From contig NZ_CP132910.1 of NCBI RefSeq assembly GCF_030846775.1, forward strand, positions 2,204,001 through 2,268,000: 64,000 nt of DNA. Direction: 5' to 3'. Shown here one piece after another: positions 1 through 64,000 of this stretch (its first letter is position 1; the number at the start of each line of letters is the position of its first letter). This DNA is from Geothrix sp. 21YS21S-2. Lineage in GTDB: Bacteria; Acidobacteriota; Holophagae; Holophagales; Holophagaceae. The translations under genes were made by a program, and so were the position numbers. The notes below the pieces were generated by a model. That model did no database searches, was not told where the DNA came from, and worked only from the letters and a program-made list of their open reading frames with translations.

Positions 1-1353
1 GCCGGTCACGGAGGAGGCGAAGGTCTGGGTGCCCCCCACGGTCAGGGTCTTGGTGGCAGGACTGACATTGGTCACGGTGACGGCCTGGGGCGTCACGGTG
101 GCGGTGGTGGTGGCGGTGATATTGAGGACGTTGGTCACGGTCAGGGTGAAGACCTTGGCCCCCACCCAATTGGCGGTGACGGCGGCCGAGGCGGTGCCCG
201 AGGCCGGGCAGGCGAGGCCGTTGTCGAGGGTCCCGGTGCCTGCCGAATAGGTGGGCGTCAGGGTGAAGGTGGCGCCGAAGAGCGGGGTGGTGCTGGAGGC
301 GACCAGGGAGGTGGCCACAGGGCTGTCGGGCACGGAGACCGTGACCGTGGCGGTCTTCTGGGTGGTGCCGTTCGCGTGGGCGGTGGCGGCGATGGTGCGG
401 GTCCCCGCCGTGGTGCCGGCGGTGTAGAGGCCGGCAGCGGAGATCGTGCCCACGGTGGCGTTTCCGCCGGCCACGCCGTCGACGGACCAGATGATGGCGG
501 TGTCGACGGCGCCGGTCACGGAGGAGGCGAAGGTCTGGGTTTCGCCCACGTTCAGGGTCTTGGTGGCCGGACTGACATCGGCCACGGTGACGGCCTGGGG
601 CGTCACGGTGGCGGTGGTCGTGGCGGTGACATTGAGGACGTTGGTCACGGTCAGGGTGAAGACCTTGGCCCCCACCCAGTTGGCGGTGACGGCGGCCGAG
701 GCCGCGCCCGAAGCCGGGCAGGCGAGACCGTTGTCGAGGGTCCCGGTGCCTGCCGAATAGGTGGGCGTCAGGGTGAAGGTGGCGCCGAAGAGCGGGGTGG
801 CGCTGGAGGCGACCAGGGAGGTGGCCACAGGGCTGTCGGGCACGGTGACCGTGACCGTGGCGGTCTTCTGGGTGGTGCCGTCCGCGTGCGCGGTGGCTGC
901 GATGGTGCGGGTCCCGGCGGCGGTGCCGGCGGTGTAGAGGCCGGCTGCGGAAATCGTGCCGACCGTGGCATTGCCGCCGGCCACGCCGTCGACGGACCAG
1001 GTCAGGGTGGCGTCAGCGGCCCCGGTCACGCTGGACGCGAACGCCTGCGTGCCACCTGGGAAGAGCGATGCGGTGGCCGGAGCCACCGCGGCGACGACGA
1101 CCGCCTGCGGAGTGACGGTGGCCGTGGTGGTCGCGGTGGCGCTGGCGGAATTGGTCACGGTCAGGGTGAAAACCTTGGCCCCCACCCAGTTCGCCGTGAC
1201 CGCTGCGGAAGCGGTCCCGCTGGCGGGGCAGGTGACACCGTTGTCCAGCCTCCCGGTCCCGGCCGAATAGACCGGGGTCAGCGTGAAGGTCCCTCCATAG
1301 AGCGGAGTGGCCGAGGAGGGCGTCAAGGAGGTGGCCACCGGAGCGGGCACCAC
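1..1353 (-). repeat. 510-bp tandem direct repeats inside the lipoprotein gene
   Basis: Two full units (1-510 and 511-1020) are almost identical base for base, and a third, more diverged unit starts at 1021. The period of 510 bases equals 170 codons, so whole units can be gained or lost without a frameshift. The near identity of units 1 and 2 points to recent duplication or gene conversion. More units may lie beyond the left edge. Confidence 0.85.
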
Positions 1354-1476
1354 GGGGTTGCCACCCCCACCGCCTCCGCCGCTGCAGGCGGCCATCCCCA
1401 TAAGGACCAATCCGGCCAGCATGGCGCAAGCACCGTGCCCCAGAGCGTATTTTGGATTCAGAGCCGGTCGACCCAT
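1..1476 (-). CDS. Ig-like repeat lipoprotein, partial (C-terminus beyond window)
   Basis: The reading frame is open from an ATG at 1476 to the window edge (492 codons, no stop). The N-terminus is a lipoprotein signal: a hydrophobic stretch ending MGMAAC, followed by a run of Gly, so the protein is probably anchored in a membrane through Cys. The rest is beta-rich, Thr/Val/Ala-rich Ig-like domains built from a 170-residue unit repeated every 510 bases. Each unit pairs a domain beginning with PVATSL with one carrying the motif WSVDGVAGGNATVGTIS. The same WxVDGxAGG motif recurs in the protein at 4128-8117. A GAGG Shine-Dalgarno lies about 7 bases before the start. It is likely a surface or adhesion-type protein. 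The ligand is unknown and the C-terminal domain is not visible. Confidence 0.8.
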   Translation of the reverse strand, partial: MGRPALNPKYALGHGACAMLAGLVLMGMAACSGGGGGGGNPVVPAPVATSLTPSSATPLYGGTFTLTPVYSAGTGRLDNGVTCPASGTASAAVTANWVGAKVFTLTVTNSASATATTTATVTPQAVVVAAVAPATASLFPGGTQAFASSVTGAADATLTWSVDGVAGGNATVGTISAAGLYTAGTAAGTRTIAATAHADGTTQKTATVTVTVPDSPVATSLVASSATPLFGATFTLTPTYSAGTGTLDNGLACPASGAASAAVTANWVGAKVFTLTVTNVLNVTATTTATVTPQAVTVADVSPATKTLNVGETQTFASSVTGAVDTAIIWSVDGVAGGNATVGTISAAGLYTAGTTAGTRTIAATAHANGTTQKTATVTVSVPDSPVATSLVASSTTPLFGATFTLTPTYSAGTGTLDNGLACPASGTASAAVTANWVGAKVFTLTVTNVLNITATTTATVTPQAVTVTNVSPATKTLTVGGTQTFASSVTG

Positions 1477-1835
1477 GGACAATACCTCATTGGAGTTATG
1501 AAAGACGAATTCCTCCTGGGGGTACTCCAGGAGTCCGGTCCGTTTCTGGAGGTGAAAACGGGATTGAGAACTTCATGATGAATGTTCTCTACAATTCAGG
1601 CAATAGCCAGAATGGGGTTTTTTTCTGAAACCGGAATCGTGGTGCCCCCCGTGGAACCTCAAACCGAGATCGGCCGCCATTCCCCGAATGTCCAATGGGC
1701 ATTGGGGAATTTCCCTGAGGGCCTGTCGAGGCCGATCGGCGGCGCCTGGGGCCCAAGCGCCGCCATCGGGCACCCAATGCGATAAATGTAACCTAAAGGT
1801 GACCGCGCAGATCCCCTTGGCGGTGAGCCTCCCAG
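1477..1835. other. 359-base intergenic region with GC-rich hairpin
   Basis: No convincing gene lies between the two minus-strand genes. A strong dyad lies at 1738-1764: GGCGGCGC pairs with GCGCCGCC around an 11-base loop, and it is extended by CCGAT/ATCGG (1733-1736 side and 1765-1769). No T-run follows on either strand, so it is not a typical intrinsic terminator. It would lie in the 5' leader of the lipoprotein transcript. I see no riboswitch consensus that I can name. Confidence 0.4.
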
Positions 1836-3089
1836 CTAGAACCTGATGTCAGGATGGTTCCCGGAAACCGAGTTCTGTTCGGCCGTGTTCGGGCCCATGG
1901 GGCTCGCATTCCGGAGTCCACAACCGGCGTTGGCGGTCACGGTGTTGCCCGTGACGCGATTGCCTCGGGTCTGGTAGAGCAGGATGCCATTTCCCTTGTC
2001 GCTGCCCGGCCCGGAGGCGGGCCGTGTGCCCGTCACCACATTGCCCGAAATCTCGTTGCTGTTGGCTTGATTGAAGAGGTAGATGCCATTGCCCAGGCTG
2101 TTCCTGACCCGGTTGTTGCTGATCCGGTGCCCGGTGGTGTTGGAGACGACGATCCCGCCGGTCCCGTCGCGCTTGGCATTGTCGATGGCGGTGTTGTCCT
2201 CGGCCACCACCCTGCTGATGAAGGCCCGCCCCGTGAGGGAGGACGGAACGCAGATGGCCAGGCCGCCGCTGGCATTGCCCCTCAATTCGCAGCCCGTGAT
2301 GGTCACATTGGCGACCGTCTGCCCCGCGTTGGGTTCCAGATCGATCCCGGCGCCGCAGACGAAGGCGCCCTTCTCCATGAAGCCTGTGGTGTTCCTGAAG
2401 GTGCTGCGGGTGACCACCAGGCCGTCGACACTGGTCACGGATAGACCCTGCCGGCGGTTCCCGTCCGCCACGACCTGGCAGAGGGTCACATCCCTGGCGC
2501 CGGCCCCCACATAGAACCCGTCCTCCCAGCAATCCTTGGCTGTCACCCCCTGGATGAAGACGTTCCGGGACCCGGCCACCTTGAGCCCGATGCCCCCCTC
2601 TTCCTCGTCCCTGATCGAGTTGTTGTGCCGGTTCCCAAGGATGGTGCCGCCCAGGATCGTGACATTCTGGACCATGCTGACCGTCAGCACCACGTAGTTG
2701 GAGGTCGTCGTCGGCATGGCCTTCAGGATGGCGCCCGGGTGGAAGCGCAGGGTCGCGTTGCTTACCGCGCGCAGTCCGGCGTTCATGGAGGCGACGGGGT
2801 CCACCAGGTAGGTCCCGGCTGGAAACACGACCGTTCCGCCCGTCCCGGCCACCGCATCGATCGCCCGCTGAATGGAGCGGGTGTCGTCCCGGACCCCGTT
2901 CCCCAGGGCGCCGTAGGCCCGATCCTTCACGTTCACGACCCGGCTGGACGAGGGCGCCGGCGGCACGCAGGGATCCTGCTCGGCGGCCAGGGCCCCCATG
3001 CTTGTCAGAAGGATCAGACCGGCGATGAAGGCCCTTCCGGGCTGGGAGGGACCGCCCTCAGGCCGGGCAAGCCACGAAATGGAAGTCAT
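1836..3089 (-). CDS. Secreted right-handed beta-helix protein (pectate lyase superfamily-like)
   Basis: 417 residues. An N-terminal signal peptide (roughly 18-36) is followed by the pectate-lyase-superfamily entry motif: G-A-L-G-N-G-V-R-D-D-T then an AID helix and a FPAGTY turn. The remainder shows beta-helix coils with repeated G-N/N-x-I patterns (NVTILGGTILGN, ISNNRVRNS, NEISGNVV). The family includes polysaccharide lyases, epimerases and phage tailspikes, but no catalytic residues can be assigned here. Its closest relative in the window is the C-terminal domain of the 4128-8117 protein, which shares the GGTILGN, DGxY and GIDxEPNAG motifs. It is probably a polysaccharide-binding or processing protein outside the cytoplasm. 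Confidence 0.75.
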   Translation of the reverse strand: MTSISWLARPEGGPSQPGRAFIAGLILLTSMGALAAEQDPCVPPAPSSSRVVNVKDRAYGALGNGVRDDTRSIQRAIDAVAGTGGTVVFPAGTYLVDPVASMNAGLRAVSNATLRFHPGAILKAMPTTTSNYVVLTVSMVQNVTILGGTILGNRHNNSIRDEEEGGIGLKVAGSRNVFIQGVTAKDCWEDGFYVGAGARDVTLCQVVADGNRRQGLSVTSVDGLVVTRSTFRNTTGFMEKGAFVCGAGIDLEPNAGQTVANVTITGCELRGNASGGLAICVPSSLTGRAFISRVVAEDNTAIDNAKRDGTGGIVVSNTTGHRISNNRVRNSLGNGIYLFNQANSNEISGNVVTGTRPASGPGSDKGNGILLYQTRGNRVTGNTVTANAGCGLRNASPMGPNTAEQNSVSGNHPDIRF

Positions 3090-3139
3090 GGAGGCTCCTC
3101 GAACCGGGAATCACCGCGAACGAATTCCAAAGGGTGCCT

Positions 3140-3733
3140 TCACCTGGGGGTAGGGTCCGGAGGCGCGGCTCCCGCGGAATCCCCCGCGGGCTGGCCCGGG
3201 GGTGCGGTTCTCCGCGCGGAACCCCGCATGGTCATCTTCAGCAGGGCCCCCCTCTTGTTGCGGCGATATTCTTCAGGGTCATACGCAGGGTTGGCCGCGA
3301 GGGCCCATTCCGCGTACTGGTGAAGGGTCAGGAAGGGCTTGGCGGGATTTCCGGCGGCAAGCACCGAGGGGGGGATGTTCCGGGAAACCACTGAACCCGC
3401 GGCAACCACCGAATTCGGGCCGATGGTCACACCCGGCAGGATGATGGCCCGCTCCCCGATGACACAGTGGTCCTTGATGGTGATCCTGCCATATTTGATG
3501 ACCTTCTGGTACCGCTCCAGGTGCCGGAAGGCGAAGGTGCCTCCATCGTGGGTGATGAAAACCACGTCAGAGGCAATGGCCACATGGTTGCCCAGGGTGA
3601 TCAGGTAGGGTTCCGTGCCGAAGCTCGGCAGGCCGGAGAACCGGCAGCCTTCGCCGAAGGTGAGACCCGCCCTGCGCAGGCGCCAAAGGTGGAACCTTTT
3701 ATACAGGTCCTTGAGTTGCCTAAGTAGACCCAT
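3140..3733 (-). CDS. Left-handed beta-helix acyltransferase (WbbJ/CapG-like)
   Basis: 197 residues. A short basic N-terminus is followed by hexapeptide repeats (ITLGNHVAIASDVVFITHDGG, then ITIKDHCVIGERAIILPGVTIGPNSVVAAGSVV) typical of O-acetyl- or acyltransferases acting on sugars in capsule, O-antigen or exopolysaccharide synthesis. The catalytic His is probably in ITHDGG. The end after NPAKP is an unusual basic, Pro-rich tail of about 50 residues. It lies between two secreted beta-helix proteins, which fits a polysaccharide locus whose core may lie outside the window. Confidence 0.8.
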   Translation of the reverse strand: MGLLRQLKDLYKRFHLWRLRRAGLTFGEGCRFSGLPSFGTEPYLITLGNHVAIASDVVFITHDGGTFAFRHLERYQKVIKYGRITIKDHCVIGERAIILPGVTIGPNSVVAAGSVVSRNIPPSVLAAGNPAKPFLTLHQYAEWALAANPAYDPEEYRRNKRGALLKMTMRGSARRTAPPGQPAGDSAGAAPPDPTPR

Positions 3734-3772
3734 CGTTCACACCTTTAGGTTGGCCTTTGAATCATGGAATCG

Positions 3773-3793
3773 GACTTGAGGGTAAATCAAGTC
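3773..3793. promoter_or_regulatory. Palindrome in divergent intergenic region
   Basis: GACTTGA and TCAAGTC form a perfect 7-base dyad with a 7-base spacer, about 40 bases upstream of the acyltransferase start and inside the 394-base region dividing it from the plus-strand Ig/beta-helix gene. On the plus strand it is followed by TAATTTTTT. It could be an operator or part of a weak terminator. No consensus promoter was identified in 3734-4127, and nothing else was recognised there. Confidence 0.3.
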
Positions 3794-4127
3794 TAATTTT
3801 TTCCAGTCTATACCCAGGAATGGAATGGCTCCCGGGATCCTTGGCCCCTCCTGACCCGGCCTGGACGTTCCGGCCCCTCCAGGGGATTGAGGACAGGACT
3901 CTTGGGTTCGGAAACCACCCGACCCTCCGCTGAAGCCCATGCGCGCCCTCACCGGCAGATCTGCGGGAACCCCCAGGGAGACAGCGCTTTCAATTGGAAG
4001 GGCCCCGGGTTCAGGACCTGCCCGCCCCGGGACCATGGCTGCGGTTGAAAAAATGATCCGATTTTTCTTTCATCTAAAGGTATTCTCTCGATTGGACGAT
4101 AGAGCGGACGTTAGGGCGGAGGAGCCC

Positions 4128-7100
4128 ATGAACGGTATTGGCATTCAAATTCGTATCCTGGGAATCCTCGCCATTGGGGGGATCAGTTCGTACATCGCCT
4201 GCGGCGGGGCGGGGTCGCCCAACCCGGCCCTGTCGGTCACCCCCTCCAGCCTCACCCTGAACCTGGAATACCTGGACAGCAACGGCAATGACACCGTCGG
4301 GGTCTCCATCACGGCCCCGGGAACCGTCATCCCCAACCTGAATTGGAGCGTCGACAACATCCCGGGCGGCAACGAGGAGGTCGGCGTGCTCTCCGGCACG
4401 GGCGCTTCCGTCACCTACATCGCACCCACCCTGCCGGGCACCCACACCATTACCGCCACGAGCACGGCGGATGCCAAGACGACCGCCTCCGCCAACGTCC
4501 GGGTCTTCGCCCCGGCCATGAAGGTGGCCCTGAGTCCGCAAACGGCCACCCTCGCACCCGGCGCCACCGCAGCCCTCACCGCCGCGGTGACGGGAACCCG
4601 GCATACCTCCGTCAAGTGGCAGGTGGATGGGGTCCAGGGCGGGAACGCCACAACTGGAACCATCTCCGGTTCCGGGACCACGGTCACGTACTCGGCCCCC
4701 GCCTCTCCGGGCACCCACACCGTCTCGGCCATCAGTTCCGTCAATCCCTCGGTCAGCGATGATGCGGTCGTGACGGTCCAGGCCACCCCCGGCATCGTCG
4801 TGGGCCTGGTCCCGGCCTCGGCCAGCCTGGCCGTCTCCGACACCCTCACCCTCACCTCCACGGTGACCGGTTCCACCAATGCCGCCGTCACCTGGTCCGT
4901 GGACGGCACGGCGGGCGGCAGCGCCACCGCCGGGACCATCGCGGGCACCGGAAACACCGCGGTCTATACCGCCCCGGCCGCCGCGGGCATCCACACCATC
5001 ACGGCCACCAGCGTCGCGGACCCCAAGAGTTCCGGGACCTCCGCGATCACGGTTCAGGCGCCCGTCTCCGTCTCCCTCACGCCCTCGTCCTCATCCGTCC
5101 CTGCCTCGGCCACCGCCTCCATCACCGCCACCGTTCTCAACGCGACGAACACGGCGGTGACGTGGTCCGTCGATGCCGTCGCGGGCGGAAACGCCACCGT
5201 GGGAACCCTCACGGGCACCGGCAACACCGTCACCTATACCGCCCCGGCGACCGCGGGATCCCACACGGTGATGGCCACGAGCGCGGCCGATCCCACCAAG
5301 AACGCCGCCACGGTGATCTCCGTGCAGGCCCCGGTGCAGGTGACCCTGAGCCCCTCCACCGCTAGCGTCAGCAGCGGGGCCACCGCCTCCATGACGGCCA
5401 CCGTGACCGGATCCACCACTACCACCGTCACCTGGGCCGTTGATGGGATCGCCGGCGGCAACACGACCGTCGGAACGATTTCAGGCACCGGAAACACCGT
5501 CACCTACTCGGCTCCCACCGCCGCCGGAACCCACACCGTCACGGCCAAGAGCACGGTTGACCCCACCAAGGCGGCCACCTCCGTGGTGACCGTCAAGGCC
5601 GGAGTGGCCCTGACGTTGGCCCCCGGGGCCACCACCATGGCCACCTCCGCCACGCTCTCCTTCACCGCCACCGTGACCGGGACGACATCCACGGGTGTCA
5701 CCTGGACGGTCGACTCGATCGCGGGCGGCAACGCCACGGTCGGAACCATCACCGGCACCGGGAACACCGTTACCTACACGGCTCCCGGCTCGGGGGGAAC
5801 CCACACGGTCACCGCCACCAGCACGGCCGACACCACGCGGAGCGCCTCCACCCCAGTGACGGTCCAGTCCTCCGTCGTGGTCGCCTTGACCCCCGCCAGC
5901 GCCAGCGTCTCCAGCGGGGCCACGCAGCTCTTCACCTCAACGGTCACCGGAACCACCAACACCGGTGTCGTCTGGGCCGTGGACGGGATTTCGGGCGGCA
6001 ACGCGACCGTGGGCACCGTTTCCGGAACGGGGGCCACCGCGACCTATACCGCTCCCGCCGCCGCCGGCACCCATACGCTCAAGGCCACCAGTTCGGCCGA
6101 TCCGGCCAAGAGCTCCACCTCGTCCATCACGGTTCTCGGGCCGGTCACCGTGGTCGTGAACCCGACTTCCGCCACGGTGGCCACGGGCGCCACCGCCTCC
6201 ATCACCGCCACGGCCACCGGTGGATCCACCCAGACCGTCACCTGGAAGGTGGATGGCGTTGCCGGAGGCAATTCGACGGTGGGGACCCTCACGGGGACCG
6301 GCGCCACCGTCACCTACACCGCCCCGGCCCTGGCGGGCTCCCATACCGTCACGGCGACCAGCGTCGCCAACACGGCCGTCAGCGCCTCCACCACCATCAC
6401 CGTCCAGGCGCCCGTCATCACGGTCACCCTGAACCCGAGCGGATCCGCCACGATGAGCCCCTCCGGTTCCCAGTCCTTCACCGCCACGGTGGGCGGCACC
6501 ACCAATTCCGGCGTCTCCTGGGACGTGGACGGGATCGCGGGCGGTTCCGCCGCCGTAGGGACCATCTCCGGCTCCGGAACGACCGTCTCCTACATCGCCC
6601 CGGCCACCACGGGCACCCACACCATAACGGCCACCAGCGCTGCGAACACCTCCGTATCGGCGAGCACGACGGTGACCGTACAGAGCTCCTCGGCGGTGAC
6701 CGTCTCCCTGGCCAAGATCGGCACGTCCTATGTCAGGGCCTCGGGGGCGACCATCTTCACGGCCACCGTCTCGGGCTCAAGCAACACCAGCGTGACCTGG
6801 ACCGTGGACGGCGTCGCCAACGGCAGCGCCACGGCCGGCACCATCGCCACCCCGGTATGGAACTACAAGGCGATCTACAACGCGCCTTCCTCCACCGGCA
6901 CCCATACGGTGAAGGCGACCAGCGTCGCCGACCCCACCAAGAGCGCCTCCATCACCCTTACGGTGGCCAGCACCGTCATCCAGCTCGGCAACATCGTCGA
7001 GGGCGCCAATGTCAAGAACGCCCCCTACAGCGCGAGAGGGGATGGGGCCACCGACGACACGGCCGCCATCATGGCCGCCGTCAATGCGGTCAAGGGCACC

Positions 7101-8117
7101 GGCAAATCCGTGGTCATCCCGGCCGGCACCTACATGATCAACCCCACCGCGAACAGCGGCGCCGGCATCCGGCTCGGCAGCAACATGTCGCTGATCCTGG
7201 AGTCTGGAGCGGTCCTCCAGGCCATGTCCACCTCCACGCTCAATTACCAGGTCGTGGCCGCCAGCGGCGTTCAGAACGTGAACATCTACGGCGGCACCAT
7301 CCTGGGCAACAACGGCAACAACACCATCCCCACACCCACCACCGCCGAGAACGGCAACTGCATCCAGATCTCGGGCTCGCAGAATGTGGTCGTGGAGGCG
7401 GTCGCAACCTCGAAGTGCTTCTGCGACGGCATCTACATCGCGGCCCAGTCCGACAACATCTCGATCATCAACTGCAGCGGGACCGTCTGCCGGCGCAACG
7501 GGATGTCCATCGTCTATGCCACCAACATCCTGGTGTCCGGGGGCAATTACAGCAACAACACTGGTTCCGTCGAAGTGTCGGGCCAGCCGATTATCAACGG
7601 CAGCGGCATCGATGTGGAACCCAACGCCGGCGAATCCGTGGTCAACGCCCTGTTCTCCCGCCTCACCTTCGCCAACAACGCGACCTGCGGCTTCACGTGG
7701 GGAATCAGCCTCTCCAACGCCCCGTGCAAGGACATCTACATCGATGGCTGCACGGCTTCCGGCAATGACACGGGCCTGGTCGGGGAATTCACCGACGGCT
7801 CCGGGGTGACCAACAACATCATCACCAACAGCGGTTCCTACGGAATCTACATCCACGACAGCATCACGCACACGTTCGTCCTGAACAACACCGTGACGGG
7901 CACCGGCAGCGGCGGAGACCACGCGGGCATCGAGCTCTACAACGACACCGGCACCGTCTGCGACGGCAACACGTCCACCGGGAACTATTCGTTCGGGATC
8001 CTCTCCGCGACCAGCACCAACCCGACGATCACGAACAACATCCTCACCGGCAACGGCACCGTGGGCCTCCGGATCTCCGGGTCCACGGGCGTGACCTCCT
8101 CGGGCAACGTTCAGTAG
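4128..8117 (+). CDS. Lipoprotein with ten Ig-like repeats and a C-terminal beta-helix domain
   Basis: 1329 residues. The ATG at 4128 is preferred over the upstream in-frame ATG at 3939 because GGAGG lies 5 bases before it and the protein then begins with a hydrophobic signal ending SSYIACGG (lipoprotein-like Cys). Residues about 30-945 are ten tandem Ig-like modules of about 90 residues, each with a W-x-VD-x-I/V-x-GGN core, a YTAP turn and a THT-ITATS strand. Residues about 950-1329 are a pectate-lyase-superfamily beta-helix (ARGDGATDDTAAI entry motif) paralogous to the 1836-3089 protein. The repeats probably act as a stalk that displays the beta-helix at the surface. Substrate unknown. Confidence 0.8.
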   Translation: MNGIGIQIRILGILAIGGISSYIACGGAGSPNPALSVTPSSLTLNLEYLDSNGNDTVGVSITAPGTVIPNLNWSVDNIPGGNEEVGVLSGTGASVTYIAPTLPGTHTITATSTADAKTTASANVRVFAPAMKVALSPQTATLAPGATAALTAAVTGTRHTSVKWQVDGVQGGNATTGTISGSGTTVTYSAPASPGTHTVSAISSVNPSVSDDAVVTVQATPGIVVGLVPASASLAVSDTLTLTSTVTGSTNAAVTWSVDGTAGGSATAGTIAGTGNTAVYTAPAAAGIHTITATSVADPKSSGTSAITVQAPVSVSLTPSSSSVPASATASITATVLNATNTAVTWSVDAVAGGNATVGTLTGTGNTVTYTAPATAGSHTVMATSAADPTKNAATVISVQAPVQVTLSPSTASVSSGATASMTATVTGSTTTTVTWAVDGIAGGNTTVGTISGTGNTVTYSAPTAAGTHTVTAKSTVDPTKAATSVVTVKAGVALTLAPGATTMATSATLSFTATVTGTTSTGVTWTVDSIAGGNATVGTITGTGNTVTYTAPGSGGTHTVTATSTADTTRSASTPVTVQSSVVVALTPASASVSSGATQLFTSTVTGTTNTGVVWAVDGISGGNATVGTVSGTGATATYTAPAAAGTHTLKATSSADPAKSSTSSITVLGPVTVVVNPTSATVATGATASITATATGGSTQTVTWKVDGVAGGNSTVGTLTGTGATVTYTAPALAGSHTVTATSVANTAVSASTTITVQAPVITVTLNPSGSATMSPSGSQSFTATVGGTTNSGVSWDVDGIAGGSAAVGTISGSGTTVSYIAPATTGTHTITATSAANTSVSASTTVTVQSSSAVTVSLAKIGTSYVRASGATIFTATVSGSSNTSVTWTVDGVANGSATAGTIATPVWNYKAIYNAPSSTGTHTVKATSVADPTKSASITLTVASTVIQLGNIVEGANVKNAPYSARGDGATDDTAAIMAAVNAVKGTGKSVVIPAGTYMINPTANSGAGIRLGSNMSLILESGAVLQAMSTSTLNYQVVAASGVQNVNIYGGTILGNNGNNTIPTPTTAENGNCIQISGSQNVVVEAVATSKCFCDGIYIAAQSDNISIINCSGTVCRRNGMSIVYATNILVSGGNYSNNTGSVEVSGQPIINGSGIDVEPNAGESVVNALFSRLTFANNATCGFTWGISLSNAPCKDIYIDGCTASGNDTGLVGEFTDGSGVTNNIITNSGSYGIYIHDSITHTFVLNNTVTGTGSGGDHAGIELYNDTGTVCDGNTSTGNYSFGILSATSTNPTITNNILTGNGTVGLRISGSTGVTSSGNVQ
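4218..6974 (+). repeat. Ten tandem ~270-bp Ig-like repeats
   Basis: Ten in-frame units of about 264-282 bases encode about 90 residues each. They are clearly diverged from one another (unlike the 510-bp repeats at 1-1353), strongest in the GGNATVGT, GTGxTVTYTAP and THTVTATS segments. The motif is shared with the lipoprotein at 1-1476, so both arrays derive from one module family. Confidence 0.85.
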
Positions 8118-8172
8118 GCTATGGGATTCGGCTCCTTTGACGGTGGCGCCCGCTTGGCGGCAGGTACGGGTC

Positions 8173-8491
8173 CCTTCACCTCGCCCCGTCCGGGGTCGCC
8201 GGCGAAGGGGGTGCCATCGCAAGGAGTCCGGCCACGGGTGTGGGGGCCATGGCGCCGCCCTGGGACTCCGGCGAAGGGGTGAGCCGGAGGTGGAGGCCTG
8301 GAGGGTGGCCAATGCCTCGGAGCACTCCTGGGAGCCCACCGGGCCCCAGGCCCGGATTGGGAGTCCCCACCAGGAAGTCGCCGGTCACCTTCCCCGGAGT
8401 CGGCGTGTGCCAACGTGGCCCACTCCGCCGGAACGCCTGCTCTCCGTTGGCGCCGGCCTGGCCGGCGACAACGAACGGAGCGAGGTGAAGG
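8173..8491. repeat. Large nested inverted repeat in non-coding region
   Basis: The 417 bases between 8117 and 8535 hold no credible gene. Arms 8173-8203 and 8461-8491 are complementary over 31 positions with 4 mismatches (11 perfect, CCTTCACCTCG/CGAGGTGAAGG, then 16 of 20). Inside, 8264-8287 pairs with 8381-8401, and weaker complementarity links much of the rest, so the whole 320 bases can fold as one imperfect hairpin. This resembles two head-to-head copies of one ~160-base palindromic repeat (REP/BIME- or MITE-like). No transposase or target duplication was seen. Confidence 0.65.
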
Positions 8492-8534
8492 AACCGGCTT
8501 CCGCTGCGGCCACGGCAGCGGGAGAAACGGGAAC

Positions 8535-9173
8535 TCAGGTCCTCGCGCTGCGGGAGCGCTGCTGGATGAGCTTGAAGATGCCCAGATCGATGAACGGCTG
8601 GAGCACCAGGAGCCAGATCGCGCCGTAGACGAATGCGGCGATGATCTTGGCCCAGTCGGGCACAGCGGGGATGAAGGCGCGCAGGGCCCAGACCGGCACG
8701 ATGGCAGCGGGGATGCAGGCGATGAAGGAGGTCGTCGAGATCGTCCGGAAGGTCTTCGAGGTGACCCCGAACAGCCGCTCGCAATCGTAACCGATGCGGC
8801 TCTGGCTGACCTTGAAGTAGTTTACGTAGGCACGCACCAGGGAACCGCCCAGGGACTCGGTCGAAGGCGCCGTGATCACGCCGATGGTCTGGTCGCCCAG
8901 CATGCGCGCGAACTGGATGGCAATGATCTTCTCGCCGGCCCGCACGACACGGCCCTGGGTCACGAAGCTCTCCGCCCCGTCGCCCTCCGGAAGGGCGATG
9001 GCCACCTCGCACTGGCTGCCCACGGGCAGGGGTTCGGCTGCGGTCAGAAGGAGCCCGCCCATGCTGATGTTCACGGCAATCGCGGCAAGGATGGCCTTGC
9101 CCTTGACCATGACCGTCACGCGGTTCTCAACGGGGATCCGCTTGGCCGTCCTTGACTCGATGGTCCCGCTCAT
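8535..9173 (-). CDS. PilZ domain membrane protein
   Basis: 212 residues. The start at 9173 has GGAGGT 5 bases upstream; an upstream in-frame start at 9236 lacks one. The N-terminal PilZ domain has the c-di-GMP motifs: Arg-rich RTAKR near the start and NxSxGG (NISMGG) about 30 residues later. Two hydrophobic segments near the C-terminus (about 145-165 and 175-200) predict membrane anchoring, which is unusual for a PilZ protein. It is likely a c-di-GMP receptor acting at the inner membrane. The output is unknown. Confidence 0.8.
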   Translation of the reverse strand: MSGTIESRTAKRIPVENRVTVMVKGKAILAAIAVNISMGGLLLTAAEPLPVGSQCEVAIALPEGDGAESFVTQGRVVRAGEKIIAIQFARMLGDQTIGVITAPSTESLGGSLVRAYVNYFKVSQSRIGYDCERLFGVTSKTFRTISTTSFIACIPAAIVPVWALRAFIPAVPDWAKIIAAFVYGAIWLLVLQPFIDLGIFKLIQQRSRSART

Positions 9174-9315
9174 GGTTGACCTCCCCAGGAGGAAGAAATG
9201 CCTGCTTCGACGGCACCCGAATTGACTTCCAATCATTCTTGCAAAAACCCGGCACTTGGGAAGGTAAATTTCGCCCTCCTGATAGGAATATCGTCACAAC
9301 ACAAGGTATTCTTGA

Positions 9316-9333
9316 GAACCCTCACAGGGGTTC
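9316..9333 (-). terminator. Hairpin between rapZ and PilZ gene
   Basis: GAACCC and GGGTTC form a 6-base stem with a 6-base loop 30 bases after the rapZ stop. A second GC-rich dyad (GGCCCC/GGGGCC, about 9336-9351) lies closer to the stop. There is no U-tract, so termination here is uncertain. Confidence 0.3.
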
Positions 9334-9362
9334 ATGGCCCCGCCGGGGGCCCCGCCGATGCC

Positions 9363-10214
9363 CTATCCGTGTAACTCCCGATGAGTCAACACTAACTTTG
9401 GAATGTCCCTTCGCAACCGCTGGGCCAACATCTCCACCAGGGCGACGCTCCGGTGCTGGCCTCCGGTGCACCCGATGGAAATGGTGTGGTAGGCCCTGCC
9501 CTCCTGCTGGATGTAGGGCCAGGCCCAAAGGATCCAGTTCTCGGTCAGGGCCAGGAACGTGCCGAAGATGTCTGATTTGAGGAGGAAGTCCCGGACCGGG
9601 ATATCCTTGCCGGTAAGTGGCTTGAGTTCCGCAACATAGTGCGGATTGGGCAGGAACCGGGCATCCAGGACCATATCGGATTCCGGCGGGACCCCATGCT
9701 TGAACCCGAAACTGATGAGCCGGAGGGTGGTGCCCTCCACCGGGAGGTCCGGCAGCAGCTCGGAGATGCGATGGCGCAGCTGGGAGAGCGTCAGGTTGGT
9801 GGTGTCGATGATGGCCGTGGCCATCTCCCGCACCGGCACCAGGCTCTCGCGCTCGCGCTTGATGGCCTCGCTGAGGCCGCCGTCCTTGGCCAGGAAGTGG
9901 GGCCTGCGGGATTCCGAGAACCGGCGCAGGAGGGTGTCGTCCTGGGCCTCCACGAAGACCACGTAGACGGGGATCGAACTGTCGAGGAGGCGGTCGACCA
10001 GGGCCGGAAGTTCCTCGGCGAACTCGGGATGGCGGTTGTCCATGCCCACCGCCAGCCGGGGCCGGCTGGGGTTGAGCTTGGCCTCCAGTTCCAGGAGCGG
10101 CTCCAGGAGCCGCGCCGGCACGTTGTCCAGCGCCGTGCAGCCGGCGTCCTCCAGGGCGCTCAGCACTGAACGCCTTCCAGCTCCCGACATGCCCGTCACG
10201 ATCACCAGTTCCAT
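9363..10214 (-). CDS. rapZ: RapZ/YvcJ-family nucleotide-binding protein
   Basis: 283 residues, the normal length for the family (RNase adapter / P-loop protein). The C-terminal half carries family hallmarks: SFGFKHG, the LPNPHYV segment and the second loop GCTGGQHRSV. The N-terminal Walker A is degenerate: GMSGAGRRS replaces GxSGxGKS, so both the Lys and the Ser/Thr that hold phosphates are Arg. In E. coli RapZ steers RNase E to the small RNA GlmZ; here only the family role can be claimed. It is followed by a PilZ gene and preceded on the same strand by secA (55-base gap). Confidence 0.88.
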   Translation of the reverse strand: MELVIVTGMSGAGRRSVLSALEDAGCTALDNVPARLLEPLLELEAKLNPSRPRLAVGMDNRHPEFAEELPALVDRLLDSSIPVYVVFVEAQDDTLLRRFSESRRPHFLAKDGGLSEAIKRERESLVPVREMATAIIDTTNLTLSQLRHRISELLPDLPVEGTTLRLISFGFKHGVPPESDMVLDARFLPNPHYVAELKPLTGKDIPVRDFLLKSDIFGTFLALTENWILWAWPYIQQEGRAYHTISIGCTGGQHRSVALVEMLAQRLRRDIPKLVLTHRELHG

Positions 10215-10269
10215 GGAACTAGCGAAACATAAAGCGGGCCGGATGTCAGCCGGAATTTTCCTGTTGTCC

Positions 10270-12915
<2,646 letters not shown>

Positions 12916-13071
12916 GCTGGGTTCCAGTTCCGTCAAGCTCTCCATTTTACATGCGGCGCCACGAATTGCCCACCTTGCGTCGTGAAATCACCGGAGGGTT
13001 GCATTCTTGACCATTGCGCTTGAGTGTTCCCGGACCCTCGGGCAAACTGTTGGATTGTTTATGGAGCATCA

Positions 13072-13491
13072 ATGAGCATCGAGCAGACGTTTGGGATCAT
13101 CAAGGCCAACGCCGTCCAGGACGGCAACATCGGCAGGATCCTGTCCGCCATCGAAAAGGCCGGCTTCACGCTGCGCGGCATGCGCCTCGCCCGCCTCACC
13201 CCCTCCATCTGCAAGGGATTCTACGCCGAGCACGTCAACAAGGGGTTCTATCCCGAGCTCGAGGCCTTCATGACCGAAGGTCCCGTGGTCCTCCTCTGCC
13301 TGGAGGGCGAGAATGCCATTCTCCGCTGGCGCGAGCTCATGGGCGCCACCGATCCCGCCAAGGCCGCCGAGGGCACCCTCCGCAAGCTCTTCGGTGAGAA
13401 CATGGGGCGCAACGCCACCCACGGCTCGGACTCCCCCGCCTCGGCCGCGCGGGAGGTAAGCTATTTCTTCAGCGTCTTCGATCGGGTTTAA
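13072..13491 (+). CDS. ndk: Nucleoside diphosphate kinase
   Basis: 139 residues, the standard length. GGAG lies 5 bases before the ATG at 13072. It transfers gamma-phosphate between nucleoside tri- and diphosphates through a phosphohistidine. The active-site block NATHGSDSPASA contains the catalytic His, and KANAV near the N-terminus supplies the conserved Lys. It is monocistronic, divergent from secA, with a strong terminator directly after the stop. Confidence 0.96.
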   Translation: MSIEQTFGIIKANAVQDGNIGRILSAIEKAGFTLRGMRLARLTPSICKGFYAEHVNKGFYPELEAFMTEGPVVLLCLEGENAILRWRELMGATDPAKAAEGTLRKLFGENMGRNATHGSDSPASAAREVSYFFSVFDRV

Positions 13492-13509
13492 ACATATCAA
13501 CAATAATAA

Positions 13510-13533
13510 AAAGGGGCCTTTTTAGGCCCCTTT
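13510..13533 (+). terminator. Intrinsic terminator after ndk
   Basis: A perfect 10-base stem, AAAGGGGCCT / AGGCCCCTTT, with a TTTT loop starts 19 bases after the ndk stop. It is flanked by an A-run on the left and a T-rich stretch on the right, so it could work in both directions. Confidence 0.85.
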
Positions 13534-13673
13534 GTTGTTCCGGGTGGCGAACCGCGGAAGCTGTTGACGTCCTCCCGGACGCCCAGTACTGTGATGTCGA
13601 ATAGTAAATTAACAACATAAGTCCAGGGTGCCCGAATCCGGCATGTCCCGCCGAAAAATGGAAATAATCCTGT

Positions 13674-15416
13674 ATGTCTAATCTGATCTATGTCTGCAGA
13701 CGGGAGTCCAGCGACCTCGCCGGTGGGGCCCTCCTGGAGCGCGTCGCGGACTGGATCACCCCGCCGCCCATCAAAGGATTCGCCCATCGGATCCGGCAGG
13801 CCCCCGGCGAGGCCGTGTGCCTCACGGGACCGGGGGGCGCCGGAGGCCTCGAGGGGACCTCCGGCCGGGTCGGAGCCTTCGTGGGGGACTGGCCGGAGTG
13901 GCACCGCCCCGGCTCGGCGATCCCGGACGGGTCCTTCGCCCTGGTGCGCTCCGACGGGGGTCTCACCGAACTCTGCTCCGACTACGGCGGCACCCGCACC
14001 CTCTGGTATGCCATCACCGACACCGATTTCTTCGTCTCCACCTCCCAGCGGGCCATCATCTGCCTGCTCCAGGGCCTGAGCCTGAGCCGGCCAGGGTTCG
14101 CCTGGTTCCTGTCCTCGGGGTCCCTCGGCCCTTCGGGAGCCTGGGACACGCGGATACGCCGCCTGCCCCGGGGGGCCCGCCTGACCCTCGACCGGGCCCG
14201 CTGGACCCTGTCCCTGGTCACGACCTCCATCGTCTTCCGCAACCTGCCCATGCGGCGGGAGGAGGCGCTGGAGGGCCTCCGCCACGTCCTGGCCAAGGCC
14301 ATCGGGTCCTGCCAGGGGCTTTCGCCCCAGTGGATCCTCCCCCTGTCGGGAGGCTACGACAGCCGGATGCTGCTCGCCACCCTGTACGGCACGGGTTTGC
14401 GCCCCCGCACCGTGACCTGGGGCCTGGCCGCATCGCGCACCCAGCGGGGGAACGACGCTTTCATTGCCGAGAAGCTCGCCAGGCACTATGGGCTCCGCAA
14501 CGACTACCTCCTCACCGAGCACTCCGTCGCCCCCCCCCCTGTCGTGGTGGACGCCTTCATCGAAGCCCACGGCGGAACCACGGATGCCCTGTTCCCCTAC
14601 CTCGACGGGCTCAGCCTCTGGGCCCGCTTCGCCCTGGAGGGGGTGGACGGGATCATCCGGGGCGACGAAGGGTTCGGAACCATCTCCAGACCAGAACGCC
14701 ACCACAGGTACGCCCAGGACATGATCCTCCTGAGCGAGCTCATCGGGGACGAGGCCGCCGAGGCCGTGGCCGACGGCCGGCAGACGCTTCCCCGGGAGCT
14801 GCGGCGCGAACCCGAGGAAACCGTGCAGACGTACGGCGACCGTCTCATCCACGCCTGTTTCATTCCGATTCACCTTGCCGGCCTTACGGACGTCAAGACC
14901 CCGTTCGTGGATGTCCTCAACCCCATGCTCGCGGGGTCCGTCCTTGAATTCGTCCGGATGATGCCCGACCACCTGAGGGAGGGCCGCAACGTCTACGGGC
15001 AGCTCACCCGGTCCATCGGCCCGCCCATCCCCTTCGCGGTCCTGGCGGCCGACGACAGCCGCAACGGCTTCCTGCAAAGCGACCCCTACAACCTCTGGAT
15101 GGCCGAGGAACTGGCGAGCGAGACCATGGCGCGCCTGCTGCCCCCTCCGTTCAGGGCCGCCATCGCCCAGTCGCTGGTTTCGGAGTCCAGGTCCAAGCCG
15201 ACCCTCAGCCTCGGCCGCGTCCTGCTCAAGCACCTCATCCCGTCCTCCCTGGTCGCGGCCGTCAGGGCCGTGGGACCTCCCCACGTGCCGACCAACCGGG
15301 TCATCGCCTTCCGGATCGCGCTTGCTAGCCGGATCATCCGCCTCCTGGAACGGGATTCGGAACACCTGGCCCGGTTCACCCCCTCGGGGGGCATGCCGGA
15401 ACGGGCGGGGACCTGA
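13674..15416 (+). CDS. Asparagine synthase-like protein without N-terminal catalytic Cys
   Basis: 580 residues. The C-terminal synthetase domain has the ATP-pyrophosphatase loop LSGGYDSRML (PP-loop SGGxDS) around residue 225 and later Asp/Glu-rich metal-binding motifs (GDEGFG). The N-terminal domain resembles a class II glutaminase fold, but position 2 is Ser and no Cys follows Met, so glutamine cannot be hydrolysed in the usual way. Such proteins occur as amide- or lactam-forming enzymes in polysaccharide or peptide loci (lasso cyclases are relatives). No leader peptidase, RRE or precursor gene lies beside it, so its substrate is unknown. It is a lone gene, convergent with the response regulator at 15453. 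Confidence 0.7.
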   Translation: MSNLIYVCRRESSDLAGGALLERVADWITPPPIKGFAHRIRQAPGEAVCLTGPGGAGGLEGTSGRVGAFVGDWPEWHRPGSAIPDGSFALVRSDGGLTELCSDYGGTRTLWYAITDTDFFVSTSQRAIICLLQGLSLSRPGFAWFLSSGSLGPSGAWDTRIRRLPRGARLTLDRARWTLSLVTTSIVFRNLPMRREEALEGLRHVLAKAIGSCQGLSPQWILPLSGGYDSRMLLATLYGTGLRPRTVTWGLAASRTQRGNDAFIAEKLARHYGLRNDYLLTEHSVAPPPVVVDAFIEAHGGTTDALFPYLDGLSLWARFALEGVDGIIRGDEGFGTISRPERHHRYAQDMILLSELIGDEAAEAVADGRQTLPRELRREPEETVQTYGDRLIHACFIPIHLAGLTDVKTPFVDVLNPMLAGSVLEFVRMMPDHLREGRNVYGQLTRSIGPPIPFAVLAADDSRNGFLQSDPYNLWMAEELASETMARLLPPPFRAAIAQSLVSESRSKPTLSLGRVLLKHLIPSSLVAAVRAVGPPHVPTNRVIAFRIALASRIIRLLERDSEHLARFTPSGGMPERAGT

Positions 15417-15452
15417 CCTGATCCTCCGGCGCCCCGGCGGGCCGGACCGGCG

Positions 15453-16070
15453 TCAGGGCTCGTCCATCTCCGGATAGAGCGCGCGGGAGCAGTCCGGGCA
15501 GATGCCGTGGGTGAAGTCGGCGTCGCTGTGGGCCGAGATGAAGGCCTCGATCTGGTTCCAGTATCCGTTGTCGTCCCGGATCTTCTTGCACCTGGCGCAG
15601 ATGGGCAGCAGCCCGGAGAGCGTCTTCACCTGGGCCAGGGTCTCCTCCAGGCTCCGCCTCAGCCCGCGCTCGCGCTCCAGGGCCTGCCGCAGCTTGACGT
15701 GGATGGCGACCCGGGCCAGGAGCTCGGCGCCGCGGAAGGGCTTGGTGACGTAGTCCACGGCCCCCAGGCGGAACCCCTCCTGCAGGTCCTCCAGTTCGGC
15801 CTTGGCGGTGAGGAAGATCACGGGAATCTCCCGTACGGCGGCGTCGGCCTTGAGGCGGCGGCAGACCTCCAGGCCGTCCACGTCGGGCATCATCACGTCC
15901 AGCAGGATGAGGTCGGGCGGCTCCACCTTGACCATCTCCAGGGCCTTGGCGCCGTCCATGGCCATGGAGACCCGGTAGCCGGCCTTGTCGAGAAGGAGGG
16001 CCAGCACCTGGAGGTTACGGGGGATATCGTCCACGATGAGGATGTGGGGAAGGGCTTCGGGCACGTTCAT
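15453..16070 (-). CDS. Response regulator with C-terminal paired CxxC region
   Basis: 205 residues. The receiver domain (residues 10-125) has the acidic pair in ILIVDD, the phospho-acceptor Asp in LLDVMMPDVDG, Thr in LTAKA and Lys in VTKPF. A coiled-coil linker (residues 125-155) leads to a short C-terminal region with CARCKKIRDDNGYW and CPDCSRALYPE, a probable zinc-binding module. No DNA-binding or enzymatic output domain is visible. It starts 20 bases after the stop of the hybrid kinase upstream and is probably its partner, the last gene of a four-gene operon. Confidence 0.9.
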   Translation of the reverse strand: MNVPEALPHILIVDDIPRNLQVLALLLDKAGYRVSMAMDGAKALEMVKVEPPDLILLDVMMPDVDGLEVCRRLKADAAVREIPVIFLTAKAELEDLQEGFRLGAVDYVTKPFRGAELLARVAIHVKLRQALERERGLRRSLEETLAQVKTLSGLLPICARCKKIRDDNGYWNQIEAFISAHSDADFTHGICPDCSRALYPEMDEP

Positions 16071-16090
16071 GTTCCTGGGATGGGTCCAGT

Positions 16091-19977
<3,887 letters not shown>

Positions 19978-19981
<4 letters not shown>

Positions 19982-21021
19982 GGCTCCTCGCCCACGAACC
20001 AGGGGTGGGCCTTGTAGTGCTCGAGGGCGATCCGCGTGGCGACCTTGAGGACGATCATCATGGGCACGGCGAAAATGAGGCCCACCACCCCGAAGGCGTA
20101 GCCGAAGGAGAGGATGGCCAGGAGTACCTCGAGCGGGTGGAGCCCGCTGGCGCGCCCCACCCACACGGGGGTGAAGTAGAGGGTCTCGGCCTTCTGCACC
20201 GCGGTGAACACCAGCGCCACCACCAGGAGCCCGCCGCCCGAGGTCCCGTTCACCGCCGCGAACAGCAGCGCCGGGGGCAGCGCGGTGATGTAGGGCGAAT
20301 AGGGCACCACGTTGGAGAACCCCGCCACGAGCCCCAGGAGCCAGGCGTTGGGCACCCCCAGGAGCTGGAAGGCGAGGCCCTGGAGGAGGGACATGACCAG
20401 GGACACCGCCAATTGCCCGCGGATGTAGCCGCCCAGGCGCCCGTTGATCTCGCCCGCGATGCCCTTGGCCCGCTCCAGGTGGCGGCTGGGGACCAGGTCG
20501 TCCAGCTCCTGGAGGAGCTTGTGGCCCTCCACCAGCAGGTAATAGAGGATGAGGGGCACCAGGATCAGGGTGATGAGGGACAGGAGCCAGCCCAGGAGAC
20601 CCGCGCCGGCCAGGCCCACCTCCTTCACGAGGGCCATGGGGTCCAGCCCCTCCAGTCCCTGCTTGATCTTGACCTGGACCACGGGGTGGGCCTGAAGCCA
20701 GGGGAGGTAGCGGCCTTCCAGGCGTTCCTTGAGGCCGGGCAGGGAGGCCACCAGGCGCTCCCCCTGGTCCCAAAGCAGGGGAACCAGGGCCCAGGCCAAC
20801 AGCGCCGCCAGGGCCACCGCCCCCAGGATGACGAGGATCGACGCCCATTCCCGTCCCAGCCTCCGGGCGAACCGGGCCACCACGGGTTCCAGGACGTAGG
20901 CCAGGACCAGGGCCAGGAAGAAGGGCGCCAGGGCGCTGCGCAGGAACCACAGCGCCGCCAGGGCCGCCCCGGCCAGGGCCAGGAATCCGAAGGGGATCCG
21001 GACCTTCGCCGGCCCGCTCAC
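19978..21021 (-). CDS. AI-2E family transporter (YdgG/TqsA-like permease)
   Basis: 347 residues. GTG at 21021 overlaps the pgsA stop (GTGA) and has GGAG 5 bases upstream. About seven or eight hydrophobic segments and the conserved GLVAGFSNVVPY and PLEVLLAILSFGYAFG blocks mark the AI-2E/perM-type transporter family. Members export autoinducer-2 or act as Na+/H+ antiporters, so the substrate cannot be inferred. Both ends overlap neighbouring genes by four bases, indicating translational coupling. Confidence 0.85.
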
Positions 21022-21578
21022 GAGGGCTCCGTCACGTGGGTGGCCCGGAAGAAGTAGTGGACGCCCGAGGCGACGACCATGGCTGCGATGAGGTAGAAGA
21101 TCCAGGGTACCAGGTACTTGTACCAGTCCCGGGGTCCCAGGTGGTTGAACAGCAGCGCCAGGGAGATGGCCACCAGCTCCACGAAGGTCGTGGCCTTGCC
21201 CAGCCAGGAGGGCGCGAACTTGCTGGGGTCGAGCCGTTCGTAGGCGACCAGGGCCACCAGGGAGATGAGCACGTCCCGGGAGATGGCGAGGATGGCGACC
21301 CAGGCGGGCACGCGGACGGTGTAGACCTCCCGGGGAAAGGCCAGGAGCACGAAGGCGGTCGTCATGAGGAGCTTGTCCGCGGCCGGGTCCAGGATGGCGC
21401 CCAGGGTGGATTTCTGGTTGAAGCGCCGGGCGAACCACCCGTCCAGGAGATCCGTGAGACCCGCGCAGGCGAACAGGACGCAGGCCTCAGTCGTCCGCCC
21501 GTACCACACGGCGATCGCGAAGAACGGTACCGCGCAGATGCGCAGAAACGTCAGGATGTTTGGAAATGTGATGACCAT
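21018..21578 (-). CDS. pgsA: CDP-diacylglycerol-glycerol-3-phosphate 3-phosphatidyltransferase
   Basis: 186 residues with about five membrane helices. It catalyses the committed step of phosphatidylglycerol synthesis in the inner membrane. The CDP-alcohol phosphotransferase signature D-G-x2-A-R-x8-G-x3-D-x3-D is complete (DGWFARRFNQKSTLGAILDP then AAD). It is the first gene of the pgsA, AI-2E, hybrid kinase, response regulator run and divergent from feoA. Confidence 0.93.
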   Translation of the reverse strand: MVITFPNILTFLRICAVPFFAIAVWYGRTTEACVLFACAGLTDLLDGWFARRFNQKSTLGAILDPAADKLLMTTAFVLLAFPREVYTVRVPAWVAILAISRDVLISLVALVAYERLDPSKFAPSWLGKATTFVELVAISLALLFNHLGPRDWYKYLVPWIFYLIAAMVVASGVHYFFRATHVTEPS

Positions 21579-21697
21579 GGGAGCCGTTTATACAAGCATT
21601 GTAGCAATGGAACCTGGCGGTCTTGTGATTAGTGTCGCAGCATTCCCGCTTGTTTCAGGGACCTGTTGTTCTAGACTGGACGAACGGAGTTGAGATC

Positions 21698-21943
21698 ATG
21701 TCTCATGTGCAAGCCAGAACCCTCAGCGACCTCCAACCGGGCGCCGAGGCAGTCGTAACCGAAATATTGGCGACGGGGAAAATCCGCCACCGTCTCCTGG
21801 AGATGGGGTTCGTCCGCGGCGCGCGGATCAAGGTGGAGAAACTCGCCCCCATGGGGGACCCCATGGAACTTGTGATCAAGGGTTACCACCTGTCTCTGAG
21901 GCGGGAAGAGGGTCAGTGCATCCTCGTGTCCGAGGAGACCTGA
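21698..21943 (+). CDS. feoA: Ferrous iron transport protein A
   Basis: 81 residues with an SH3-like FeoA fold: L-x-D-L-x-PG near the start, then RHRLLEMGFVRGARI and DPMELVIKGYHLSLRREE. FeoA is a small cytoplasmic partner that binds FeoB. GGAG lies 8 bases upstream of the ATG at 21698. One base separates its stop from feoB, which is broken, so this gene may have lost its function. Confidence 0.92.
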   Translation: MSHVQARTLSDLQPGAEAVVTEILATGKIRHRLLEMGFVRGARIKVEKLAPMGDPMELVIKGYHLSLRREEGQCILVSEET

Positions 21944-21944
21944 A

Positions 21945-23295
21945 ATGACGACCCTGGCGCTTGCCGGCAACCCCAACTGCGGTAAAACGACCATCTTCAA
22001 CGCCCTCACCGGCTCCCGGCACCATGTGGGCAACTGGCCCGGGGTCACGGTCGAGCGCCGCAGCGGCACCTTCGAGACGCCCCAGGGTCCTGTTGAGGTC
22101 GTGGACCTGCCCGGCACCTATTCGCTTTCCGCCCGCAGCGAGGACGAGCGGATCGCCGCCCTTTTCGTGGCCGACCCCAGCGTCGACGTCATCGTCAACG
22201 TGCTGGACGCCTCCAACCTGGAGCGCAACTTCTACCTCACCACCCAGCTCCTGGAGCTGGACCGGCCCATGGTCTTCGTCCTGAACATGATGGACGACGC
22301 CGAGGAGAAGGGCCTGAGGATCGACCTGCCCGCCCTGGAGAGGCTCCTGGGCGGCCCCGTGGTGCCCACCGTGGGCAACCGCGAGGAGGGCATCCAGAGC
22401 CTCAAGGACGCCATCCTGAAGGTGGCCGGCGCGTCCCTGGGCAAGCTGGCCTCCGTGAACTACGGCCCGGACATGGAGGGGGAGCTCCAGAAGATCCGCC
22501 AGGAGATCCTGCGGGACGAGGAGCTGGCCCAGTCCCAGCCGCCCCGCCGCCTCGCGCTGCAGCTGCTGGAAGGCATGCCCCACGCCCTGGAGCTGGTGGA
22601 GCGCAGCCACGCCCGCAAGGCCATCGGCGCGCAGGTCAAGGCCAGCCTCGCGTTCCTCGAGCCGCACCTGGGCGCCGACGGCTCCACCCTGCTGGCCGAG
22701 GGGCGCTACGGCTTCGTCCACGGCCTCGTGGAGGAGGTGGTCGAGCGCACCGACCGCAAGCACGCCGACATCACCGGCCGCCTGGATTCCCTGCTCACCC
22801 ACCGGTACCTGGGCATCCCCATCTTCATCGCCATCATGATCGGGGTGTACACCGTCACGTTCGTGGTGGGCAAGTACCCCCAGGACTGGATCGCGGGGGC
22901 CTTCGGGTGGCTCCACGGCTACGCCGCGGCCCACCTTCCCGCGGGGGAGCTCTCCAGCCTCCTGGTGGACGGCATCATCCCGGGCGTGGGCGCGGTCATC
23001 GTGTTCGTGCCGGTGATCATGCTCCTCATGGGCTGCATCGCCTTCCTCGAGGACACCGGGTACATGGCCCGGGCGGCCTTCATCATGGACCGCCTCATGC
23101 ACCTCATGGGCCTCCACGGCAGCCTTCATGGTCTTCACGCTCATCTACACCCCCTGCCTGGGCACGGTGGGCATGATCATGAAGGAGACCCGCAGCTTCC
23201 TGTGGGCCGGCTTCACCATCGTCTACGGCTCCGGACTTGCCTGGCTCATGGCCTGGCTGACGGTCGTGGGCGGCCACCTGCTGGGCTACGTGTGA
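21945..23295 (+). pseudogene. feoB: Ferrous iron transporter B, internally deleted and frame-shifted
   Basis: The first ~390 codons encode a normal FeoB: G-protein motifs GNPNCGKTT, DLPGTYSL and NMMD, the linker, and the first membrane helices up to MDRLMHLMGLHG. The sequence then jumps, near 23118, directly into the last membrane part in the next frame (AAFMVFTLIYTPCLGTVGM, ending GHLLGYV and TGA at 23293-23295). In intact FeoB some 200-250 residues, including the GFGCNVPA core, lie between these blocks. The original frame runs on to 23306 as unrelated sequence. A short GGCA homology at the junction suggests deletion by slippage or recombination. The transporter should be inactive. Confidence 0.85.
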
Positions 23296-23302
23296 GGATG
23301 AA

Positions 23303-23405
23303 ATGACGCTTCAGCACTGGATCATGCTCGCCCTCGAAGGAGTGCCCCGCCAAGAAACTCGAGGCCATCCGCGCGAAGCTGGAGAATTCGCACTCGGAGG
23401 TGTGA
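23303..23405 (+). pseudogene. Remnant of FeoB-associated Cys-rich protein
   Basis: The start (ATG at 23303) gives MTLQHWIMLAL, typical of the small membrane protein that follows feoB. After about 12 codons the frame is lost, and in the +1 frame the sequence continues CPAKKLEAIRAKLENSHSEV and a stop at 23403-23405, typical of the C-terminus of the same family. The Cys/Gly-rich middle is missing. A third short stretch (about 23404-23460) in another frame ends ARFNS-stop and may be yet another remnant, but I cannot identify it. Confidence 0.55.
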
Positions 23406-23449
23406 CTCACAGCTGCTGGCTGCTGCTCCCATCGGGAAGCTCGCCCGCT

Positions 23450-23953
23450 TCAACTCGTAGCGCTGCACCGGCGGGTGCGGTTCACTTCGACGGTCACGCC
23501 CAGGGGCCCGGATTCCAGCTTGCGGTACTGGTCCGCGATGGCCAGGCGCAGGGCGGAGTGGGAGGCCACCATGGGCTCGATGTTGAGGCCGGAGGCGAAG
23601 CGCGCGCTGTCCACCGCGTTCAGGTCCGAGGGATCCGCCATGGCCAGGACCAGGGACTTGGGCTCCTTGAAGGCCACGGGGAGGATCGTCATCTGCTCGG
23701 CCAGCCGGCGCGGGATCCGCTCGAGGACCGAGGGGAGGACGTCCAGGTGCTTCACGTCCAGGCGGGGCACCCCCGTCTGCTGGGCCAGGAAGTCCATGAG
23801 GGAGTCATCGCTGATCATGCCCATGGCCACCAGGTTGCTGCCCATCCGCCCCCCCGCGGCCTTCTGGTACCGGAGCGCCTCCTGCTGCTGGGCCGGCGTG
23901 ATCAGACCGGCATCCACGAGCATTTCACCCAATTTCTTGGTCTCGGAGTGCAT
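23450..23953 (-). CDS. Free-standing MshEN (GspE/PilB N-terminal) c-di-GMP-binding protein
   Basis: 167 residues, only the N-terminal domain of type II secretion/pilus ATPases. Two copies of the MshEN c-di-GMP motif are visible at residues about 7-30 and 36-59: KLGEMLVDAGLITPAQQQEA...Q and RMGSNLVAMGMISDDSLMDF...QQ, separated by five residues. A second half (PRLDVKHLDVLPSVLERIP, ILPVAF, DPSDLNAVD) matches the GspE N-terminal subdomain. No ATPase domain follows, so it probably relays c-di-GMP to a partner in trans. It is convergent with the feo remnants. Confidence 0.8.
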   Translation of the reverse strand: MHSETKKLGEMLVDAGLITPAQQQEALRYQKAAGGRMGSNLVAMGMISDDSLMDFLAQQTGVPRLDVKHLDVLPSVLERIPRRLAEQMTILPVAFKEPKSLVLAMADPSDLNAVDSARFASGLNIEPMVASHSALRLAIADQYRKLESGPLGVTVEVNRTRRCSATS

Positions 23954-24029
23954 TTGGGTTGGACCTTTCCAGGTTACTATCCCAGAAGTTTAATCACAGT
24001 ATGGCTCCGTTGCCCAGAAAGTTGTGAAC

Positions 24030-24632
24030 ATGGAAAAACAAGCGGAACTCCTCATCCGGGCCGCGCTTCATGACATGGCCAATGTCCTCGCGGGCATCCA
24101 GGGGATCCTGGAGCTGACGGATCCCGAGCGGCCCCTGGGGATCCGGGACAAGGACCGGCTGGACGCCGTCGTGGAGGAGGGCATGGCCACCCTGGCTCGG
24201 GCCCGCCATCTGGCCATGGGCACACTGCCGGAAGCCGGCCTCCAGGAGGGGCCCGACTGGCGCGCCCAGCTGCTGGACGAGCTCAAGCCCATGAGCCTCC
24301 TGTTCAAGTGCGAGTTCGTGCTGACGTTCGAGGACCGGGGCGGGCCCGACCGGTGGCCGGGCGCCATGCTCCGTTCCTACCTGCGGGCTGCCGCGCGCCA
24401 GGCGCTGCCCTACGTGCGGGGCCACCTACTCGAGATCCGGTGCGCCTCGGAACCCAACCGGTGGTGCATTCGCATGGACCCGGTGAGCCTCCTGCCCGAG
24501 GGGCTGACCGCCCAGAATCCGGACCGGCCGGGCGACATCAGCGCCCGCTGGGCCCTGGCCCTGGGACACACCCTGGGCATCACCCTGACCTGCGATGATG
24601 GAGGTCTGATGCTGCAGGCCCCCAGACCTTGA
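24030..24632 (+). CDS. Histidine kinase-like protein with degenerate ATPase domain
   Basis: 200 residues from ATG 24030 (GTG at 24024 is an alternative). The first part resembles a dimerisation/phosphotransfer helix pair: LHDMANVLAGIQGILEL, where His-Asp and Asn fit the HD-x-x-N kinase subclass. The second half looks like a reduced HATPase fold, but no clear N, G1 or G2 box remains; only an ISARWALALGHTLGITLTC segment resembles the end of the domain. It could be a phosphotransferase of the ChpT/Spo0B type. Its stop overlaps the start of the next gene by four bases. Confidence 0.5.
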   Translation: MEKQAELLIRAALHDMANVLAGIQGILELTDPERPLGIRDKDRLDAVVEEGMATLARARHLAMGTLPEAGLQEGPDWRAQLLDELKPMSLLFKCEFVLTFEDRGGPDRWPGAMLRSYLRAAARQALPYVRGHLLEIRCASEPNRWCIRMDPVSLLPEGLTAQNPDRPGDISARWALALGHTLGITLTCDDGGLMLQAPRP

Positions 24633-25504
24633 AAAGACCCGCCAAACCCGCGAAGACCCCCGACGACCCGCTGAAGCTCCGGCTGGACGCACTCCATGAC
24701 CGCTACCTCGGGGAAGCCTCCCTTGCCCTGGATCCCCTGGTGATCCCGCGGAGCTTCGCGTCCGGGGGGGACCAGGAACTGGCCGCCTTCGTCGCCGCGC
24801 ACCTGGCCTACGGCAGGGTCGCTCCCATGCTCTCGGCCATCGAGGCGGTCCTGGCGCCCCTCGGGGACCATCCGGCGGCCAGGGCCGCGGAGCCCGGCGC
24901 CCTGGACCATCTGCGGGCCGCCCTGAAGGGCTGGGCCTGGCGCTTCCACACCGGGGAGGACATGGCCCAGTGGATCCTCGCCTGGGTGCGCCTGTCCCGC
25001 GAGTCCGGGGGCCGGGGCCTGGAGCCCCACCTCGTCCCCCGGGAGGGCGCCACCGCGGACCAGCGGCTTTCCGCGCTGGTGCTGCGCCTGCGCCGGGAGC
25101 TCCCCGAAACGCCGGGACTGAGATTCAATCTGCCCGATCCGCTCCGGGGCGCGGCCTGCAAGCGGTGGCGCATGTTCCTGCGCTGGATGGTCCGGGACGA
25201 GTGGCCCGACCTGGGCCTCTGGCGCGACTACCCGAGGAGGGACCTGGTGGTGCCCCTGGATACGCATGTGGCGCGGATCTCGGGCTTCATCGGCATCGGC
25301 CGCCGCAAGACCCCCGACGGGAAGCTGGCCCGGGAGATCACCGAGGCGCTTCGCGCCATGTGCCCGGAGGATCCCCTCCGGTACGACTTCCCCATGGCCC
25401 ACCTGGGCATCCTCGGGGACTGCCCCGGGGTGCGGCGCCTGCCGGGGTGCGCCGCGTGCCCCCTGGTGGACCTGTGCAGGGCGGGTGATCTTGCTCAAAA
25501 GTGA
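24629..25504 (+). CDS. TIGR02757 (DUF2400) family protein
   Basis: 291 residues. The family signature is clear: DPLVIPRSFASGGDQELAAFVAAHLAYGRV near the N-terminus, an HhH-type central region (RRDLVVPLDTHVARI) and a C-terminal Cys group (CPGVRRLPGCAACPLVDLC) resembling the Fe-S loop of DNA glycosylases of the MutY/Nth kind. The function is unassigned; a role in nucleic-acid repair is only an inference from the fold. It starts with TTG overlapping the previous stop (TTGA), and no ATG lies nearby. Confidence 0.8.
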   Translation: MKRPAKPAKTPDDPLKLRLDALHDRYLGEASLALDPLVIPRSFASGGDQELAAFVAAHLAYGRVAPMLSAIEAVLAPLGDHPAARAAEPGALDHLRAALKGWAWRFHTGEDMAQWILAWVRLSRESGGRGLEPHLVPREGATADQRLSALVLRLRRELPETPGLRFNLPDPLRGAACKRWRMFLRWMVRDEWPDLGLWRDYPRRDLVVPLDTHVARISGFIGIGRRKTPDGKLAREITEALRAMCPEDPLRYDFPMAHLGILGDCPGVRRLPGCAACPLVDLCRAGDLAQK

Positions 25505-25575
25505 CCCGGGGGATGCAGATCAGGCCTCCGTTCGGTTTAGACTAAGGAGAATCGAATTAACGATAGGAGTATCTT

Positions 25576-26763
25576 GTGTTGATCCTCGTCCTGAATGCCG
25601 GCTCGTCCTCGCTGAAATTCAATCTTGTCGACATGGAGGAGGAGAAGACCCTGGCGGAGGGCATCGCCGAGCGCATCGGCATCTCCGAAGGCTTCATCCG
25701 CTGGACCATCCAGGGCGAGAAGGGCCGCCTCGAGCTCGACATGGCCAACCACAAGAAGGCCCTCTCCGCGATCATGGAGCAGCTCAAGCACACCGTGCTG
25801 GGCGAGGACCGGGACGTGGACGCCGTCGGCCACCGCGTGGCCCACGGGGGCCCCAACTTCGGGGACTCCGAAGTGATCACCCCCGCGGTGCTCAAGGAGA
25901 TCGAGGAGCTGGCCTTCTACGCCCCCCTGCACAACCCGGCCTCGGCCTCGGGCATCCGCACCGCCCAGGAACTCTTCCCCGGCGTGCCCCAGGTGGCGGT
26001 CTTCGACACGTCCTTCCATCACAGCATGCCCGAATACGCCTACACCTACGGCCTGCCCTACGAGCTCTGCCAGCGCCTGGGGCTGCGCCGCTACGGGTTC
26101 CACGGCACCAGCCACCGCTACGTGGCCGAGCGCACCGCCAACCTCATCGGCAGGCCCCTGGACGCCACCAAGATCGTCACCTGCCACCTGGGCAACGGCT
26201 CCAGCATCACCGCCGTGCACAACGGGCACAGCGTGGACACCTCCATGGGCCTCACGCCCCTGGAAGGCGTGATCATGGGCACCCGCAGCGGCAACCTGGA
26301 CCCGGGCGTCCTCACCACGCTCATGGAGCAGGAGAAGCTCGACGGCCCCGCCCTGTCCGCCCTGCTCAACAAGAAGTCCGGCCTGCTGGGCATCTCCGGC
26401 GTCTCCTCGGACTGCCGCGAGGTGGAGGAGGCCATGGACAAGAACAAGCGCGCAAAGCTGGCCCACGAGGTGCTGTGCTACGGCGTCCTGAAGTACGTGG
26501 GCGGCTACGCCGCCGCCATGAACGGGGTGGACGCCATCTGCTTCACCGCCGGCATCGGCGAGAACTCCCCCGGCCTGCGCAGCTGGATCTGCAAGCGCCT
26601 GGGCTTCCTCGGCGTGGCCATTGACGAGGAGATCAACGCGACCCGCAGCAAGGCGGACCGGTTCATCTCCACCCCCGATTCCAAGGTGGCGGTGGTGGTC
26701 GTGCCAACGAATGAGGAACTAATGATCGCCCGGGAAGCCAAGCGGCTGACCTCCGGGAAATAG
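25576..26763 (+). CDS. ackA: Acetate kinase
   Basis: 395 residues, the usual length. It interconverts acetyl phosphate and ADP with acetate and ATP. Conserved elements include NAGSSSLKF at the N-terminus, GHRVAHGG (Arg), FDTSFHH (catalytic Asp), YGFHGTSH, GTRSGNLDPG (Arg) and NEELMIA near the end. The start is GTG with AGGAG 6 bases upstream. No phosphotransacetylase gene is adjacent. A 7-base hairpin (CCGGGGA/TCCCCGG, 26789-26806) follows the stop without a T-run. Confidence 0.96.
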   Translation: MLILVLNAGSSSLKFNLVDMEEEKTLAEGIAERIGISEGFIRWTIQGEKGRLELDMANHKKALSAIMEQLKHTVLGEDRDVDAVGHRVAHGGPNFGDSEVITPAVLKEIEELAFYAPLHNPASASGIRTAQELFPGVPQVAVFDTSFHHSMPEYAYTYGLPYELCQRLGLRRYGFHGTSHRYVAERTANLIGRPLDATKIVTCHLGNGSSITAVHNGHSVDTSMGLTPLEGVIMGTRSGNLDPGVLTTLMEQEKLDGPALSALLNKKSGLLGISGVSSDCREVEEAMDKNKRAKLAHEVLCYGVLKYVGGYAAAMNGVDAICFTAGIGENSPGLRSWICKRLGFLGVAIDEEINATRSKADRFISTPDSKVAVVVVPTNEELMIAREAKRLTSGK

Positions 26764-26933
26764 CACCCGCTCGGTCGTACTTCCGCCGCCGGGGACCGTT
26801 CCCCGGTCAGGCGGGAGCGTTGGCCGATCCAGCCCCCGTGGCCGCCGAATGGGCGGTTCCCCGCCCCCTAAACGGGGGGAAACTTGGGACGTAGTCAATT
26901 CAGTTCCAGGTTCATGGACATGCGGGAGAGGTT

Positions 26934-28148
26934 ATGAAGAAGCGCTGGTGGATCGTTGGCGTGGCGGGCTTCCTGGTCGTGGGCGGATTGCTCGTGGCGG
27001 CCAAGAGCACCCACAAGCCCAAAGGGAACCAGGAGACGCCGTTCCGGCTGGGCAAGGTCCAGGCCGAGGACCTCCAGGTCAGCGTGCGGGAAGTGGGCGT
27101 GGTGGATCCCTTCGTGAAGGTGGACATCAAGTCCACGGTCAGCGGCCGGGTCCTCTCCTACAAGGTGCGCGAGGGCGACATGGTCACCGCAGGCGAAGTG
27201 CTGGCGGAGGTCGAGCCCGACGTGAACCAGGCCCAGACCCTCTCCGACGTGCAGGGCAGCGTTTCCTCGGCCAAGGTGGCCTTCATGAACGCGGATAAGG
27301 ACTTCAAGCAGCAGGAGGCGCTCTTCAAGGAGGGCCTCGTGTCCGAGCAGGCCTTCCGTTCCTCCAGGACGGCCCGGGACATGGCCTCCGAGACCCTCAA
27401 GTCCGCCCAGACCCGCTACCAGATCGTCGAGGACCGGGGCATCCCCATCGCCGGCAACGCCTCCACCCAGCACGCCAAGGTCATCAGCCCCATGAGCGGC
27501 ATGGTCATCAAGAAGGGCGTGGAACTGGGCGACACCATCATGTCGGGCGTGAACAGCTTCAACGCCGGCACCGTGGTCTACACCGTGGCCGACCTGAAGT
27601 CGCTGATCATCAAGGTCAACGTCAACGAGGTGGACGTGGCCAAGGTGCAGGTGGGCCAGCCCGTGCGCATCACCCTGGACGCCTTCCCCCAGCGGACCTT
27701 CAACGGCCGCGTGCGCTTCGTGTCCCCCGCCGCCGAGCTGGTGGACAAGATCAAGGTCTTCAAGGTGGAGATCAAGCTGGACGAGCTCAGCGACGCCTAC
27801 CGCACCGGCATGAGCGCCAACGTCGAGATCCTGGGCGAGAAGCGCGACAAGGCCGTGAGCGTGCCCCTGGAGGCCCTGCAGCGCCGGGACGGGGGGACCG
27901 TGGTGTTCCGCCTGAAGAAGGACCTCGATCCCCAGAAGATGGCGGCCGCCAAGGAAGGCCTCTCCGGCCGCTCCAAGTTCGTGTGGCTCTCGGACCACTG
28001 GCGCGACTACTTCGACGTGGTCCCCGTGAAGGCCGGCATCGCCACCCTGGAGCGGGTGGAGATCATCTCGGGCCTGAACAAGGACGAGCAGGTGTGCCTC
28101 GAGGACCCCACCCGCAAGAAGGTGGAAAAGGACGAAGACAACTTCTAG
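26934..28148 (+). CDS. Periplasmic adaptor subunit of efflux system (MacA/HlyD-like)
   Basis: 404 residues. An N-terminal membrane anchor (5-23) precedes the lipoyl-like half motifs (VSGRVLSYKVREGDMVTAGEVLAEVEP and ISPMSGMVIKKGVELGD), a helical hairpin (about 95-165) and the beta-barrel (KVNVNEVDVAKVQVGQPVRI). It links inner-membrane ABC permeases to an outer-membrane channel. The ATPase and two permeases follow on the same strand. The stop codon TAG is formed by the TA target of the MITE plus its first base, so the original C-terminus may have differed slightly. Confidence 0.88.
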   Translation: MKKRWWIVGVAGFLVVGGLLVAAKSTHKPKGNQETPFRLGKVQAEDLQVSVREVGVVDPFVKVDIKSTVSGRVLSYKVREGDMVTAGEVLAEVEPDVNQAQTLSDVQGSVSSAKVAFMNADKDFKQQEALFKEGLVSEQAFRSSRTARDMASETLKSAQTRYQIVEDRGIPIAGNASTQHAKVISPMSGMVIKKGVELGDTIMSGVNSFNAGTVVYTVADLKSLIIKVNVNEVDVAKVQVGQPVRITLDAFPQRTFNGRVRFVSPAAELVDKIKVFKVEIKLDELSDAYRTGMSANVEILGEKRDKAVSVPLEALQRRDGGTVVFRLKKDLDPQKMAAAKEGLSGRSKFVWLSDHWRDYFDVVPVKAGIATLERVEIISGLNKDEQVCLEDPTRKKVEKDEDNF

Positions 28149-28414
28149 GGTCTGTTCGGAATGTAGGAGGCCCCGCGATGGTGGCACCGGCCATGGCAAG
28201 ACAAGGCCCGCGAGGAGGGCGATTCGGGAAATCGTTCGACGAGCGGAACGCAGGATTGCCGTGGCCGATGCCACCACCCGAAGGGCGGCGTCTGGAGGCC
28301 CGCTTATCGTGTGCAAGTCCCTTGAAAATATGCCCTATATTTCCCGCGGGCCTTGCGCCCGATCATCGGGCCTCCAGACGCCGTCGCGGGGCCTTCTACA
28401 TTCCGAACAGACCC
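28148..28414. mobile_element. MITE-like element, 267 bp, with TA duplication
   Basis: The terminal inverted repeats begin GGGTCTGTTCGGAATGTAGG; the outer 31 bases match their partner at 30 of 31 positions (28148-28178 with 28384-28414). Both ends abut TA (28146-28147, 28415-28416), as expected for TA-targeting IS630/mariner-type transposases. Weaker complementarity continues inward (around AAGGCCCGCG). No transposase is encoded. It separates the efflux adaptor from its ATPase gene in an otherwise tight operon. Confidence 0.85.
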
Positions 28415-28428
28415 TAGCTGGAGCCACC

Positions 28429-29112
28429 ATGCCGCTCGTCATCGAAACGCGGGAGATCACCAAGGTCTTCGGCGCCAACGGCACCGCTGTCCACGCCCTG
28501 CGCGGCGTCGACCTCCAGGTGGAAGCCGGCGAATTCATCGCCCTCATCGGCCCCAGCGGTTCCGGAAAGTCCACCCTCATGGCCATCCTGGGCTGCCTGG
28601 ACCGCCCCACCGGAGGCAGCTACGAGCTGGACGGCCACCCCGTCCAGGGCCTCTCGGGCGGCGACCTGGCCCGCATCCGCAACACCAAGATCGGTTTCGT
28701 GTTCCAGGCCTACAACCTGCTGCCCAAGGCCTCGGTGGTGCGCAACGTGGAACTGCCCATGCTCTACGCCGGGGTGGGGCGCAAGGAGCGCCGGGCCCGG
28801 GCCATGGAGATGCTGGACCGCGTGGGCATCGCCGAGAAGGCCATGAAGCTCCCCGGCGAACTCTCCGGAGGCCAGAAGCAGCGCGTGTCCATCGCCAGGT
28901 CCCTGGCCAACCGCCCCACCATCCTCCTCGCCGACGAGCCCACCGGGGCCCTGGATTCCCACACCGGCGCCGAGATCCTCGACCTGTTCAAGGAGCTCAA
29001 CCGCCAGGGCAACACCGTCATCCTCGTCACCCACGACCTGGGCATCGCGGCCATGGCCCAGCGCAAGGTGGAGATCCGCGACGGCCTCATCGCCACGGGC
29101 GAACCCCAATGA
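28429..29112 (+). CDS. ABC transporter ATP-binding protein (MacB/LolD type)
   Basis: 227 residues. The ATG at 28429 follows GGAG by 5 bases, just outside the MITE. It has Walker A GPSGSGKST, a Q-loop FQAYNLLP, signature LSGGQKQRVS, Walker B ILLADEPTGALD and the switch His in VTHD. It powers the two FtsX-type permeases downstream, probably for efflux or lipoprotein/peptide export by mechanotransmission. Its stop overlaps the next gene (ATGA). Confidence 0.92.
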   Translation: MPLVIETREITKVFGANGTAVHALRGVDLQVEAGEFIALIGPSGSGKSTLMAILGCLDRPTGGSYELDGHPVQGLSGGDLARIRNTKIGFVFQAYNLLPKASVVRNVELPMLYAGVGRKERRARAMEMLDRVGIAEKAMKLPGELSGGQKQRVSIARSLANRPTILLADEPTGALDSHTGAEILDLFKELNRQGNTVILVTHDLGIAAMAQRKVEIRDGLIATGEPQ

Positions 29113-30359
29113 GCGGCTCGGGCGCCTTTCGCGAACGGCTCCTGGAATCCTGGGTGGAGATCCGGGAGAACCTCGGCCGCTCCATCCTCCAGGCCCTGGG
29201 CGTGATCCTGGGCGTGGCCTCGGTGCTGGGGGGCTTCTCCATCTCCGACAGCCAGCGGGCCCAGAGCGACCGGCTCTTCGTGAAGCTGGGGGGCCTGGAC
29301 AAGCTCAACGTCCAGCCCAACGCCATCGTCAAGGACGGCCAGGCCACGGCGCTCCAGACCGCCAACCGCGGCCTGCGCAACGACGACGCCGTGAACGGCT
29401 CGGACCTGGACACCAAGGCCGTGGCCGGCGTGAGCGTGCGCAAGAACGCCAGGGCCCGCACGAAGAGCGCCTACGCCGACCAGGACCGCCAGCTCACGGG
29501 CATCGGCGCCGACTTCATTCCCATGGAGGGCTACGCCGTGGCCACCGGGCGCTCCTTCAGCGCCACGGACCTGGACCAGGGCGAGGCCGTGGCCATCCTC
29601 GGCGCGGAAGCCGCCCAGACCTACTTCCCCGCGGGCGACGCCCTGGGGCAGGTGCTCACCATCGGCGGCATCCCCGTGACGGTGATCGGCACGTTCCAGG
29701 AGCGGGTGTTCCGCTTCCGGGAGGGCCAGGGCAACATCTTCCGCTGGCGCAACCGCATCATCGCCCTGCCCTCGGCCTTCGTGCAGAAGCGCATGCAGGG
29801 CGACCAGTACCGCCGCACGGACCGGGTCACCTTCCGGCTCCCCGAGGTCAACGCCATCCAGGGCTTCGCCAAGGGCCTCACCGCCTTCCTCAAGGCCAGC
29901 CACCGCCAGCAGGAGGACTTCCGCCTGGACGACGTGGCCGCGCGCATGGCCAAGCGGCGCAGCCAGGGCGACGTCTACAACATCATCTTCCTGCTCTCGG
30001 GCGTCCTGGCCCTGCTGGGCGGAGGCATCGTGAACGTGAACATCCAGATGGCCTCCCTCAAGGAACGCGTGCGCGAAGTGGGCGTCAAGATGGCCATCGG
30101 CGCCTCGGGCCGGGAGGTGTTCAAGGGCTTCATGACCGAGGCCCTGCTCCTCACACTGCTGGGCGCCTTCCTGGGCCTCTCCGCCGGCGTGCTCTTCTCC
30201 TGGACCATCTGCCTGAGCCTGGGCGTGCCGCTCTACATGCGGGCCTCGAGCTTCGTGTGGGCCTTCCTGCTGGCGGCCGTCTTCGGCTTCGCCTTCGCCC
30301 TGTATCCCGCGTGGAAGGCCAGCCGCCTCTCCCCCATGGAGGCCCTCCGCTATGAGTGA
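29109..30359 (+). CDS. ABC transporter permease, MacB/FtsX family (first)
   Basis: 416 residues. One N-terminal helix (about 24-44), a large periplasmic MacB-type core (about 45-285) with the DLDQGEAVAILGAEAA segment, and three C-terminal helices with the FtsX-type loop LKERVREVGVKMAIGAS. It ends with the typical SRLSPMEALRYE. It overlaps the ATPase by 4 bases and the second permease by 8. A heterodimeric permease with the next protein is likely. Confidence 0.88.
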   Translation: MSGSGAFRERLLESWVEIRENLGRSILQALGVILGVASVLGGFSISDSQRAQSDRLFVKLGGLDKLNVQPNAIVKDGQATALQTANRGLRNDDAVNGSDLDTKAVAGVSVRKNARARTKSAYADQDRQLTGIGADFIPMEGYAVATGRSFSATDLDQGEAVAILGAEAAQTYFPAGDALGQVLTIGGIPVTVIGTFQERVFRFREGQGNIFRWRNRIIALPSAFVQKRMQGDQYRRTDRVTFRLPEVNAIQGFAKGLTAFLKASHRQQEDFRLDDVAARMAKRRSQGDVYNIIFLLSGVLALLGGGIVNVNIQMASLKERVREVGVKMAIGASGREVFKGFMTEALLLTLLGAFLGLSAGVLFSWTICLSLGVPLYMRASSFVWAFLLAAVFGFAFALYPAWKASRLSPMEALRYE

Positions 30360-31620
30360 AATGACGACTCCCGTGGCCGCGCGGGGCATCGGGCACCAGG
30401 CCGCGCTGGCCTGGGAGGTGGTGGTCAGCGGCCTGACCGAGCTGTGGGCCCACAAGATGCGGTCCATCCTGACCCTCACGCTCCTCATGCTGGGCGTCTT
30501 CGCCCTGGTGGTGATGACCTCCGTGCTGGACGGCATCCTGGACAAGATCGGCACGGGCTTTTCCGGCATGAGCTGGGACGGAACCCTCGTCGTGGCCCCC
30601 AAGACCGCCGAGACCTCGGACGAGCAGAAGCGCTTCGCCATGAGCCCCGGCCTGCGAATGGAGGACGTGCCCCGCCTCACCGCGCCCTACGACAAGGTCA
30701 TGGCGTTCATGCCCCGGGCCGTGAAGCAGACCAGTGTGCGCGTGGCCAGCGGCAACGAGCGGATCATGGTCGCGGGCAACGTCCCCGACTACATCCCCGT
30801 CATGAACCGCAGGATCGCCTCCGGGCGCGGCCTCACCGAGGACGACCAGAAGCGCCGCTCCACCGTGGCCGTGCTGGGCGCAAGCCTGGCCTCCAAGTTC
30901 CTGGGCGGGGCGGACCCGGTGGGCAAGGACATCATGGTCGACGGCATCCCCTTCCGGGTGGTGGGCGTCCTGGCCCCCCTGATGATCTTCAACGAGGACT
31001 CCTGGGTGGACGCCAACGGCATGCTCATCCCCCTGGAAGCCTACATGGACCGCCTGGACCCCACCCACAAGCTGAGCCAGCTGGGCGTCAAGCTCAAGGC
31101 CAAGCGGGACGCCAAGGACGTCACCGCCCTGGTCCTGGGCCGGGCCAAGCAGGCCCACCACGGGATCGAGGACGTGGAGATCCTGGACCTGGACGCCGAG
31201 GCCGCGCGCAGCTGGCAGAACTTCCTGCAGCAGATGCGGGGCTGGACCATCGTCCTCATGAGCCTGGCGGGCACCGTGCTCCTGGTGGGCGGCGTGGGGG
31301 TGCTCTCGGTGATGCTCATCTCCTTCTCGGACCGCCGCTACGAGATCGGCCTGCGCAAGGCCCTGGGCGCCTCGGACCAGGAGATCTTCGTGCAGTTCCT
31401 CCTGGAAGCGGCCGTCCTGGCAGCCCTCGGCGCCCTGACAGGCACCCTGGCGGGCGGGGCCCTGTGCAAGGCCCTCTCGAGCAATTTCCCCTACGGTCTC
31501 GTGGTGAATATGTATGGCCTCCTCATGGCCTGGGGCGTGGCGTTGGCGCTCTCCCTGGTGTTCGGCATGTATCCCGCATTCAGGGCCATGCGACTCAGCC
31601 CCATGGAAGCCATGCGTTAA
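30352..31620 (+). CDS. ABC transporter permease, MacB/FtsX family (second)
   Basis: 422 residues with the same layout as the preceding permease: a helix near residues 38-60, a periplasmic domain, and three C-terminal helices, with the motif RRYEIGLRKALGAS and end RLSPMEAMR. The sequence is only distantly related to its neighbour, so this is an old duplication. It is the last gene of the adaptor-ATPase-permease-permease operon. Confidence 0.88.
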   Translation: MSEMTTPVAARGIGHQAALAWEVVVSGLTELWAHKMRSILTLTLLMLGVFALVVMTSVLDGILDKIGTGFSGMSWDGTLVVAPKTAETSDEQKRFAMSPGLRMEDVPRLTAPYDKVMAFMPRAVKQTSVRVASGNERIMVAGNVPDYIPVMNRRIASGRGLTEDDQKRRSTVAVLGASLASKFLGGADPVGKDIMVDGIPFRVVGVLAPLMIFNEDSWVDANGMLIPLEAYMDRLDPTHKLSQLGVKLKAKRDAKDVTALVLGRAKQAHHGIEDVEILDLDAEAARSWQNFLQQMRGWTIVLMSLAGTVLLVGGVGVLSVMLISFSDRRYEIGLRKALGASDQEIFVQFLLEAAVLAALGALTGTLAGGALCKALSSNFPYGLVVNMYGLLMAWGVALALSLVFGMYPAFRAMRLSPMEAMR

Positions 31621-31820
31621 TCATTCAAGCCGGGAACCGCCTCCCCCTGCGACCTTGACTCAACCCAGGTTTGACCTACCTTAGCCTCGGTTTACCAGCG
31701 AGGGCACGAACGTGGGCACCTACCCTGTTCAGCCGCTCTCCACCGACCGGCACGTCCACCTCAGAGACTGGGGCGGCCAGGGTGTGCCTCAACGGAAAAG
31801 GCCGCCCCCGAGGAGGCGAA

Positions 31821-32375
31821 ATGAGCACGATGCAAGCTACTCATAACGGCGTGTCCACGGAAGAGCTCACGGCCCTCATGGACAAGGTCAAGGCCACGCC
31901 CGCCATGGGCAAACTGATGTTCCGGTCCCGCTCCAAGTGGATCAACGGCGCCCACTCCCAGAGCACCTTCGATTCCCACTACGCCCTGGGCAAGGAGCAC
32001 AAGCGGAACACCCCGGTCTTCCTGGAGGCCGACGAGCCCGCCACCCTGCTGGGGACCGACGTGGCCCCCAACGCCGGCGAGGCGGCCCTGCACGCCCTGA
32101 CCAGCTGCCTGAACGTCACCTACGCCTACAACGCGGCGGCCATGGGCATCGATATCCACAGCCTGAGCTTCGACGTGGAGACGGATACCGACCTCCGGGG
32201 GTTCATGGAGCTGGACAAGAAGATCCGGCCGGGACTTTCACAGATAAGGGTCAAGGTGAACCTGGCCTGCAACGGCACGCCCCAGCAGGTGAAGGAGCTC
32301 CATGAGGCCGTGATCCGGACGTCGCCGCTGTACGACACCTTCAAGAATCCGGTCGATATAAAAATGAAATACTAG
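31821..32375 (+). CDS. OsmC/YhfA family protein
   Basis: 184 residues. The ATG at 31821 has AGGAGG four bases upstream. The fold is suggested by PNAGEAALHALTSCLNVTYAYNAAAMGI, where the Cys of LTSC is the conserved redox Cys of OsmC-like peroxidases; the first reactive Cys of classical Ohr/OsmC is not obvious. It probably removes organic peroxides, or is a related thiol protein. The region 31621-31820 contains a TTGACT hexamer but no convincing -10 box. Confidence 0.8.
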   Translation: MSTMQATHNGVSTEELTALMDKVKATPAMGKLMFRSRSKWINGAHSQSTFDSHYALGKEHKRNTPVFLEADEPATLLGTDVAPNAGEAALHALTSCLNVTYAYNAAAMGIDIHSLSFDVETDTDLRGFMELDKKIRPGLSQIRVKVNLACNGTPQQVKELHEAVIRTSPLYDTFKNPVDIKMKY

Positions 32376-32381
32376 GCTCGT

Positions 32382-32519
32382 CTCGGCGAGCCTCGGTCCT
32401 TCGGCCGCCTCGGCGATGCATTCTGTTTCAAAACCGTGCGGCGCATCAAACCTTTGCGCCGCATGAGTAAAGAAAAGAAAGGCATCGCCGAGGTGGCCGA
32501 GGGACTGAGGCTCGCCGAG
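32382..32519. repeat. 138-bp palindromic element between convergent genes
   Basis: Arms 32382-32419 and 32482-32519 are complementary over 38 positions. The only three non-Watson-Crick positions are all G-U pairs when read as plus-strand RNA. The loop contains a second perfect 9-base hairpin (TGCGGCGCA, 32437-32445, with TGCGCCGCA, 32455-32463). It fills almost the whole gap between the OsmC-like and hydrolase genes and could serve as a bidirectional terminator. The size suggests a REP/MITE-type repeat rather than a simple terminator. Confidence 0.75.
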
Positions 32520-32530
32520 GAGAGAAAGGG

Positions 32531-33529
32531 CTAGTGGGCGAGTCCCTTCAGCAGTTCCCTGTGGAAGGCGTCGGGGTCCTGGAACTGGGGGGCGTGGCCC
32601 AGGCCGGGGAACTCGACCAGCCTGGCGCCGGGGATCGCCTTGGCGGCGCGGCGGCCCAGTTCGGGGTAGTTGCCCAGGCGGGCGGCCACGGCGGGGGGGG
32701 CGGCGTCCTTGGCGATGACGGTGATGTCCTTCTGGCCGATGAGCAGGAGGGTGGGGACCGTCAGCTTCCCGAACTCGTACACCACGGGCTGGGTGAAGAT
32801 CATGTCGTAGATGAGGGCGGAGTTCCACGCCACCAGCTCCCTGCCGGGGCCCCGGAAGAGGCCCGCCAGCATGCCCACGGGGACCTCGAACTCGGGGCGC
32901 CACTGGCCGGCATAGTAGGTGGCCTGCTCGTAGGCGCGGATGCGCTGGGCGGTGACGCCCAGCTCCCGCTGGTACCACTGGTCCACGGACAGGGACGGGA
33001 CGCCCTCGGCCTTCCAGTCCTCCAGGCCGATGGGGTTCACCAGCACCAGCTGCTCCACCTGGGCGGGAAACATCAGGGCGTAGCGCACGGCCAGCATGCC
33101 CCCGGTGGAGTGGGCCACCAGGGCGGCCTTCGGGATGCCGAGGGAGGCCAGGAGGGCGCGGGTGTTCCGGGCCAGCTCCTGGAAGGTGTACTGGAAGTGG
33201 GCGGGCTTGGTGGACTTCCCGAAACCGATCTGGTCGGGGGCCACGACCCGGTAGCCGGCCTTGGCGAGCACGCGGATGGTGGCCTCCCAGGTGCCGGCGG
33301 TGAAGTTCTTGCCGTGGAGGAGGACGACGGTGCGGCCGTTGGGGACCTCGGGGGCCACGTCCAGGTAGGCCATGCGCAGGGGCGTGCCCTGGCTGGTGAA
33401 GGCGAAGCGGTGGACGGGGAAGGCGTATTCGAAGCCCTCCAGCTCGGGTCCGTACACGGGTTCCGGCGGCGCGGAGGCGAAGGTGAAGGCGGCAATCAGG
33501 CACAGCAGGGACGCCCGCAATGGGATCAT
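32531..33529 (-). CDS. Secreted alpha/beta hydrolase
   Basis: 332 residues. The start at 33529 has GGAGGA 7 bases upstream. A signal peptide (1-20) suggests a periplasmic location. The fold markers are the oxyanion motif LLHGKNF, the nucleophile elbow AHSTGG, an acid Asp in IGQKDITV and the catalytic His in GLGHAPQ. Substrate unknown; the sequence is closest to the broad family of prolyl-iminopeptidase or haloalkane-dehalogenase-like hydrolases. Divergent from the dehydrogenase gene. Confidence 0.82.
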   Translation of the reverse strand: MIPLRASLLCLIAAFTFASAPPEPVYGPELEGFEYAFPVHRFAFTSQGTPLRMAYLDVAPEVPNGRTVVLLHGKNFTAGTWEATIRVLAKAGYRVVAPDQIGFGKSTKPAHFQYTFQELARNTRALLASLGIPKAALVAHSTGGMLAVRYALMFPAQVEQLVLVNPIGLEDWKAEGVPSLSVDQWYQRELGVTAQRIRAYEQATYYAGQWRPEFEVPVGMLAGLFRGPGRELVAWNSALIYDMIFTQPVVYEFGKLTVPTLLLIGQKDITVIAKDAAPPAVAARLGNYPELGRRAAKAIPGARLVEFPGLGHAPQFQDPDAFHRELLKGLAH

Positions 33530-33570
33530 ACTGGTTCCTCCCACGCCTAACTTCACCCTGGAGGCCATCC

Positions 33571-34626
33571 ATGTCCACTACTTTACGCATCGCGTCCATC
33601 CCCGGCGACGGCATCGGCAAGGAGGTCATGATCGAAGGCATCCGCGTCCTGGACGCGGCCGCCTCCAGGTTCGGCTTCAGGATGGACTGGAAGCACTTCG
33701 ACTGGTCCTGCGAGTACTACGCCAAGCACGGCGCCATGATGCCCGCCGACGGCATCGACCAGCTGCGGCCCTTCGATTCCGTGTTCCTGGGCGCCGTGGG
33801 CTTCCCGGGCGTGCCCGACCACGTCTCGCTGTGGGGGCTGCTCATCCCCATCCGCCGGGAGTTCGACCAGTACGCCAACATCCGCCCCGTGTACCTCATG
33901 CCCGGCGTGAAGTCCCCCCTGGCCGGGCGCGAGCCCGGGAGCATCGACATGATGATCGTCCGGGAGAACACCGAGGGCGAGTACGGCACCAAGGGCCACT
34001 TCGAGAACAAGGGCACCGAGGACGAGCTGGTCGTCGGCGAGGCCACCTTCACCCGCAAGGGCGTGGACCGCATCCTGAAGTACGCCTTCGAGCAGGCCAT
34101 GACGCGCGGCAAGCACGTCACCTCGGCCACCAAGAGCAACGGCCTGGCCATCACCATGCCCTACTGGGACGAGCGCTTCGCCCTCATGGCCAAGAACTAC
34201 CCCGAGGTGCGCGTCGACCAGTACCACATCGACATCCTCACGGCCCAGTTCGTGAAGAACCCCGACTGGTTCGACGTGGTGGTGGGCTCCAACCTCTTCG
34301 GCGACATCCTGTCGGACCTGGCCCCGGCCTGCGCGGGCACCATCGCCATCGCCCCCTCGGCCAACCTGAACCCCGAGCGCGTCCACCCCTCCATGTTCGA
34401 GCCCGTCCACGGCTCGGCCCCCGACATCGCCGGCAGGGGCATCGCCAACCCCGTGGGCCAGATCTGGGCCGGGTCCATGATGCTCGACCACCTGGGCCAG
34501 CCCGCGGCGGGCGCCGCGATCATGCGGGCCATCGAGAAGGTGCTGGCGGAAGGCCCCCGGACCCCCGACCTGGGCGGCAAGGCCACCACCGTGGACATGG
34601 GCAAGGCCATCGCCGACGCGCTCTAG
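33571..34626 (+). CDS. dmlA: D-malate dehydrogenase / tartrate dehydrogenase (decarboxylating)
   Basis: 351 residues. GGAGG lies 6 bases before the ATG at 33571. It belongs to the isocitrate/isopropylmalate dehydrogenase family (IPGDGIGKEV, VRENTEGEYG, NLFGDILSDL, FEPVHGSAPDI). It shares long blocks with E. coli DmlA/YeaU, such as CEYYxxHGxMMP, SATKSNGLAI and SANLNPER, so oxidative decarboxylation of D-malate to pyruvate or use of tartrate with NAD is the best call. 3-isopropylmalate dehydrogenase is less likely. Confidence 0.88.
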   Translation: MSTTLRIASIPGDGIGKEVMIEGIRVLDAAASRFGFRMDWKHFDWSCEYYAKHGAMMPADGIDQLRPFDSVFLGAVGFPGVPDHVSLWGLLIPIRREFDQYANIRPVYLMPGVKSPLAGREPGSIDMMIVRENTEGEYGTKGHFENKGTEDELVVGEATFTRKGVDRILKYAFEQAMTRGKHVTSATKSNGLAITMPYWDERFALMAKNYPEVRVDQYHIDILTAQFVKNPDWFDVVVGSNLFGDILSDLAPACAGTIAIAPSANLNPERVHPSMFEPVHGSAPDIAGRGIANPVGQIWAGSMMLDHLGQPAAGAAIMRAIEKVLAEGPRTPDLGGKATTVDMGKAIADAL

Positions 34627-34649
34627 ACTAGGGAATTTCCGGAATTCGC

Positions 34650-34675
34650 GGCCAGGACCTTAATTGGTCTTGGCC
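34650..34675 (+). terminator. Probable terminator hairpin after the malate dehydrogenase gene
   Basis: GGCCAGGACC and GGTCTTGGCC form a 10-base stem (one G-T pair) with loop TTAATT, 23 bases after the stop. The following GTTGTTGGG is only weakly T-rich. Confidence 0.45.
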
Positions 34676-34743
34676 GTTGTTGGGTACGGGGGTAGGCTTG
34701 AGGACTGGGCCTGGCTTAGGTCCTTTGGGAGTCGTGTCGACAC

Positions 34744-35157
34744 ATGAGCAAGCAGCGCGGCCTTGGAAGCCTGGCGGACCTCGCCAAGATCCTGGAAGAA
34801 GCCTCTGATCCTGGTTCCGATCATCGGGAGGACAAGAGGGAGTTGAAACCCAAACCCACCGCCACGCGGAAGGGGGGCGGAGTCAAGCAGGTCCGCGCCC
34901 TGGACCCGAAGCGGAAGCTCTGGTACGAAAAGCGCCTCCGGGAGCAGGCCGAAGCGGCCACGGAGAACGCCGCCGAGAGCCCCAAGGGACCCGAGCGCGT
35001 GCACACCCCCGGCATCACCCGGGCGGCCGCCACGCGGGTGGGGGGCAGCCTCCTGGAGAGCCTGGCCAACGCCGCCAAGGACGCCAAGGCCAAGAACGAG
35101 GGCGGGAAGAACCGCGCCGAAGCCTGGCGACGCAAGCCGGGCGATCCGATCTTCTAG
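34744..35157 (+). CDS. Hypothetical charged low-complexity protein
   Basis: 137 residues, rich in Lys, Arg, Glu and Ala, without signal peptide or membrane segment. I recognise no domain. A perfect palindrome GTGTCGACAC (34734-34743) sits directly before the ATG and no good Shine-Dalgarno is visible. The stop overlaps a possible small gene, suggesting both are translated together. Cytosolic and perhaps nucleic-acid binding by composition only. Confidence 0.6.
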   Translation: MSKQRGLGSLADLAKILEEASDPGSDHREDKRELKPKPTATRKGGGVKQVRALDPKRKLWYEKRLREQAEAATENAAESPKGPERVHTPGITRAAATRVGGSLLESLANAAKDAKAKNEGGKNRAEAWRRKPGDPIF

Positions 35158-35333
35158 TGGCCAAGCCCGCGATCTCCCCGGACATCCTCGCCGCCATCCG
35201 AAAGGCCAAGGAAGCCCCCGCCGCCGCGCCCAAGGCGGAGGCCAAGCCCAAGAGCTCCCTCACGGAGCGGGAGAGCATCCGCCCGGCGCGCACGTCCATC
35301 GCCCACCAGAACGGCGGCAACAAGGGGAAGTGA
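35157..35333 (+). CDS. Small basic hypothetical protein
   Basis: 58 residues, starting with a GTG whose first base is the last base of the preceding TAG. It is Ala/Lys/Pro-rich in the first half and ends ARTSIAHQNGGNKGK. Codon use matches its neighbours and it exactly fills the gap between two genes. It is too short to classify. The main risk is that it is a chance open frame in GC-rich DNA. Confidence 0.45.
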   Translation: MAKPAISPDILAAIRKAKEAPAAAPKAEAKPKSSLTERESIRPARTSIAHQNGGNKGK

Positions 35334-35334
35334 C

Positions 35335-37513
35335 CTAGCGGGCCATTATGTCCCGGTAGGTCGTTTCCACGTCGCGGGCCTGGTCCGGCCGCCCGATCAG
35401 GCGCAGGGTTTCGACCAGGGGCGCGACCAGCGCCGGGCCCAGGGCCTCCCAGTCCTTGCGTTGCTCTTCCACGTAGGTAGTCGTCGTGTTCCTGCGCTGC
35501 GCGAGGCGGGCCCGCCAGGCCGCGTCCAGCCACCGGGCCAGCTCGGGGTAGTTGCGGTCCCGGCGCAGCTCCTCGGTGACGGCCCGGAGCACCTCCAGGG
35601 ACAGGCCCCCCATCCACCGCTCCCGGCTGGTCCAGAGGGTCAGGGTCCCGGAAAAGGCCACCACCGAGGGGCGTTCGGGATGGAAGCGGGCCCAGGCCAG
35701 CCAGGCCTTCCACACGGCCTGCTGGTTCGGCCAGCTGCGGAGCAGGGACTCCAGACGGGGCAGGACCTGCTGGGCGGACCACTGCCACAGGGCCGGATCG
35801 GGCTTCCAGGGGGCGTCGGGGCCGAAATCCAGGGGGTAGTCCTGGAAGCCCATTTCCGCCGGCGGGAAGGCCGCCCGGGCATCCTCCGCCAGGACCCGCT
35901 CCAGCCGGGGTTCGGGCATGCGCGCCTTCAGCAGGGCCAGGCGGGCCCGGCGGGCGCCCAGGTGGGTGGGGTGGCGCTCCAGGATCCGATCCAGGCGCTG
36001 GAGTTTGGAGGGGCGCTCCCGCTCCAGGATCCCGGCCAGCAGGCCGGGTTCCGGGCATTGGGTGCCCGAAGCCACGGATTCCTCGCCCAGGAGCAGCACC
36101 CAGCGGGGCTCCGGGCCCCAGCCCATCCGGACCCGGAGGGCATCGGCCTCCGCGGGGGCCAGGGTGGTCCAGGCCAGTTCGGCCCGGGACCAGGGGAGGA
36201 GGGCCTCGGAACTGCGAACGGCCTCCCAGCCCTTGAGCCAGGCGGGGGCCCCCAGCAGGGCGAGGCGCGGGGCCGGCGGCAGGGGCGGCATGGGGGGGCG
36301 GGGGCGGACGGGTTCCTTCATCGCCTCCTTGAAGAGGGTCTGGTTCACCACTTTCTCGCCTACGAAGAAGTCGAGGGAGGTCCCGGTGATCTGGCCGTCC
36401 CAGGACCGCGCGTCGGCGATGGCCTCCCGGGCTTCCTTCCCGGGTCCGGCCCAGCTCCAGGAGGGGCCGGACCTTCATGGCGGCGACCAGGGCCTTGGCC
36501 GTGCAACGGGACTCCCAGTCGGCGGAGGAGCGCACCTCCCCCTCCCTCACGAGGGCCGGATTATCCAGGAAGGCGAGGATCCCCTCCCAGTCCCCCGCCG
36601 CTTCCCGGGCGGCCAGGCAGGCCCGAAGAAGGGTCAGGGGCGGCAGGTCCAGGTCCGGGAGCGCCACCCGGTCCGGCAGGTCCCGCAGGGGCCGCCCCGC
36701 GGCGGTGCGGAAACTGGCTAGGCGCCCCTCGAGCGAATGTTCCACCTCGCTCCGGGCGAAGGCCTCCTCAAGGTCGGCCGCGAGCCGGGAACACACGTCC
36801 CGAATGCGGGGGGATTCCTGGGCCCCTGCGATCACCAGAAGGATCGACGCGTCGAACTCGCTTCTCCACCAGTCCGCCACGGACTTCGCCCCCTCCAGGG
36901 CCGCCGCCAGTTCACTGAAGATCTGGTCCGCCTGGCGCTCCCGCGCCTCCGGGTCCGGCTCCGTGAGGGCCAGGGCTCCGACCACGTCCAGCACCGTCTC
37001 CGCGCCCCGGACCGCCTTGCCCTGGCGCGCAAGGCTGTTCATGTGGAGCATGGCGATGCGCAGGCAGCGGAAGACTTCCTCCGCCCATGCCTCGCCGTTC
37101 TCCGGATGCTCCTTGAGGAAGGCCCGGCGCGCCTCCCAGCGGGGCACGAAGCCCTTGTCCCGGAGGACGGCCAGGGCGCGGGTCCCGTAGAGCGCGCCGG
37201 TGCCGGCATCCAGTTCGGCACCCCGGTCGTCCACCAGGATCCAGCCGATCCCGTTCCCCCAGCCGTGGGCCTTCCAGAGCTTCGCCGCCGTCTGGGGTCC
37301 CAGAACAGTGCGGTGCAACTGGCCCTCGATGCGGAGCCGCAGCGCATCCTCGTCCCACTGGGCCACGAAGGCGCTGTTGTCCTCCGCGCGGATGAGGAGG
37401 GCGAAGTCCCCGGGCCGGACGTTCTTGAGGGCGCCTTCCAGGGTGTCCTGGGCGTGGACGGGCAACAGGAAGCTGACGAGGGCCATCGCGGCGTAACGGC
37501 TGGTGGGGGGCAT
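35335..37513 (-). pseudogene. Secreted protein of unknown function, frameshifted
   Basis: A signal peptide (ATG at 37513, cleavage after PVHAQ) begins a protein of about 725 residues. The first ~350 codons (to about 36430) and the last ~360 codons (36450-35335) are in different frames; both show strong coding character (Leu/Ala/Trp/Arg-rich helical repeats). The switch lies in a G/A-rich run around 36435-36450, where GGGAAGGAAGCCCGGG can be read GKEAREAIADA in the new frame. A single-base insertion or deletion explains it: a real frameshift, a sequencing error or programmed shifting. I recognise no family. Confidence 0.6.
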
Positions 37514-37572
37514 AACCAAGTCTAATTCATGCGGACCTTGGTTCTACGGACCGAAATGCACCTCGCCGGACT

Positions 37573-37588
37573 GTCGCTTTTGAGCGAC
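37573..37588. promoter_or_regulatory. Dyad upstream of toxin-antitoxin operon
   Basis: GTCGCT-TTTG-AGCGAC is a perfect 6-base inverted repeat that ends just before a TATAGT hexamer (37589-37594), a possible -10 box. The position fits an autoregulatory operator for the HigA-type antitoxin. This rests on position and symmetry alone. Confidence 0.35.
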
Positions 37589-37597
37589 TATAGTCCC

Positions 37598-37888
37598 ATG
37601 AGCGAAGTCCGCAAAACGCTCCAGTTTCAGAAGTGGCTTGATAACTTAAAGGATTCCCAGGCTTACGCCCGCATCAAGACTCGGCTCTTCCGTCTCGCTA
37701 TTGGCCTTGCAGGGGATGCCAAGCCGGTGGGGCATGGCGTTTCCGAGCTGCGAATCGATTATGGCCCCGGTTACCGGGTGAATTTCACAAGACAAGGAGA
37801 CACCCTGATCCTAATCCTTGCCGGTGGAGACAAGAGCACCCAGGCCAAGGACATCCGAAATGCCATCAAGTTGGCCAATGCCCTGTGA
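37598..37888 (+). CDS. Type II toxin, RelE/ParE (HigB-like, HI1419 family)
   Basis: 96 residues. Typical features are a TLQFQKWLDNLKD start, ARIKTRLFRLAIGLAGDAKPVGHGVSELRIDYGPGYRVNF and the end KDIRNAIKLA. The family is the 'addiction module killer' group, probably ribosome-dependent mRNA interferases. The basic residues of ELRIDYGPGYRV correspond to the catalytic region. The toxin precedes the antitoxin, the HigBA order; its stop overlaps an in-frame GTG of the antitoxin. Confidence 0.88.
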   Translation: MSEVRKTLQFQKWLDNLKDSQAYARIKTRLFRLAIGLAGDAKPVGHGVSELRIDYGPGYRVNFTRQGDTLILILAGGDKSTQAKDIRNAIKLANAL

Positions 37889-37899
37889 AGGTGTCCCCA

Positions 37900-38232
37900 A
37901 TGGAATCCCCCAAACCCATGACCTCACGAACCCCCCGAGTGGCGCGCCCGGGAAAAACGGTCACCACGCCCTACGACCCCGCCTCCAACCTGGTTTCACC
38001 GGAACGCATGGCCGCGCTCCTCGAGGCCGCCCTCGAGGACGGGCACCCCCGGGTCATCGCCGCCGCGCTCGGGGCGATCGCCCGCGCCCAGGGAATGGCA
38101 AGGATCGCCAAGGTCACCGGGCTGAATGAAAAATCCCTCTACCGGGCCCTTTCGGGGGAAGGGAATCCTGAACTCGAGACGTTCATCAAGGTTGTGAGGG
38201 CCCTGGGGCTCCACCTCCACGCCTCCGCCTAG
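37900..38232 (+). CDS. Antitoxin, HigA-like XRE protein (HI1420 family)
   Basis: 110 residues from ATG 37900, which has AAGGTG 6 bases upstream; a GTG at 37885 is an alternative. The N-terminus (YDPASNL) and helix-turn-helix (ALGAIARAQGMARIAKVTGLNEKSLYRALS, then GNPELETFIKVVRALGL) are diagnostic of the antidote protein paired with this toxin class. It likely represses its own operon. It converges with the HisF-like gene, three bases apart. Confidence 0.88.
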   Translation: MESPKPMTSRTPRVARPGKTVTTPYDPASNLVSPERMAALLEAALEDGHPRVIAAALGAIARAQGMARIAKVTGLNEKSLYRALSGEGNPELETFIKVVRALGLHLHASA

Positions 38233-38235
38233 GAT

Positions 38236-38871
38236 CTACCGCCTCAGGGGAATCCCCGCAGGTTCCAGCCGTTCCTTGAACGCCCCCGCGGTCATCAGCG
38301 CCGCGGGATAGGCGATGCCATCCGCCCCGTGTGCCAGGGCCTCCACGGCCAGGGCGGGGTCGGAGCAGGCGAGCAGGATGGGGGTCGGCAGGTGGGCGGC
38401 CCGGGCGCAGAGATCGGCCAGGTGGCGGTCGCCGGCCTTGAGGAGGATCTCCCCTGCCCCGCCCAGGTTGCGCAGGTCCTCCAGGGCCGCGTCCCAGCCG
38501 CCGGACCAGGCGGCCTCCAGGGAGGCGGTGATCCGGGCGCGGCCGAAGCGGGCGGCGTCCAGGGCGTCCAGGTCCCGGGCCGGGAGCACCACGCGGTCGG
38601 CGCCGTCCTCCAGGGCCTCCTGGAGCTCGGCGGGGTCCTGGAAGGGGGCCTCCAGGGCGAAGGGGAGGAAGAGGGCACGGGCCACGTCCAGCATCCAGGC
38701 CTGGCGCAGGCGCCTTCCCCGGCCCAGTTCCACGAACAGGAGGCCGTCGGCGCCCTCCAGTTCCAGGCGGCGGGCCCAGTCGATGGGGGCGCCCAGGTCG
38801 GCGGCGTCGGCGGGGTCCACCACGCGGCCTTCCAGGACGTGGAGCACCGGGACCAGACGTTTGGCATCCAT
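38236..38871 (-). CDS. HisF-like TIM barrel protein lacking catalytic aspartates
   Basis: 211 residues. It aligns from residue 1 with the true HisF of this window (58934-59689): MDAKRLVPVLHVLEGRVVD against [19 protein letters not shown]. The general acid/base Asp11 of HisF is His11 here, the position of Asp130 lies in ITASLEA with no Asp, and the phosphate-binding GGGIRT is EAPFQD. It is 40 residues shorter. It probably binds a small phosphosugar-like ligand or only its partner, not the IGP-synthase substrate. GAGGT, overlapping the stop of the HisH-like gene, serves as ribosome site. Confidence 0.65.
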   Translation of the reverse strand: MDAKRLVPVLHVLEGRVVDPADAADLGAPIDWARRLELEGADGLLFVELGRGRRLRQAWMLDVARALFLPFALEAPFQDPAELQEALEDGADRVVLPARDLDALDAARFGRARITASLEAAWSGGWDAALEDLRNLGGAGEILLKAGDRHLADLCARAAHLPTPILLACSDPALAVEALAHGADGIAYPAALMTAGAFKERLEPAGIPLRR

Positions 38872-38880
38872 TTTCGGACC

Positions 38881-39504
38881 TCAGTTGCCGGCGCGGGCGG
38901 CGGGGAATTCGCCCAGGCCGGCCAGGATCCTTTCCAGGAAGGCCAGGCCGAAGGCGCCGGACTTCTCGGGATGGGCCTGGAGGCCCAGGGTCTGGCCGCG
39001 CATCTCCAGCACGGAGAAGGGACGGCCGTGGACGGCGGTGTGCAGGGTGCGGCTGCCGGGCTCCAGGGCATGGGCGTGCTTGAAGTAGAGCCAGGCCCCC
39101 TTGGCCTCGGGGATGACGGGGTGGGGGCTGTGCCGGGTGATGACCGTCCAGCCGTCGTGGGGGAGCTTCACCCCGGGGCCCAGGCTCCGCACGATGCCGG
39201 GGATCAGCCCCAGGCCGGTGCCCCGGGGGGATTCCTCGCTCCCTTCGGCCAGCAGGTGGAGGCCCAGGCCGATGCCCAGAACCGGGCGGCCGGCGGCGGC
39301 CAGCTGAGGCAGTTCGTACCACCAGCCGCTCGCCTTCAGGGCGGCGCAGGCGGGGTCGAAGGGGCCGGAGCCCAGGATCACCAGAGGGCCGGCCGAAGCG
39401 GCTGAACCGGGGTCCGGGGCCCGCCGGTGTTCGAAGCCCAGGTGGTCCAGGGCCCCTTCCAGGGTGTGCAGGCTTGCGGCGCCCGGGCCGATGAGGGTGA
39501 TCAC
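38881..39504 (-). CDS. HisH-like glutamine amidotransferase homologue with Cys to Gly at the active site
   Basis: 207 residues, GTG start overlapping the HAD stop (GTGA). The class I amidotransferase fold is evident: LVILGSGPFDPA, RPVLGIGLGLHLLAEGSEE and AHPEKSGAFG. True HisH (59680-60264) has C79 in LLGICLGMQLL; here the same residue number is Gly79 (codon GGC). The other two triad residues, His178 and Glu180, remain. Glutaminase activity should be absent. It lies directly between the HAD protein and the HisF-like protein, mimicking the HisH-HisF pair of the real operon. Confidence 0.7.
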   Translation of the reverse strand: MITLIGPGAASLHTLEGALDHLGFEHRRAPDPGSAASAGPLVILGSGPFDPACAALKASGWWYELPQLAAAGRPVLGIGLGLHLLAEGSEESPRGTGLGLIPGIVRSLGPGVKLPHDGWTVITRHSPHPVIPEAKGAWLYFKHAHALEPGSRTLHTAVHGRPFSVLEMRGQTLGLQAHPEKSGAFGLAFLERILAGLGEFPAARAGN

Positions 39505-40748
39505 GGCCGGGAGCCCAGGGTGCGCAGGAGGTCCTTGAGGCGGGGGGCCTGGAGGTCCTCCTCCCCGGCGACCCACTGGCGGTCCGGGCCCACGGCGGCG
39601 AACACCCAGTCCACGCCGGGGCACAGGGCCCGGGCGCCGCGCAGCGCCGAGGCGTCGTCGCAGGTGTCGCCCACGAAGACCACCCGGGTGCTCCGGAAGG
39701 CGTCGGCCAGCTGGATGAGGCCTTCGGCCCTGGGCTTGCGCAGGTGGGGTGCGCTGTCGGACACGGCGGGGATGCGGAAGCCCAGCACCTGGAAGGCGAG
39801 GGTGAGCTCGTCCGGGGGGCGCCCGGTGAAGATGGCCAGGTCCCCGGGGAAGGCGTCCAGGTCCTCCCGGCTGACCATGGGGCGCTCCATGCGCCGGGTC
39901 CTGGCATAGTGCTTCTGCACCACGTCCTGGCAGCGGGGCTCGAGTTCCCGGATGCGGGGCTCCAGGTGGGGGAAGCCCTTGCCGGTGGCGTGCCGGAGAT
40001 CGTCCAGGCCGCCGATCTCGGCCAGGGCCAGGGCCCCGGCGGTGAGCCGGAAGTCGTTGTTGAAGCCCCCCACCCGCTTGAAGGCGGCGAAGTGCTCGTC
40101 ATCCCACACCAGGGCCGGGGCCAGCTCGGCCAGGGCGGCGGATACGGCCTCCACGAAGGAACGGCCCGGATCGATGAGGACGCCGTCCACGTCCAGGGCC
40201 AGGAGCTGGCGCTCCCGGGTGGCGGTGGCGAAGGTCGCGGGCAGGCTGCCGCCGGCCGCAGCGCCCAGGCTCGCGAGCACCTCGGGCCGGCCCAGGGCGC
40301 AAGCCCCGTATGGGCCCTCCCGGAGGAGCAGCACGATGCCGTGCCGGTCCACCGCCAGGCGCTGGGTGCGCACCAGGCCGGGCGCGTCGTCCCGCAGGAG
40401 CACCGCCAGGGGGGGGTGGGGCCGGGTTGCGGCGAAGGCCAGGAAGGCGTCCAGGGTGAGCAGGTCCATGGTGTCCAGGGCCGGGGTGCGGTCCAGGTTC
40501 AACCAGATCTGTTCCTGGGGACCGCACTCGGCGGCGGCGTCCATGAGGGTGTTCAGCACCTCCCGCCCTTCCAGCCAGAGGGAGCGGCACTCGGCGCCGG
40601 CGGCCCGGATCCGGTCCTCCCACGCGGGCCGCAGGGATTCCGCCACCCAGACCCGCTTCGGGGCCCGGCCCCGCAGCAGGGCCTCCAGCAGGGCATCGAT
40701 GGACGTTCCCGCCAGGGCTCCGCCCGGCGGGGCGCCGAGCACCGCCAT
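39501..40748 (-). CDS. HAD hydrolase with aminotransferase-like N-terminal region (TIGR01548-like)
   Basis: 415 residues from ATG 40748 (GGAGAG upstream; GTG at 40787 is an alternative). The C-terminal half (from about 182) is a HAD phosphatase: LALDVDGVLID with D186/D188, then KRVGGFNNDFRLT, FTGRPPDEL and VFVGDTCDDASA. The NND and FTGRP patterns resemble the TIGR01548 group, whose members are found fused to histidinol-phosphate aminotransferase-like domains. Residues 1-180 are unassigned, but a segment (LLREGPYGACALGRPEVLASL) resembles the end of an aminotransferase active-site region without a clear PLP Lys. It begins a three-gene run with the two His-protein homologues. Confidence 0.65.
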   Translation of the reverse strand: MAVLGAPPGGALAGTSIDALLEALLRGRAPKRVWVAESLRPAWEDRIRAAGAECRSLWLEGREVLNTLMDAAAECGPQEQIWLNLDRTPALDTMDLLTLDAFLAFAATRPHPPLAVLLRDDAPGLVRTQRLAVDRHGIVLLLREGPYGACALGRPEVLASLGAAAGGSLPATFATATRERQLLALDVDGVLIDPGRSFVEAVSAALAELAPALVWDDEHFAAFKRVGGFNNDFRLTAGALALAEIGGLDDLRHATGKGFPHLEPRIRELEPRCQDVVQKHYARTRRMERPMVSREDLDAFPGDLAIFTGRPPDELTLAFQVLGFRIPAVSDSAPHLRKPRAEGLIQLADAFRSTRVVFVGDTCDDASALRGARALCPGVDWVFAAVGPDRQWVAGEEDLQAPRLKDLLRTLGSRP

Positions 40749-40830
40749 GTCACGTCTCTCCACTGCGCCTTCTCCCGATGCCTTCACCCTTCCAGCTTAG
40801 CCCAGGGCCGCCGGGACGGGAGCGGGGAAA

Positions 40831-41751
40831 TCAGGCGGGGATGGCGTGGGCGGCGGGAAGGCCCTGGGCAAAAAGCTTCCTGGGCCTGACGCCGGCCTCG
40901 GAATCCGCCCAGGTCCAGGCGGTGGGATCGGCGAGGATGGCCTTGGCCAGCGCCACGTGGACGGCGTGGCCGGCGCAGTGGGCCTCCACGAAGCCTTCCA
41001 GGGGGGCGCCCAGGAGGGCCAGGTCGCCCACCAGGTCCATCATCTTGTGGCGGACGGCCTCGTCCTCGAAACGCAGGGACTCGTTGAGGGGGCCGTTGGC
41101 TCCGAAAACCACCGCATTGTCCAGACTGCCGCCCTTGGCGAGCCCCCGCGAACGCATGAAGTTGATGTCGCTCTCCAGGCAGAAGGTGCGGGCCAGCCCC
41201 AGCTCGCGGACGTACTTCTCCGTGGTTAGGGTCAGCTCGCGGCTCTGGCGCCCGATGTAGGGGTTGTCGTAGACGATGGTGTAGGCCAGCCGCAGTCCGT
41301 TCCAGGGGGACACGCGCATCCACTTGTCGCCCATGCGCACTTCCACGGGCTTGAGGATCCGCAGGGTGCGGGGCCAGATGGCCATGGGGCGGATGCCGGC
41401 CTCGAGGATCAGGCGGACCCAGGGCTCGGAGGAGCCGTCCAGGATGGGGAGCTCCTCGCCGTCCACCTCGATGGTGACGTGGTCGATGCCCAGGCCCATG
41501 AGGGCCGAGAGGAGGTGCTCGACGGTCTGGAGGCGGACGCCGTCCCGGGTCAGGGAGGTGGCCAGGCTGCAGTCGCCCACGAACTCGGCGAGCGCGGGGA
41601 TCTCCACGCCCGTGGGGGTGTGGACGAAGGTGATGCCGGAGGCCCGTTCCGCAGGCCGGAGCACCACGGTGCAGGGGAGGTCGCCGTGGAGCCCCCGGCC
41701 CGACAGTGTCGCGGCCTGGCGGAGCGTCTGGGCGTGGCGGTTCCGGTGCAT
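40831..41751 (-). CDS. lpxC: UDP-3-O-acyl-N-acetylglucosamine deacetylase
   Basis: 306 residues, normal length. It is the zinc-dependent, committed step of lipid A synthesis. Zinc ligands are seen as QTVEHLLSAL (His), and RHKMMDLVGDLAL (His and Asp); AGHAVH near the C-terminus carries the catalytic His. GxxP-type loop residues (LDGSSEPW) are present. It is downstream of ispD on the same strand. Confidence 0.96.
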   Translation of the reverse strand: MHRNRHAQTLRQAATLSGRGLHGDLPCTVVLRPAERASGITFVHTPTGVEIPALAEFVGDCSLATSLTRDGVRLQTVEHLLSALMGLGIDHVTIEVDGEELPILDGSSEPWVRLILEAGIRPMAIWPRTLRILKPVEVRMGDKWMRVSPWNGLRLAYTIVYDNPYIGRQSRELTLTTEKYVRELGLARTFCLESDINFMRSRGLAKGGSLDNAVVFGANGPLNESLRFEDEAVRHKMMDLVGDLALLGAPLEGFVEAHCAGHAVHVALAKAILADPTAWTWADSEAGVRPRKLFAQGLPAAHAIPA

Positions 41752-41805
41752 AAAATCCTCGCCCGGTTTACAGCAAGAACCATGCCCAATCGTTAATGCT
41801 TGAAT

Positions 41806-42543
41806 CTAAAGGCCTTGATTCGCTACGGGACCGCCCCGACTGTGGGCCGATCCACCACACCCTGTGGTTCCTGGATGCCAGCGGTCCCAATCCTCCGGGG
41901 TGGTCAGCTTGAGGTTCGTGGGGGGCGACGGGATGAGCTTCACGCGCAGGCCCTTGGCCTCCAGCAGGGAGACGTCGTCGGTGGCGGCGAACCCCTGGTC
42001 CGCGGCCCACCGGAAGGCGTCCAACCAAAGGGACAGCCGTGCGACCTGGGGCGTCTGAGCCCGGAAGATGCCCTCCCGGGGTTCCGTGCCGAGGATCCGG
42101 CCCTGGGCGTCCACCCGCTTGAGGGTATCCGTCGAAGGTTCGCCCAGCACCGCGCCATCCCAAGCCTCCAGGGCGGCCAGGGCCTCCTGGACGGGAAAGG
42201 CGGGCGGAAACGGGCGCACGGCATCGTGGATGAGAACGGGGGCCGAGGGGACGTCGGGAAGGGCGGCCAGGGCCAGGGCCACGGACGCCTGCCGGGTCGC
42301 GCCCCCCACCACGGTCCAGTGGGGAAGGCCGAAGCGCCAGGCCCGCACCTCGTCCAGGCGATCCTCGGGCACGGCCAGGGCGATGCCCGCCAGGTCCGGC
42401 ATGCCGGGGGCGAGGAAGGCCCGCACCGTGGCCTCGAGAAGGGTGACACCGCCCCAGTCCCGGAACTGCTTGGGCGTTCCGCCGCCCATGCGCACGCCCC
42501 GCCCGCCGGCGGGGATCACCAGGAAAGGCCGGTCAATTCTCAC
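41806..42543 (-). CDS. ispD: 2-C-methyl-D-erythritol 4-phosphate cytidylyltransferase
   Basis: 245 residues, GTG start at 42543, overlapping the rlpA 3' end by 11 bases. It transfers CMP to MEP in the non-mevalonate isoprenoid pathway. Motifs: PAGGRGVRMGGGTPKQF, GGATRQASV, HDAVRPF, TDDVSLLE and PTNLKLTTPEDW. A non-conserved Gly/Ser-rich tail of about 20 residues follows the usual end. No ispF is adjacent. No clear Shine-Dalgarno, so coupled translation with rlpA is likely. Confidence 0.94.
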   Translation of the reverse strand: MRIDRPFLVIPAGGRGVRMGGGTPKQFRDWGGVTLLEATVRAFLAPGMPDLAGIALAVPEDRLDEVRAWRFGLPHWTVVGGATRQASVALALAALPDVPSAPVLIHDAVRPFPPAFPVQEALAALEAWDGAVLGEPSTDTLKRVDAQGRILGTEPREGIFRAQTPQVARLSLWLDAFRWAADQGFAATDDVSLLEAKGLRVKLIPSPPTNLKLTTPEDWDRWHPGTTGCGGSAHSRGGPVANQGL

Positions 42544-43390
42544 GCGTTATGAAGGGCTCGAGGCCCCGGTCCCGGAACAGCTTGGAGATGAGGTCCGAGG
42601 CCTTCTGGGCCTCGTCCTGGGTGGCGTAGCTGCCCACCCGCACCCGCTTGACGGTCACACCGCCCTGGGTCCGGGCCTCCACGAGGTTCACGGGGCCCAC
42701 GGCCGACTGCAGCTCCTTGGAGATGCGGGCGATGTTGGCGGGGTCGGAGAGGGCGGCCACCTGGACCGTGTAGGCGTCGCCCAGCAGGGTGGCGGGATCG
42801 ATGGGGGCCGGCTTGCCCTTGGTGTCCACGGAGGTGATGCGGACCCGGGAGGTGCCGCGGCCGTGCATGCCCAGTTCCTTGGCGGCCCGCTCCGACACGT
42901 CCAGCATGCGTCCCCGGATGAAGGGACCGCGGTCGTTCACCCGCAGCACGGCGCGCTTGCCGGTGTCCAGGTTCCGCACCTCGATCTTCGCGCCGAAGGG
43001 CAGCGTGCGGTGGGCGCAGGTGAGCTCGCGGGGGTCGAAGGTCTCGCCGTTGGCGGTGGCCCGGCCGGCGAAGCCGTCGTCGCCGCCGTACCAGCTGGCT
43101 TCGCCGGTCTCAGTGTAGACCTTGGCGTCCGCATGATCGCTAGGCTCCTCGGCCGCCGGGACGTCCGGGAAGGACGCGACGGGGGTGGCCTGGGGCCGGG
43201 TGCAGTGCAGGGAGAAGAGGAGGACCACCACCACGGCCGTATAGCGGCTCAGGGACCGGGCCTTCCGGAGGAGGTTCACCTGGAGGCCGAAGGGCGCCGT
43301 GACGACGGGGTGGCAGACCACCTGGATGTCTTCGATCCAGATGCTGAAATGCCTGCTCCAGTTCTGAGTGCACAGCGCATTGAAGTCCAT
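42533..43390 (-). CDS. rlpA: RlpA-like septal ring lytic transglycosylase with SPOR domain
   Basis: 285 residues. The start at 43390 has GGAG 4 bases upstream. A ~45-residue N-terminal extension precedes a hydrophobic segment ending in LFSLHC, possibly a lipoprotein-type Cys; a start nearer this segment cannot be excluded. The double-psi beta-barrel is clear (GEASWYGGDDGFAGRATANGE, RTLPFGAKIEV, VNDRGPF, LDVSERAAKELGM), and a SPOR domain at the C-terminus (YTVQVAAL ... KRVRVGSYATQDEA) binds denuded peptidoglycan. It acts in cell-wall processing in the periplasm. Confidence 0.88.
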   Translation of the reverse strand: MDFNALCTQNWSRHFSIWIEDIQVVCHPVVTAPFGLQVNLLRKARSLSRYTAVVVVLLFSLHCTRPQATPVASFPDVPAAEEPSDHADAKVYTETGEASWYGGDDGFAGRATANGETFDPRELTCAHRTLPFGAKIEVRNLDTGKRAVLRVNDRGPFIRGRMLDVSERAAKELGMHGRGTSRVRITSVDTKGKPAPIDPATLLGDAYTVQVAALSDPANIARISKELQSAVGPVNLVEARTQGGVTVKRVRVGSYATQDEAQKASDLISKLFRDRGLEPFITREN

Positions 43391-43434
43391 GGTTCTCCGG
43401 AAAGATCTTTGGGCGGTTTTCGTCCCAAGGTTCC

Positions 43435-43462
43435 ATATTAACCATTTCCTTGCATTTGTAAA
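43435..43462 (-). promoter_or_regulatory. Probable promoter of rlpA-ispD-lpxC run
   Basis: On the minus strand TTTACA (43462-43457), a 16-base spacer and TAATAT (43440-43435) form a good sigma-70-type promoter, with an expected start near 43428, giving a 5' leader of about 38 bases. Confidence 0.5.
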
Positions 43463-43499
43463 TTGACATCCAGCCAAGCGGTGTATCAAATTTACAAAT
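43454..43499. promoter_or_regulatory. 11-bp inverted repeat over rlpA promoter region
   Basis: ATTTGTAAATT (43454-43464) and AATTTACAAAT (43489-43499) are perfect complements with a 24-base spacer in an unusually AT-rich patch. The left arm overlaps the -35 box of the rlpA promoter. Two operator half-sites about three helical turns apart are plausible. Confidence 0.4.
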
Positions 43500-43545
43500 T
43501 CGCGGCCTTAATCGAGTATGTCGAGTAATATACTGCAGAATATTT

Positions 43546-45273
43546 TTACTGGGCTTTGGGGATTTCGGAGAACGTGAAGAGCTTCGGACGGTTCTTCTCG
43601 CCCTGGAAGGCGGCGGGGAGGCGCTTCAGCTCCTTCTCGGCCGCCTCCTTGCCGGGGAAGTTGCCGTAGAGCACCTGGTAGCAGGTCCGCCCGTCCCGGA
43701 GGGTCATGGGGAGGATGAAGAGGTCGGGCTTGTCGCCCTTGAAGAGTTCGGAGACCCGGCGGATGGTCTCGCCCTGGCAGGCGATCTCCAGGCGCAGGAC
43801 GTAGTGGCCGGCCGGCGCGTCCTTCACCCGCTGTGCGCCCTGGGCCACCGCCTTGACCAGGTCGCCCTTGCGCAGGGCTTCCAGGCGCTCGGAGATGCTG
43901 GCGCCCACGGGTTTGGCCTTGGGCTCGGCCTTGGGCTCGGGCTTGGGTTCGGGTTTGGGTTCGGGCCTGGCGGGTTCCGCCGGGGGGGGGTCGGCCTTGG
44001 GGGGTTCGGCGGGCGGGGGCACGGCGATGGCCGGGGCGGGTTCGGCCTTGGGCTTGACGGCCACCGGCTGGGCCGGTTCCCCGGGAAGGGGCTTGGGCAC
44101 GGGCGGGCGGCCCCGCCGGCGCATCCAGAAGAAGCCGCCTAGAAGGCAGGCTGCCGCCAGGAGGCCCACCACCGCCCAGCGGAGGCTGGATGGCCGCGGA
44201 AGTTCGGGTTCGGGCGGCGGCAGGTCCTCCGGGGCCTCCTCCGGGGGGACCGTCAGCATCACCCGCGGCTCCTCGGGCACGGCCTCCGGCAGGGGGGGCA
44301 GTTCCACGGAGGGGGTGGGGAGGTCGGCCTGGCCGGTCTCCACGTGCACCTCGGGCTCGGGCGGGGCTTCGGGGATGCCGGGGACCTGGAGGCCCTCGGG
44401 GAGGTAGAGGGGTTCGGGTGCGGGGGGCGGCTCCTCGTCCAGGGCCTGGGAGAGGTGCTCCAGGTTGGTGGTGGGCCGTGCGGCTTCCTGGATGGTCGCG
44501 AAGAGGGAGGGCGCCGCTTCCACCGGAGGCTCGGTCAACGGAACGGAAAGGGGCTCAGGTTCCGGGGACAGGGCCAGGTCCAGGGCCTGCTTGTCCACGG
44601 GGGGCATCTCGTGGAGCCGGGCCCAGCCCATCTCCCGGAGGAACAGGGCGAAGGCCCCCACGCGCATGGGCTCGGCCTGGGCCTCGCGGCTCAGCTCCAG
44701 CAGGGTGTGGGTGCCGTCCAGGAGGGTGGTGAGCCGTCCCAGGTCCGGCGGCAGGGTGAGGTCCAGGAGGCTCTTGCCCTGGAGGACCACCACCTGGTTG
44801 AGGGGGCCCAGCAGCTCCAGGAGGGGCTCCCGGTCCTGGATGGCCAGCATGCCGCCCAGGAGCAGCTGGGCGGTGTTCAGGGGCAGGCGCACCACGTGGG
44901 CGTCCAGCTCCCGGGCCTCGAAGACCGGCAGCATGTCCGGATGGGCGAGGCAGCCGTGGATGATGCGCTCCACCTGCACCTTGGCCACGTCCAGCAGGTC
45001 GCGCTGGGTGATGAAGCCCATCTCGATGAGGTTCTTGCCGATGCTGATGCCGGGCTTGAGGTTGGCCAGGGCATAGTCCATCTGCGCCTGGGTGATGCGG
45101 CCCCGCTCCACCAGGATGGTGGTGAGCCGGTCCGCCAGGTGCGTGCTCTGCGCGAAGACGGTGTCCCCGTAGTCGAAGTAGATGGTGCGGCTCGGGTCCT
45201 GGCCCAGCTTCCAGACCCCCGTCGCCCTGTCTCGGTACCGCCGGAAAAGATCCTGGAGGGCCAGCAAGCTCAT
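43546..45273 (-). CDS. DUF4388/SPOR-type membrane protein
   Basis: 575 residues. The start overlaps the tyrS stop (ATGA at 45273-45270). Residues 1-230 resemble the DUF4388 (PATAN-like) domain found in predatory and Acidobacteria regulators ([24 protein letters not shown] and [30 protein letters not shown]). A long Pro/Glu-rich linker leads to one membrane helix (about 388-408), then a Pro-Lys-Pro-Glu repeat tail and a C-terminal SPOR-like domain ([12 protein letters not shown] ... [19 protein letters not shown]). It may link cytoplasmic signalling to the cell wall. Confidence 0.75.
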
Positions 45274-46460
45274 CGCACCACCCACCTCTGAAGCTTCAGT
45301 TTGCCCGCCTTCACCAGCAGGGACTGGCCCGCGGCCAGCTCCACGGCAAGCCGGGGGTCCTGCACCTTGACGCCGTCCAGGCTCACGGCCCCCTGCTGGA
45401 TGAGGCGCTCGGCCTCCTTGCGGGAGGCGGCCATGCCCCGCTCCGCGAGGAGCCTGGCCAGGCTCTCGCCCTGGAAGGCGGCAACCTCGACCTCGGGGGC
45501 GTCGTCGGTCTTCCGTTCGGAAAAGCGCTTCACCCAGCGCTCCTCCGCGGCCAGGCCCTCGGCCTTGCCGTGGAACTGGCCCACGATCTCCCGGGCCAGG
45601 CCCTTCTTGGCGTCCATGGGGTGGCCCTGCTTGAGGACCTCGATCTCCCGGGGCAGGAGGTCGGTGAGCAGGAGCCACCAGCTCCACATGTTCTCGTCGG
45701 AGATGCTCATGGCCTTGCCGAACTGGGTGTCGGCGTCCTCCATGAAGCCGATGTAGTTGCCCAGGGACTTGCTCATCTTCTCCACGCCGTCCAGGCCCAG
45801 CAGCAGGGGCACGGTGAGCACCACCTGGGGGGGCTGGCCGAGCGCGGCCTGCAGGTCGCGGCCCTTCATGAGGTTGAAGAGCTGGTCGTTGCCGCCCAGT
45901 TCCACGTCGCATTGGAGCGCCACGGAGTCGTAGGCCTGCACGAGGGGGTACAGCAGCTCGTGGAGGGCGATGGGTTCGTTGGCGTTCATGCGCTTCTGGA
46001 AGTCATTTCTTTCCAGCATCTGGGCGAGCGTGAAGCGGCTGGCGAGGCGGATCCAGTCCTCGCCGTGGAGGCCGCCCATCCATTCGCTGTTGAAGCGGAT
46101 CTCGGTGAGGGCGGGGTCCAGGACCTTGAAGACCTGGGTCTTGTAGGTCTCGGCGTTGGCCAGGACCTCGTCCCGGGTGAGGGGGGGCCGGGTGGCCTTC
46201 TTGCCGGTGGGGTCGCCGATCAGGCCCGTGAAGTCGCCGATGAGGAAGATCACGGTATGACCCAGCTCCTGGAACTGGGCCATCTTGCGCAGCAGGACGC
46301 CGTGGCCGAGGTGCAGGTCGGGGGCGGTGGGATCGAAGCCGGCCTTCACGCGAAGGGGCTTGCCGGTGCGCAGGCGCGCCAGCAGCAATTCCTCCGTGTG
46401 GCACGTGACCGTACCTTTCTTGAGCAGGTCCAGGGCATCCAGGGGAGAAGCATTTACCAT
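45270..46460 (-). CDS. tyrS: Tyrosyl-tRNA synthetase
   Basis: 396 residues. The class I signature HLGHG (HIGH motif) and EKMSKS (KMSKS motif) are present, with the tyrosine-binding [10 protein letters not shown] and [19 protein letters not shown]. The C-terminal S4 RNA-binding domain ([30 protein letters not shown]) is complete. This is the TyrZ-type rather than the shorter TyrS subgroup. The ATG at 46460 lacks a strong Shine-Dalgarno. Confidence 0.96.
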
Positions 46461-46500
46461 GCAAGCATATTGGCTTATCCGGCCGTATTTCTCCAGCGGT

Positions 46501-47004
46501 TCAGTCGACCTGGATGTCCACAAGCTTGTCGTTCTCCAGTTCCACCGTCAGGGTGGCCCCGGTGGACATGCGCATGCTGATGCTGAGCGACTTCCGGCCC
46601 CCGGCGTCCCGGCGGCGGATGTTGATGCCCCCGGGGGCCCTGCCCTCCAGCATCTTCTTGAGGTCCGGGCGCTTTTCCGGGATGTCGCCCAGCTTGGAGC
46701 GCCATTCCGCCGAGGCCTTCACGAACTCCTCCTCGGTGGGGTAGTTCTGGGCGAGTCCGGGGTTCTCCCGGTAGAGGGTCCGGGCCCCCTGCTCGGTGCG
46801 CAGGCTCCGGAGCTCGGTGTGCAGCTCGGCCCAGCCCTGGTCCAGGGCCTTGGTGGCCTTGCTGAAGACGAGCCAGGCCATGGCCCCGATGGCCAGGAGG
46901 AAGCACAGCAGGGCCCCGCCGCAGCCGATGGCCACCTTGCCGAAGAGGGAGAGCCCCTTCTTGGGGGGCGGGGCCGCCGCTTGGTCCCAGGAGGAATCGG
47001 GCAT
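46501..47004 (-). CDS. Hypothetical membrane protein
   Basis: 167 residues. A Pro/Lys-rich N-terminus, one membrane helix (about 22-48, [23 protein letters not shown]) and a C-terminal domain likely outside the cytoplasm. I recognise no family. It lies 10 bases after the PhoH stop and 40 bases before tyrS, so it is probably co-transcribed with them. Confidence 0.65.
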
Positions 47005-47014
47005 GGTCGCGCTC

Positions 47015-48343
47015 CTACAGAAGGTTGCTGGCCAGTTCGGCCATCTTGCTCCGCTCGCCCTTCACCAGGGTCACGTGGCCGGAGAGCTCCAGGTGCTTGA
47101 AGTGCTCCGCCAGGTAGCTGAGGCCGTTGCTGGAGGCGTCCACGTAGGGGTTGTCGATCTGGAAGGGGTCCCCGGTGAACACGATCTTGGTGCCGTCCCC
47201 GGCGCGGGTGAGGATGGTCTTGACCTCGTGGGGCGTGAGGTTCTGGGCCTCGTCCACGATGATGTACTGGTTCGGGATGCTGCGCCCGCGGATGTAGGTG
47301 AGGGGCTCGACGGCCATGTAGCCGCCCTCCTCGAGCTGGGCCGGGGTCATGGAGGACCGGCGGCGCTGCTCCATGTTGGCGGCCACGATGAAGTCCAGGT
47401 TGTCGTAGATGGGCTGCATGTAGGGCCGCAGCTTCTCGCTGATGTCGCCGGGCAGGAAGCCCAGGTCGCGGCCCAGGGGCATCACGGGGCGGCTCACCAG
47501 GAGCTTGTTGAACCGCTCCTCGTCCACCACCTGCTGGAGGCCCGCGGCGATGGCCAGGAGGGTCTTGCCGGTGCCGGCCTTGCCCATGAGGGTGATGACC
47601 TGGATGGAATCGTCCAGGAGGAGGTCCAGGGCGAACTGCTGCTCGCGGTTGCGGGGCTTGACGCCCCAGGGGGGCATCTCCAGGCGCTTGAGGGGGTGCA
47701 CGCGGCCGTCGGAGGCGTAGAACCGGCCCAGGGCCGTGTGGGATTCGTTGGAGCGGTCCACCAGGGTCACGAACTGGTTGGGGTTCAGGAACTGGTCCGG
47801 CTCGGGCAGGAGCCCGCCGTCGAAGAGCTGGTCCACCTTCACGGGGTCCACGGTCCAGGTGGCGGTGCCGGTGTAGAGCTCGTCCAGGGCCACCCGGTCG
47901 GTGGTGTAGTCCTCGGCCGAAAGGCCCAGGGCATCGGCCTTGATGCGCAGGTTGGTGTCCTTGGACACCATGACCACCTTCTCCTTGCGGGTGCCCAGGA
48001 GCGCCAGGGCGCAGGCCAGGATCTGGTTGTCCGCCTTGTGCTTGTCCAGCGTCGTGATGGTCAGGTCCAGGGGGTGGTGGGCCACGTCCACCTTCAGGGA
48101 CCCGCCCCCTTCCAGCGGCACCCCGGCGGCCAGGTTGCCCTGGGCCCGGAGCCAGTCCAGCTGGCGCGAGACGTTGCGGGCGTTGCGGCCGATCTCCGTC
48201 TGGTCCTTCTTGAAGGTGTCGATCTCCTCGATGACCACGATCGGGATGACTACCTCATGTTCCTGGAAGTGGAAGATGGCGGCGGGGTCATGCAGGAGGA
48301 CGTTGGTATCCAGGACGAACACTTTCTTGCTGGATGCGACCAT
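47015..48343 (-). CDS. PIN domain-PhoH family ATPase
   Basis: 442 residues from ATG 48343 (GGAGG nine bases upstream; an ATG at 48358 lacks one). The N-terminal PIN domain (about 6-150) has acidic residues in LDTNVLLHDP, EEIDTF, NQILA and SKDTN. The C-terminal PhoH domain (about 235-440) has Walker A GKAGTGKT and Walker B IIVDEAQN. PhoH2-type proteins are RNA helicases/ribonucleases, often part of toxin-like systems; in this stand-alone fusion the role is RNA processing by inference. Confidence 0.88.
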   Translation of the reverse strand: MVASSKKVFVLDTNVLLHDPAAIFHFQEHEVVIPIVVIEEIDTFKKDQTEIGRNARNVSRQLDWLRAQGNLAAGVPLEGGGSLKVDVAHHPLDLTITTLDKHKADNQILACALALLGTRKEKVVMVSKDTNLRIKADALGLSAEDYTTDRVALDELYTGTATWTVDPVKVDQLFDGGLLPEPDQFLNPNQFVTLVDRSNESHTALGRFYASDGRVHPLKRLEMPPWGVKPRNREQQFALDLLLDDSIQVITLMGKAGTGKTLLAIAAGLQQVVDEERFNKLLVSRPVMPLGRDLGFLPGDISEKLRPYMQPIYDNLDFIVAANMEQRRRSSMTPAQLEEGGYMAVEPLTYIRGRSIPNQYIIVDEAQNLTPHEVKTILTRAGDGTKIVFTGDPFQIDNPYVDASSNGLSYLAEHFKHLELSGHVTLVKGERSKMAELASNLL

Positions 48344-48422
48344 CTTGGGAACCTCCATCAGTTGGGGCGCTCTGCTGAAGCCTAGCACCGTCCCCGCGGG
48401 AGGGTGCCGCCCAATTGGAGGC

Positions 48423-48451
48423 TTGAACGGAGGGCCCGGGCCGCGTTAGTC
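48423..48451 (+). promoter_or_regulatory. Probable promoter of tRNA-Thr
   Basis: TTGAAC (48423-48428), a 17-base GC-rich spacer and TTAGTC (48446-48451) sit 25 bases before the tRNA. The -35 is near consensus, the -10 is moderate. Confidence 0.45.
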
Positions 48452-48475
48452 TAGGGGTCCTGCCCGACAGGACCA

Positions 48476-48550
<75 letters not shown>

Positions 48551-48556
48551 GACCAG

Positions 48557-48588
48557 CCCTCCAAGGCCCTTCGCCCTGGAGGGTTTTT
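48557..48588 (+). terminator. Terminator after tRNA-Thr
   Basis: CCCTCCA (48557-48563) pairs with TGGAGGG (48577-48583) and is followed by TTTTT (48584-48588), a classic intrinsic terminator. Confidence 0.85.
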
Positions 48589-48683
48589 CCATGCCTGGAG
48601 AGCGGTTCCGCCTGGAAAACCGGGCGGGCGGATGTGAGACTTGGGGGATTCGCACCACCCCAACCCCCAGCCACGAGGTTCCC

Positions 48684-51176
48684 ATGTCCCCTGGACGGAT
48701 CGAGGTCGCCGGCAAGGCGATCCTGCTGTGCGCCACCCTCCATTTCGCCGGCCTAGCCCAGGGACCCGGCCCGGGCTACCGGCAGCCATCGCAGGCCATC
48801 CTCGACGTCATGCGGGCGCCCTCGGCTCCGGTCCCGTACCTCAACCCCACCCGCGACCGCATGCTGCTGGTGGCCTGGGAATCCTATCCCTCCATCGGCC
48901 GCGTCGCCGCGCCCTTCCTGCGCCTGGCGGGAGTGCGGGTGGAGCCGAGGAACCACAGCAGGCACGACACGCCCGGGGGCTACGGCATCACCCCCTCGGC
49001 CCGGAGCTACGACCTGATGCGGCTTCCCGACGGCGCCCCCATCCACGTGGACCTGCCCAAGGGGGGCTCCCCGGGAGGCCCGGTGTGGAGCGCCGACGGA
49101 CGGCGCTTCGCCTTCCACAACGTGGCCGATGAATCGGTGGAGCTGTGGGTGGGCGACGGCACCACCGGCGCCGTGCGCCGCGTTCCCGCGGCCAGGCTGA
49201 ACCCCATGCTCGGCGGCGAACTCCAGTGGATGCCCGACCAGAAGACCCTCCTGGTCAAGCTGGTGCCCGCCGGCCAGGGCGCGCCCCCTCCGAAGCCCGC
49301 GGTCCCCGCGGGGCCCAGCATCCAGGAGTCCATCGGCGGCAAGGGGCAGAGCAGCACCTACGAGAACCGCGACACGCTGGGCAGCGCCCACGACGAGGAC
49401 CTGTTCGACTACTACGGCACCTCCCAGGCGGCCCTGGTCGACGCGGAGACCGGCGCCGTCACCCCGCTGGGCAAGGCGGACCGCCTCCTGGAGCTGAGCC
49501 CTTCGCCCGACGGCGCCCATGTCCTGGTTTCGACCCTGCGCAAGCCCTATTCCTACGTCACGACCTTCGAGCGCTTCCCCCGCCAGGTCGAGGTCTGGGA
49601 CCTGGCCGGCCGGGCCGTCGCGGCCAGCCATCCCATCGCTTCCCTGCCCCTGGCCGACCGCGTTCCGGTCCATGGCGAGCCGATGGGACCCCGGGATTTC
49701 GCCTGGCGGGCCACGGACCCCGCCACCCTCACCTGGGCCGAGGCCCTGGACAGGGGCGACTGGGACGTGAAGGTCCCCCACCGGGACAAGGTCATGGTCC
49801 AGAGGGCCCCCTTCACCGCGCCCCCGGCGGAGGCCTTCCGCACCGAGCAGCGCTTCGCGGGCCTGGCGTGGGGCGAGCAGCCCGGACTCGCGCTCCTCTA
49901 CGAGTACGACAACAACCGCCACTGGTTCCGCGCCTTCATCGTCGATTTCGACAACCCGAAGAAGGCGCCCCGCCTGCTGTGGGACCTGTCCACCGACGAG
50001 CAGTATGCACACCCCGGAAACCCCGTCTGGCGCCAGCTGCCCAACGGGGCGGCGGTGCTGCGCCAGGAGGGCGATTCCATCTTCCTGTCGGGCATGGGCG
50101 CCTCCCCCGACGGGGAACGGCCCTTCCTCGACCGGCTCGATCTCGGGACCCTCAAGACGGAGCGGCTGTTCCGCAGCGGGAAGACCGAATTCGAGCGCTT
50201 CCTCGCCTTCACGGGCCCCGGGTCCAGGACCTTCCTGACCTGGCACCAGACGCCGGCCGACCCGCCCAACGCCTTCATCCGCACGCTGGGCGCCGCCTGC
50301 AAGGCCCCCGCAGGCGAGGCGGTCTTCGTTTCCAAGCGCTCGCCGTTCACCCACATTCCCGATCCCACTCCGGCGGTCCGGCAGATCAGGAAGCGCCTGG
50401 TGACCTACAAGCGGGCCGACGGCCTTGACCTGTCCTTCACCCTCTACACCCCTCCCGGCTACCAGGAGGGCACCCGCGTGCCCACCATCCTCTACGCCTA
50501 CCCGCTGGACTACGCCGATCCTTCCAAGGCCGGCCAGATCACGGGTTCCCAGTACACCTTCACCCGCCTGCGGGACTACCGGCTGCTGCTGATGGCCGGC
50601 TACGCCATCATCGACGACGCCTCCTTCCCCGTGGTGGGCGATCCGAAGAAGGCCTACGACACCTACCTGGAGCAGCTGGTGGCCGATGCCAAGGCCGCGG
50701 TGGACAAGGCGGTCGAACTGGGCGTGGCCGATCCCGCCCGCATCGGCGTCACCGGCCACAGCCACGGCGCCCTCATGACGGCCAACCTGGTGGCCCACTC
50801 CAGCCTGTTCCGGGCCGGCGTGGCCACCAGCGGCTCCTACAACAAGACCCTGACCCCCTTCGGCTTCCAGAGCGAGCGGCGGTCCGTGTGGGAGGCCCCG
50901 GAGGTGTACCGGCAGGTGTCCACCTTCTTCTTCGCCGACAAGGTGAAGACCCCCCTCCTCATCGTCCACGGCGCCGACGACGCCAACCCCGGCACCACGC
51001 CGCTCCAGGCCACGAAGCTGTTCGAGGCCATCCGCGGCAACGGCGGCACGACCCGGCTCGTCATGCTGCCCCACGAGCCGCACTGGTACACCGCGAGGGA
51101 ATCCAACGAGCATCTGGTCTATGAGATGCTCACCTGGTTCGACACCTACGTGAAGAACGCCCCGCCCCGCCCGTGA
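48684..51176 (+). CDS. Secreted S9 family serine peptidase (glutamyl endopeptidase-like)
   Basis: 830 residues. ATG 48684 has GAGG five bases upstream; the in-frame ATG at 48591 overlaps the tRNA terminator region. A signal peptide (about 10-25) is followed by a beta-propeller region and a C-terminal alpha/beta hydrolase: nucleophile in GHSHGA, Asp in HGADDANPGT and His in LPHEPHWYTARES. The blocks SGSYNKTLTPFGFQSERRSVWEA and HGADDANPGT closely match chloroplast-type glutamyl endopeptidase (S9D), so cleavage after Glu is the best guess. DPP-IV-like activity is the alternative. Confidence 0.85.
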   Translation: MSPGRIEVAGKAILLCATLHFAGLAQGPGPGYRQPSQAILDVMRAPSAPVPYLNPTRDRMLLVAWESYPSIGRVAAPFLRLAGVRVEPRNHSRHDTPGGYGITPSARSYDLMRLPDGAPIHVDLPKGGSPGGPVWSADGRRFAFHNVADESVELWVGDGTTGAVRRVPAARLNPMLGGELQWMPDQKTLLVKLVPAGQGAPPPKPAVPAGPSIQESIGGKGQSSTYENRDTLGSAHDEDLFDYYGTSQAALVDAETGAVTPLGKADRLLELSPSPDGAHVLVSTLRKPYSYVTTFERFPRQVEVWDLAGRAVAASHPIASLPLADRVPVHGEPMGPRDFAWRATDPATLTWAEALDRGDWDVKVPHRDKVMVQRAPFTAPPAEAFRTEQRFAGLAWGEQPGLALLYEYDNNRHWFRAFIVDFDNPKKAPRLLWDLSTDEQYAHPGNPVWRQLPNGAAVLRQEGDSIFLSGMGASPDGERPFLDRLDLGTLKTERLFRSGKTEFERFLAFTGPGSRTFLTWHQTPADPPNAFIRTLGAACKAPAGEAVFVSKRSPFTHIPDPTPAVRQIRKRLVTYKRADGLDLSFTLYTPPGYQEGTRVPTILYAYPLDYADPSKAGQITGSQYTFTRLRDYRLLLMAGYAIIDDASFPVVGDPKKAYDTYLEQLVADAKAAVDKAVELGVADPARIGVTGHSHGALMTANLVAHSSLFRAGVATSGSYNKTLTPFGFQSERRSVWEAPEVYRQVSTFFFADKVKTPLLIVHGADDANPGTTPLQATKLFEAIRGNGGTTRLVMLPHEPHWYTARESNEHLVYEMLTWFDTYVKNAPPRP

Positions 51177-51190
51177 AGGGGGACCCGTCC

Positions 51191-51208
51191 CGGCGCCCCA
51201 GGGCGCCG
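51191..51208 (+). terminator. Possible terminator hairpin after peptidase gene
   Basis: CGGCGCCC and GGGCGCCG form a strong palindrome directly after the peptidase stop and 26 bases before marC. Only GCGTTTCC follows, so it may act as pause or partial terminator. Confidence 0.4.
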
Positions 51209-51233
51209 GGGCGTTTCCGCGCTAGAATCGCCC

Positions 51234-51896
51234 ATGTTCCACCTGCGCCCCTTCCCCACCCTGGCCTTCGCCCTGGGGGTCTTCACCTCCCTGTTCTCGG
51301 TGATCAACCCCACCAGCGCCGCCGTCATCTTCTCCGGCCTCACCGCCGGCTGGGACCGCGCCAAGGTGCGCCAGACCGCCTTCCGGGCCAGCCTCACCGC
51401 CACCTGCGTCATGGTGGGGTTCGCGCTCCTGGGCAAGGTGGTCTTCGGGGTCTTCGGCTTCACCGCCCTGGCCATGCGGTTCGTGGGCGGCATCCTCGTG
51501 ATGTATTCCGCGATGGGCATGCTCTACGGCGAGGACCCCCACCTCAAGGACGCCACCCACGAGAAGCCCAAGTCCTCCGACATCGCCGTCATCCCCCTGG
51601 GCATCCCCATGCTGGCCGGCCCCGGCACCATCTCGACGGTGATGGGCTTCATCGCCGGCCTGAGCATCTCCGAGGCCCTGGTGCTGCTGGCCGCGATCCT
51701 GGTGAACGGATGGCTGATCCACCTCTTCCTCCTGCAGGCGCGTTGGATCACGGACCGGCTGGGGAGCACGGGGACGAAGATCGTCACGAAGCTGATGGGC
51801 CTGATCCTGGCCGCCGTGGCCATGCAGTTCCTCATCAACGGGGTGAAGGAGGTGGCGGCGGAGATCCGGAATCCGGGGGTGGCGGCGGAACCCTGA
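51234..51896 (+). CDS. MarC family membrane protein
   Basis: 220 residues with six hydrophobic segments. The family signature is clear in SVINPTSAAVIF, GGILVMYSAMGML and IPLGIPMLAGPGTISTVMGF. MarC (UPF0056) proteins are inner-membrane proteins once tied to multiple antibiotic resistance; the transported substrate is unknown. No Shine-Dalgarno stands out. Confidence 0.88.
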   Translation: MFHLRPFPTLAFALGVFTSLFSVINPTSAAVIFSGLTAGWDRAKVRQTAFRASLTATCVMVGFALLGKVVFGVFGFTALAMRFVGGILVMYSAMGMLYGEDPHLKDATHEKPKSSDIAVIPLGIPMLAGPGTISTVMGFIAGLSISEALVLLAAILVNGWLIHLFLLQARWITDRLGSTGTKIVTKLMGLILAAVAMQFLINGVKEVAAEIRNPGVAAEP

Positions 51897-51911
51897 TCGC
51901 GGGGCGCCGAA

Positions 51912-52874
<963 letters not shown>

Positions 52875-52964
52875 GGGAATCCTCTGCGGAAGTTCTGGAA
52901 CCAGAATACACAAGGCGCCAAGGGGCCCAGGGGAGGGGCCCAGGGATCAATTAGTAGATTATTG

Positions 52965-52993
52965 GATATAAATTGAATTGAGCAACTCATCAA
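52965..52993 (-). promoter_or_regulatory. Probable cysE promoter
   Basis: Minus-strand TTGATG (52993-52988), a 17-base spacer and TATATC (52970-52965) give a good sigma-70 promoter in an AT-rich patch. The expected start near 52958 gives a leader of about 85 bases. Confidence 0.45.
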
Positions 52994-53054
52994 GCCAAGA
53001 ATGCCTTCAGCAGATAAATTGTTCCCAACCCCTCGCCAGCTTTTCTCCAAATCC

Positions 53055-53060
53055 TATAAT
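53055..53060 (+). promoter_or_regulatory. -10 box of small secreted protein gene
   Basis: A perfect TATAAT at 53055-53060, about 50 bases before the ATG. A convincing -35 hexamer at 16-18 bases upstream was not seen. Confidence 0.4.
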
Positions 53061-53109
53061 CTTCTCATACAGTCCCGACCCAGGACCCTGACCGATTCCA
53101 GGAGGAACC

Positions 53110-53355
53110 ATGCCCATGCGCGAAGGGTGGCTGATGCTTTGCCTGGCCACCGCCTGGATGTTCCAGCCCCAGCGTGCGGACGCCCCGCCCTGGACGGCCC
53201 TGCGGCCCGCGGCCCCGCAACGCCCGGTGGCCCTGACCCAGGAAGGGCCGCCCCCGCGTCCGGGCAAGCCCGGCGAGGCCTACCGCCTGGTCCGCCCCGG
53301 CCAGCCGGAGCCCCCCCGGGGACTGCCCGGCCTGCCCGCGGGCTTCCGGTTCTGA
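53110..53355 (+). CDS. Small proline-rich secreted protein
   Basis: 81 residues. An ideal AGGAGG lies 4 bases before the ATG. A signal peptide (1-23, cleaved near RADA) precedes a Pro/Arg/Gly-rich mature part without Cys. No family recognised. The strong translation signals and the TATAAT upstream support a real gene. It is convergent with the kinase-like gene. Confidence 0.7.
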   Translation: MPMREGWLMLCLATAWMFQPQRADAPPWTALRPAAPQRPVALTQEGPPPRPGKPGEAYRLVRPGQPEPPRGLPGLPAGFRF

Positions 53356-53356
53356 G

Positions 53357-54058
53357 TCAGCCCTTCCAGGCGCTCAGGACGTAGGCATGGATGGCGGCGG
53401 CCACCTGGCGGGCGGTGTGGCGCTCGTTGTTGAACACCGCGTCGTAGTGGACGGGGTCGGCGATGTCGGCGCCCAGGCGCTCCTGGATGTACTGTTCCCG
53501 CAGCCTCGACTCGTCCCGGATGAGGTGTTCGGCCTCGGCCCGGGTTCCCCCCATGCGGCGCACCAGGGAGTCCACCCGCCACGCGTGGCTGGCGTCCAGC
53601 CTGAAATGGAAGGCATTGTCCAGGCTCCGGCAGAGCACGGCCCCGCCGCGCCCGACGATGATGGCGTTGCCCTGGCGGGCGACCTTCAGGACCGTCTCGG
53701 CCACCTTGTCGAACAGCTCGTCGTGGGTGACCCCGCCCCTGGGACGGAAGCCGAAGGCCTCCAGGCTCCGGGTGGCGTCCCCCAGGTCGTCCAGGAGGCT
53801 CTTGGCGATGCCCTCATCCTGGGCAACCTTGTCCAGGAGGGCCTTGTCCCAGATGCTCCAGGGCTCGCCCGCGCTCCCGGTGAACAGCTCCTGCACGCGC
53901 TGGGCCACCGCGAAGGCCTCGCAGCCGTAGGCCCGGGAAAGCGTGACGACGGGTCCCGGCCGGGCCTTCACGGGAGCCTGGCCCCGCCGCTCCTGGATGG
54001 CCACCCACCCCGACAGGCGCTCCTGCACGCTGGCAGGCAGGTTCGTTCCGGACGTCAT
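53357..54058 (-). CDS. Cytidylate kinase-like family protein
   Basis: 233 residues. GGAGG lies 7 bases before ATG 54058. It shows the family pattern TLSRAYGCEAFAVAQRVQELF in place of a classical P-loop, then NAIIVGRGGAVLC, FHFRLDA and the lid/core segment RDESRLREQYIQERLGADIADP with YDAVFNN. The family (PF13189-like) is related to CMP kinase but generally uncharacterised. Substrate unknown. Transcribed after the diguanylate cyclase. Confidence 0.8.
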   Translation of the reverse strand: MTSGTNLPASVQERLSGWVAIQERRGQAPVKARPGPVVTLSRAYGCEAFAVAQRVQELFTGSAGEPWSIWDKALLDKVAQDEGIAKSLLDDLGDATRSLEAFGFRPRGGVTHDELFDKVAETVLKVARQGNAIIVGRGGAVLCRSLDNAFHFRLDASHAWRVDSLVRRMGGTRAEAEHLIRDESRLREQYIQERLGADIADPVHYDAVFNNERHTARQVAAAIHAYVLSAWKG

Positions 54059-54117
54059 GGCGCACCTCCCGGGGATGCCGGCCCAAGCATGGAAGGAATC
54101 ACCGCAATTATAGGTCC

Positions 54118-55299
54118 CTACGACCCGCCATCCACCTCCACGCGGTTCCGGCCGGCCTTCTTGGCCCGGTAGAGGGCCGCGTCGCTGCGCGCCAGGAGGT
54201 CCTCCAGGGGATCCCGCGCCTGGGCCTGGCTGGAGGCGAGCCCCACGCTGACGGTGTAGGGCACCGTGACGCCACCGGCGTGGGCGACCTCCTCGCGGAT
54301 GCGCTCGGCCACGTGGAGGCCCTCGGCCAGGGAGGAATTGGGCAGGAGGAGGACGAACTCCTCCCCGCCGTACCGGCAGTGGAGGTCGAATTCCCGGATC
54401 GTGCGGCGCAGCACCTCGGCCAGATGCTGGATCACGAGGTCCCCCGCGGCGTGGCCGTGCCGGTCGTTGACGGCCTTGAAGTGGTCGATGTCGATGAACA
54501 GGACGGAGGCCTCCAGGCCGTACCGCTGGTGGTAGGCCAGGACGCGGGCGGCCTGGGACGTGAAGGTCCGCCGGTTGGAAAGGCCCGTGAGGGAGTCCTG
54601 GGTGGCCAGCTCCCGGAGCTCGCGGTCCGCGTCCTCCTTGGCGATGAGCAGGACCACCGCCCCCCCGACCACCATCATGAGGATCAGGAGGAAGAAGGTG
54701 AGGCTCTGCACCAGGCCGGTGGAGAACAGGTTGAAGGTGCTGTCCAGGGTGGCCAGGACGGCCCGCACCCCCAGGACCCCGATGAAGACGAGGTTGCCGG
54801 TGCCCAGGACCCGGCGGAACGCCGATTCCCGGGGATCCGTGACGAAGAGGATCGAGGGGATCGCCATGCACAGCCCCACCCCCAGCGACGTGGCCGCCAT
54901 GCGGTAGCCGGGGGCGCCCAGGGCGAGGGTCACCAGGTTCATGAGCAGGAGGCCCGAAGCGGAAAGGACGAGGTGGACCCGGCGCGCGGTGGGCCTCTCG
55001 ATGCGGGCCAGTTCCAGCGCCACCATGGATTCCAGGAAGAAGCCGGCCAGGAGCAGGTTGTTGGCGGCCAGGACGGCGAGGATGCCGGGCAGCACCTCCC
55101 GCTGGAGCATCAGGAGCCAGGCCAGGGACTGCAGGAGCCGGGCCAGGGCATAGCAGTGCAGCGGATGCCGGTGCCCGGATTCGGCCGTGAACCACTCGAA
55201 CAGGAAGATCAGCGCCGCCATGGCGGCGTTTCCCGTGAAGAGCAGCACCAGGACGGTTCGGACATCCAGGGCGAAGATGGCCGCAAGCGGCGGGGTCAT
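54118..55299 (-). CDS. Membrane-bound diguanylate cyclase (GGDEF)
   Basis: 393 residues. About seven N-terminal membrane helices (8-225) form a sensory input domain without a recognised name. The GGDEF domain (about 232-390) begins TQDSLTGLSNRRTF, has the metal-binding FIDIDHFKAVND and the active-site motif GGEEF. The inhibitory I-site RxxD (REFD) lies exactly five residues before GGEEF, so product inhibition is expected. It makes c-di-GMP, for which PilZ (8535) and MshEN (23450) proteins in this window are candidate receptors. Confidence 0.93.
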   Translation of the reverse strand: MTPPLAAIFALDVRTVLVLLFTGNAAMAALIFLFEWFTAESGHRHPLHCYALARLLQSLAWLLMLQREVLPGILAVLAANNLLLAGFFLESMVALELARIERPTARRVHLVLSASGLLLMNLVTLALGAPGYRMAATSLGVGLCMAIPSILFVTDPRESAFRRVLGTGNLVFIGVLGVRAVLATLDSTFNLFSTGLVQSLTFFLLILMMVVGGAVVLLIAKEDADRELRELATQDSLTGLSNRRTFTSQAARVLAYHQRYGLEASVLFIDIDHFKAVNDRHGHAAGDLVIQHLAEVLRRTIREFDLHCRYGGEEFVLLLPNSSLAEGLHVAERIREEVAHAGGVTVPYTVSVGLASSQAQARDPLEDLLARSDAALYRAKKAGRNRVEVDGGS

Positions 55300-55523
55300 G
55301 GGGTTCCTGTGGGGGGCCGGCCTTCACCCGGGGAAAGTGTTCAATATTCGAATAGACGACGATTCCCGTCAATGGATAGTGGGTTCGTCAGGTAAAAAAG
55401 ATAGATTATTATTATTTAATCACCATTCCGTCCAATGCCCGGTTCCACGCGCCGTGAATTTCTCAAGGTGTTAGGCTTATCCCGAAATGAAGCTTACAAC
55501 CGACCTTGTTTCCGGAGCCGACC

Positions 55524-56435
55524 ATGGTGTTCATCGCAGTGCTTCTCTTCATCGCCGGCTTCGTGGCCTGGCGGGCCAAGGCCCAGATGGGCTTCCCCAT
55601 GTCCCAGCGGCTGGGTCTTCTCCACATCGTGGCCTGGGTCGCGGGGGCGGTCCTGCTGGTGGCGTCCATGGCCAAGATCGTGGATCCCGGCCAGGCGGGG
55701 GTGGTGATCCTCTTCGGCAAGGTCAAGGATGACGCGCTTCCCTCGGGCCTCCACTTCATCAACCCCTTCTCCGAAGTGCAGACCATGGAGGTGCGCACCC
55801 GCAACTACACCATGTCGGGCATCGGCGACGAGGGCCAGAAGAAGGGCGACGACGCCATTCCCGTGATCACCTCCGACGGCCTCACCGTCAAGCTGGACGT
55901 CTCCGTCTTCTACCACCTGGAGCAGGAGAAGGTCCCCGCCATCTACAGGCAGATCGGACCCGACGTGGAGGGCATCATCATCCGCGGCCAGATCCGCACC
56001 TCGCTGCGGGATTCGGCCGCGGGCCTCACCGCCACCGAGCTCTACACCTCGCACCGCCAGGGCTTCGTGGACAACGTGAGCAAGACCCTGAAGACGGCCT
56101 TCGCCGAGCGCGGCATCATCCTCGAGCAGATGCTGCTCCGGAACGTCCTCCTTCCGGACCAGATCACCAAGGCCATCAACGACAAGATCGCCGCGGACCA
56201 GGAGGCCCAGAAGATGACCTTCGTCCTCCAGAAGGAGAAGCAGGAGGCGGAACGCAAGCGCATCGAGGCCGAGGGCCAGGCCCGCGCCCAGCAGATCGTG
56301 TCGGCCTCCCTCACGCCGCAGATCCTGGAGTACCAGCGCATCCAGGCCCTGCGCTACGTCGGGGAGAAGGGCAACCTGATCATCACGGGCGGCGGCGGCG
56401 CCACGCCCCTGATCCAGATGCCTTCGAAGAAGTAG
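55524..56435 (+). CDS. SPFH/prohibitin-family membrane protein
   Basis: 303 residues. ATG 55524 has CGGAG 6 bases upstream. Two N-terminal helices (about 2-15 and 32-50), then the band-7 domain (IVDPGQAGVVILFGKVKDDALPSGLHF, VRTRNYTMSG, ITSDGLTVKLDVSVFYHL) and an Ala/Glu/Lys-rich coiled coil (about 220-270). Such proteins scaffold membrane microdomains and modulate proteases such as FtsH. Convergent with hisD, one base apart. Confidence 0.9.
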   Translation: MVFIAVLLFIAGFVAWRAKAQMGFPMSQRLGLLHIVAWVAGAVLLVASMAKIVDPGQAGVVILFGKVKDDALPSGLHFINPFSEVQTMEVRTRNYTMSGIGDEGQKKGDDAIPVITSDGLTVKLDVSVFYHLEQEKVPAIYRQIGPDVEGIIIRGQIRTSLRDSAAGLTATELYTSHRQGFVDNVSKTLKTAFAERGIILEQMLLRNVLLPDQITKAINDKIAADQEAQKMTFVLQKEKQEAERKRIEAEGQARAQQIVSASLTPQILEYQRIQALRYVGEKGNLIITGGGGATPLIQMPSKK

Positions 56436-56436
56436 G

Positions 56437-57678
56437 CTACCCCCTCATTCTCGCCGAGACCGCATGCGCCGCCAAGCCTTCCGCCCGGGCCAGGGCCGCG
56501 GCCTGGGCGGCCAGGGGGGCCCGGCCTTCCGGGAGCGTCCGCTGCCAGGTGAGGATCTTCAGGAAGGTGGCCACCGAGACCCCGCCCGTGAACCGCGCGG
56601 CGCCCGAGGTGGGCAGGATGTGGTTGGTGCCGCTTCCGTAGTCCCCGAAAACCTCCGCGGCGTCCTCGCCCACGAAGAGGCTGCCGTAGCTGCGGAAGCG
56701 GCCTTCCAGGGCCTCGGCCCTGGCGCCCTGGAGCTCCAGGTGCTCGGGTGCGAGGGCGTCGGCCAGGGCCACGGCCTCGGCGTCGCCGGCCAGCACCACG
56801 GCGAAGCCGTTGCGCAGGCTGTCCCGGGCTGGGGAGTCCGGAGGCAGGGCCGCCAGCTGGGTCTTCAGCTCTCCGTTCACCTGGGGGATCAGGGCGGGGT
56901 CGAAGACGGCCAGGAGAGGCCTGGCGTCGGGGTCGTGCTCGGCCTGGGCCAGGAGGTCGGCGGCGATCCAGGCGGGGCGGGCCCCCGGGGAGGCGATGAC
57001 GAGCAGTTCGCTGGGACCCGCGGGGAAGTCGATGCCCACGTCGCCGTACAGCAGCCGCTTGGCGCCGGTGACAAAGCGGTTGCCGGGGCCCACCACCAGG
57101 TCGGCCCGGGGGACCCCCGCCAGGCCCCAGGCCACGGCGGCCATGCCGTGCACGCCGCCCAGGTCGAAGACCCGGTCCGCGCCGGCCAGCGCCGCCGCCG
57201 CGAGGGTGACGGGGTGGAGGCGGGGGCTGAGGACGATGACCTCCTCGACGCCCGCCACCCGCGCGGGGACGACGCCCATGAGCACGGAGCTGGGCAGCGG
57301 GTAGCGCCCTCCGGGCGCGTAGCACGCGGCGCGGCGCACCGGGAGGACCCGCTGGCCCAGCACCATGCCGTCCACCTCGGTGCTGAAGTCCCGGAAGGTC
57401 TCCTTCTGGGCCCTGGCGAACACCTCCACGCGGCGGATGGCCTCCACCAGGTGGCCGCGCAGTTCGGGGTGGAGCTTGTCCGGGGCCTCCCTGACCTTGA
57501 CGGGGTCCACCTCGAAGGGGCCGCCCTTGAAGCCGTCCAGCTTGCGGGCCCAGCCGAACACGGCCTCGTTGCCGCGCTTGCGGATGTCGTCGAGGATGGT
57601 CCCCACCTCGGGGGGGACCGGCGGGAACACGGTCCCCGCCTGGTCCATGGCCTTGGCGAAGGAGAGGGTCTTCAGCAT
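56437..57678 (-). CDS. hisD: Histidinol dehydrogenase
   Basis: 413 residues. It catalyses the last two steps of histidine synthesis (histidinol to histidine, NAD, Zn). Motifs: YAPGGRYPLPSSVLM, GPGNRFVTGAKRLLYGDVGIDFPAGPSELLVIA, DLLAQAEHDPDA, APEHLEL and GSGTNHILPTSGAARF. The start ATG overlaps the stop of the hisAIE gene by 7 bases. It is the last gene of the operon. Confidence 0.97.
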   Translation of the reverse strand: MLKTLSFAKAMDQAGTVFPPVPPEVGTILDDIRKRGNEAVFGWARKLDGFKGGPFEVDPVKVREAPDKLHPELRGHLVEAIRRVEVFARAQKETFRDFSTEVDGMVLGQRVLPVRRAACYAPGGRYPLPSSVLMGVVPARVAGVEEVIVLSPRLHPVTLAAAALAGADRVFDLGGVHGMAAVAWGLAGVPRADLVVGPGNRFVTGAKRLLYGDVGIDFPAGPSELLVIASPGARPAWIAADLLAQAEHDPDARPLLAVFDPALIPQVNGELKTQLAALPPDSPARDSLRNGFAVVLAGDAEAVALADALAPEHLELQGARAEALEGRFRSYGSLFVGEDAAEVFGDYGSGTNHILPTSGAARFTGGVSVATFLKILTWQRTLPEGRAPLAAQAAALARAEGLAAHAVSARMRG

Positions 57679-58940
57679 GCGGGAGCTCCTTTGGCGTTGC
57701 CGGGCTTGCGGGTGTCGGTGGTGGCGCGGCGCTCCAGTTCGCGGAGCACCTGCTCCATGCGCACCCCTCCCTGGGTGAGGCGGACCATGAGAAAGTAGAG
57801 CAGGTCTGCCCCCTCCCACACCAGATCGTCCTGGGTGGCGGCCCCGGCCACTTCGGCGGCCTCCTCCAGGAGCTTGGCGCCCAGGAGGCCCTCCTCCCGG
57901 AAGAGGCGCGCCGTGTAGCTGCCCGGCGCCGCGCTCTCCAGGCGGGAGCGCAGGGTGGCTTCGAGATCGTCCAGGGCGAACTCGGACCGGCCGAAGCAGG
58001 TGCCGGCCCCGGTGTGGCAGGTGGGCCCGTCCTGGCGCACCACGAAGCGCAGGGTGTCCCGGTCGCAGTCGGCCTCCACGCGCAGGAGCTCCTGGCCGTG
58101 GCCGCTCCGCTCCCCTTTCTCCCAGCGTTCCTGGCGGGAGCGGGACCAGTAGACGCCCCTGCCCTTTTCCAGGGCCTCCTTCAGGCACGCCGGGTTCTCG
58201 TACGCCACCATGCGCAGCCTCCCGGCCTCGTCCATGACGGCCGCGGGGATCAGGCCGCCCTGCTTGTCCCAGTCCAGGCAGGCCAGGAAGGCCTCGGCGG
58301 GGTCCAGGAGGCCCTTGTAGAGGGCCATGCCCACCTGGGCGTCCAGGCCCAGGCGATCGAGGGCGGCCACGTCCTCCACCGTCGTGACGCCGCCGGCGTA
58401 GACGATGGGCAGCTTCGTGGCGGCCCGGGCGGCCCGGGCGGCCTCCCAGTCCAGGCCCTCGAGGCGGCCCTCCTTGTCCACCACGGTCATGAGGAAGCCC
58501 CCGCAGAAGGGATCCAGGCGCCGCAGGCGGTCCAGGGGCGCCTCGGCCTCGTCCTCCATCCAGCCCCTGGACTGGAGCTTTCCGGCCCGCTGGTCCACGG
58601 CCACCAGGGTGCGCTCGCGGGGGAGCCTGCGCAGCAGCTCCTCGGAGGCGGCGGTGCCCAGGATGATGGAGGCCGCGCCCGCACGCAGCAGCTCATGGGC
58701 GCGCTCCGCGGTGCGCACGCCGCCGCCCACGCGGCAGCGGGCCACGCCGCAGAGCTCTTTCACCAGGGCCAGGTTGTCGCCCCTGCCCATGGCGGCGTCC
58801 AGGTCGATGACGGCCAGGTCGCCGTAGACCCGCCAGCGCCGGGCCAGGCCCAGGACGTCCTCCACCTCCAGGACCTTGGTGCGGCCCCCCACCAGCTGCA
58901 CGGCCTTGCCGTCCATGAGATCGATGCTGGGGATCAGCAT
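57672..58940 (-). CDS. hisAIE: HisA-HisI-HisE trifunctional fusion
   Basis: 422 residues covering three enzymes. Residues 1-225 are HisA ([17 protein letters not shown] with the first Asp, GGGVRTAERA, VAVDQRAGKLQSRGW, YAGGVTTVEDVAAL). Residues 226-330 are HisI, phosphoribosyl-AMP cyclohydrolase (YWSRSRQERWEKGERSGH, ADCDRDT, CHTGAGTCF). Residues 335-422 are HisE, phosphoribosyl-ATP pyrophosphatase (FREEGLLGAKLLEEAAEVAG, EGADLLYFLMV). HisIE fusions are common, but a HisA joined in front of HisIE is unusual. The start overlaps hisF by 7 bases and hisD overlaps its end. Confidence 0.95.
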   Translation of the reverse strand: MLIPSIDLMDGKAVQLVGGRTKVLEVEDVLGLARRWRVYGDLAVIDLDAAMGRGDNLALVKELCGVARCRVGGGVRTAERAHELLRAGAASIILGTAASEELLRRLPRERTLVAVDQRAGKLQSRGWMEDEAEAPLDRLRRLDPFCGGFLMTVVDKEGRLEGLDWEAARAARAATKLPIVYAGGVTTVEDVAALDRLGLDAQVGMALYKGLLDPAEAFLACLDWDKQGGLIPAAVMDEAGRLRMVAYENPACLKEALEKGRGVYWSRSRQERWEKGERSGHGQELLRVEADCDRDTLRFVVRQDGPTCHTGAGTCFGRSEFALDDLEATLRSRLESAAPGSYTARLFREEGLLGAKLLEEAAEVAGAATQDDLVWEGADLLYFLMVRLTQGGVRMEQVLRELERRATTDTRKPGNAKGAPAC

Positions 58941-59689
58941 GGGCGCACCTCCACGCCCCGCTGGGCGAGCTGTTCCTTGAGCCGGCGCACCGTGAGGCCG
59001 CCGGTGTGGAAGATGCCGGCCGCGAGCACGGCGTCGGCGCCCGCCCCGAAGGCCTCCACGGCGTGGTCCGCCTCCCCGAAGCCGCCGCTGGCGATCAGGG
59101 GGATCCTCAGGCCGCGCGAGGCGCGGCGCAGCACGTCCAGGTCGTAGCCCGACCCCGTGCCGTCCCGGTCCATGGAGGTGAGCAGGACTTCGCCCGCGCC
59201 CCGGTCCTGGGCCTCGGCCAGCCACGCGCCCATGGTGAGCTGGGTCAGCGTCCGCCCCGCGTCCACGGCCACCAGGATCCCGTAGGCCGGGCGCCGCACG
59301 TCCACGGCGAGGACCACGCACTGGCTGCCGAAGCGGGTGGCCAGCTCCGTGATGAGCTCCGGGCGGCGCACGGCGGCGGTGTTGATGGCCACCTTGTCGC
59401 AGCCGGCCATGAGCAGGGCCTCGGCGTCGGCCACGGTGCGGATGCCGCCGCCCACGGTGAAGGGGATGAACACTTCGCGGGCGACGGCCGCCACCATCCT
59501 CACCGCGGTGTCCCGCTTCTCGATGCCCGCGGTGATGTCCAGGAACACCAGTTCGTCGGCGCCCTCGGCGTCGTAGCGCGCCGCCAGCTCCACGGGGTCG
59601 CCGCTGTCCTTCAGGTTCTGGAACTGGACGCCCTTGACGACCCGGCCGTTCTTCACGTCCAGGCAGGGGATGATCCGCTTCATGACCAT
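58934..59689 (-). CDS. hisF: Imidazole glycerol phosphate synthase subunit HisF
   Basis: 251 residues. Catalytic D11 ([12 protein letters not shown]) and D130 (AVDVRR) are both present, as are [16 protein letters not shown] and [11 protein letters not shown]. With HisH it makes IGP and AICAR from PRFAR and ammonia. The ATG at 59689 has GGAGG 7 bases upstream; a second ATG at 59683 overlaps the hisH stop. Confidence 0.97.
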
Positions 59690-60264
59690 GCGAGGGCCTC
59701 CTTGAGCAGGTTCAGCCCGTAGGTGCCGCTCTTCTCGGGGTGGAACTGGAACCCGGCCAGGCTCCCGCTGCGGAAGCCGGCGAGGAAGGGCCGGCCGTAG
59801 CGGGCCGTGGCCACGGCCGCCTCGCGGCCGTCCGGGAAGGCCGGCACGAAGTACGAGTGCACGAAGTAGGCCGCGCCCGAGAGGTCCCCGAAGTCCACCG
59901 CGCTCCAGCCCATGTGGGGCACCTTGAGGGACGGGTCCAGGAAGAGCTCGCTGCGGCCCGGCAGGAGCCCCAGGCCGGGCGTGTCCGGAGCCTCCTCCGA
60001 GCCCTCGAACAGGAGCTGCATGCCCAGGCAGATGCCCAGCAGGGGCCGGTCCAGGGCCGCCCGCTCCTTCAGGGCGTCCCCCAGGCCCCGCCGGGCCAGT
60101 TCGGCGCCGGCGTGGCCGAAGTTCCCCACGCCGGGGAGGATGAGCCGGTCCATGCCCAGGACGTCCTCCCGGGCCGAGACCCGCCGGGATTCCAGGCCCA
60201 GGAACTCCAGGGCGTTCTCCAGGCTCCGGAGGTTCCCGCAGCCGTAGTCGACGATGCCGATCAA
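59680..60264 (-). CDS. hisH: Imidazole glycerol phosphate synthase subunit HisH
   Basis: 194 residues, TTG start overlapping the hisB stop (TTGA). It supplies ammonia from glutamine. Catalytic C79 is in LLGICLGMQLLFEGSEE and the His/Glu pair in FQFHPEKSGTYG; LPGVGNFGHA carries the oxyanion loop. It is the intact counterpart of the Gly79 homologue at 38881. Confidence 0.96.
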   Translation of the reverse strand: MIGIVDYGCGNLRSLENALEFLGLESRRVSAREDVLGMDRLILPGVGNFGHAGAELARRGLGDALKERAALDRPLLGICLGMQLLFEGSEEAPDTPGLGLLPGRSELFLDPSLKVPHMGWSAVDFGDLSGAAYFVHSYFVPAFPDGREAAVATARYGRPFLAGFRSGSLAGFQFHPEKSGTYGLNLLKEALAWS

Positions 60265-60821
60265 CGGAGCACCCCCTTGGTGGAGCGCAGGCCGTCGGCT
60301 TCGGCCATGGCCTCCCGCAGGGCGAACCCCACGCCCTTGAAGGCGGCCTCGGCCATGTGGTGGGCGTTCTCCCCGGTGACCTTCAGGTGGAGGGTGAACC
60401 GGCCCTCCAGGGCCAGGGTCCGGAAGAAGTGCACGATGTTCTCGGTGGCGAGGCCCCCCAGCGTCTCCGACGGGAAGGGGATGTCGATCACCGGGTAGGG
60501 CCGGCCGCCGATGTCCAGGGCCACCGTGGCCAGGGTCTCGTCCATGGGCAGCAGGCGCTGGCCGTAGCGGGCCCGTCCCTCCCGGCCGCCCAGAGCCTGG
60601 TCCAGGGCGCGGCCCAGGGCGATGGCCACGTCCTCGGCCAGGTGGTGGCCGTCGCCCAGGGGCATGAGGTCCACGGCCTCGAGTTCGAGGCCCAGCCCGC
60701 CGTAGAGGTTGAGCTGGTCCAGGAAGTGGGTGAGCATGGGCACCGAGGTGGCCACGGCGCCTCCGGCCCCCAGGGTCAGGGCGACCCGGGTCTCCTTGGT
60801 GATGCGTTCGAATCTGGTCAT
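60261..60821 (-). CDS. hisB: Imidazoleglycerol-phosphate dehydratase
   Basis: 186 residues, monofunctional IGPD without the phosphatase part. Mn-binding His/Glu motifs DGHHLAED and NAHHMAEAAFK are present, with PMDET between. The usual FLDHML is MLTHFL here: the metal His stays but the preceding Asp is Thr, which is unusual. The hisG stop is 22 bases upstream. Confidence 0.93.
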   Translation of the reverse strand: MTRFERITKETRVALTLGAGGAVATSVPMLTHFLDQLNLYGGLGLELEAVDLMPLGDGHHLAEDVAIALGRALDQALGGREGRARYGQRLLPMDETLATVALDIGGRPYPVIDIPFPSETLGGLATENIVHFFRTLALEGRFTLHLKVTGENAHHMAEAAFKGVGFALREAMAEADGLRSTKGVLR

Positions 60822-60843
60822 GACCTGCCTCCCGGGAAATCGT

Positions 60844-61683
60844 TCACGACACCACCTTGCTGAAGGAGAACTCCAGGATGTCCGTGGCCCCCGCCGCCTT
60901 GAGAAGGGGGATGAGGCGGCGCACCTCCTTGGCGGGCACGGCCGACTTCACGGCGAACCCGCCCTCCCCGGCCAGGGGCATGACGGTGGGCATGCGCATG
61001 CAGGGCAGCATCCCCAGGACGGCGTCCAGGTTGGAGGCGGCCACGTTCATCTCCAGCATCACCCGCTTGCGGGCGTCGAGCACGGAGTTGAGGAGGAGGA
61101 CGAACTCGTCCACCTCGGCGCGCCTGCCCAGGCGGGGGTTGGCGATGAGCCGGGTGGAGGAGGTGAGCAGGGTGTCCACGATCTCCAGGTCGTTCTCCAC
61201 CAGGGTCCGGCCCGTTGCGGTGTTGTCCACGATCATGTCGGCGTCCTCGGGCGGGAACACCTCGGTGGCGCCGTGGCTGCGCACGAAGAGGTAGTCGTAG
61301 CCCTCCTTGTCCAGCCAGGTGCGCGTGATGGTCTCGTACTCGCTGGCCACCACGATGCGCCGGCTCCGGAGGGAGGCCACGCCCGTGCGGGGGGCGGCGG
61401 CCACCAGGCGGACCTTGTCCAGCCCCGTGTCCAGGAGGTCGTCCACCTCGGCGCCCAGTTCCACCACCCAGTCGTGGCCCGCAAAGGCCAGGTCGTGCCG
61501 GCCCAGCTCCACCATGCGGACGATGTCCTGGGGCTTGAGCAGCTTGAGCTGGAAGCGGGGGTCGGCGCAGGCGGGCCGGTAGTTGCGGCCGTTGGCCAGC
61601 ACCTTGAACCCGGCGTCCTCCATGAGGCGGAGGACCCCCTCGGCCATGCGCCCCTTGGGAATCGCCAGATTGATCGTGTCCAT
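60844..61683 (-). CDS. hisG: ATP phosphoribosyltransferase, long form
   Basis: 279 residues. First enzyme of the pathway. It has NLAIPKGRM at the N-terminus, the PRPP loop around IVDNTATGRTLVENDL, and a C-terminal ACT-like regulatory domain (about 205-279, RKRVMLEMNVAASNLDAVLGMLPCM), so it is the feedback-inhibited long type needing no HisZ. First gene of the operon, controlled by the leader and attenuator upstream. Confidence 0.95.
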   Translation of the reverse strand: MDTINLAIPKGRMAEGVLRLMEDAGFKVLANGRNYRPACADPRFQLKLLKPQDIVRMVELGRHDLAFAGHDWVVELGAEVDDLLDTGLDKVRLVAAAPRTGVASLRSRRIVVASEYETITRTWLDKEGYDYLFVRSHGATEVFPPEDADMIVDNTATGRTLVENDLEIVDTLLTSSTRLIANPRLGRRAEVDEFVLLLNSVLDARKRVMLEMNVAASNLDAVLGMLPCMRMPTVMPLAGEGGFAVKSAVPAKEVRRLIPLLKAAGATDILEFSFSKVVS

Positions 61684-61698
61684 GGAATCTCCAGAAAG

Positions 61699-61725
61699 AA
61701 AAAAGCCCCGGATGGGTTCCGGGGC
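61699..61725 (-). terminator. Histidine attenuator terminator
   Basis: On the minus strand GCCCCGGA and TCCGGGGC form a perfect 8-base stem with a 5-base loop (61725-61705), followed by six U (61704-61699), 16 bases before hisG. The 5' half (CCCGGAA, 61723-61717) can pair instead with TTCCGGG at the end of the second leader peptide (61762-61756), giving an antiterminator. Confidence 0.88.
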
Positions 61726-61751
61726 GAGGTATCAGGCTTGCAAGGCCCGGC

Positions 61752-61799
61752 CTAGCCCGGAAGGGGCGGATGGGCGTGATGGTGGAGGTGAAGGTTCAT
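61752..61799 (-). CDS. hisL: His operon leader peptide 2
   Basis: 15 codons, MNLHLHHHAHPPLPG then TAG, with five His among ten residues after the start. AAGGAAG lies just upstream. Ribosome stalling at the His codons would free the end of this ORF to form the antiterminator, so hisG is transcribed when charged tRNA-His is scarce. Too short for ordinary gene callers. Confidence 0.85.
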   Translation of the reverse strand: MNLHLHHHAHPPLPG

Positions 61800-61875
61800 G
61801 GTCTTCCTTGAATGCGAGAACCCCCCGGGGGTCGAGGCCGGGGGGGTCGTGCTGGGTTCGTGTCGCCTTGTTCGG

Positions 61876-61953
61876 TTAAGCGCCCGTCCCGCATGCCCCT
61901 GCCCCGCCGGTGAAGGCGTGGAAATGGGGATGATGGATGACGATGAAGGTCAC
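61876..61953 (-). CDS. Candidate second His-rich leader peptide (leader 1)
   Basis: 25 codons from GTG 61953 to TAA 61878-61876. It begins MTFIVIHHPHFHAF, with four His within six residues. GAGG lies five bases before the GTG. After its stop a strong hairpin (ACCCCCC/GGGGGGT, about 61814-61844) precedes leader 2 but lacks a U-tract. It fits an additional stalling ORF in tandem with leader 2. Confidence 0.6.
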   Translation of the reverse strand: MTFIVIHHPHFHAFTGGAGACGTGA

Positions 61954-61971
61954 GGATACCTCAGAGGCACC

Positions 61972-62001
61972 ACTCTAGCGTCCCCTGGGGGCTTCCGTCA
62001 A
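61972..62001 (-). promoter_or_regulatory. His operon promoter
   Basis: Minus-strand TTGACG (62001-61996), an 18-base spacer and TAGAGT (61977-61972) lie between the fadL stop and leader 1. The -35 is near consensus and the -10 matches four of six. The transcript would start near 61965, a few bases before the Shine-Dalgarno of leader 1. Confidence 0.55.
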
Positions 62002-62002
62002 G

Positions 62003-63334
62003 TCAGAAGCGGAACTTGGCGCCCAGGGCGATGATGGTGGCCCCCACCTTGTAGGTGCCGGTCAGGCCGCCCCGGAAGAAGTTCGGATCGGACTGGGAGG
62101 TGCCCGACACCTGGCCCAGGGGGACCGTGGAGCCGAAGATCTGGGTGGCGCCGAAGTCCACCGTGGTGGCCTTCGAGACGGTCCAGGACACGCCCGCCGA
62201 GATCCACTTGCGGTCGGCGTCGGGAATGCGGGGCGTGCGGTGGGCGTTGTCCACCGGGGACCGGTCGTAGGCCAGGCCGAAGCGGAAGGCCCACTCGGGC
62301 GACACCCTGCAGAGGGTGCCCACGGAAAGGAACCAGGAGTCCTTCCAGTTCTCGTCCACCACGGAATCGGGCTGGCTGGAGGCGAACTTCACCCGCAGCT
62401 CCTTGAAGTCCGACCACCCGGTCCAGGCCGCCTCGCCCTGGAGGCTGAAGGTGGGGGTGACCTGCCAGGTGAAGCCCGCCGATGCCGTGGCGGGCAGGTT
62501 CACGTCCGCGGTCCCGCCGCCGTTGACGAAGGTGGTGTTGAAGGGGGCAGGGACGGGGTCGTAGGCGATCTGGCCCTTCACCTTCAGGGTGGTCTTGCCC
62601 TGGTAGCCCACGCCGAACCTCAGGTCCGTGGACGGCTGGAAGGTGAAGCCGGCCTTGTAGCCGTAGGCCCAGCAGTCGCCCTTGAGGGTCGCGGTGCGGT
62701 CCGCGCTCCCGGGGGTGAAGCCGGGGACCCCAAGGGCGTTGCCGATGGCGCCGAAATCCACCGAGTTGCTGAGGGTGGCCTCGGCCTTGCGCGCCACGAA
62801 GGCCACGCCGAAGGTCCAGGCCTCGCTGGCCCGGAAGGCCACGCTGGGGGCGACGTCGTAGGTCTTCAGGTCGGTGCGCAGGCCGTGGTAGCGTCCGATG
62901 AACGAGTCGGGGTAGTTCGTCACCAGCCCGAAGGGCACGTTCACCGACAAACCAAGGTGGACCTTGTCGTTCAGGGCCCAGTGGGCGTAGATGCCCGGGA
63001 GGATGGGCTGGCTGGTGGCGTTGGGCAGGTCCGGGGGCCCGGAGATGGTCCGGGACGCGGGCTGGAACACCGGGGCGCGGGAGCCCGCGGCGTTGGAGAG
63101 GTCCATGTGGATGCCGATCCAGGAACCGCTCACCGACACCTCCCCGCCCTGGAAGAGCGGCAGGACCGCCGGGTTCCAGAAGAGGGAGGAGATGTCCGGG
63201 GCGCCGGCGCTGGCGCCGGCGAAGGCGTTGCCCAGCCCGGAGGCGCTCTGCTCCCGGAGCAGGAAGCCCGAGGCCGAGGCGGTGGAGGCGATGGCGAGGA
63301 AGAGGGTGAGGGAGGAAAGTGCGCGCTTGGTCAT
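62003..63334 (-). CDS. fadL: Outer-membrane FadL/TodX-type transport protein
   Basis: 443 residues. A signal peptide (1-22, cleaved near SAS) is followed by the FadL hatch start (SGFLLREQSASGLGNAFAGASAGAPDISSLFWNPA) with the NPA motif. A 14-strand barrel is expected and the C-terminal Phe (GAKFRF) fits outer-membrane insertion. It imports long-chain fatty acids or aromatic hydrocarbons. It follows the lipase gene by 36 bases, and its stop touches the his promoter. Confidence 0.9.
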   Translation of the reverse strand: MTKRALSSLTLFLAIASTASASGFLLREQSASGLGNAFAGASAGAPDISSLFWNPAVLPLFQGGEVSVSGSWIGIHMDLSNAAGSRAPVFQPASRTISGPPDLPNATSQPILPGIYAHWALNDKVHLGLSVNVPFGLVTNYPDSFIGRYHGLRTDLKTYDVAPSVAFRASEAWTFGVAFVARKAEATLSNSVDFGAIGNALGVPGFTPGSADRTATLKGDCWAYGYKAGFTFQPSTDLRFGVGYQGKTTLKVKGQIAYDPVPAPFNTTFVNGGGTADVNLPATASAGFTWQVTPTFSLQGEAAWTGWSDFKELRVKFASSQPDSVVDENWKDSWFLSVGTLCRVSPEWAFRFGLAYDRSPVDNAHRTPRIPDADRKWISAGVSWTVSKATTVDFGATQIFGSTVPLGQVSGTSQSDPNFFRGGLTGTYKVGATIIALGAKFRF

Positions 63335-63370
63335 GGGAAGGGGGCTCCTCGTTCGGATGGGGGGATCGGG

Positions 63371-64000
63371 TCAGTGGCCGAGGATGGTCCAGATGGCCGG
63401 AACCTGGACCTCGGAGGAAACCCCCGTGACCAGCCCGGAGGCCGTCTGGGTGGGATCCAGGGCGATGGACGTCCCGGTCACGCCGAGGAAGTAGAGAAGC
63501 TGCTTCTGCATGAGGCCCGCGTTGGCGGGGTGGGTCGGATCCAGCAGGCCGCCGTGGGAGATCCCGGCCTGGTCGAACTGGAAGTACCCCTCCACCGGGG
63601 TGGTGGCGGTGGGGAGCAGGGCCGCAGGCTGCGTCTTGGGCGCCGGGGAGGTTCCGTTCAGGGTGTACATGAAGGTCGCGGGGATCCGGTCCGCCGCGCC
63701 GTAACCCAGCTGGAAGAAGCCCGGGGCCACGGCGGCCGCGGCCGCGGTGCCCAGCACCGCCCGGCCTCCCAGGGCGTTGCCCAGGTAGCGGGTGTAGGGG
63801 TTGGTGATCACAAGGTCGCCGTCGGTGGGATTGCCGTTGGCATCGAAGGTGGAGGAGGTGGCCTCCTGGATGAGGAGGCGCCCCGAGAGCCGGCTGGGCA
63901 GGCCCGAGGCCAGCGGCGTGGTCATGCTGGCCGGATCCGCGGTGTCCACCACGGTCTGGGTGGCCTGGAAGAAGGAATTGTAGGTCACGCTGCCCTTGGC
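63371..64000 (-). CDS. VolA/Pla-1-like extracellular lipase, C-terminal part (partial)
   Basis: The frame is open to the right window edge (210 codons visible), so the N-terminus is missing. The visible part contains NSFFQATQTVVDTADPAS, LPSRLSG and FQFDQAGISHGGLLDP, which recall the C-terminus of the Pla-1/VolA lipase group, where the His before GG(S)LLDP is probably catalytic. In Vibrio cholerae VolA, a surface lysophospholipase, is co-transcribed with a fadL; the same arrangement here supports the call. Without the nucleophile region the family assignment remains tentative. Confidence 0.55.
   Translation of the reverse strand, partial: AKGSVTYNSFFQATQTVVDTADPASMTTPLASGLPSRLSGRLLIQEATSSTFDANGNPTDGDLVITNPYTRYLGNALGGRAVLGTAAAAAVAPGFFQLGYGAADRIPATFMYTLNGTSPAPKTQPAALLPTATTPVEGYFQFDQAGISHGGLLDPTHPANAGLMQKQLLYFLGVTGTSIALDPTQTASGLVTGVSSEVQVPAIWTILGH

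Follow-up and report, generated by a model that had tools for sequence, protein, structure and literature searches.

Several families of short mobile repeats described in bacteria resemble the element studied here in one respect or another. The RUP and NEMIS (Correia) MITEs, as outlined in PMC2229807, are short, non-coding and intergenic, with terminal inverted repeats, a TA target and transcripts that form stable stem-loops, and RUP is tied to IS630-Spn1 through its ends; each of these families has one type of end and folds mostly as a single end-to-end stem. In the present element, by contrast, one conserved two-arm core is found between at least four types of end within one genus. REPINs are paired hairpins. 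The termini of GTAG REPs, which are associated with RAYT transposases, often supply TAG stops to flanking ORFs (PMC3733652), as this element does, but REPs are 20-40 bp long and lack terminal inverted repeats, whereas here arms of about 100 nt lie inside terminal inverted repeats at a duplicated TA. We considered the possibility that the element might itself be a REP or REPIN, but its terminal repeats and TA duplication rule against this. The Caulobacter CIR repeats also have two long arms joined by a linker, in a structure conserved between species, but they are about 110 bp long, carry a GANTC motif and differ in sequence, and the account of them in PMC2229807 describes no exchange of ends. 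The IS5 family (NF033580, with DUF4096 / DDE_Tnp_1) resembles our element in its CTAG target and, in the case of an IS5 element of a sister genome, in its ends; unlike IS5, the present element has no transposase gene, and by eye its core is unrelated to the IS5 interior.

The element is 267 bp long (28148-28414) and lies in a 64,000-nt stretch of the Geothrix sp. 21YS21S-2 genome, referred to here as the window, between a HlyD/MacA-type adaptor gene and an ABC ATPase gene that is followed by two permease genes (Table 1). Its ends of 21 nt run on into an 8-bp stem, and the inverted arms reach 37 nt with 95% complementarity when the CTAG on both sides is included (28145-28181 and 28381-28417), confirming the preliminary description of a 267-bp element with inverted ends and TA on both sides inside an operon. 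The 267 bp contain no ORF of their own beyond read-through frames, and a consensus scan of the element gave no match to a sigma-70-like promoter or an intrinsic terminator. Folded as single-stranded RNA, the element has an energy of -198.9 kcal/mol, compared with a mean of -109.3 for shuffled sequences (z = -16.3), which, together with ten further copies in the genome, places it far beyond chance. Elsewhere in the window (5179-6119) there is a tandem repeat of 270 bp, with 3.5 copies and 69% matches.

Table 1. Features of the element and its operon, in window coordinates.
Feature	Position	Strand	Remark
Efflux adaptor (MacA/HlyD type)	26934-28148	+	stop TAG at 28146-28148, older than the element
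Left TA of duplicated target (CTAG)	28146-28147	.	from empty-site comparison
Left terminal inverted repeat GGGTCTGTTCGGAATGTAGGA	28148-28168	+	within the genome, found in the window copy only
Conserved structured core, 225 nt	28169-28393	+	8-bp closing stem (28169-28176 with 28386-28393) plus two arms
Arm A, imperfect hairpin	28179-28275	+	conserved purine-rich internal loops GCGAG / CGAGC
Central mini-hairpin CCC-GAA-GGG	28277-28285	+	
Arm B, second imperfect hairpin	28286-28385	+	related to the reverse complement of arm A
Right terminal inverted repeat	28394-28414	-	
Right TA of duplicated target	28415-28416	.	
ABC ATPase	28429-29112	+	GGAG and start codon (ATG) kept after insertion
Two MacB/FtsX-type permeases, same operon	29109-31620 (29109-30359, 30352-31620)	+	

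Three of five sister genomes (G002, G003 and G005) carry the same site without the element (TTC-TAG-CTGGAG), so that the comparison with an empty site proposed at the outset could be made three times. The adaptor orthologues in these genomes (G005, 96%; G002, 94%; G003, 89%) end in the same codons, GAC AAC TTC TAG (DNF-TAG), followed directly by CTGGAGCC (CCGGAGCC in G003) and then by the ATPase start. In G001 the orthologue (88%) ends in DNF-TGA, and the element is absent from that site too. The stop codon of the window copy does consist of TA plus the first G of the element, as originally described; the suggestion that the insertion set the end of the protein was wrong, since the same TAG is present at the empty sites. 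The TAG is thus older than the insertion, and the element's G merely restored the stop. These comparisons show that the element entered a CTAG already holding the adaptor stop and left the protein unchanged. The net gain of 269 bp can be written either as 267 bp plus a 2-bp TA duplication or as 265 bp plus a 4-bp CTAG duplication, with identical letters in the window. Copies flanked by TTAG/CTAA or TTAG/CTAG (L002, L171 and L175) fit a 2-bp TA duplication and an element starting with G, and their flanks favor that reading.

A nucleotide search of the 5.25-Mb genome (G000) for further copies, as the preliminary description had advised, found nine other full copies and one that is split by a transposon (L015 and L011). 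Seven full copies are present in G002, and full or partial ones in G003, G004 and G005. No copy of the core was found in G001, and the 55 genomes other than these carriers gave no match at the nucleotide level, for a total of 5 of 60 including G000. Searches of plasmids and two motif scans of viral contigs found nothing, and a wider contig scan, which may have left near genomes outside its range, returned six records from unrelated phyla that were treated as chance palindromes. The evidence supports identification as a MITE: there are multiple copies with matching ends and TA or CTAG at their flanks, and the site is empty in three genomes. The element is short and non-coding, has terminal inverted repeats and dispersed copies, and duplicates its target. 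A clean duplication is missing at L029 and L037.

The Geothrix genome also has 14 ends that stand alone and one pair of ends spanning 56 bp. Those of the end-only loci whose sequences were read look like remnants from which the interior has been lost, the 56-bp palindrome at L069 being an example. In seven loci (near position 1501 of L057, L058, L060, L065, L069, L083 and L084) the interior is deleted between or inside the terminal repeats, and several of these retain the TAG stop. Such loci might be read as a trail of hairpin-linked deletions.

Other repeats are associated with some of the copies. A palindrome of about 53 bp bounded by GATC, apparently a second and smaller mobile repeat, is nested in arm A or B of L030, L041 and L044. 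The L007 copy sits at the center of another palindrome, with CACTACTGTGTCATAA on both sides of CTAG, and the same half-palindrome flanks a G001 IS5 copy (right flank of L140). A longer version of 406 bp, with extra sequence in the arms, is found in a sister genus (L212, 1501-1906), with similar spans in other genomes. In the flanks of L003, L009, L010 and L015 (TGATATGTATTGGCC...) and at L016 (1382-2572), the end of an apparent IS110-type element abuts the MITE ends exactly, as if this element, from a family with an RNA-guided transposase, were targeting the MITE terminus.

The fold of the core consists of two arms on a closing stem, and the alignments indicate that it has been maintained. In the genus alignment (18 copies, 15 of them distinct), 97.7% of the cells at 79 predicted pairs are paired, and 26 of the 79 pairs show compensatory change. 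Counting cells changed on both sides, there are 101 such cells compared with 32.4 in shuffles (a value reached in 0 of 500) and 6-19 in slid controls; the number of further pair types is unexceptional, being reached by 58 of 500 shuffles. The family alignment (A4) consists of the 24 better-scoring elements within the family, out of 41 loci, with more distant relatives left out of the covariation count, and after refolding it has compensatory change in 55 of 65 pairs, with 286 compensatory cells compared with 71.4 in shuffles (0 of 500) and 29-70 in slid controls. Copies L030 and L044, which have the nested 53-bp insert, are in alignment A1 and are left out of A2 and A4, L007 and L008 are also left out of A2, and alignment A3 mixes strands and was not used. 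A covariance model (R1), run against 396 genomes of the phylum, detected the core in 33 at a rough E-value of 0.001 or better. Besides G000, these comprise 22 genomes from its own family and 10 from other families, where the matches are mostly weaker and some only half conserved. Because the arms are palindromic, one element can give many matches on both strands, and these did not enter the copy counts.

The two arms are related to each other. Arm A aligns better to the reverse complement of arm B than to arm B itself in 13 of 14 elements, with L004 the exception, so that the element is more or less one arm unit repeated in inverted orientation, and its two strands look similar. Such likeness of the strands fits a DNA-level role, or an RNA indifferent to orientation, better than it does an ordinary strand-specific RNA, a possibility that we rejected for want of a consistent strand bias. 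A functional RNA, non-coding or cis-regulatory, that uses the MITE form to spread, with selection acting on its transcript, would account for the strong covariation and for the conserved internal loops with their invariant GCGA / GAG, which would form tandem sheared G-A pairs. We consider this unlikely, although it survives better than the other alternatives, as the strand with arm A first folds better in just 20 of 41 copies, 11 of them among the 14 in the genus and 9 among the 27 outside it, the arms are inverted copies so that neither strand is special, and copies face either way with respect to the gene upstream. In addition, the core has no Rfam match above the gathering score and no promoter-like site. 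We did not find a description of this element in the literature searched.

Template-switch correction is known for quasi-palindromes, and the covariation might instead be a by-product of such correction, one arm being copied into the other with no selection on the fold. The same process would make the two ends of any one element resemble each other, as is seen. It should, however, erase mismatched internal loops, and the loop columns are in fact better conserved (81% in arm A, 84% in arm B) than the variable stems (72%), leaving correction as the sole cause improbable. Since correction alone would remove the loops, we read the covariation as selection on both the fold and the loop sequence. 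It is likely that selection acting on both base pairing and internal-loop sequence has preserved the module throughout the genus and the family, and probably in several of the families that make up the phylum.

The ends of the element behave differently from its core. The two ends of any one element are 90-100% identical, while those of different elements differ, and homology to the window copy breaks off where the terminal repeat ends (query 21-249 or 22-246). Window-like cores are found with three types of end in the genus, GGGTCTGTTCGGAATGTAG in the window, GAGGGTGTCTGCTAAAAGG in L002 and L003, and GAGCCTGTCCAAGTAATATTC in five G002 copies, and related cores in the genus carry GAGCCTGTCTACGTAATAG and GAGGGTGTTTTAGAAATAG. 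The window copy shares 94% identity in the core but 57% in the ends with L029/L033 of a sister species, and 89% and 55%, respectively, with L002. Nearly identical cores with different ends indicate that the ends were exchanged while the core stayed; on these alignments, the module appears to have been combined with one set of transposon ends in some copies and with other sets in others.

As for the transposase, the nearest ends that we found belong to the IS5-family element of G001 (transposase NF033580), whose right end matches the window end at 17 of 20 bases and whose left end does so at 15 of 20. This IS5 element is preceded by CTA at all 24 loci and followed by TAG at 20 of the 22 where a right end was found. 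The window copy and most others lie at CTAG, in agreement with the YTAR / CTAG target of the family; of 24 IS5 targets reported in PMC5493358, 15 were CTAG. The comparison favors an IS5-type transposase for the window copy. An IS630/mariner-type MITE, as first proposed, would have duplicated TA at CTAG and been moved by the IS630 transposase of the host genome. In favor of that proposal are the TA flanks and the presence of IS630 transposases: PF13358 has eight matches in G000 (seven over the cut-off), an IS630 transposase is also encoded by the 1.87-kb transposon that has entered one copy at CTAG, and relatives in another family have ends starting with TGTAG like those of these IS630 elements. 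It is weakened in that the IS630 ends in the same genome (TGTAGGCCGCCAGAAG, L016) are unlike those of the window, to which the G001 IS5 ends are a far better match. PF13358 has two matches each in G004 and G005 and none in G001, G003 or G002, the last with its seven full copies. IS630/mariner is thus probably the wrong transposase family, and we give that origin about as little credit as correction alone.

The IS5 assignment has difficulties of its own. MITEs usually share their ends with an autonomous element of the same genome, and in G000 we found no IS-sized element with window-type ends. PF13340 (IS5-type OrfA) has 54 matches in G001, yet G001 has no copy of the core, which counts against an IS5 carrier; there are five matches in G002, one in G004 and none in G000, G003 or G005. 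No IS-sized element was found for the GAGCCTGTC class in G001-G005, nor a complete IS for the most expanded class in G002, and in 15 genomes of a sister genus the 46 terminal repeat pairs of the GAGTGCCTAAC class span 50-429 bp, none near 1 kb. Carriers of matching ends may be extinct, may lie outside the genomes examined, or may have ends that have since diverged. Core relatives in another family (L182, L188 and L190) have ends CTAG-TGTAGTGTTTCATTAATCC, closer to the IS630 type than to the IS5 type, and those of L182 and L188 look IS630-like (CTAG-TGTAG...); with such ends in other families, IS5 need not be the sole carrier. A GxxExxY gene (PD-(D/E)XK, TIGR04256 / PF13366) is a passenger beside the transposase in IS630- and IS5-type elements of the genus, confirmed by profile in L016 (2800-4671, IS630), by reading in L098 and L120 (1396-2899), and partial in L119 (1397-2765).

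A fixed regulatory element tuning ATPase and permease expression would fit the increase in stop-to-start distance from 11 to 280 nt, 269 bp of added DNA in a very stable stem that would make the RNA extremely stable as well, but it is the least probable reading and a very unlikely one, the element being missing at the same site in G001, G002, G003 and G005 and its other copies adjoining unrelated genes.

Position at a stop codon is common among the copies. In 12 of 17 full copies (10 from G000, 7 from G002), TA plus the element's first G forms the stop of a coding-like frame, and nine of ten such ORFs tested carry a Pfam domain, including seryl-tRNA synthetase, aldehyde dehydrogenase and a GGDEF protein; the G001 IS5 element likewise forms a TAG stop in 16 of 22 cases. 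Within the window (68.5% G+C), the composition predicts about 186 CTAG sites and 24 occur; leaving aside the two that the element itself creates, 8 of the remaining 22 lie at coding-like stops, a background from which 12 of 17 differs at Fisher P = 0.035, in a rough comparison given that the coding test also accepts some antisense frames. We considered stop codons as a special target and rejected the idea, as a preference for CTAG and the loss of gene-disrupting insertions suffice. Because CTAG is rare in genes and overlaps stops, insertions at stops are those that survive; target preference together with loss of insertions inside genes would explain most of the stop-codon hits. GTAG REPs are reported to have the same consequence for their neighbors (PMC3733652).

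The best explanation, and one that we regard as probable as a whole, is an IS5-type MITE at a pre-existing stop, with a selected folded module between exchangeable ends. A non-autonomous transposon entered the CTAG at the adaptor stop, duplicating TA (or CTAG) and leaving the protein unaltered. The folded 225-nt module would travel with whichever transposase is available, mobilized in trans by IS5-like and perhaps other transposases; its ends may have been exchanged by copying within the long palindrome, and the folded arms may act as DNA, either by serving transposition or by helping the palindrome to survive.

The stop-codon position of the element is ordinary by comparison, and what stands out is that the core is conserved, covaries and lasts longer than its ends. 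The usual view of bacterial MITEs is that they are decayed insertion sequences whose interiors are dispensable, whereas here the interior is conserved and the ends are changeable. Whether the folded core helps a non-autonomous element to be moved or protects its palindrome from being removed, and how the two ends of one element change together, are questions that can be tested now. It is conceivable, although we suggest it tentatively and think it rather doubtful, that this is a new class of mobile module: a two-arm folded DNA/RNA core without a transposase or ends of its own, old, common to several families of the phylum, persisting by exchange of terminal repeats, and moved by one unrelated transposase after another, of the IS5 type in this case and possibly of the IS630 type elsewhere. 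If this is true, the folded core would be a parasite of transposons in general.

Follow-up and report, generated by a model that had tools for sequence, protein, structure and literature searches.

The locus lies within a 64,000-nucleotide stretch of the Geothrix sp. 21YS21S-2 genome (hereafter the window; the genome is G000) and consists of three consecutive minus-strand genes running from 40748 to 38236. The first (39501..40748) encodes a 415-aa protein in which a HAD phosphatase domain follows a truncated hisC remnant, as recognized by profile match, motifs, alignment and maximum-likelihood (ML) omega. The second (38881..39504) encodes a disarmed glutaminase subunit of 207 aa, characterized by alignment, omega and a HisH tree, and the third (38236..38871) a disarmed HisF of 211 aa, characterized by alignment, AlphaFold, Foldseek and omega. 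These HisH-like and HisF-like proteins are referred to below as HisH* and HisF*. A preliminary description, made from the window's letters alone, had pictured a tightly coupled trio with intact hisH and hisF some 20 kb away, and the sequence agrees on both counts. The stop of the HAD gene and the start of hisH* share a GTGA, a 4-base overlap common to the five pair-keeping species; hisH* and hisF* are separated by 9 bases in the window; and the live pair sits at 58934-60264, within a minus-strand operon (56437..61683; gene calls and profile matches) of hisG, hisB, hisH, hisF, a hisA.hisI.hisE fusion and hisD. Upstream, the locus is anchored through synteny by lpxC (40831-41751), ispD (41806-42543) and rlpA (42533-43489), all on the minus strand, and downstream by g34744 (34744..35157, plus strand). 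The hisF* stop lies 3 bases from the end of a toxin-antitoxin pair (RelE-like toxin, HTH antitoxin) on the opposite strand (37529-38232). Relatives in the same genus are denoted G073, G074, G075, G076 and G077; related MAG records are Holophagaceae UBA692, UBA706 and bog_363.

The glutaminase signature of HisH* has been rewritten. As first noticed in the window, its motif reads GIGLGLHLL, with Gly79, where the live HisH of the same window has GICLGMQLL, with Cys79. In T. maritima numbering, the window protein carries C84G, Q88H, Y143H and a PGVG to LGSG change. The catalytic Cys84 is absent from every HisH* (Gly in four species, Asn in one), and the oxyanion strand PGVG is replaced by an LGSG/MGTG type in all five. 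Q88H and Y143H are likewise present in 5/5 dead proteins and in 0/17 live HisH, while Cys and Gln occupy the two motif positions in 34/34 relative loci outside the dead cluster (other genera, the second operon of G077 and one unclassified Acidobacteria MAG, with some genomes counted twice). Other residues were spared: H178 and E180 of the HisH triad persist in all five, as do H141 and E96, and W123 and K181 are retained. A published model of the HisH active site contains Gln88, Tyr143, His141, Cys84, His178, Glu96 and Glu180 (PMC10729027). By alignment, then, the former glutaminase pocket now holds four histidines and two glutamates, and could be a putative metal or ligand site, in a protein whose predicted structure is of low confidence (pLDDT 47). 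HisH* matches TIGR01855 at 3.4e-29, its 102.1 bits falling just below the curated cut-off of 105.4.

HisF* has lost its active site as well. Its N-terminus, MDAKRLVPVLHVL, has His11 in place of Asp, and Glu119 aligns at the second catalytic position, where none of the dead orthologs has Asp; both substitutions had been read correctly from the window. Across the five species, Asp11 has become H/H/L/H/Q and Asp130 E/E/K/G/N. Also gone are Lys19, the strand 3 GGG, Asn103, Gly177, Gly203, the strand 8 phosphate loop and loop 1; about 40 residues are absent relative to HisF, and neither phosphate site (G82 and N103; the G177, G203 and S225 region) is conserved. The match to TIGR00735 (8.3e-10) is below its curated cut-off. 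The fold is nevertheless predicted to be a (beta-alpha)8 barrel (AlphaFold pLDDT 86.9, pTM 0.87), and Foldseek aligns it with T. maritima HisF (6rtz) at a TM of 0.83. On whether Gly79 and His11 travel together with the HAD gene, a question raised at the outset, the comparison shows an active-site loss that the five species share along with that gene; the exact residues vary, and G073 has the HAD gene without the pair.

The HAD protein is itself a composite. Residues ~1-175 are a hisC remnant devoid of the PLP-lysine region and of the C-terminal domain; the TFSKALASAGWR segment of the HisC.HAD fusion, which spans the region of the PLP-binding Lys, is replaced or deleted. Residues ~180-415 form a HAD domain with intact DVDGVL, FTGRP, LRKPR and GDTCDDA motifs, and these catalytic motifs are intact in 6/6 genomes of the genus examined. 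The domain matches TIGR01548 at 3.7e-13, scoring 49.5 against a cut-off of 140.2 and so below it. The early surmise that it resembles TIGR01548 and that all three genes descend from his genes proved sound, the N-terminal domain being a dead histidinol-phosphate aminotransferase remnant. Within the class, the HAD domain occurs in 72/93 genomes and, outside the window's genus, mostly forms the C-terminal part of a HisC.HAD fusion of ~600 aa, about half of it. A parallel case is provided by genus g4 (L046, G059, ~7312-8193), in which most of the aminotransferase domain of HisC.HAD has disappeared independently, the rest of the his operon is intact and a stand-alone hisC lies elsewhere in G059, showing that the HAD half persists once the HisC half is redundant.

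Comparison with other Holophagaceae genera accounts for the arrangement. In several of them, the same site carries rlpA-ispD-lpxC-hisD-hisC.HAD-hisB-hisH-hisA-hisF-hisIE-hisG, with normal catalytic residues. The upstream anchors are syntenic with loci L036-L040, L042, L047 and L054; the ancestral order followed by g34744 is seen in L042 and L054 and mostly in L047, and the position of g34744 past hisG in L047 and L054 marks it as the downstream anchor. In the window's genus the same flanks enclose only truncated hisC.HAD, hisH* and hisF* as remaining his genes. Judged by its flanks and gene content, the locus is a stripped ancestral Holophagaceae his operon site, and the order HAD, HisH*, HisF* is a remainder because hisB and hisA were deleted. 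In the HisH tree, the five dead sequences form one clade (100/100) nested in the ancestral Holophagaceae type (100/99), which does not include the live HisH of the window. The trio had been placed outside the his operon in the preliminary description, a setting that has to be reversed: it occupies the old his site, stripped, and it is the live operon that is of a newcomer type.

The newcomer operon is common to G073-G075 and, at least in part (hisG), to G076, and as such is absent from G077 and the other Holophagaceae tested. Its HisA.I.E fusion (57672-58940, minus strand) has its closest relative seen outside the genus and Holophagaceae in another acidobacterial family, at 60% identity; similar full-length matches occur in about 20/396 genomes of the phylum. 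In G000, hisG and hisB are 24 bases apart (60821-60844), the place where hisC sits in G073-G075; the hisC of G000 is instead unlinked (G000:C1:2686133-2687203), and of the copies tested only those of G077 and G059 are closely related to it. The newcomer operon encodes a 279-aa HisG, and no HisZ was seen adjoining it. HisZ was seen before hisG in L041, where an operon of the ancestral type includes a HisZ-like protein and a short HisG (12935-14544).

G077 departs from its congeners. Its dead cluster adjoins lpxC as in the rest of the genus, but on another contig it has a complete operon of the ancestral type, beside the only purD found in the genome. The dead cluster therefore does not depend on the newcomer operon, since G077 has an ancestral-type operon in its stead. 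Contamination of this assembly was considered and rejected, as lpxC, ispD and rlpA on contig C190 are close to those of the genus, and purD on C87 is 75-79% identical to that of four genus members versus 68-71% for other genera (72% to the partial G076 copy). A tree constrained to unite the dead cluster with the C87 operon was not rejected (AU p = 0.33), and the G077 operon would be either a duplicate or a re-acquired copy.

The provenance of the HAD domain bears on its activity. Because it is fused to HisC and sits in a his operon, it probably served the ancestral operon as histidinol phosphatase, and the substrate of the dead-cluster protein is most likely still histidinol phosphate or a similar ester. 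The newcomer operon, hisG-C-B-H-F-A.IE-D, has no recognized phosphatase gene, and a search of G000 for a PHP-type HolPase found none. G000 also encodes a GmhB/HisB-N-like phosphatase and a HisN-like protein; the HisN-like enzyme was entertained as a replacement HolPase and rejected, the same protein being present in 11/11 genomes tested and hence no newcomer. The dead-cluster HAD may be the pathway enzyme in five species or may have a separate job of its own. Histidinol phosphatase need alone does not explain the retention of the dead cluster in G077, because an intact HisC.HAD is also present there in the second operon. A literature search found no paper on the function of TIGR01548.

By the preliminary description, relatives in sister genomes with normal Cys and Asp would have marked the locus as a decaying or misread copy. 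The outcome is split: other genera do have the normal residues, but none of the genus's pair-keeping species does. Under a codon model applied to four species, ML omega was 0.10 for both HisH* and the aminotransferase remnant, 0.13 for HisF* and 0.08 for the HAD domain, compared with 0.04 for LpxC, 0.08 for IspD, 0.10 for live HisH and 0.04 for live HisF (omega profiled on a grid at a few fixed kappa values). Neutrality, omega = 1, was rejected in every case (2dlnL >= 174). HisF* thus evolves about three times faster than live HisF relative to silent change. Pairwise NG86 estimates of dN/dS come out higher (for the pair, mostly 0.2-0.6) owing to biased silent sites in this GC-rich genome, and the codon-model likelihood was used instead. 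Differences between species in the pair are all in frame and introduce no stops. The pair is under purifying selection and is not decaying, and it very probably retains some function.

What has been retained points to the old partnership. On the N-face of HisF, which looks toward HisH, 16/33 live-conserved positions are kept in all five HisF*, versus 4/54 on the catalytic face (Fisher p = 3e-5; we assigned the faces from known secondary structure). HisH-facing residues retained in HisF* are R5, D45, P76, D98, E167, D219 and R249. This retention may in part reflect barrel stability; however, barrel folding alone is insufficient to explain R5, D45, P76, E167 and D219, because the HisA paralogues differ at these positions. 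In live enzymes, HisF R249 and HisH W123 interact at the interface (PMC12828452), and an interface role has been described for the anchors hW123-fR249 and hK181 (PMC12828452, PMC9052757). All of these anchors are retained in the disarmed pair, whereas the HisH interface residues N12, N15, H53 and M121 are changed in HisH*. On this pattern of residues, HisH* and HisF* probably still form a heterodimer.

The explanation we favor, at a probability of roughly one in two, is that the pair persists as a pseudo-IGP-synthase: a conserved heterodimer that works with the HAD phosphatase, either as its non-catalytic partner or as a module for ligand binding. Histidine synthesis passed to another operon, and the ancestral site lost hisD, hisB, hisA, hisIE and hisG. 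The fused HisC.HAD shed its aminotransferase half, retaining the phosphatase; HisH and HisF were both disarmed, and their genes stayed on as translationally coupled neighbors of the phosphatase, with selection still acting on all three. Joined through the old interface, HisH* and HisF* would accompany the HAD enzyme as a partner without catalysis of its own, regulatory or scaffolding in nature; its His-rich pocket, once that of the glutaminase, possibly senses a metal or small ligand. That the pair acts on the HAD enzyme at all, as the 4-base overlap in 5/5 species would suggest, is a tentative proposition, a little short of even odds, and the HAD enzyme is not strictly dependent on it, because in G073 the pair is gone while the HAD gene persists. 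The fullest form of the idea seems rather unlikely: a whole amidotransferase, both subunits included, would have turned into a heterodimeric pseudoenzyme that is conserved and that, equipped with a new His-rich pocket, controls a phosphatase of the same operon. The suggestion of a repurposed heterodimer, made before any comparison, fares well in its core, as purifying selection suits "repurposed" better than "decaying copy". Of the roles then offered, a ligand sensor, if for PRFAR, and an ammonia-independent enzyme, if HisF-like, are unlikely because both phosphate sites are lost in HisF*.

The same evidence can be read otherwise. The pair could be a relic in slow decay, with only the HAD mattering as histidinol phosphatase for the new operon and HisH* and HisF* being dying leftovers. 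The loss of the pair in G073, the divergence of HisF* and its 40 missing residues, and the lack of a recognized phosphatase gene in the new operon or of a PHP-type HolPase found in G000 all fit this reading. Omega values of 0.10 and 0.13 with neutrality rejected, in-frame differences without stops, novel fixed residues (Q88H, Y143H) common to the species and retention of the pair since before the G077 split argue against it and render it decidedly improbable.

Alternatively, HisH* may have been retooled, its pocket turned into a metal or ligand site (His 83, 143, 145 and 178; Glu 91 and 180); the result would be a sensor or an enzyme of new function, and HisF* its structural partner. This would give meaning to Q88H and Y143H, which are fixed in all five species and absent from the 17 live HisH, and to the retained H141, H178, E180 and E96, all of them within the published active-site model (PMC10729027). 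Yet the new histidines could instead fill the space of the lost Cys, and with a predicted structure at pLDDT 47 and a hypothetical ligand, we regard this as improbable. Finally, the pair might be a regulator or decoy of live IGP synthase, tuning flux through mixed dimers with live HisF or HisH, given the preserved interface anchors and the presence of live HisH and HisF in the same cell. Such a role is very unlikely: the live partner differs among the pair-keeping species, since G000, G074 and G075 have a new-type IGP synthase and G077 an ancestral-type one, and several HisH contact residues are changed.

Set beside known systems, the pair is closest to IGP synthase HisH-HisF (TIGR01855, TIGR00735), with which it shares ancestry, fold (TM 0.83 to 6rtz), the HisH-then-HisF order and interface anchors, but it lacks the catalytic Cys and Asp, the oxyanion PGVG and the HisF phosphate sites and scores below both curated cut-offs. 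Its HAD neighbor resembles the TIGR01548 HAD-type hydrolase, fused to hisC in Holophagaceae, in motifs and his operon origin, and differs in that the aminotransferase part is reduced to ~175 dead residues. HisZ, the HisRS-like regulatory subunit of short HisG, is a former enzyme kept as a non-catalytic subunit in histidine synthesis, as the pair would be; unlike the pair, it has another fold and a known partner, whereas the HAD partner proposed here is only putative. In trypanosomes, the AdoMetDC prozyme is a catalytically dead relative retained as a partner that activates its own paralogue (PMC6221367), whereas the window has two dead subunits of one enzyme adjoining a phosphatase. No paper on a conserved dead HisH-HisF was found in the literature.

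IGP synthase is a standard model for how two active sites communicate allosterically across a protein interface. A natural variant with both active sites gone, and with fold and interface residues preserved by selection, would make it possible to test what the interface alone does. It would also show an operon swap turning enzyme subunits into non-catalytic partners and, if the pseudoenzyme reading is true, the conversion of a metabolic enzyme complex to regulatory use. The locus is also relevant to the identity of the phosphatase that completes the histidine pathway in Holophagaceae, the HAD domain fused to HisC being the candidate. A third HisA/HisF-like protein is encoded elsewhere in the genome (L003 1444-2205; G000:C1:3383412-3384053), downstream of an RNase III-like gene, and a similar extra copy is present in Holophagaceae relatives.
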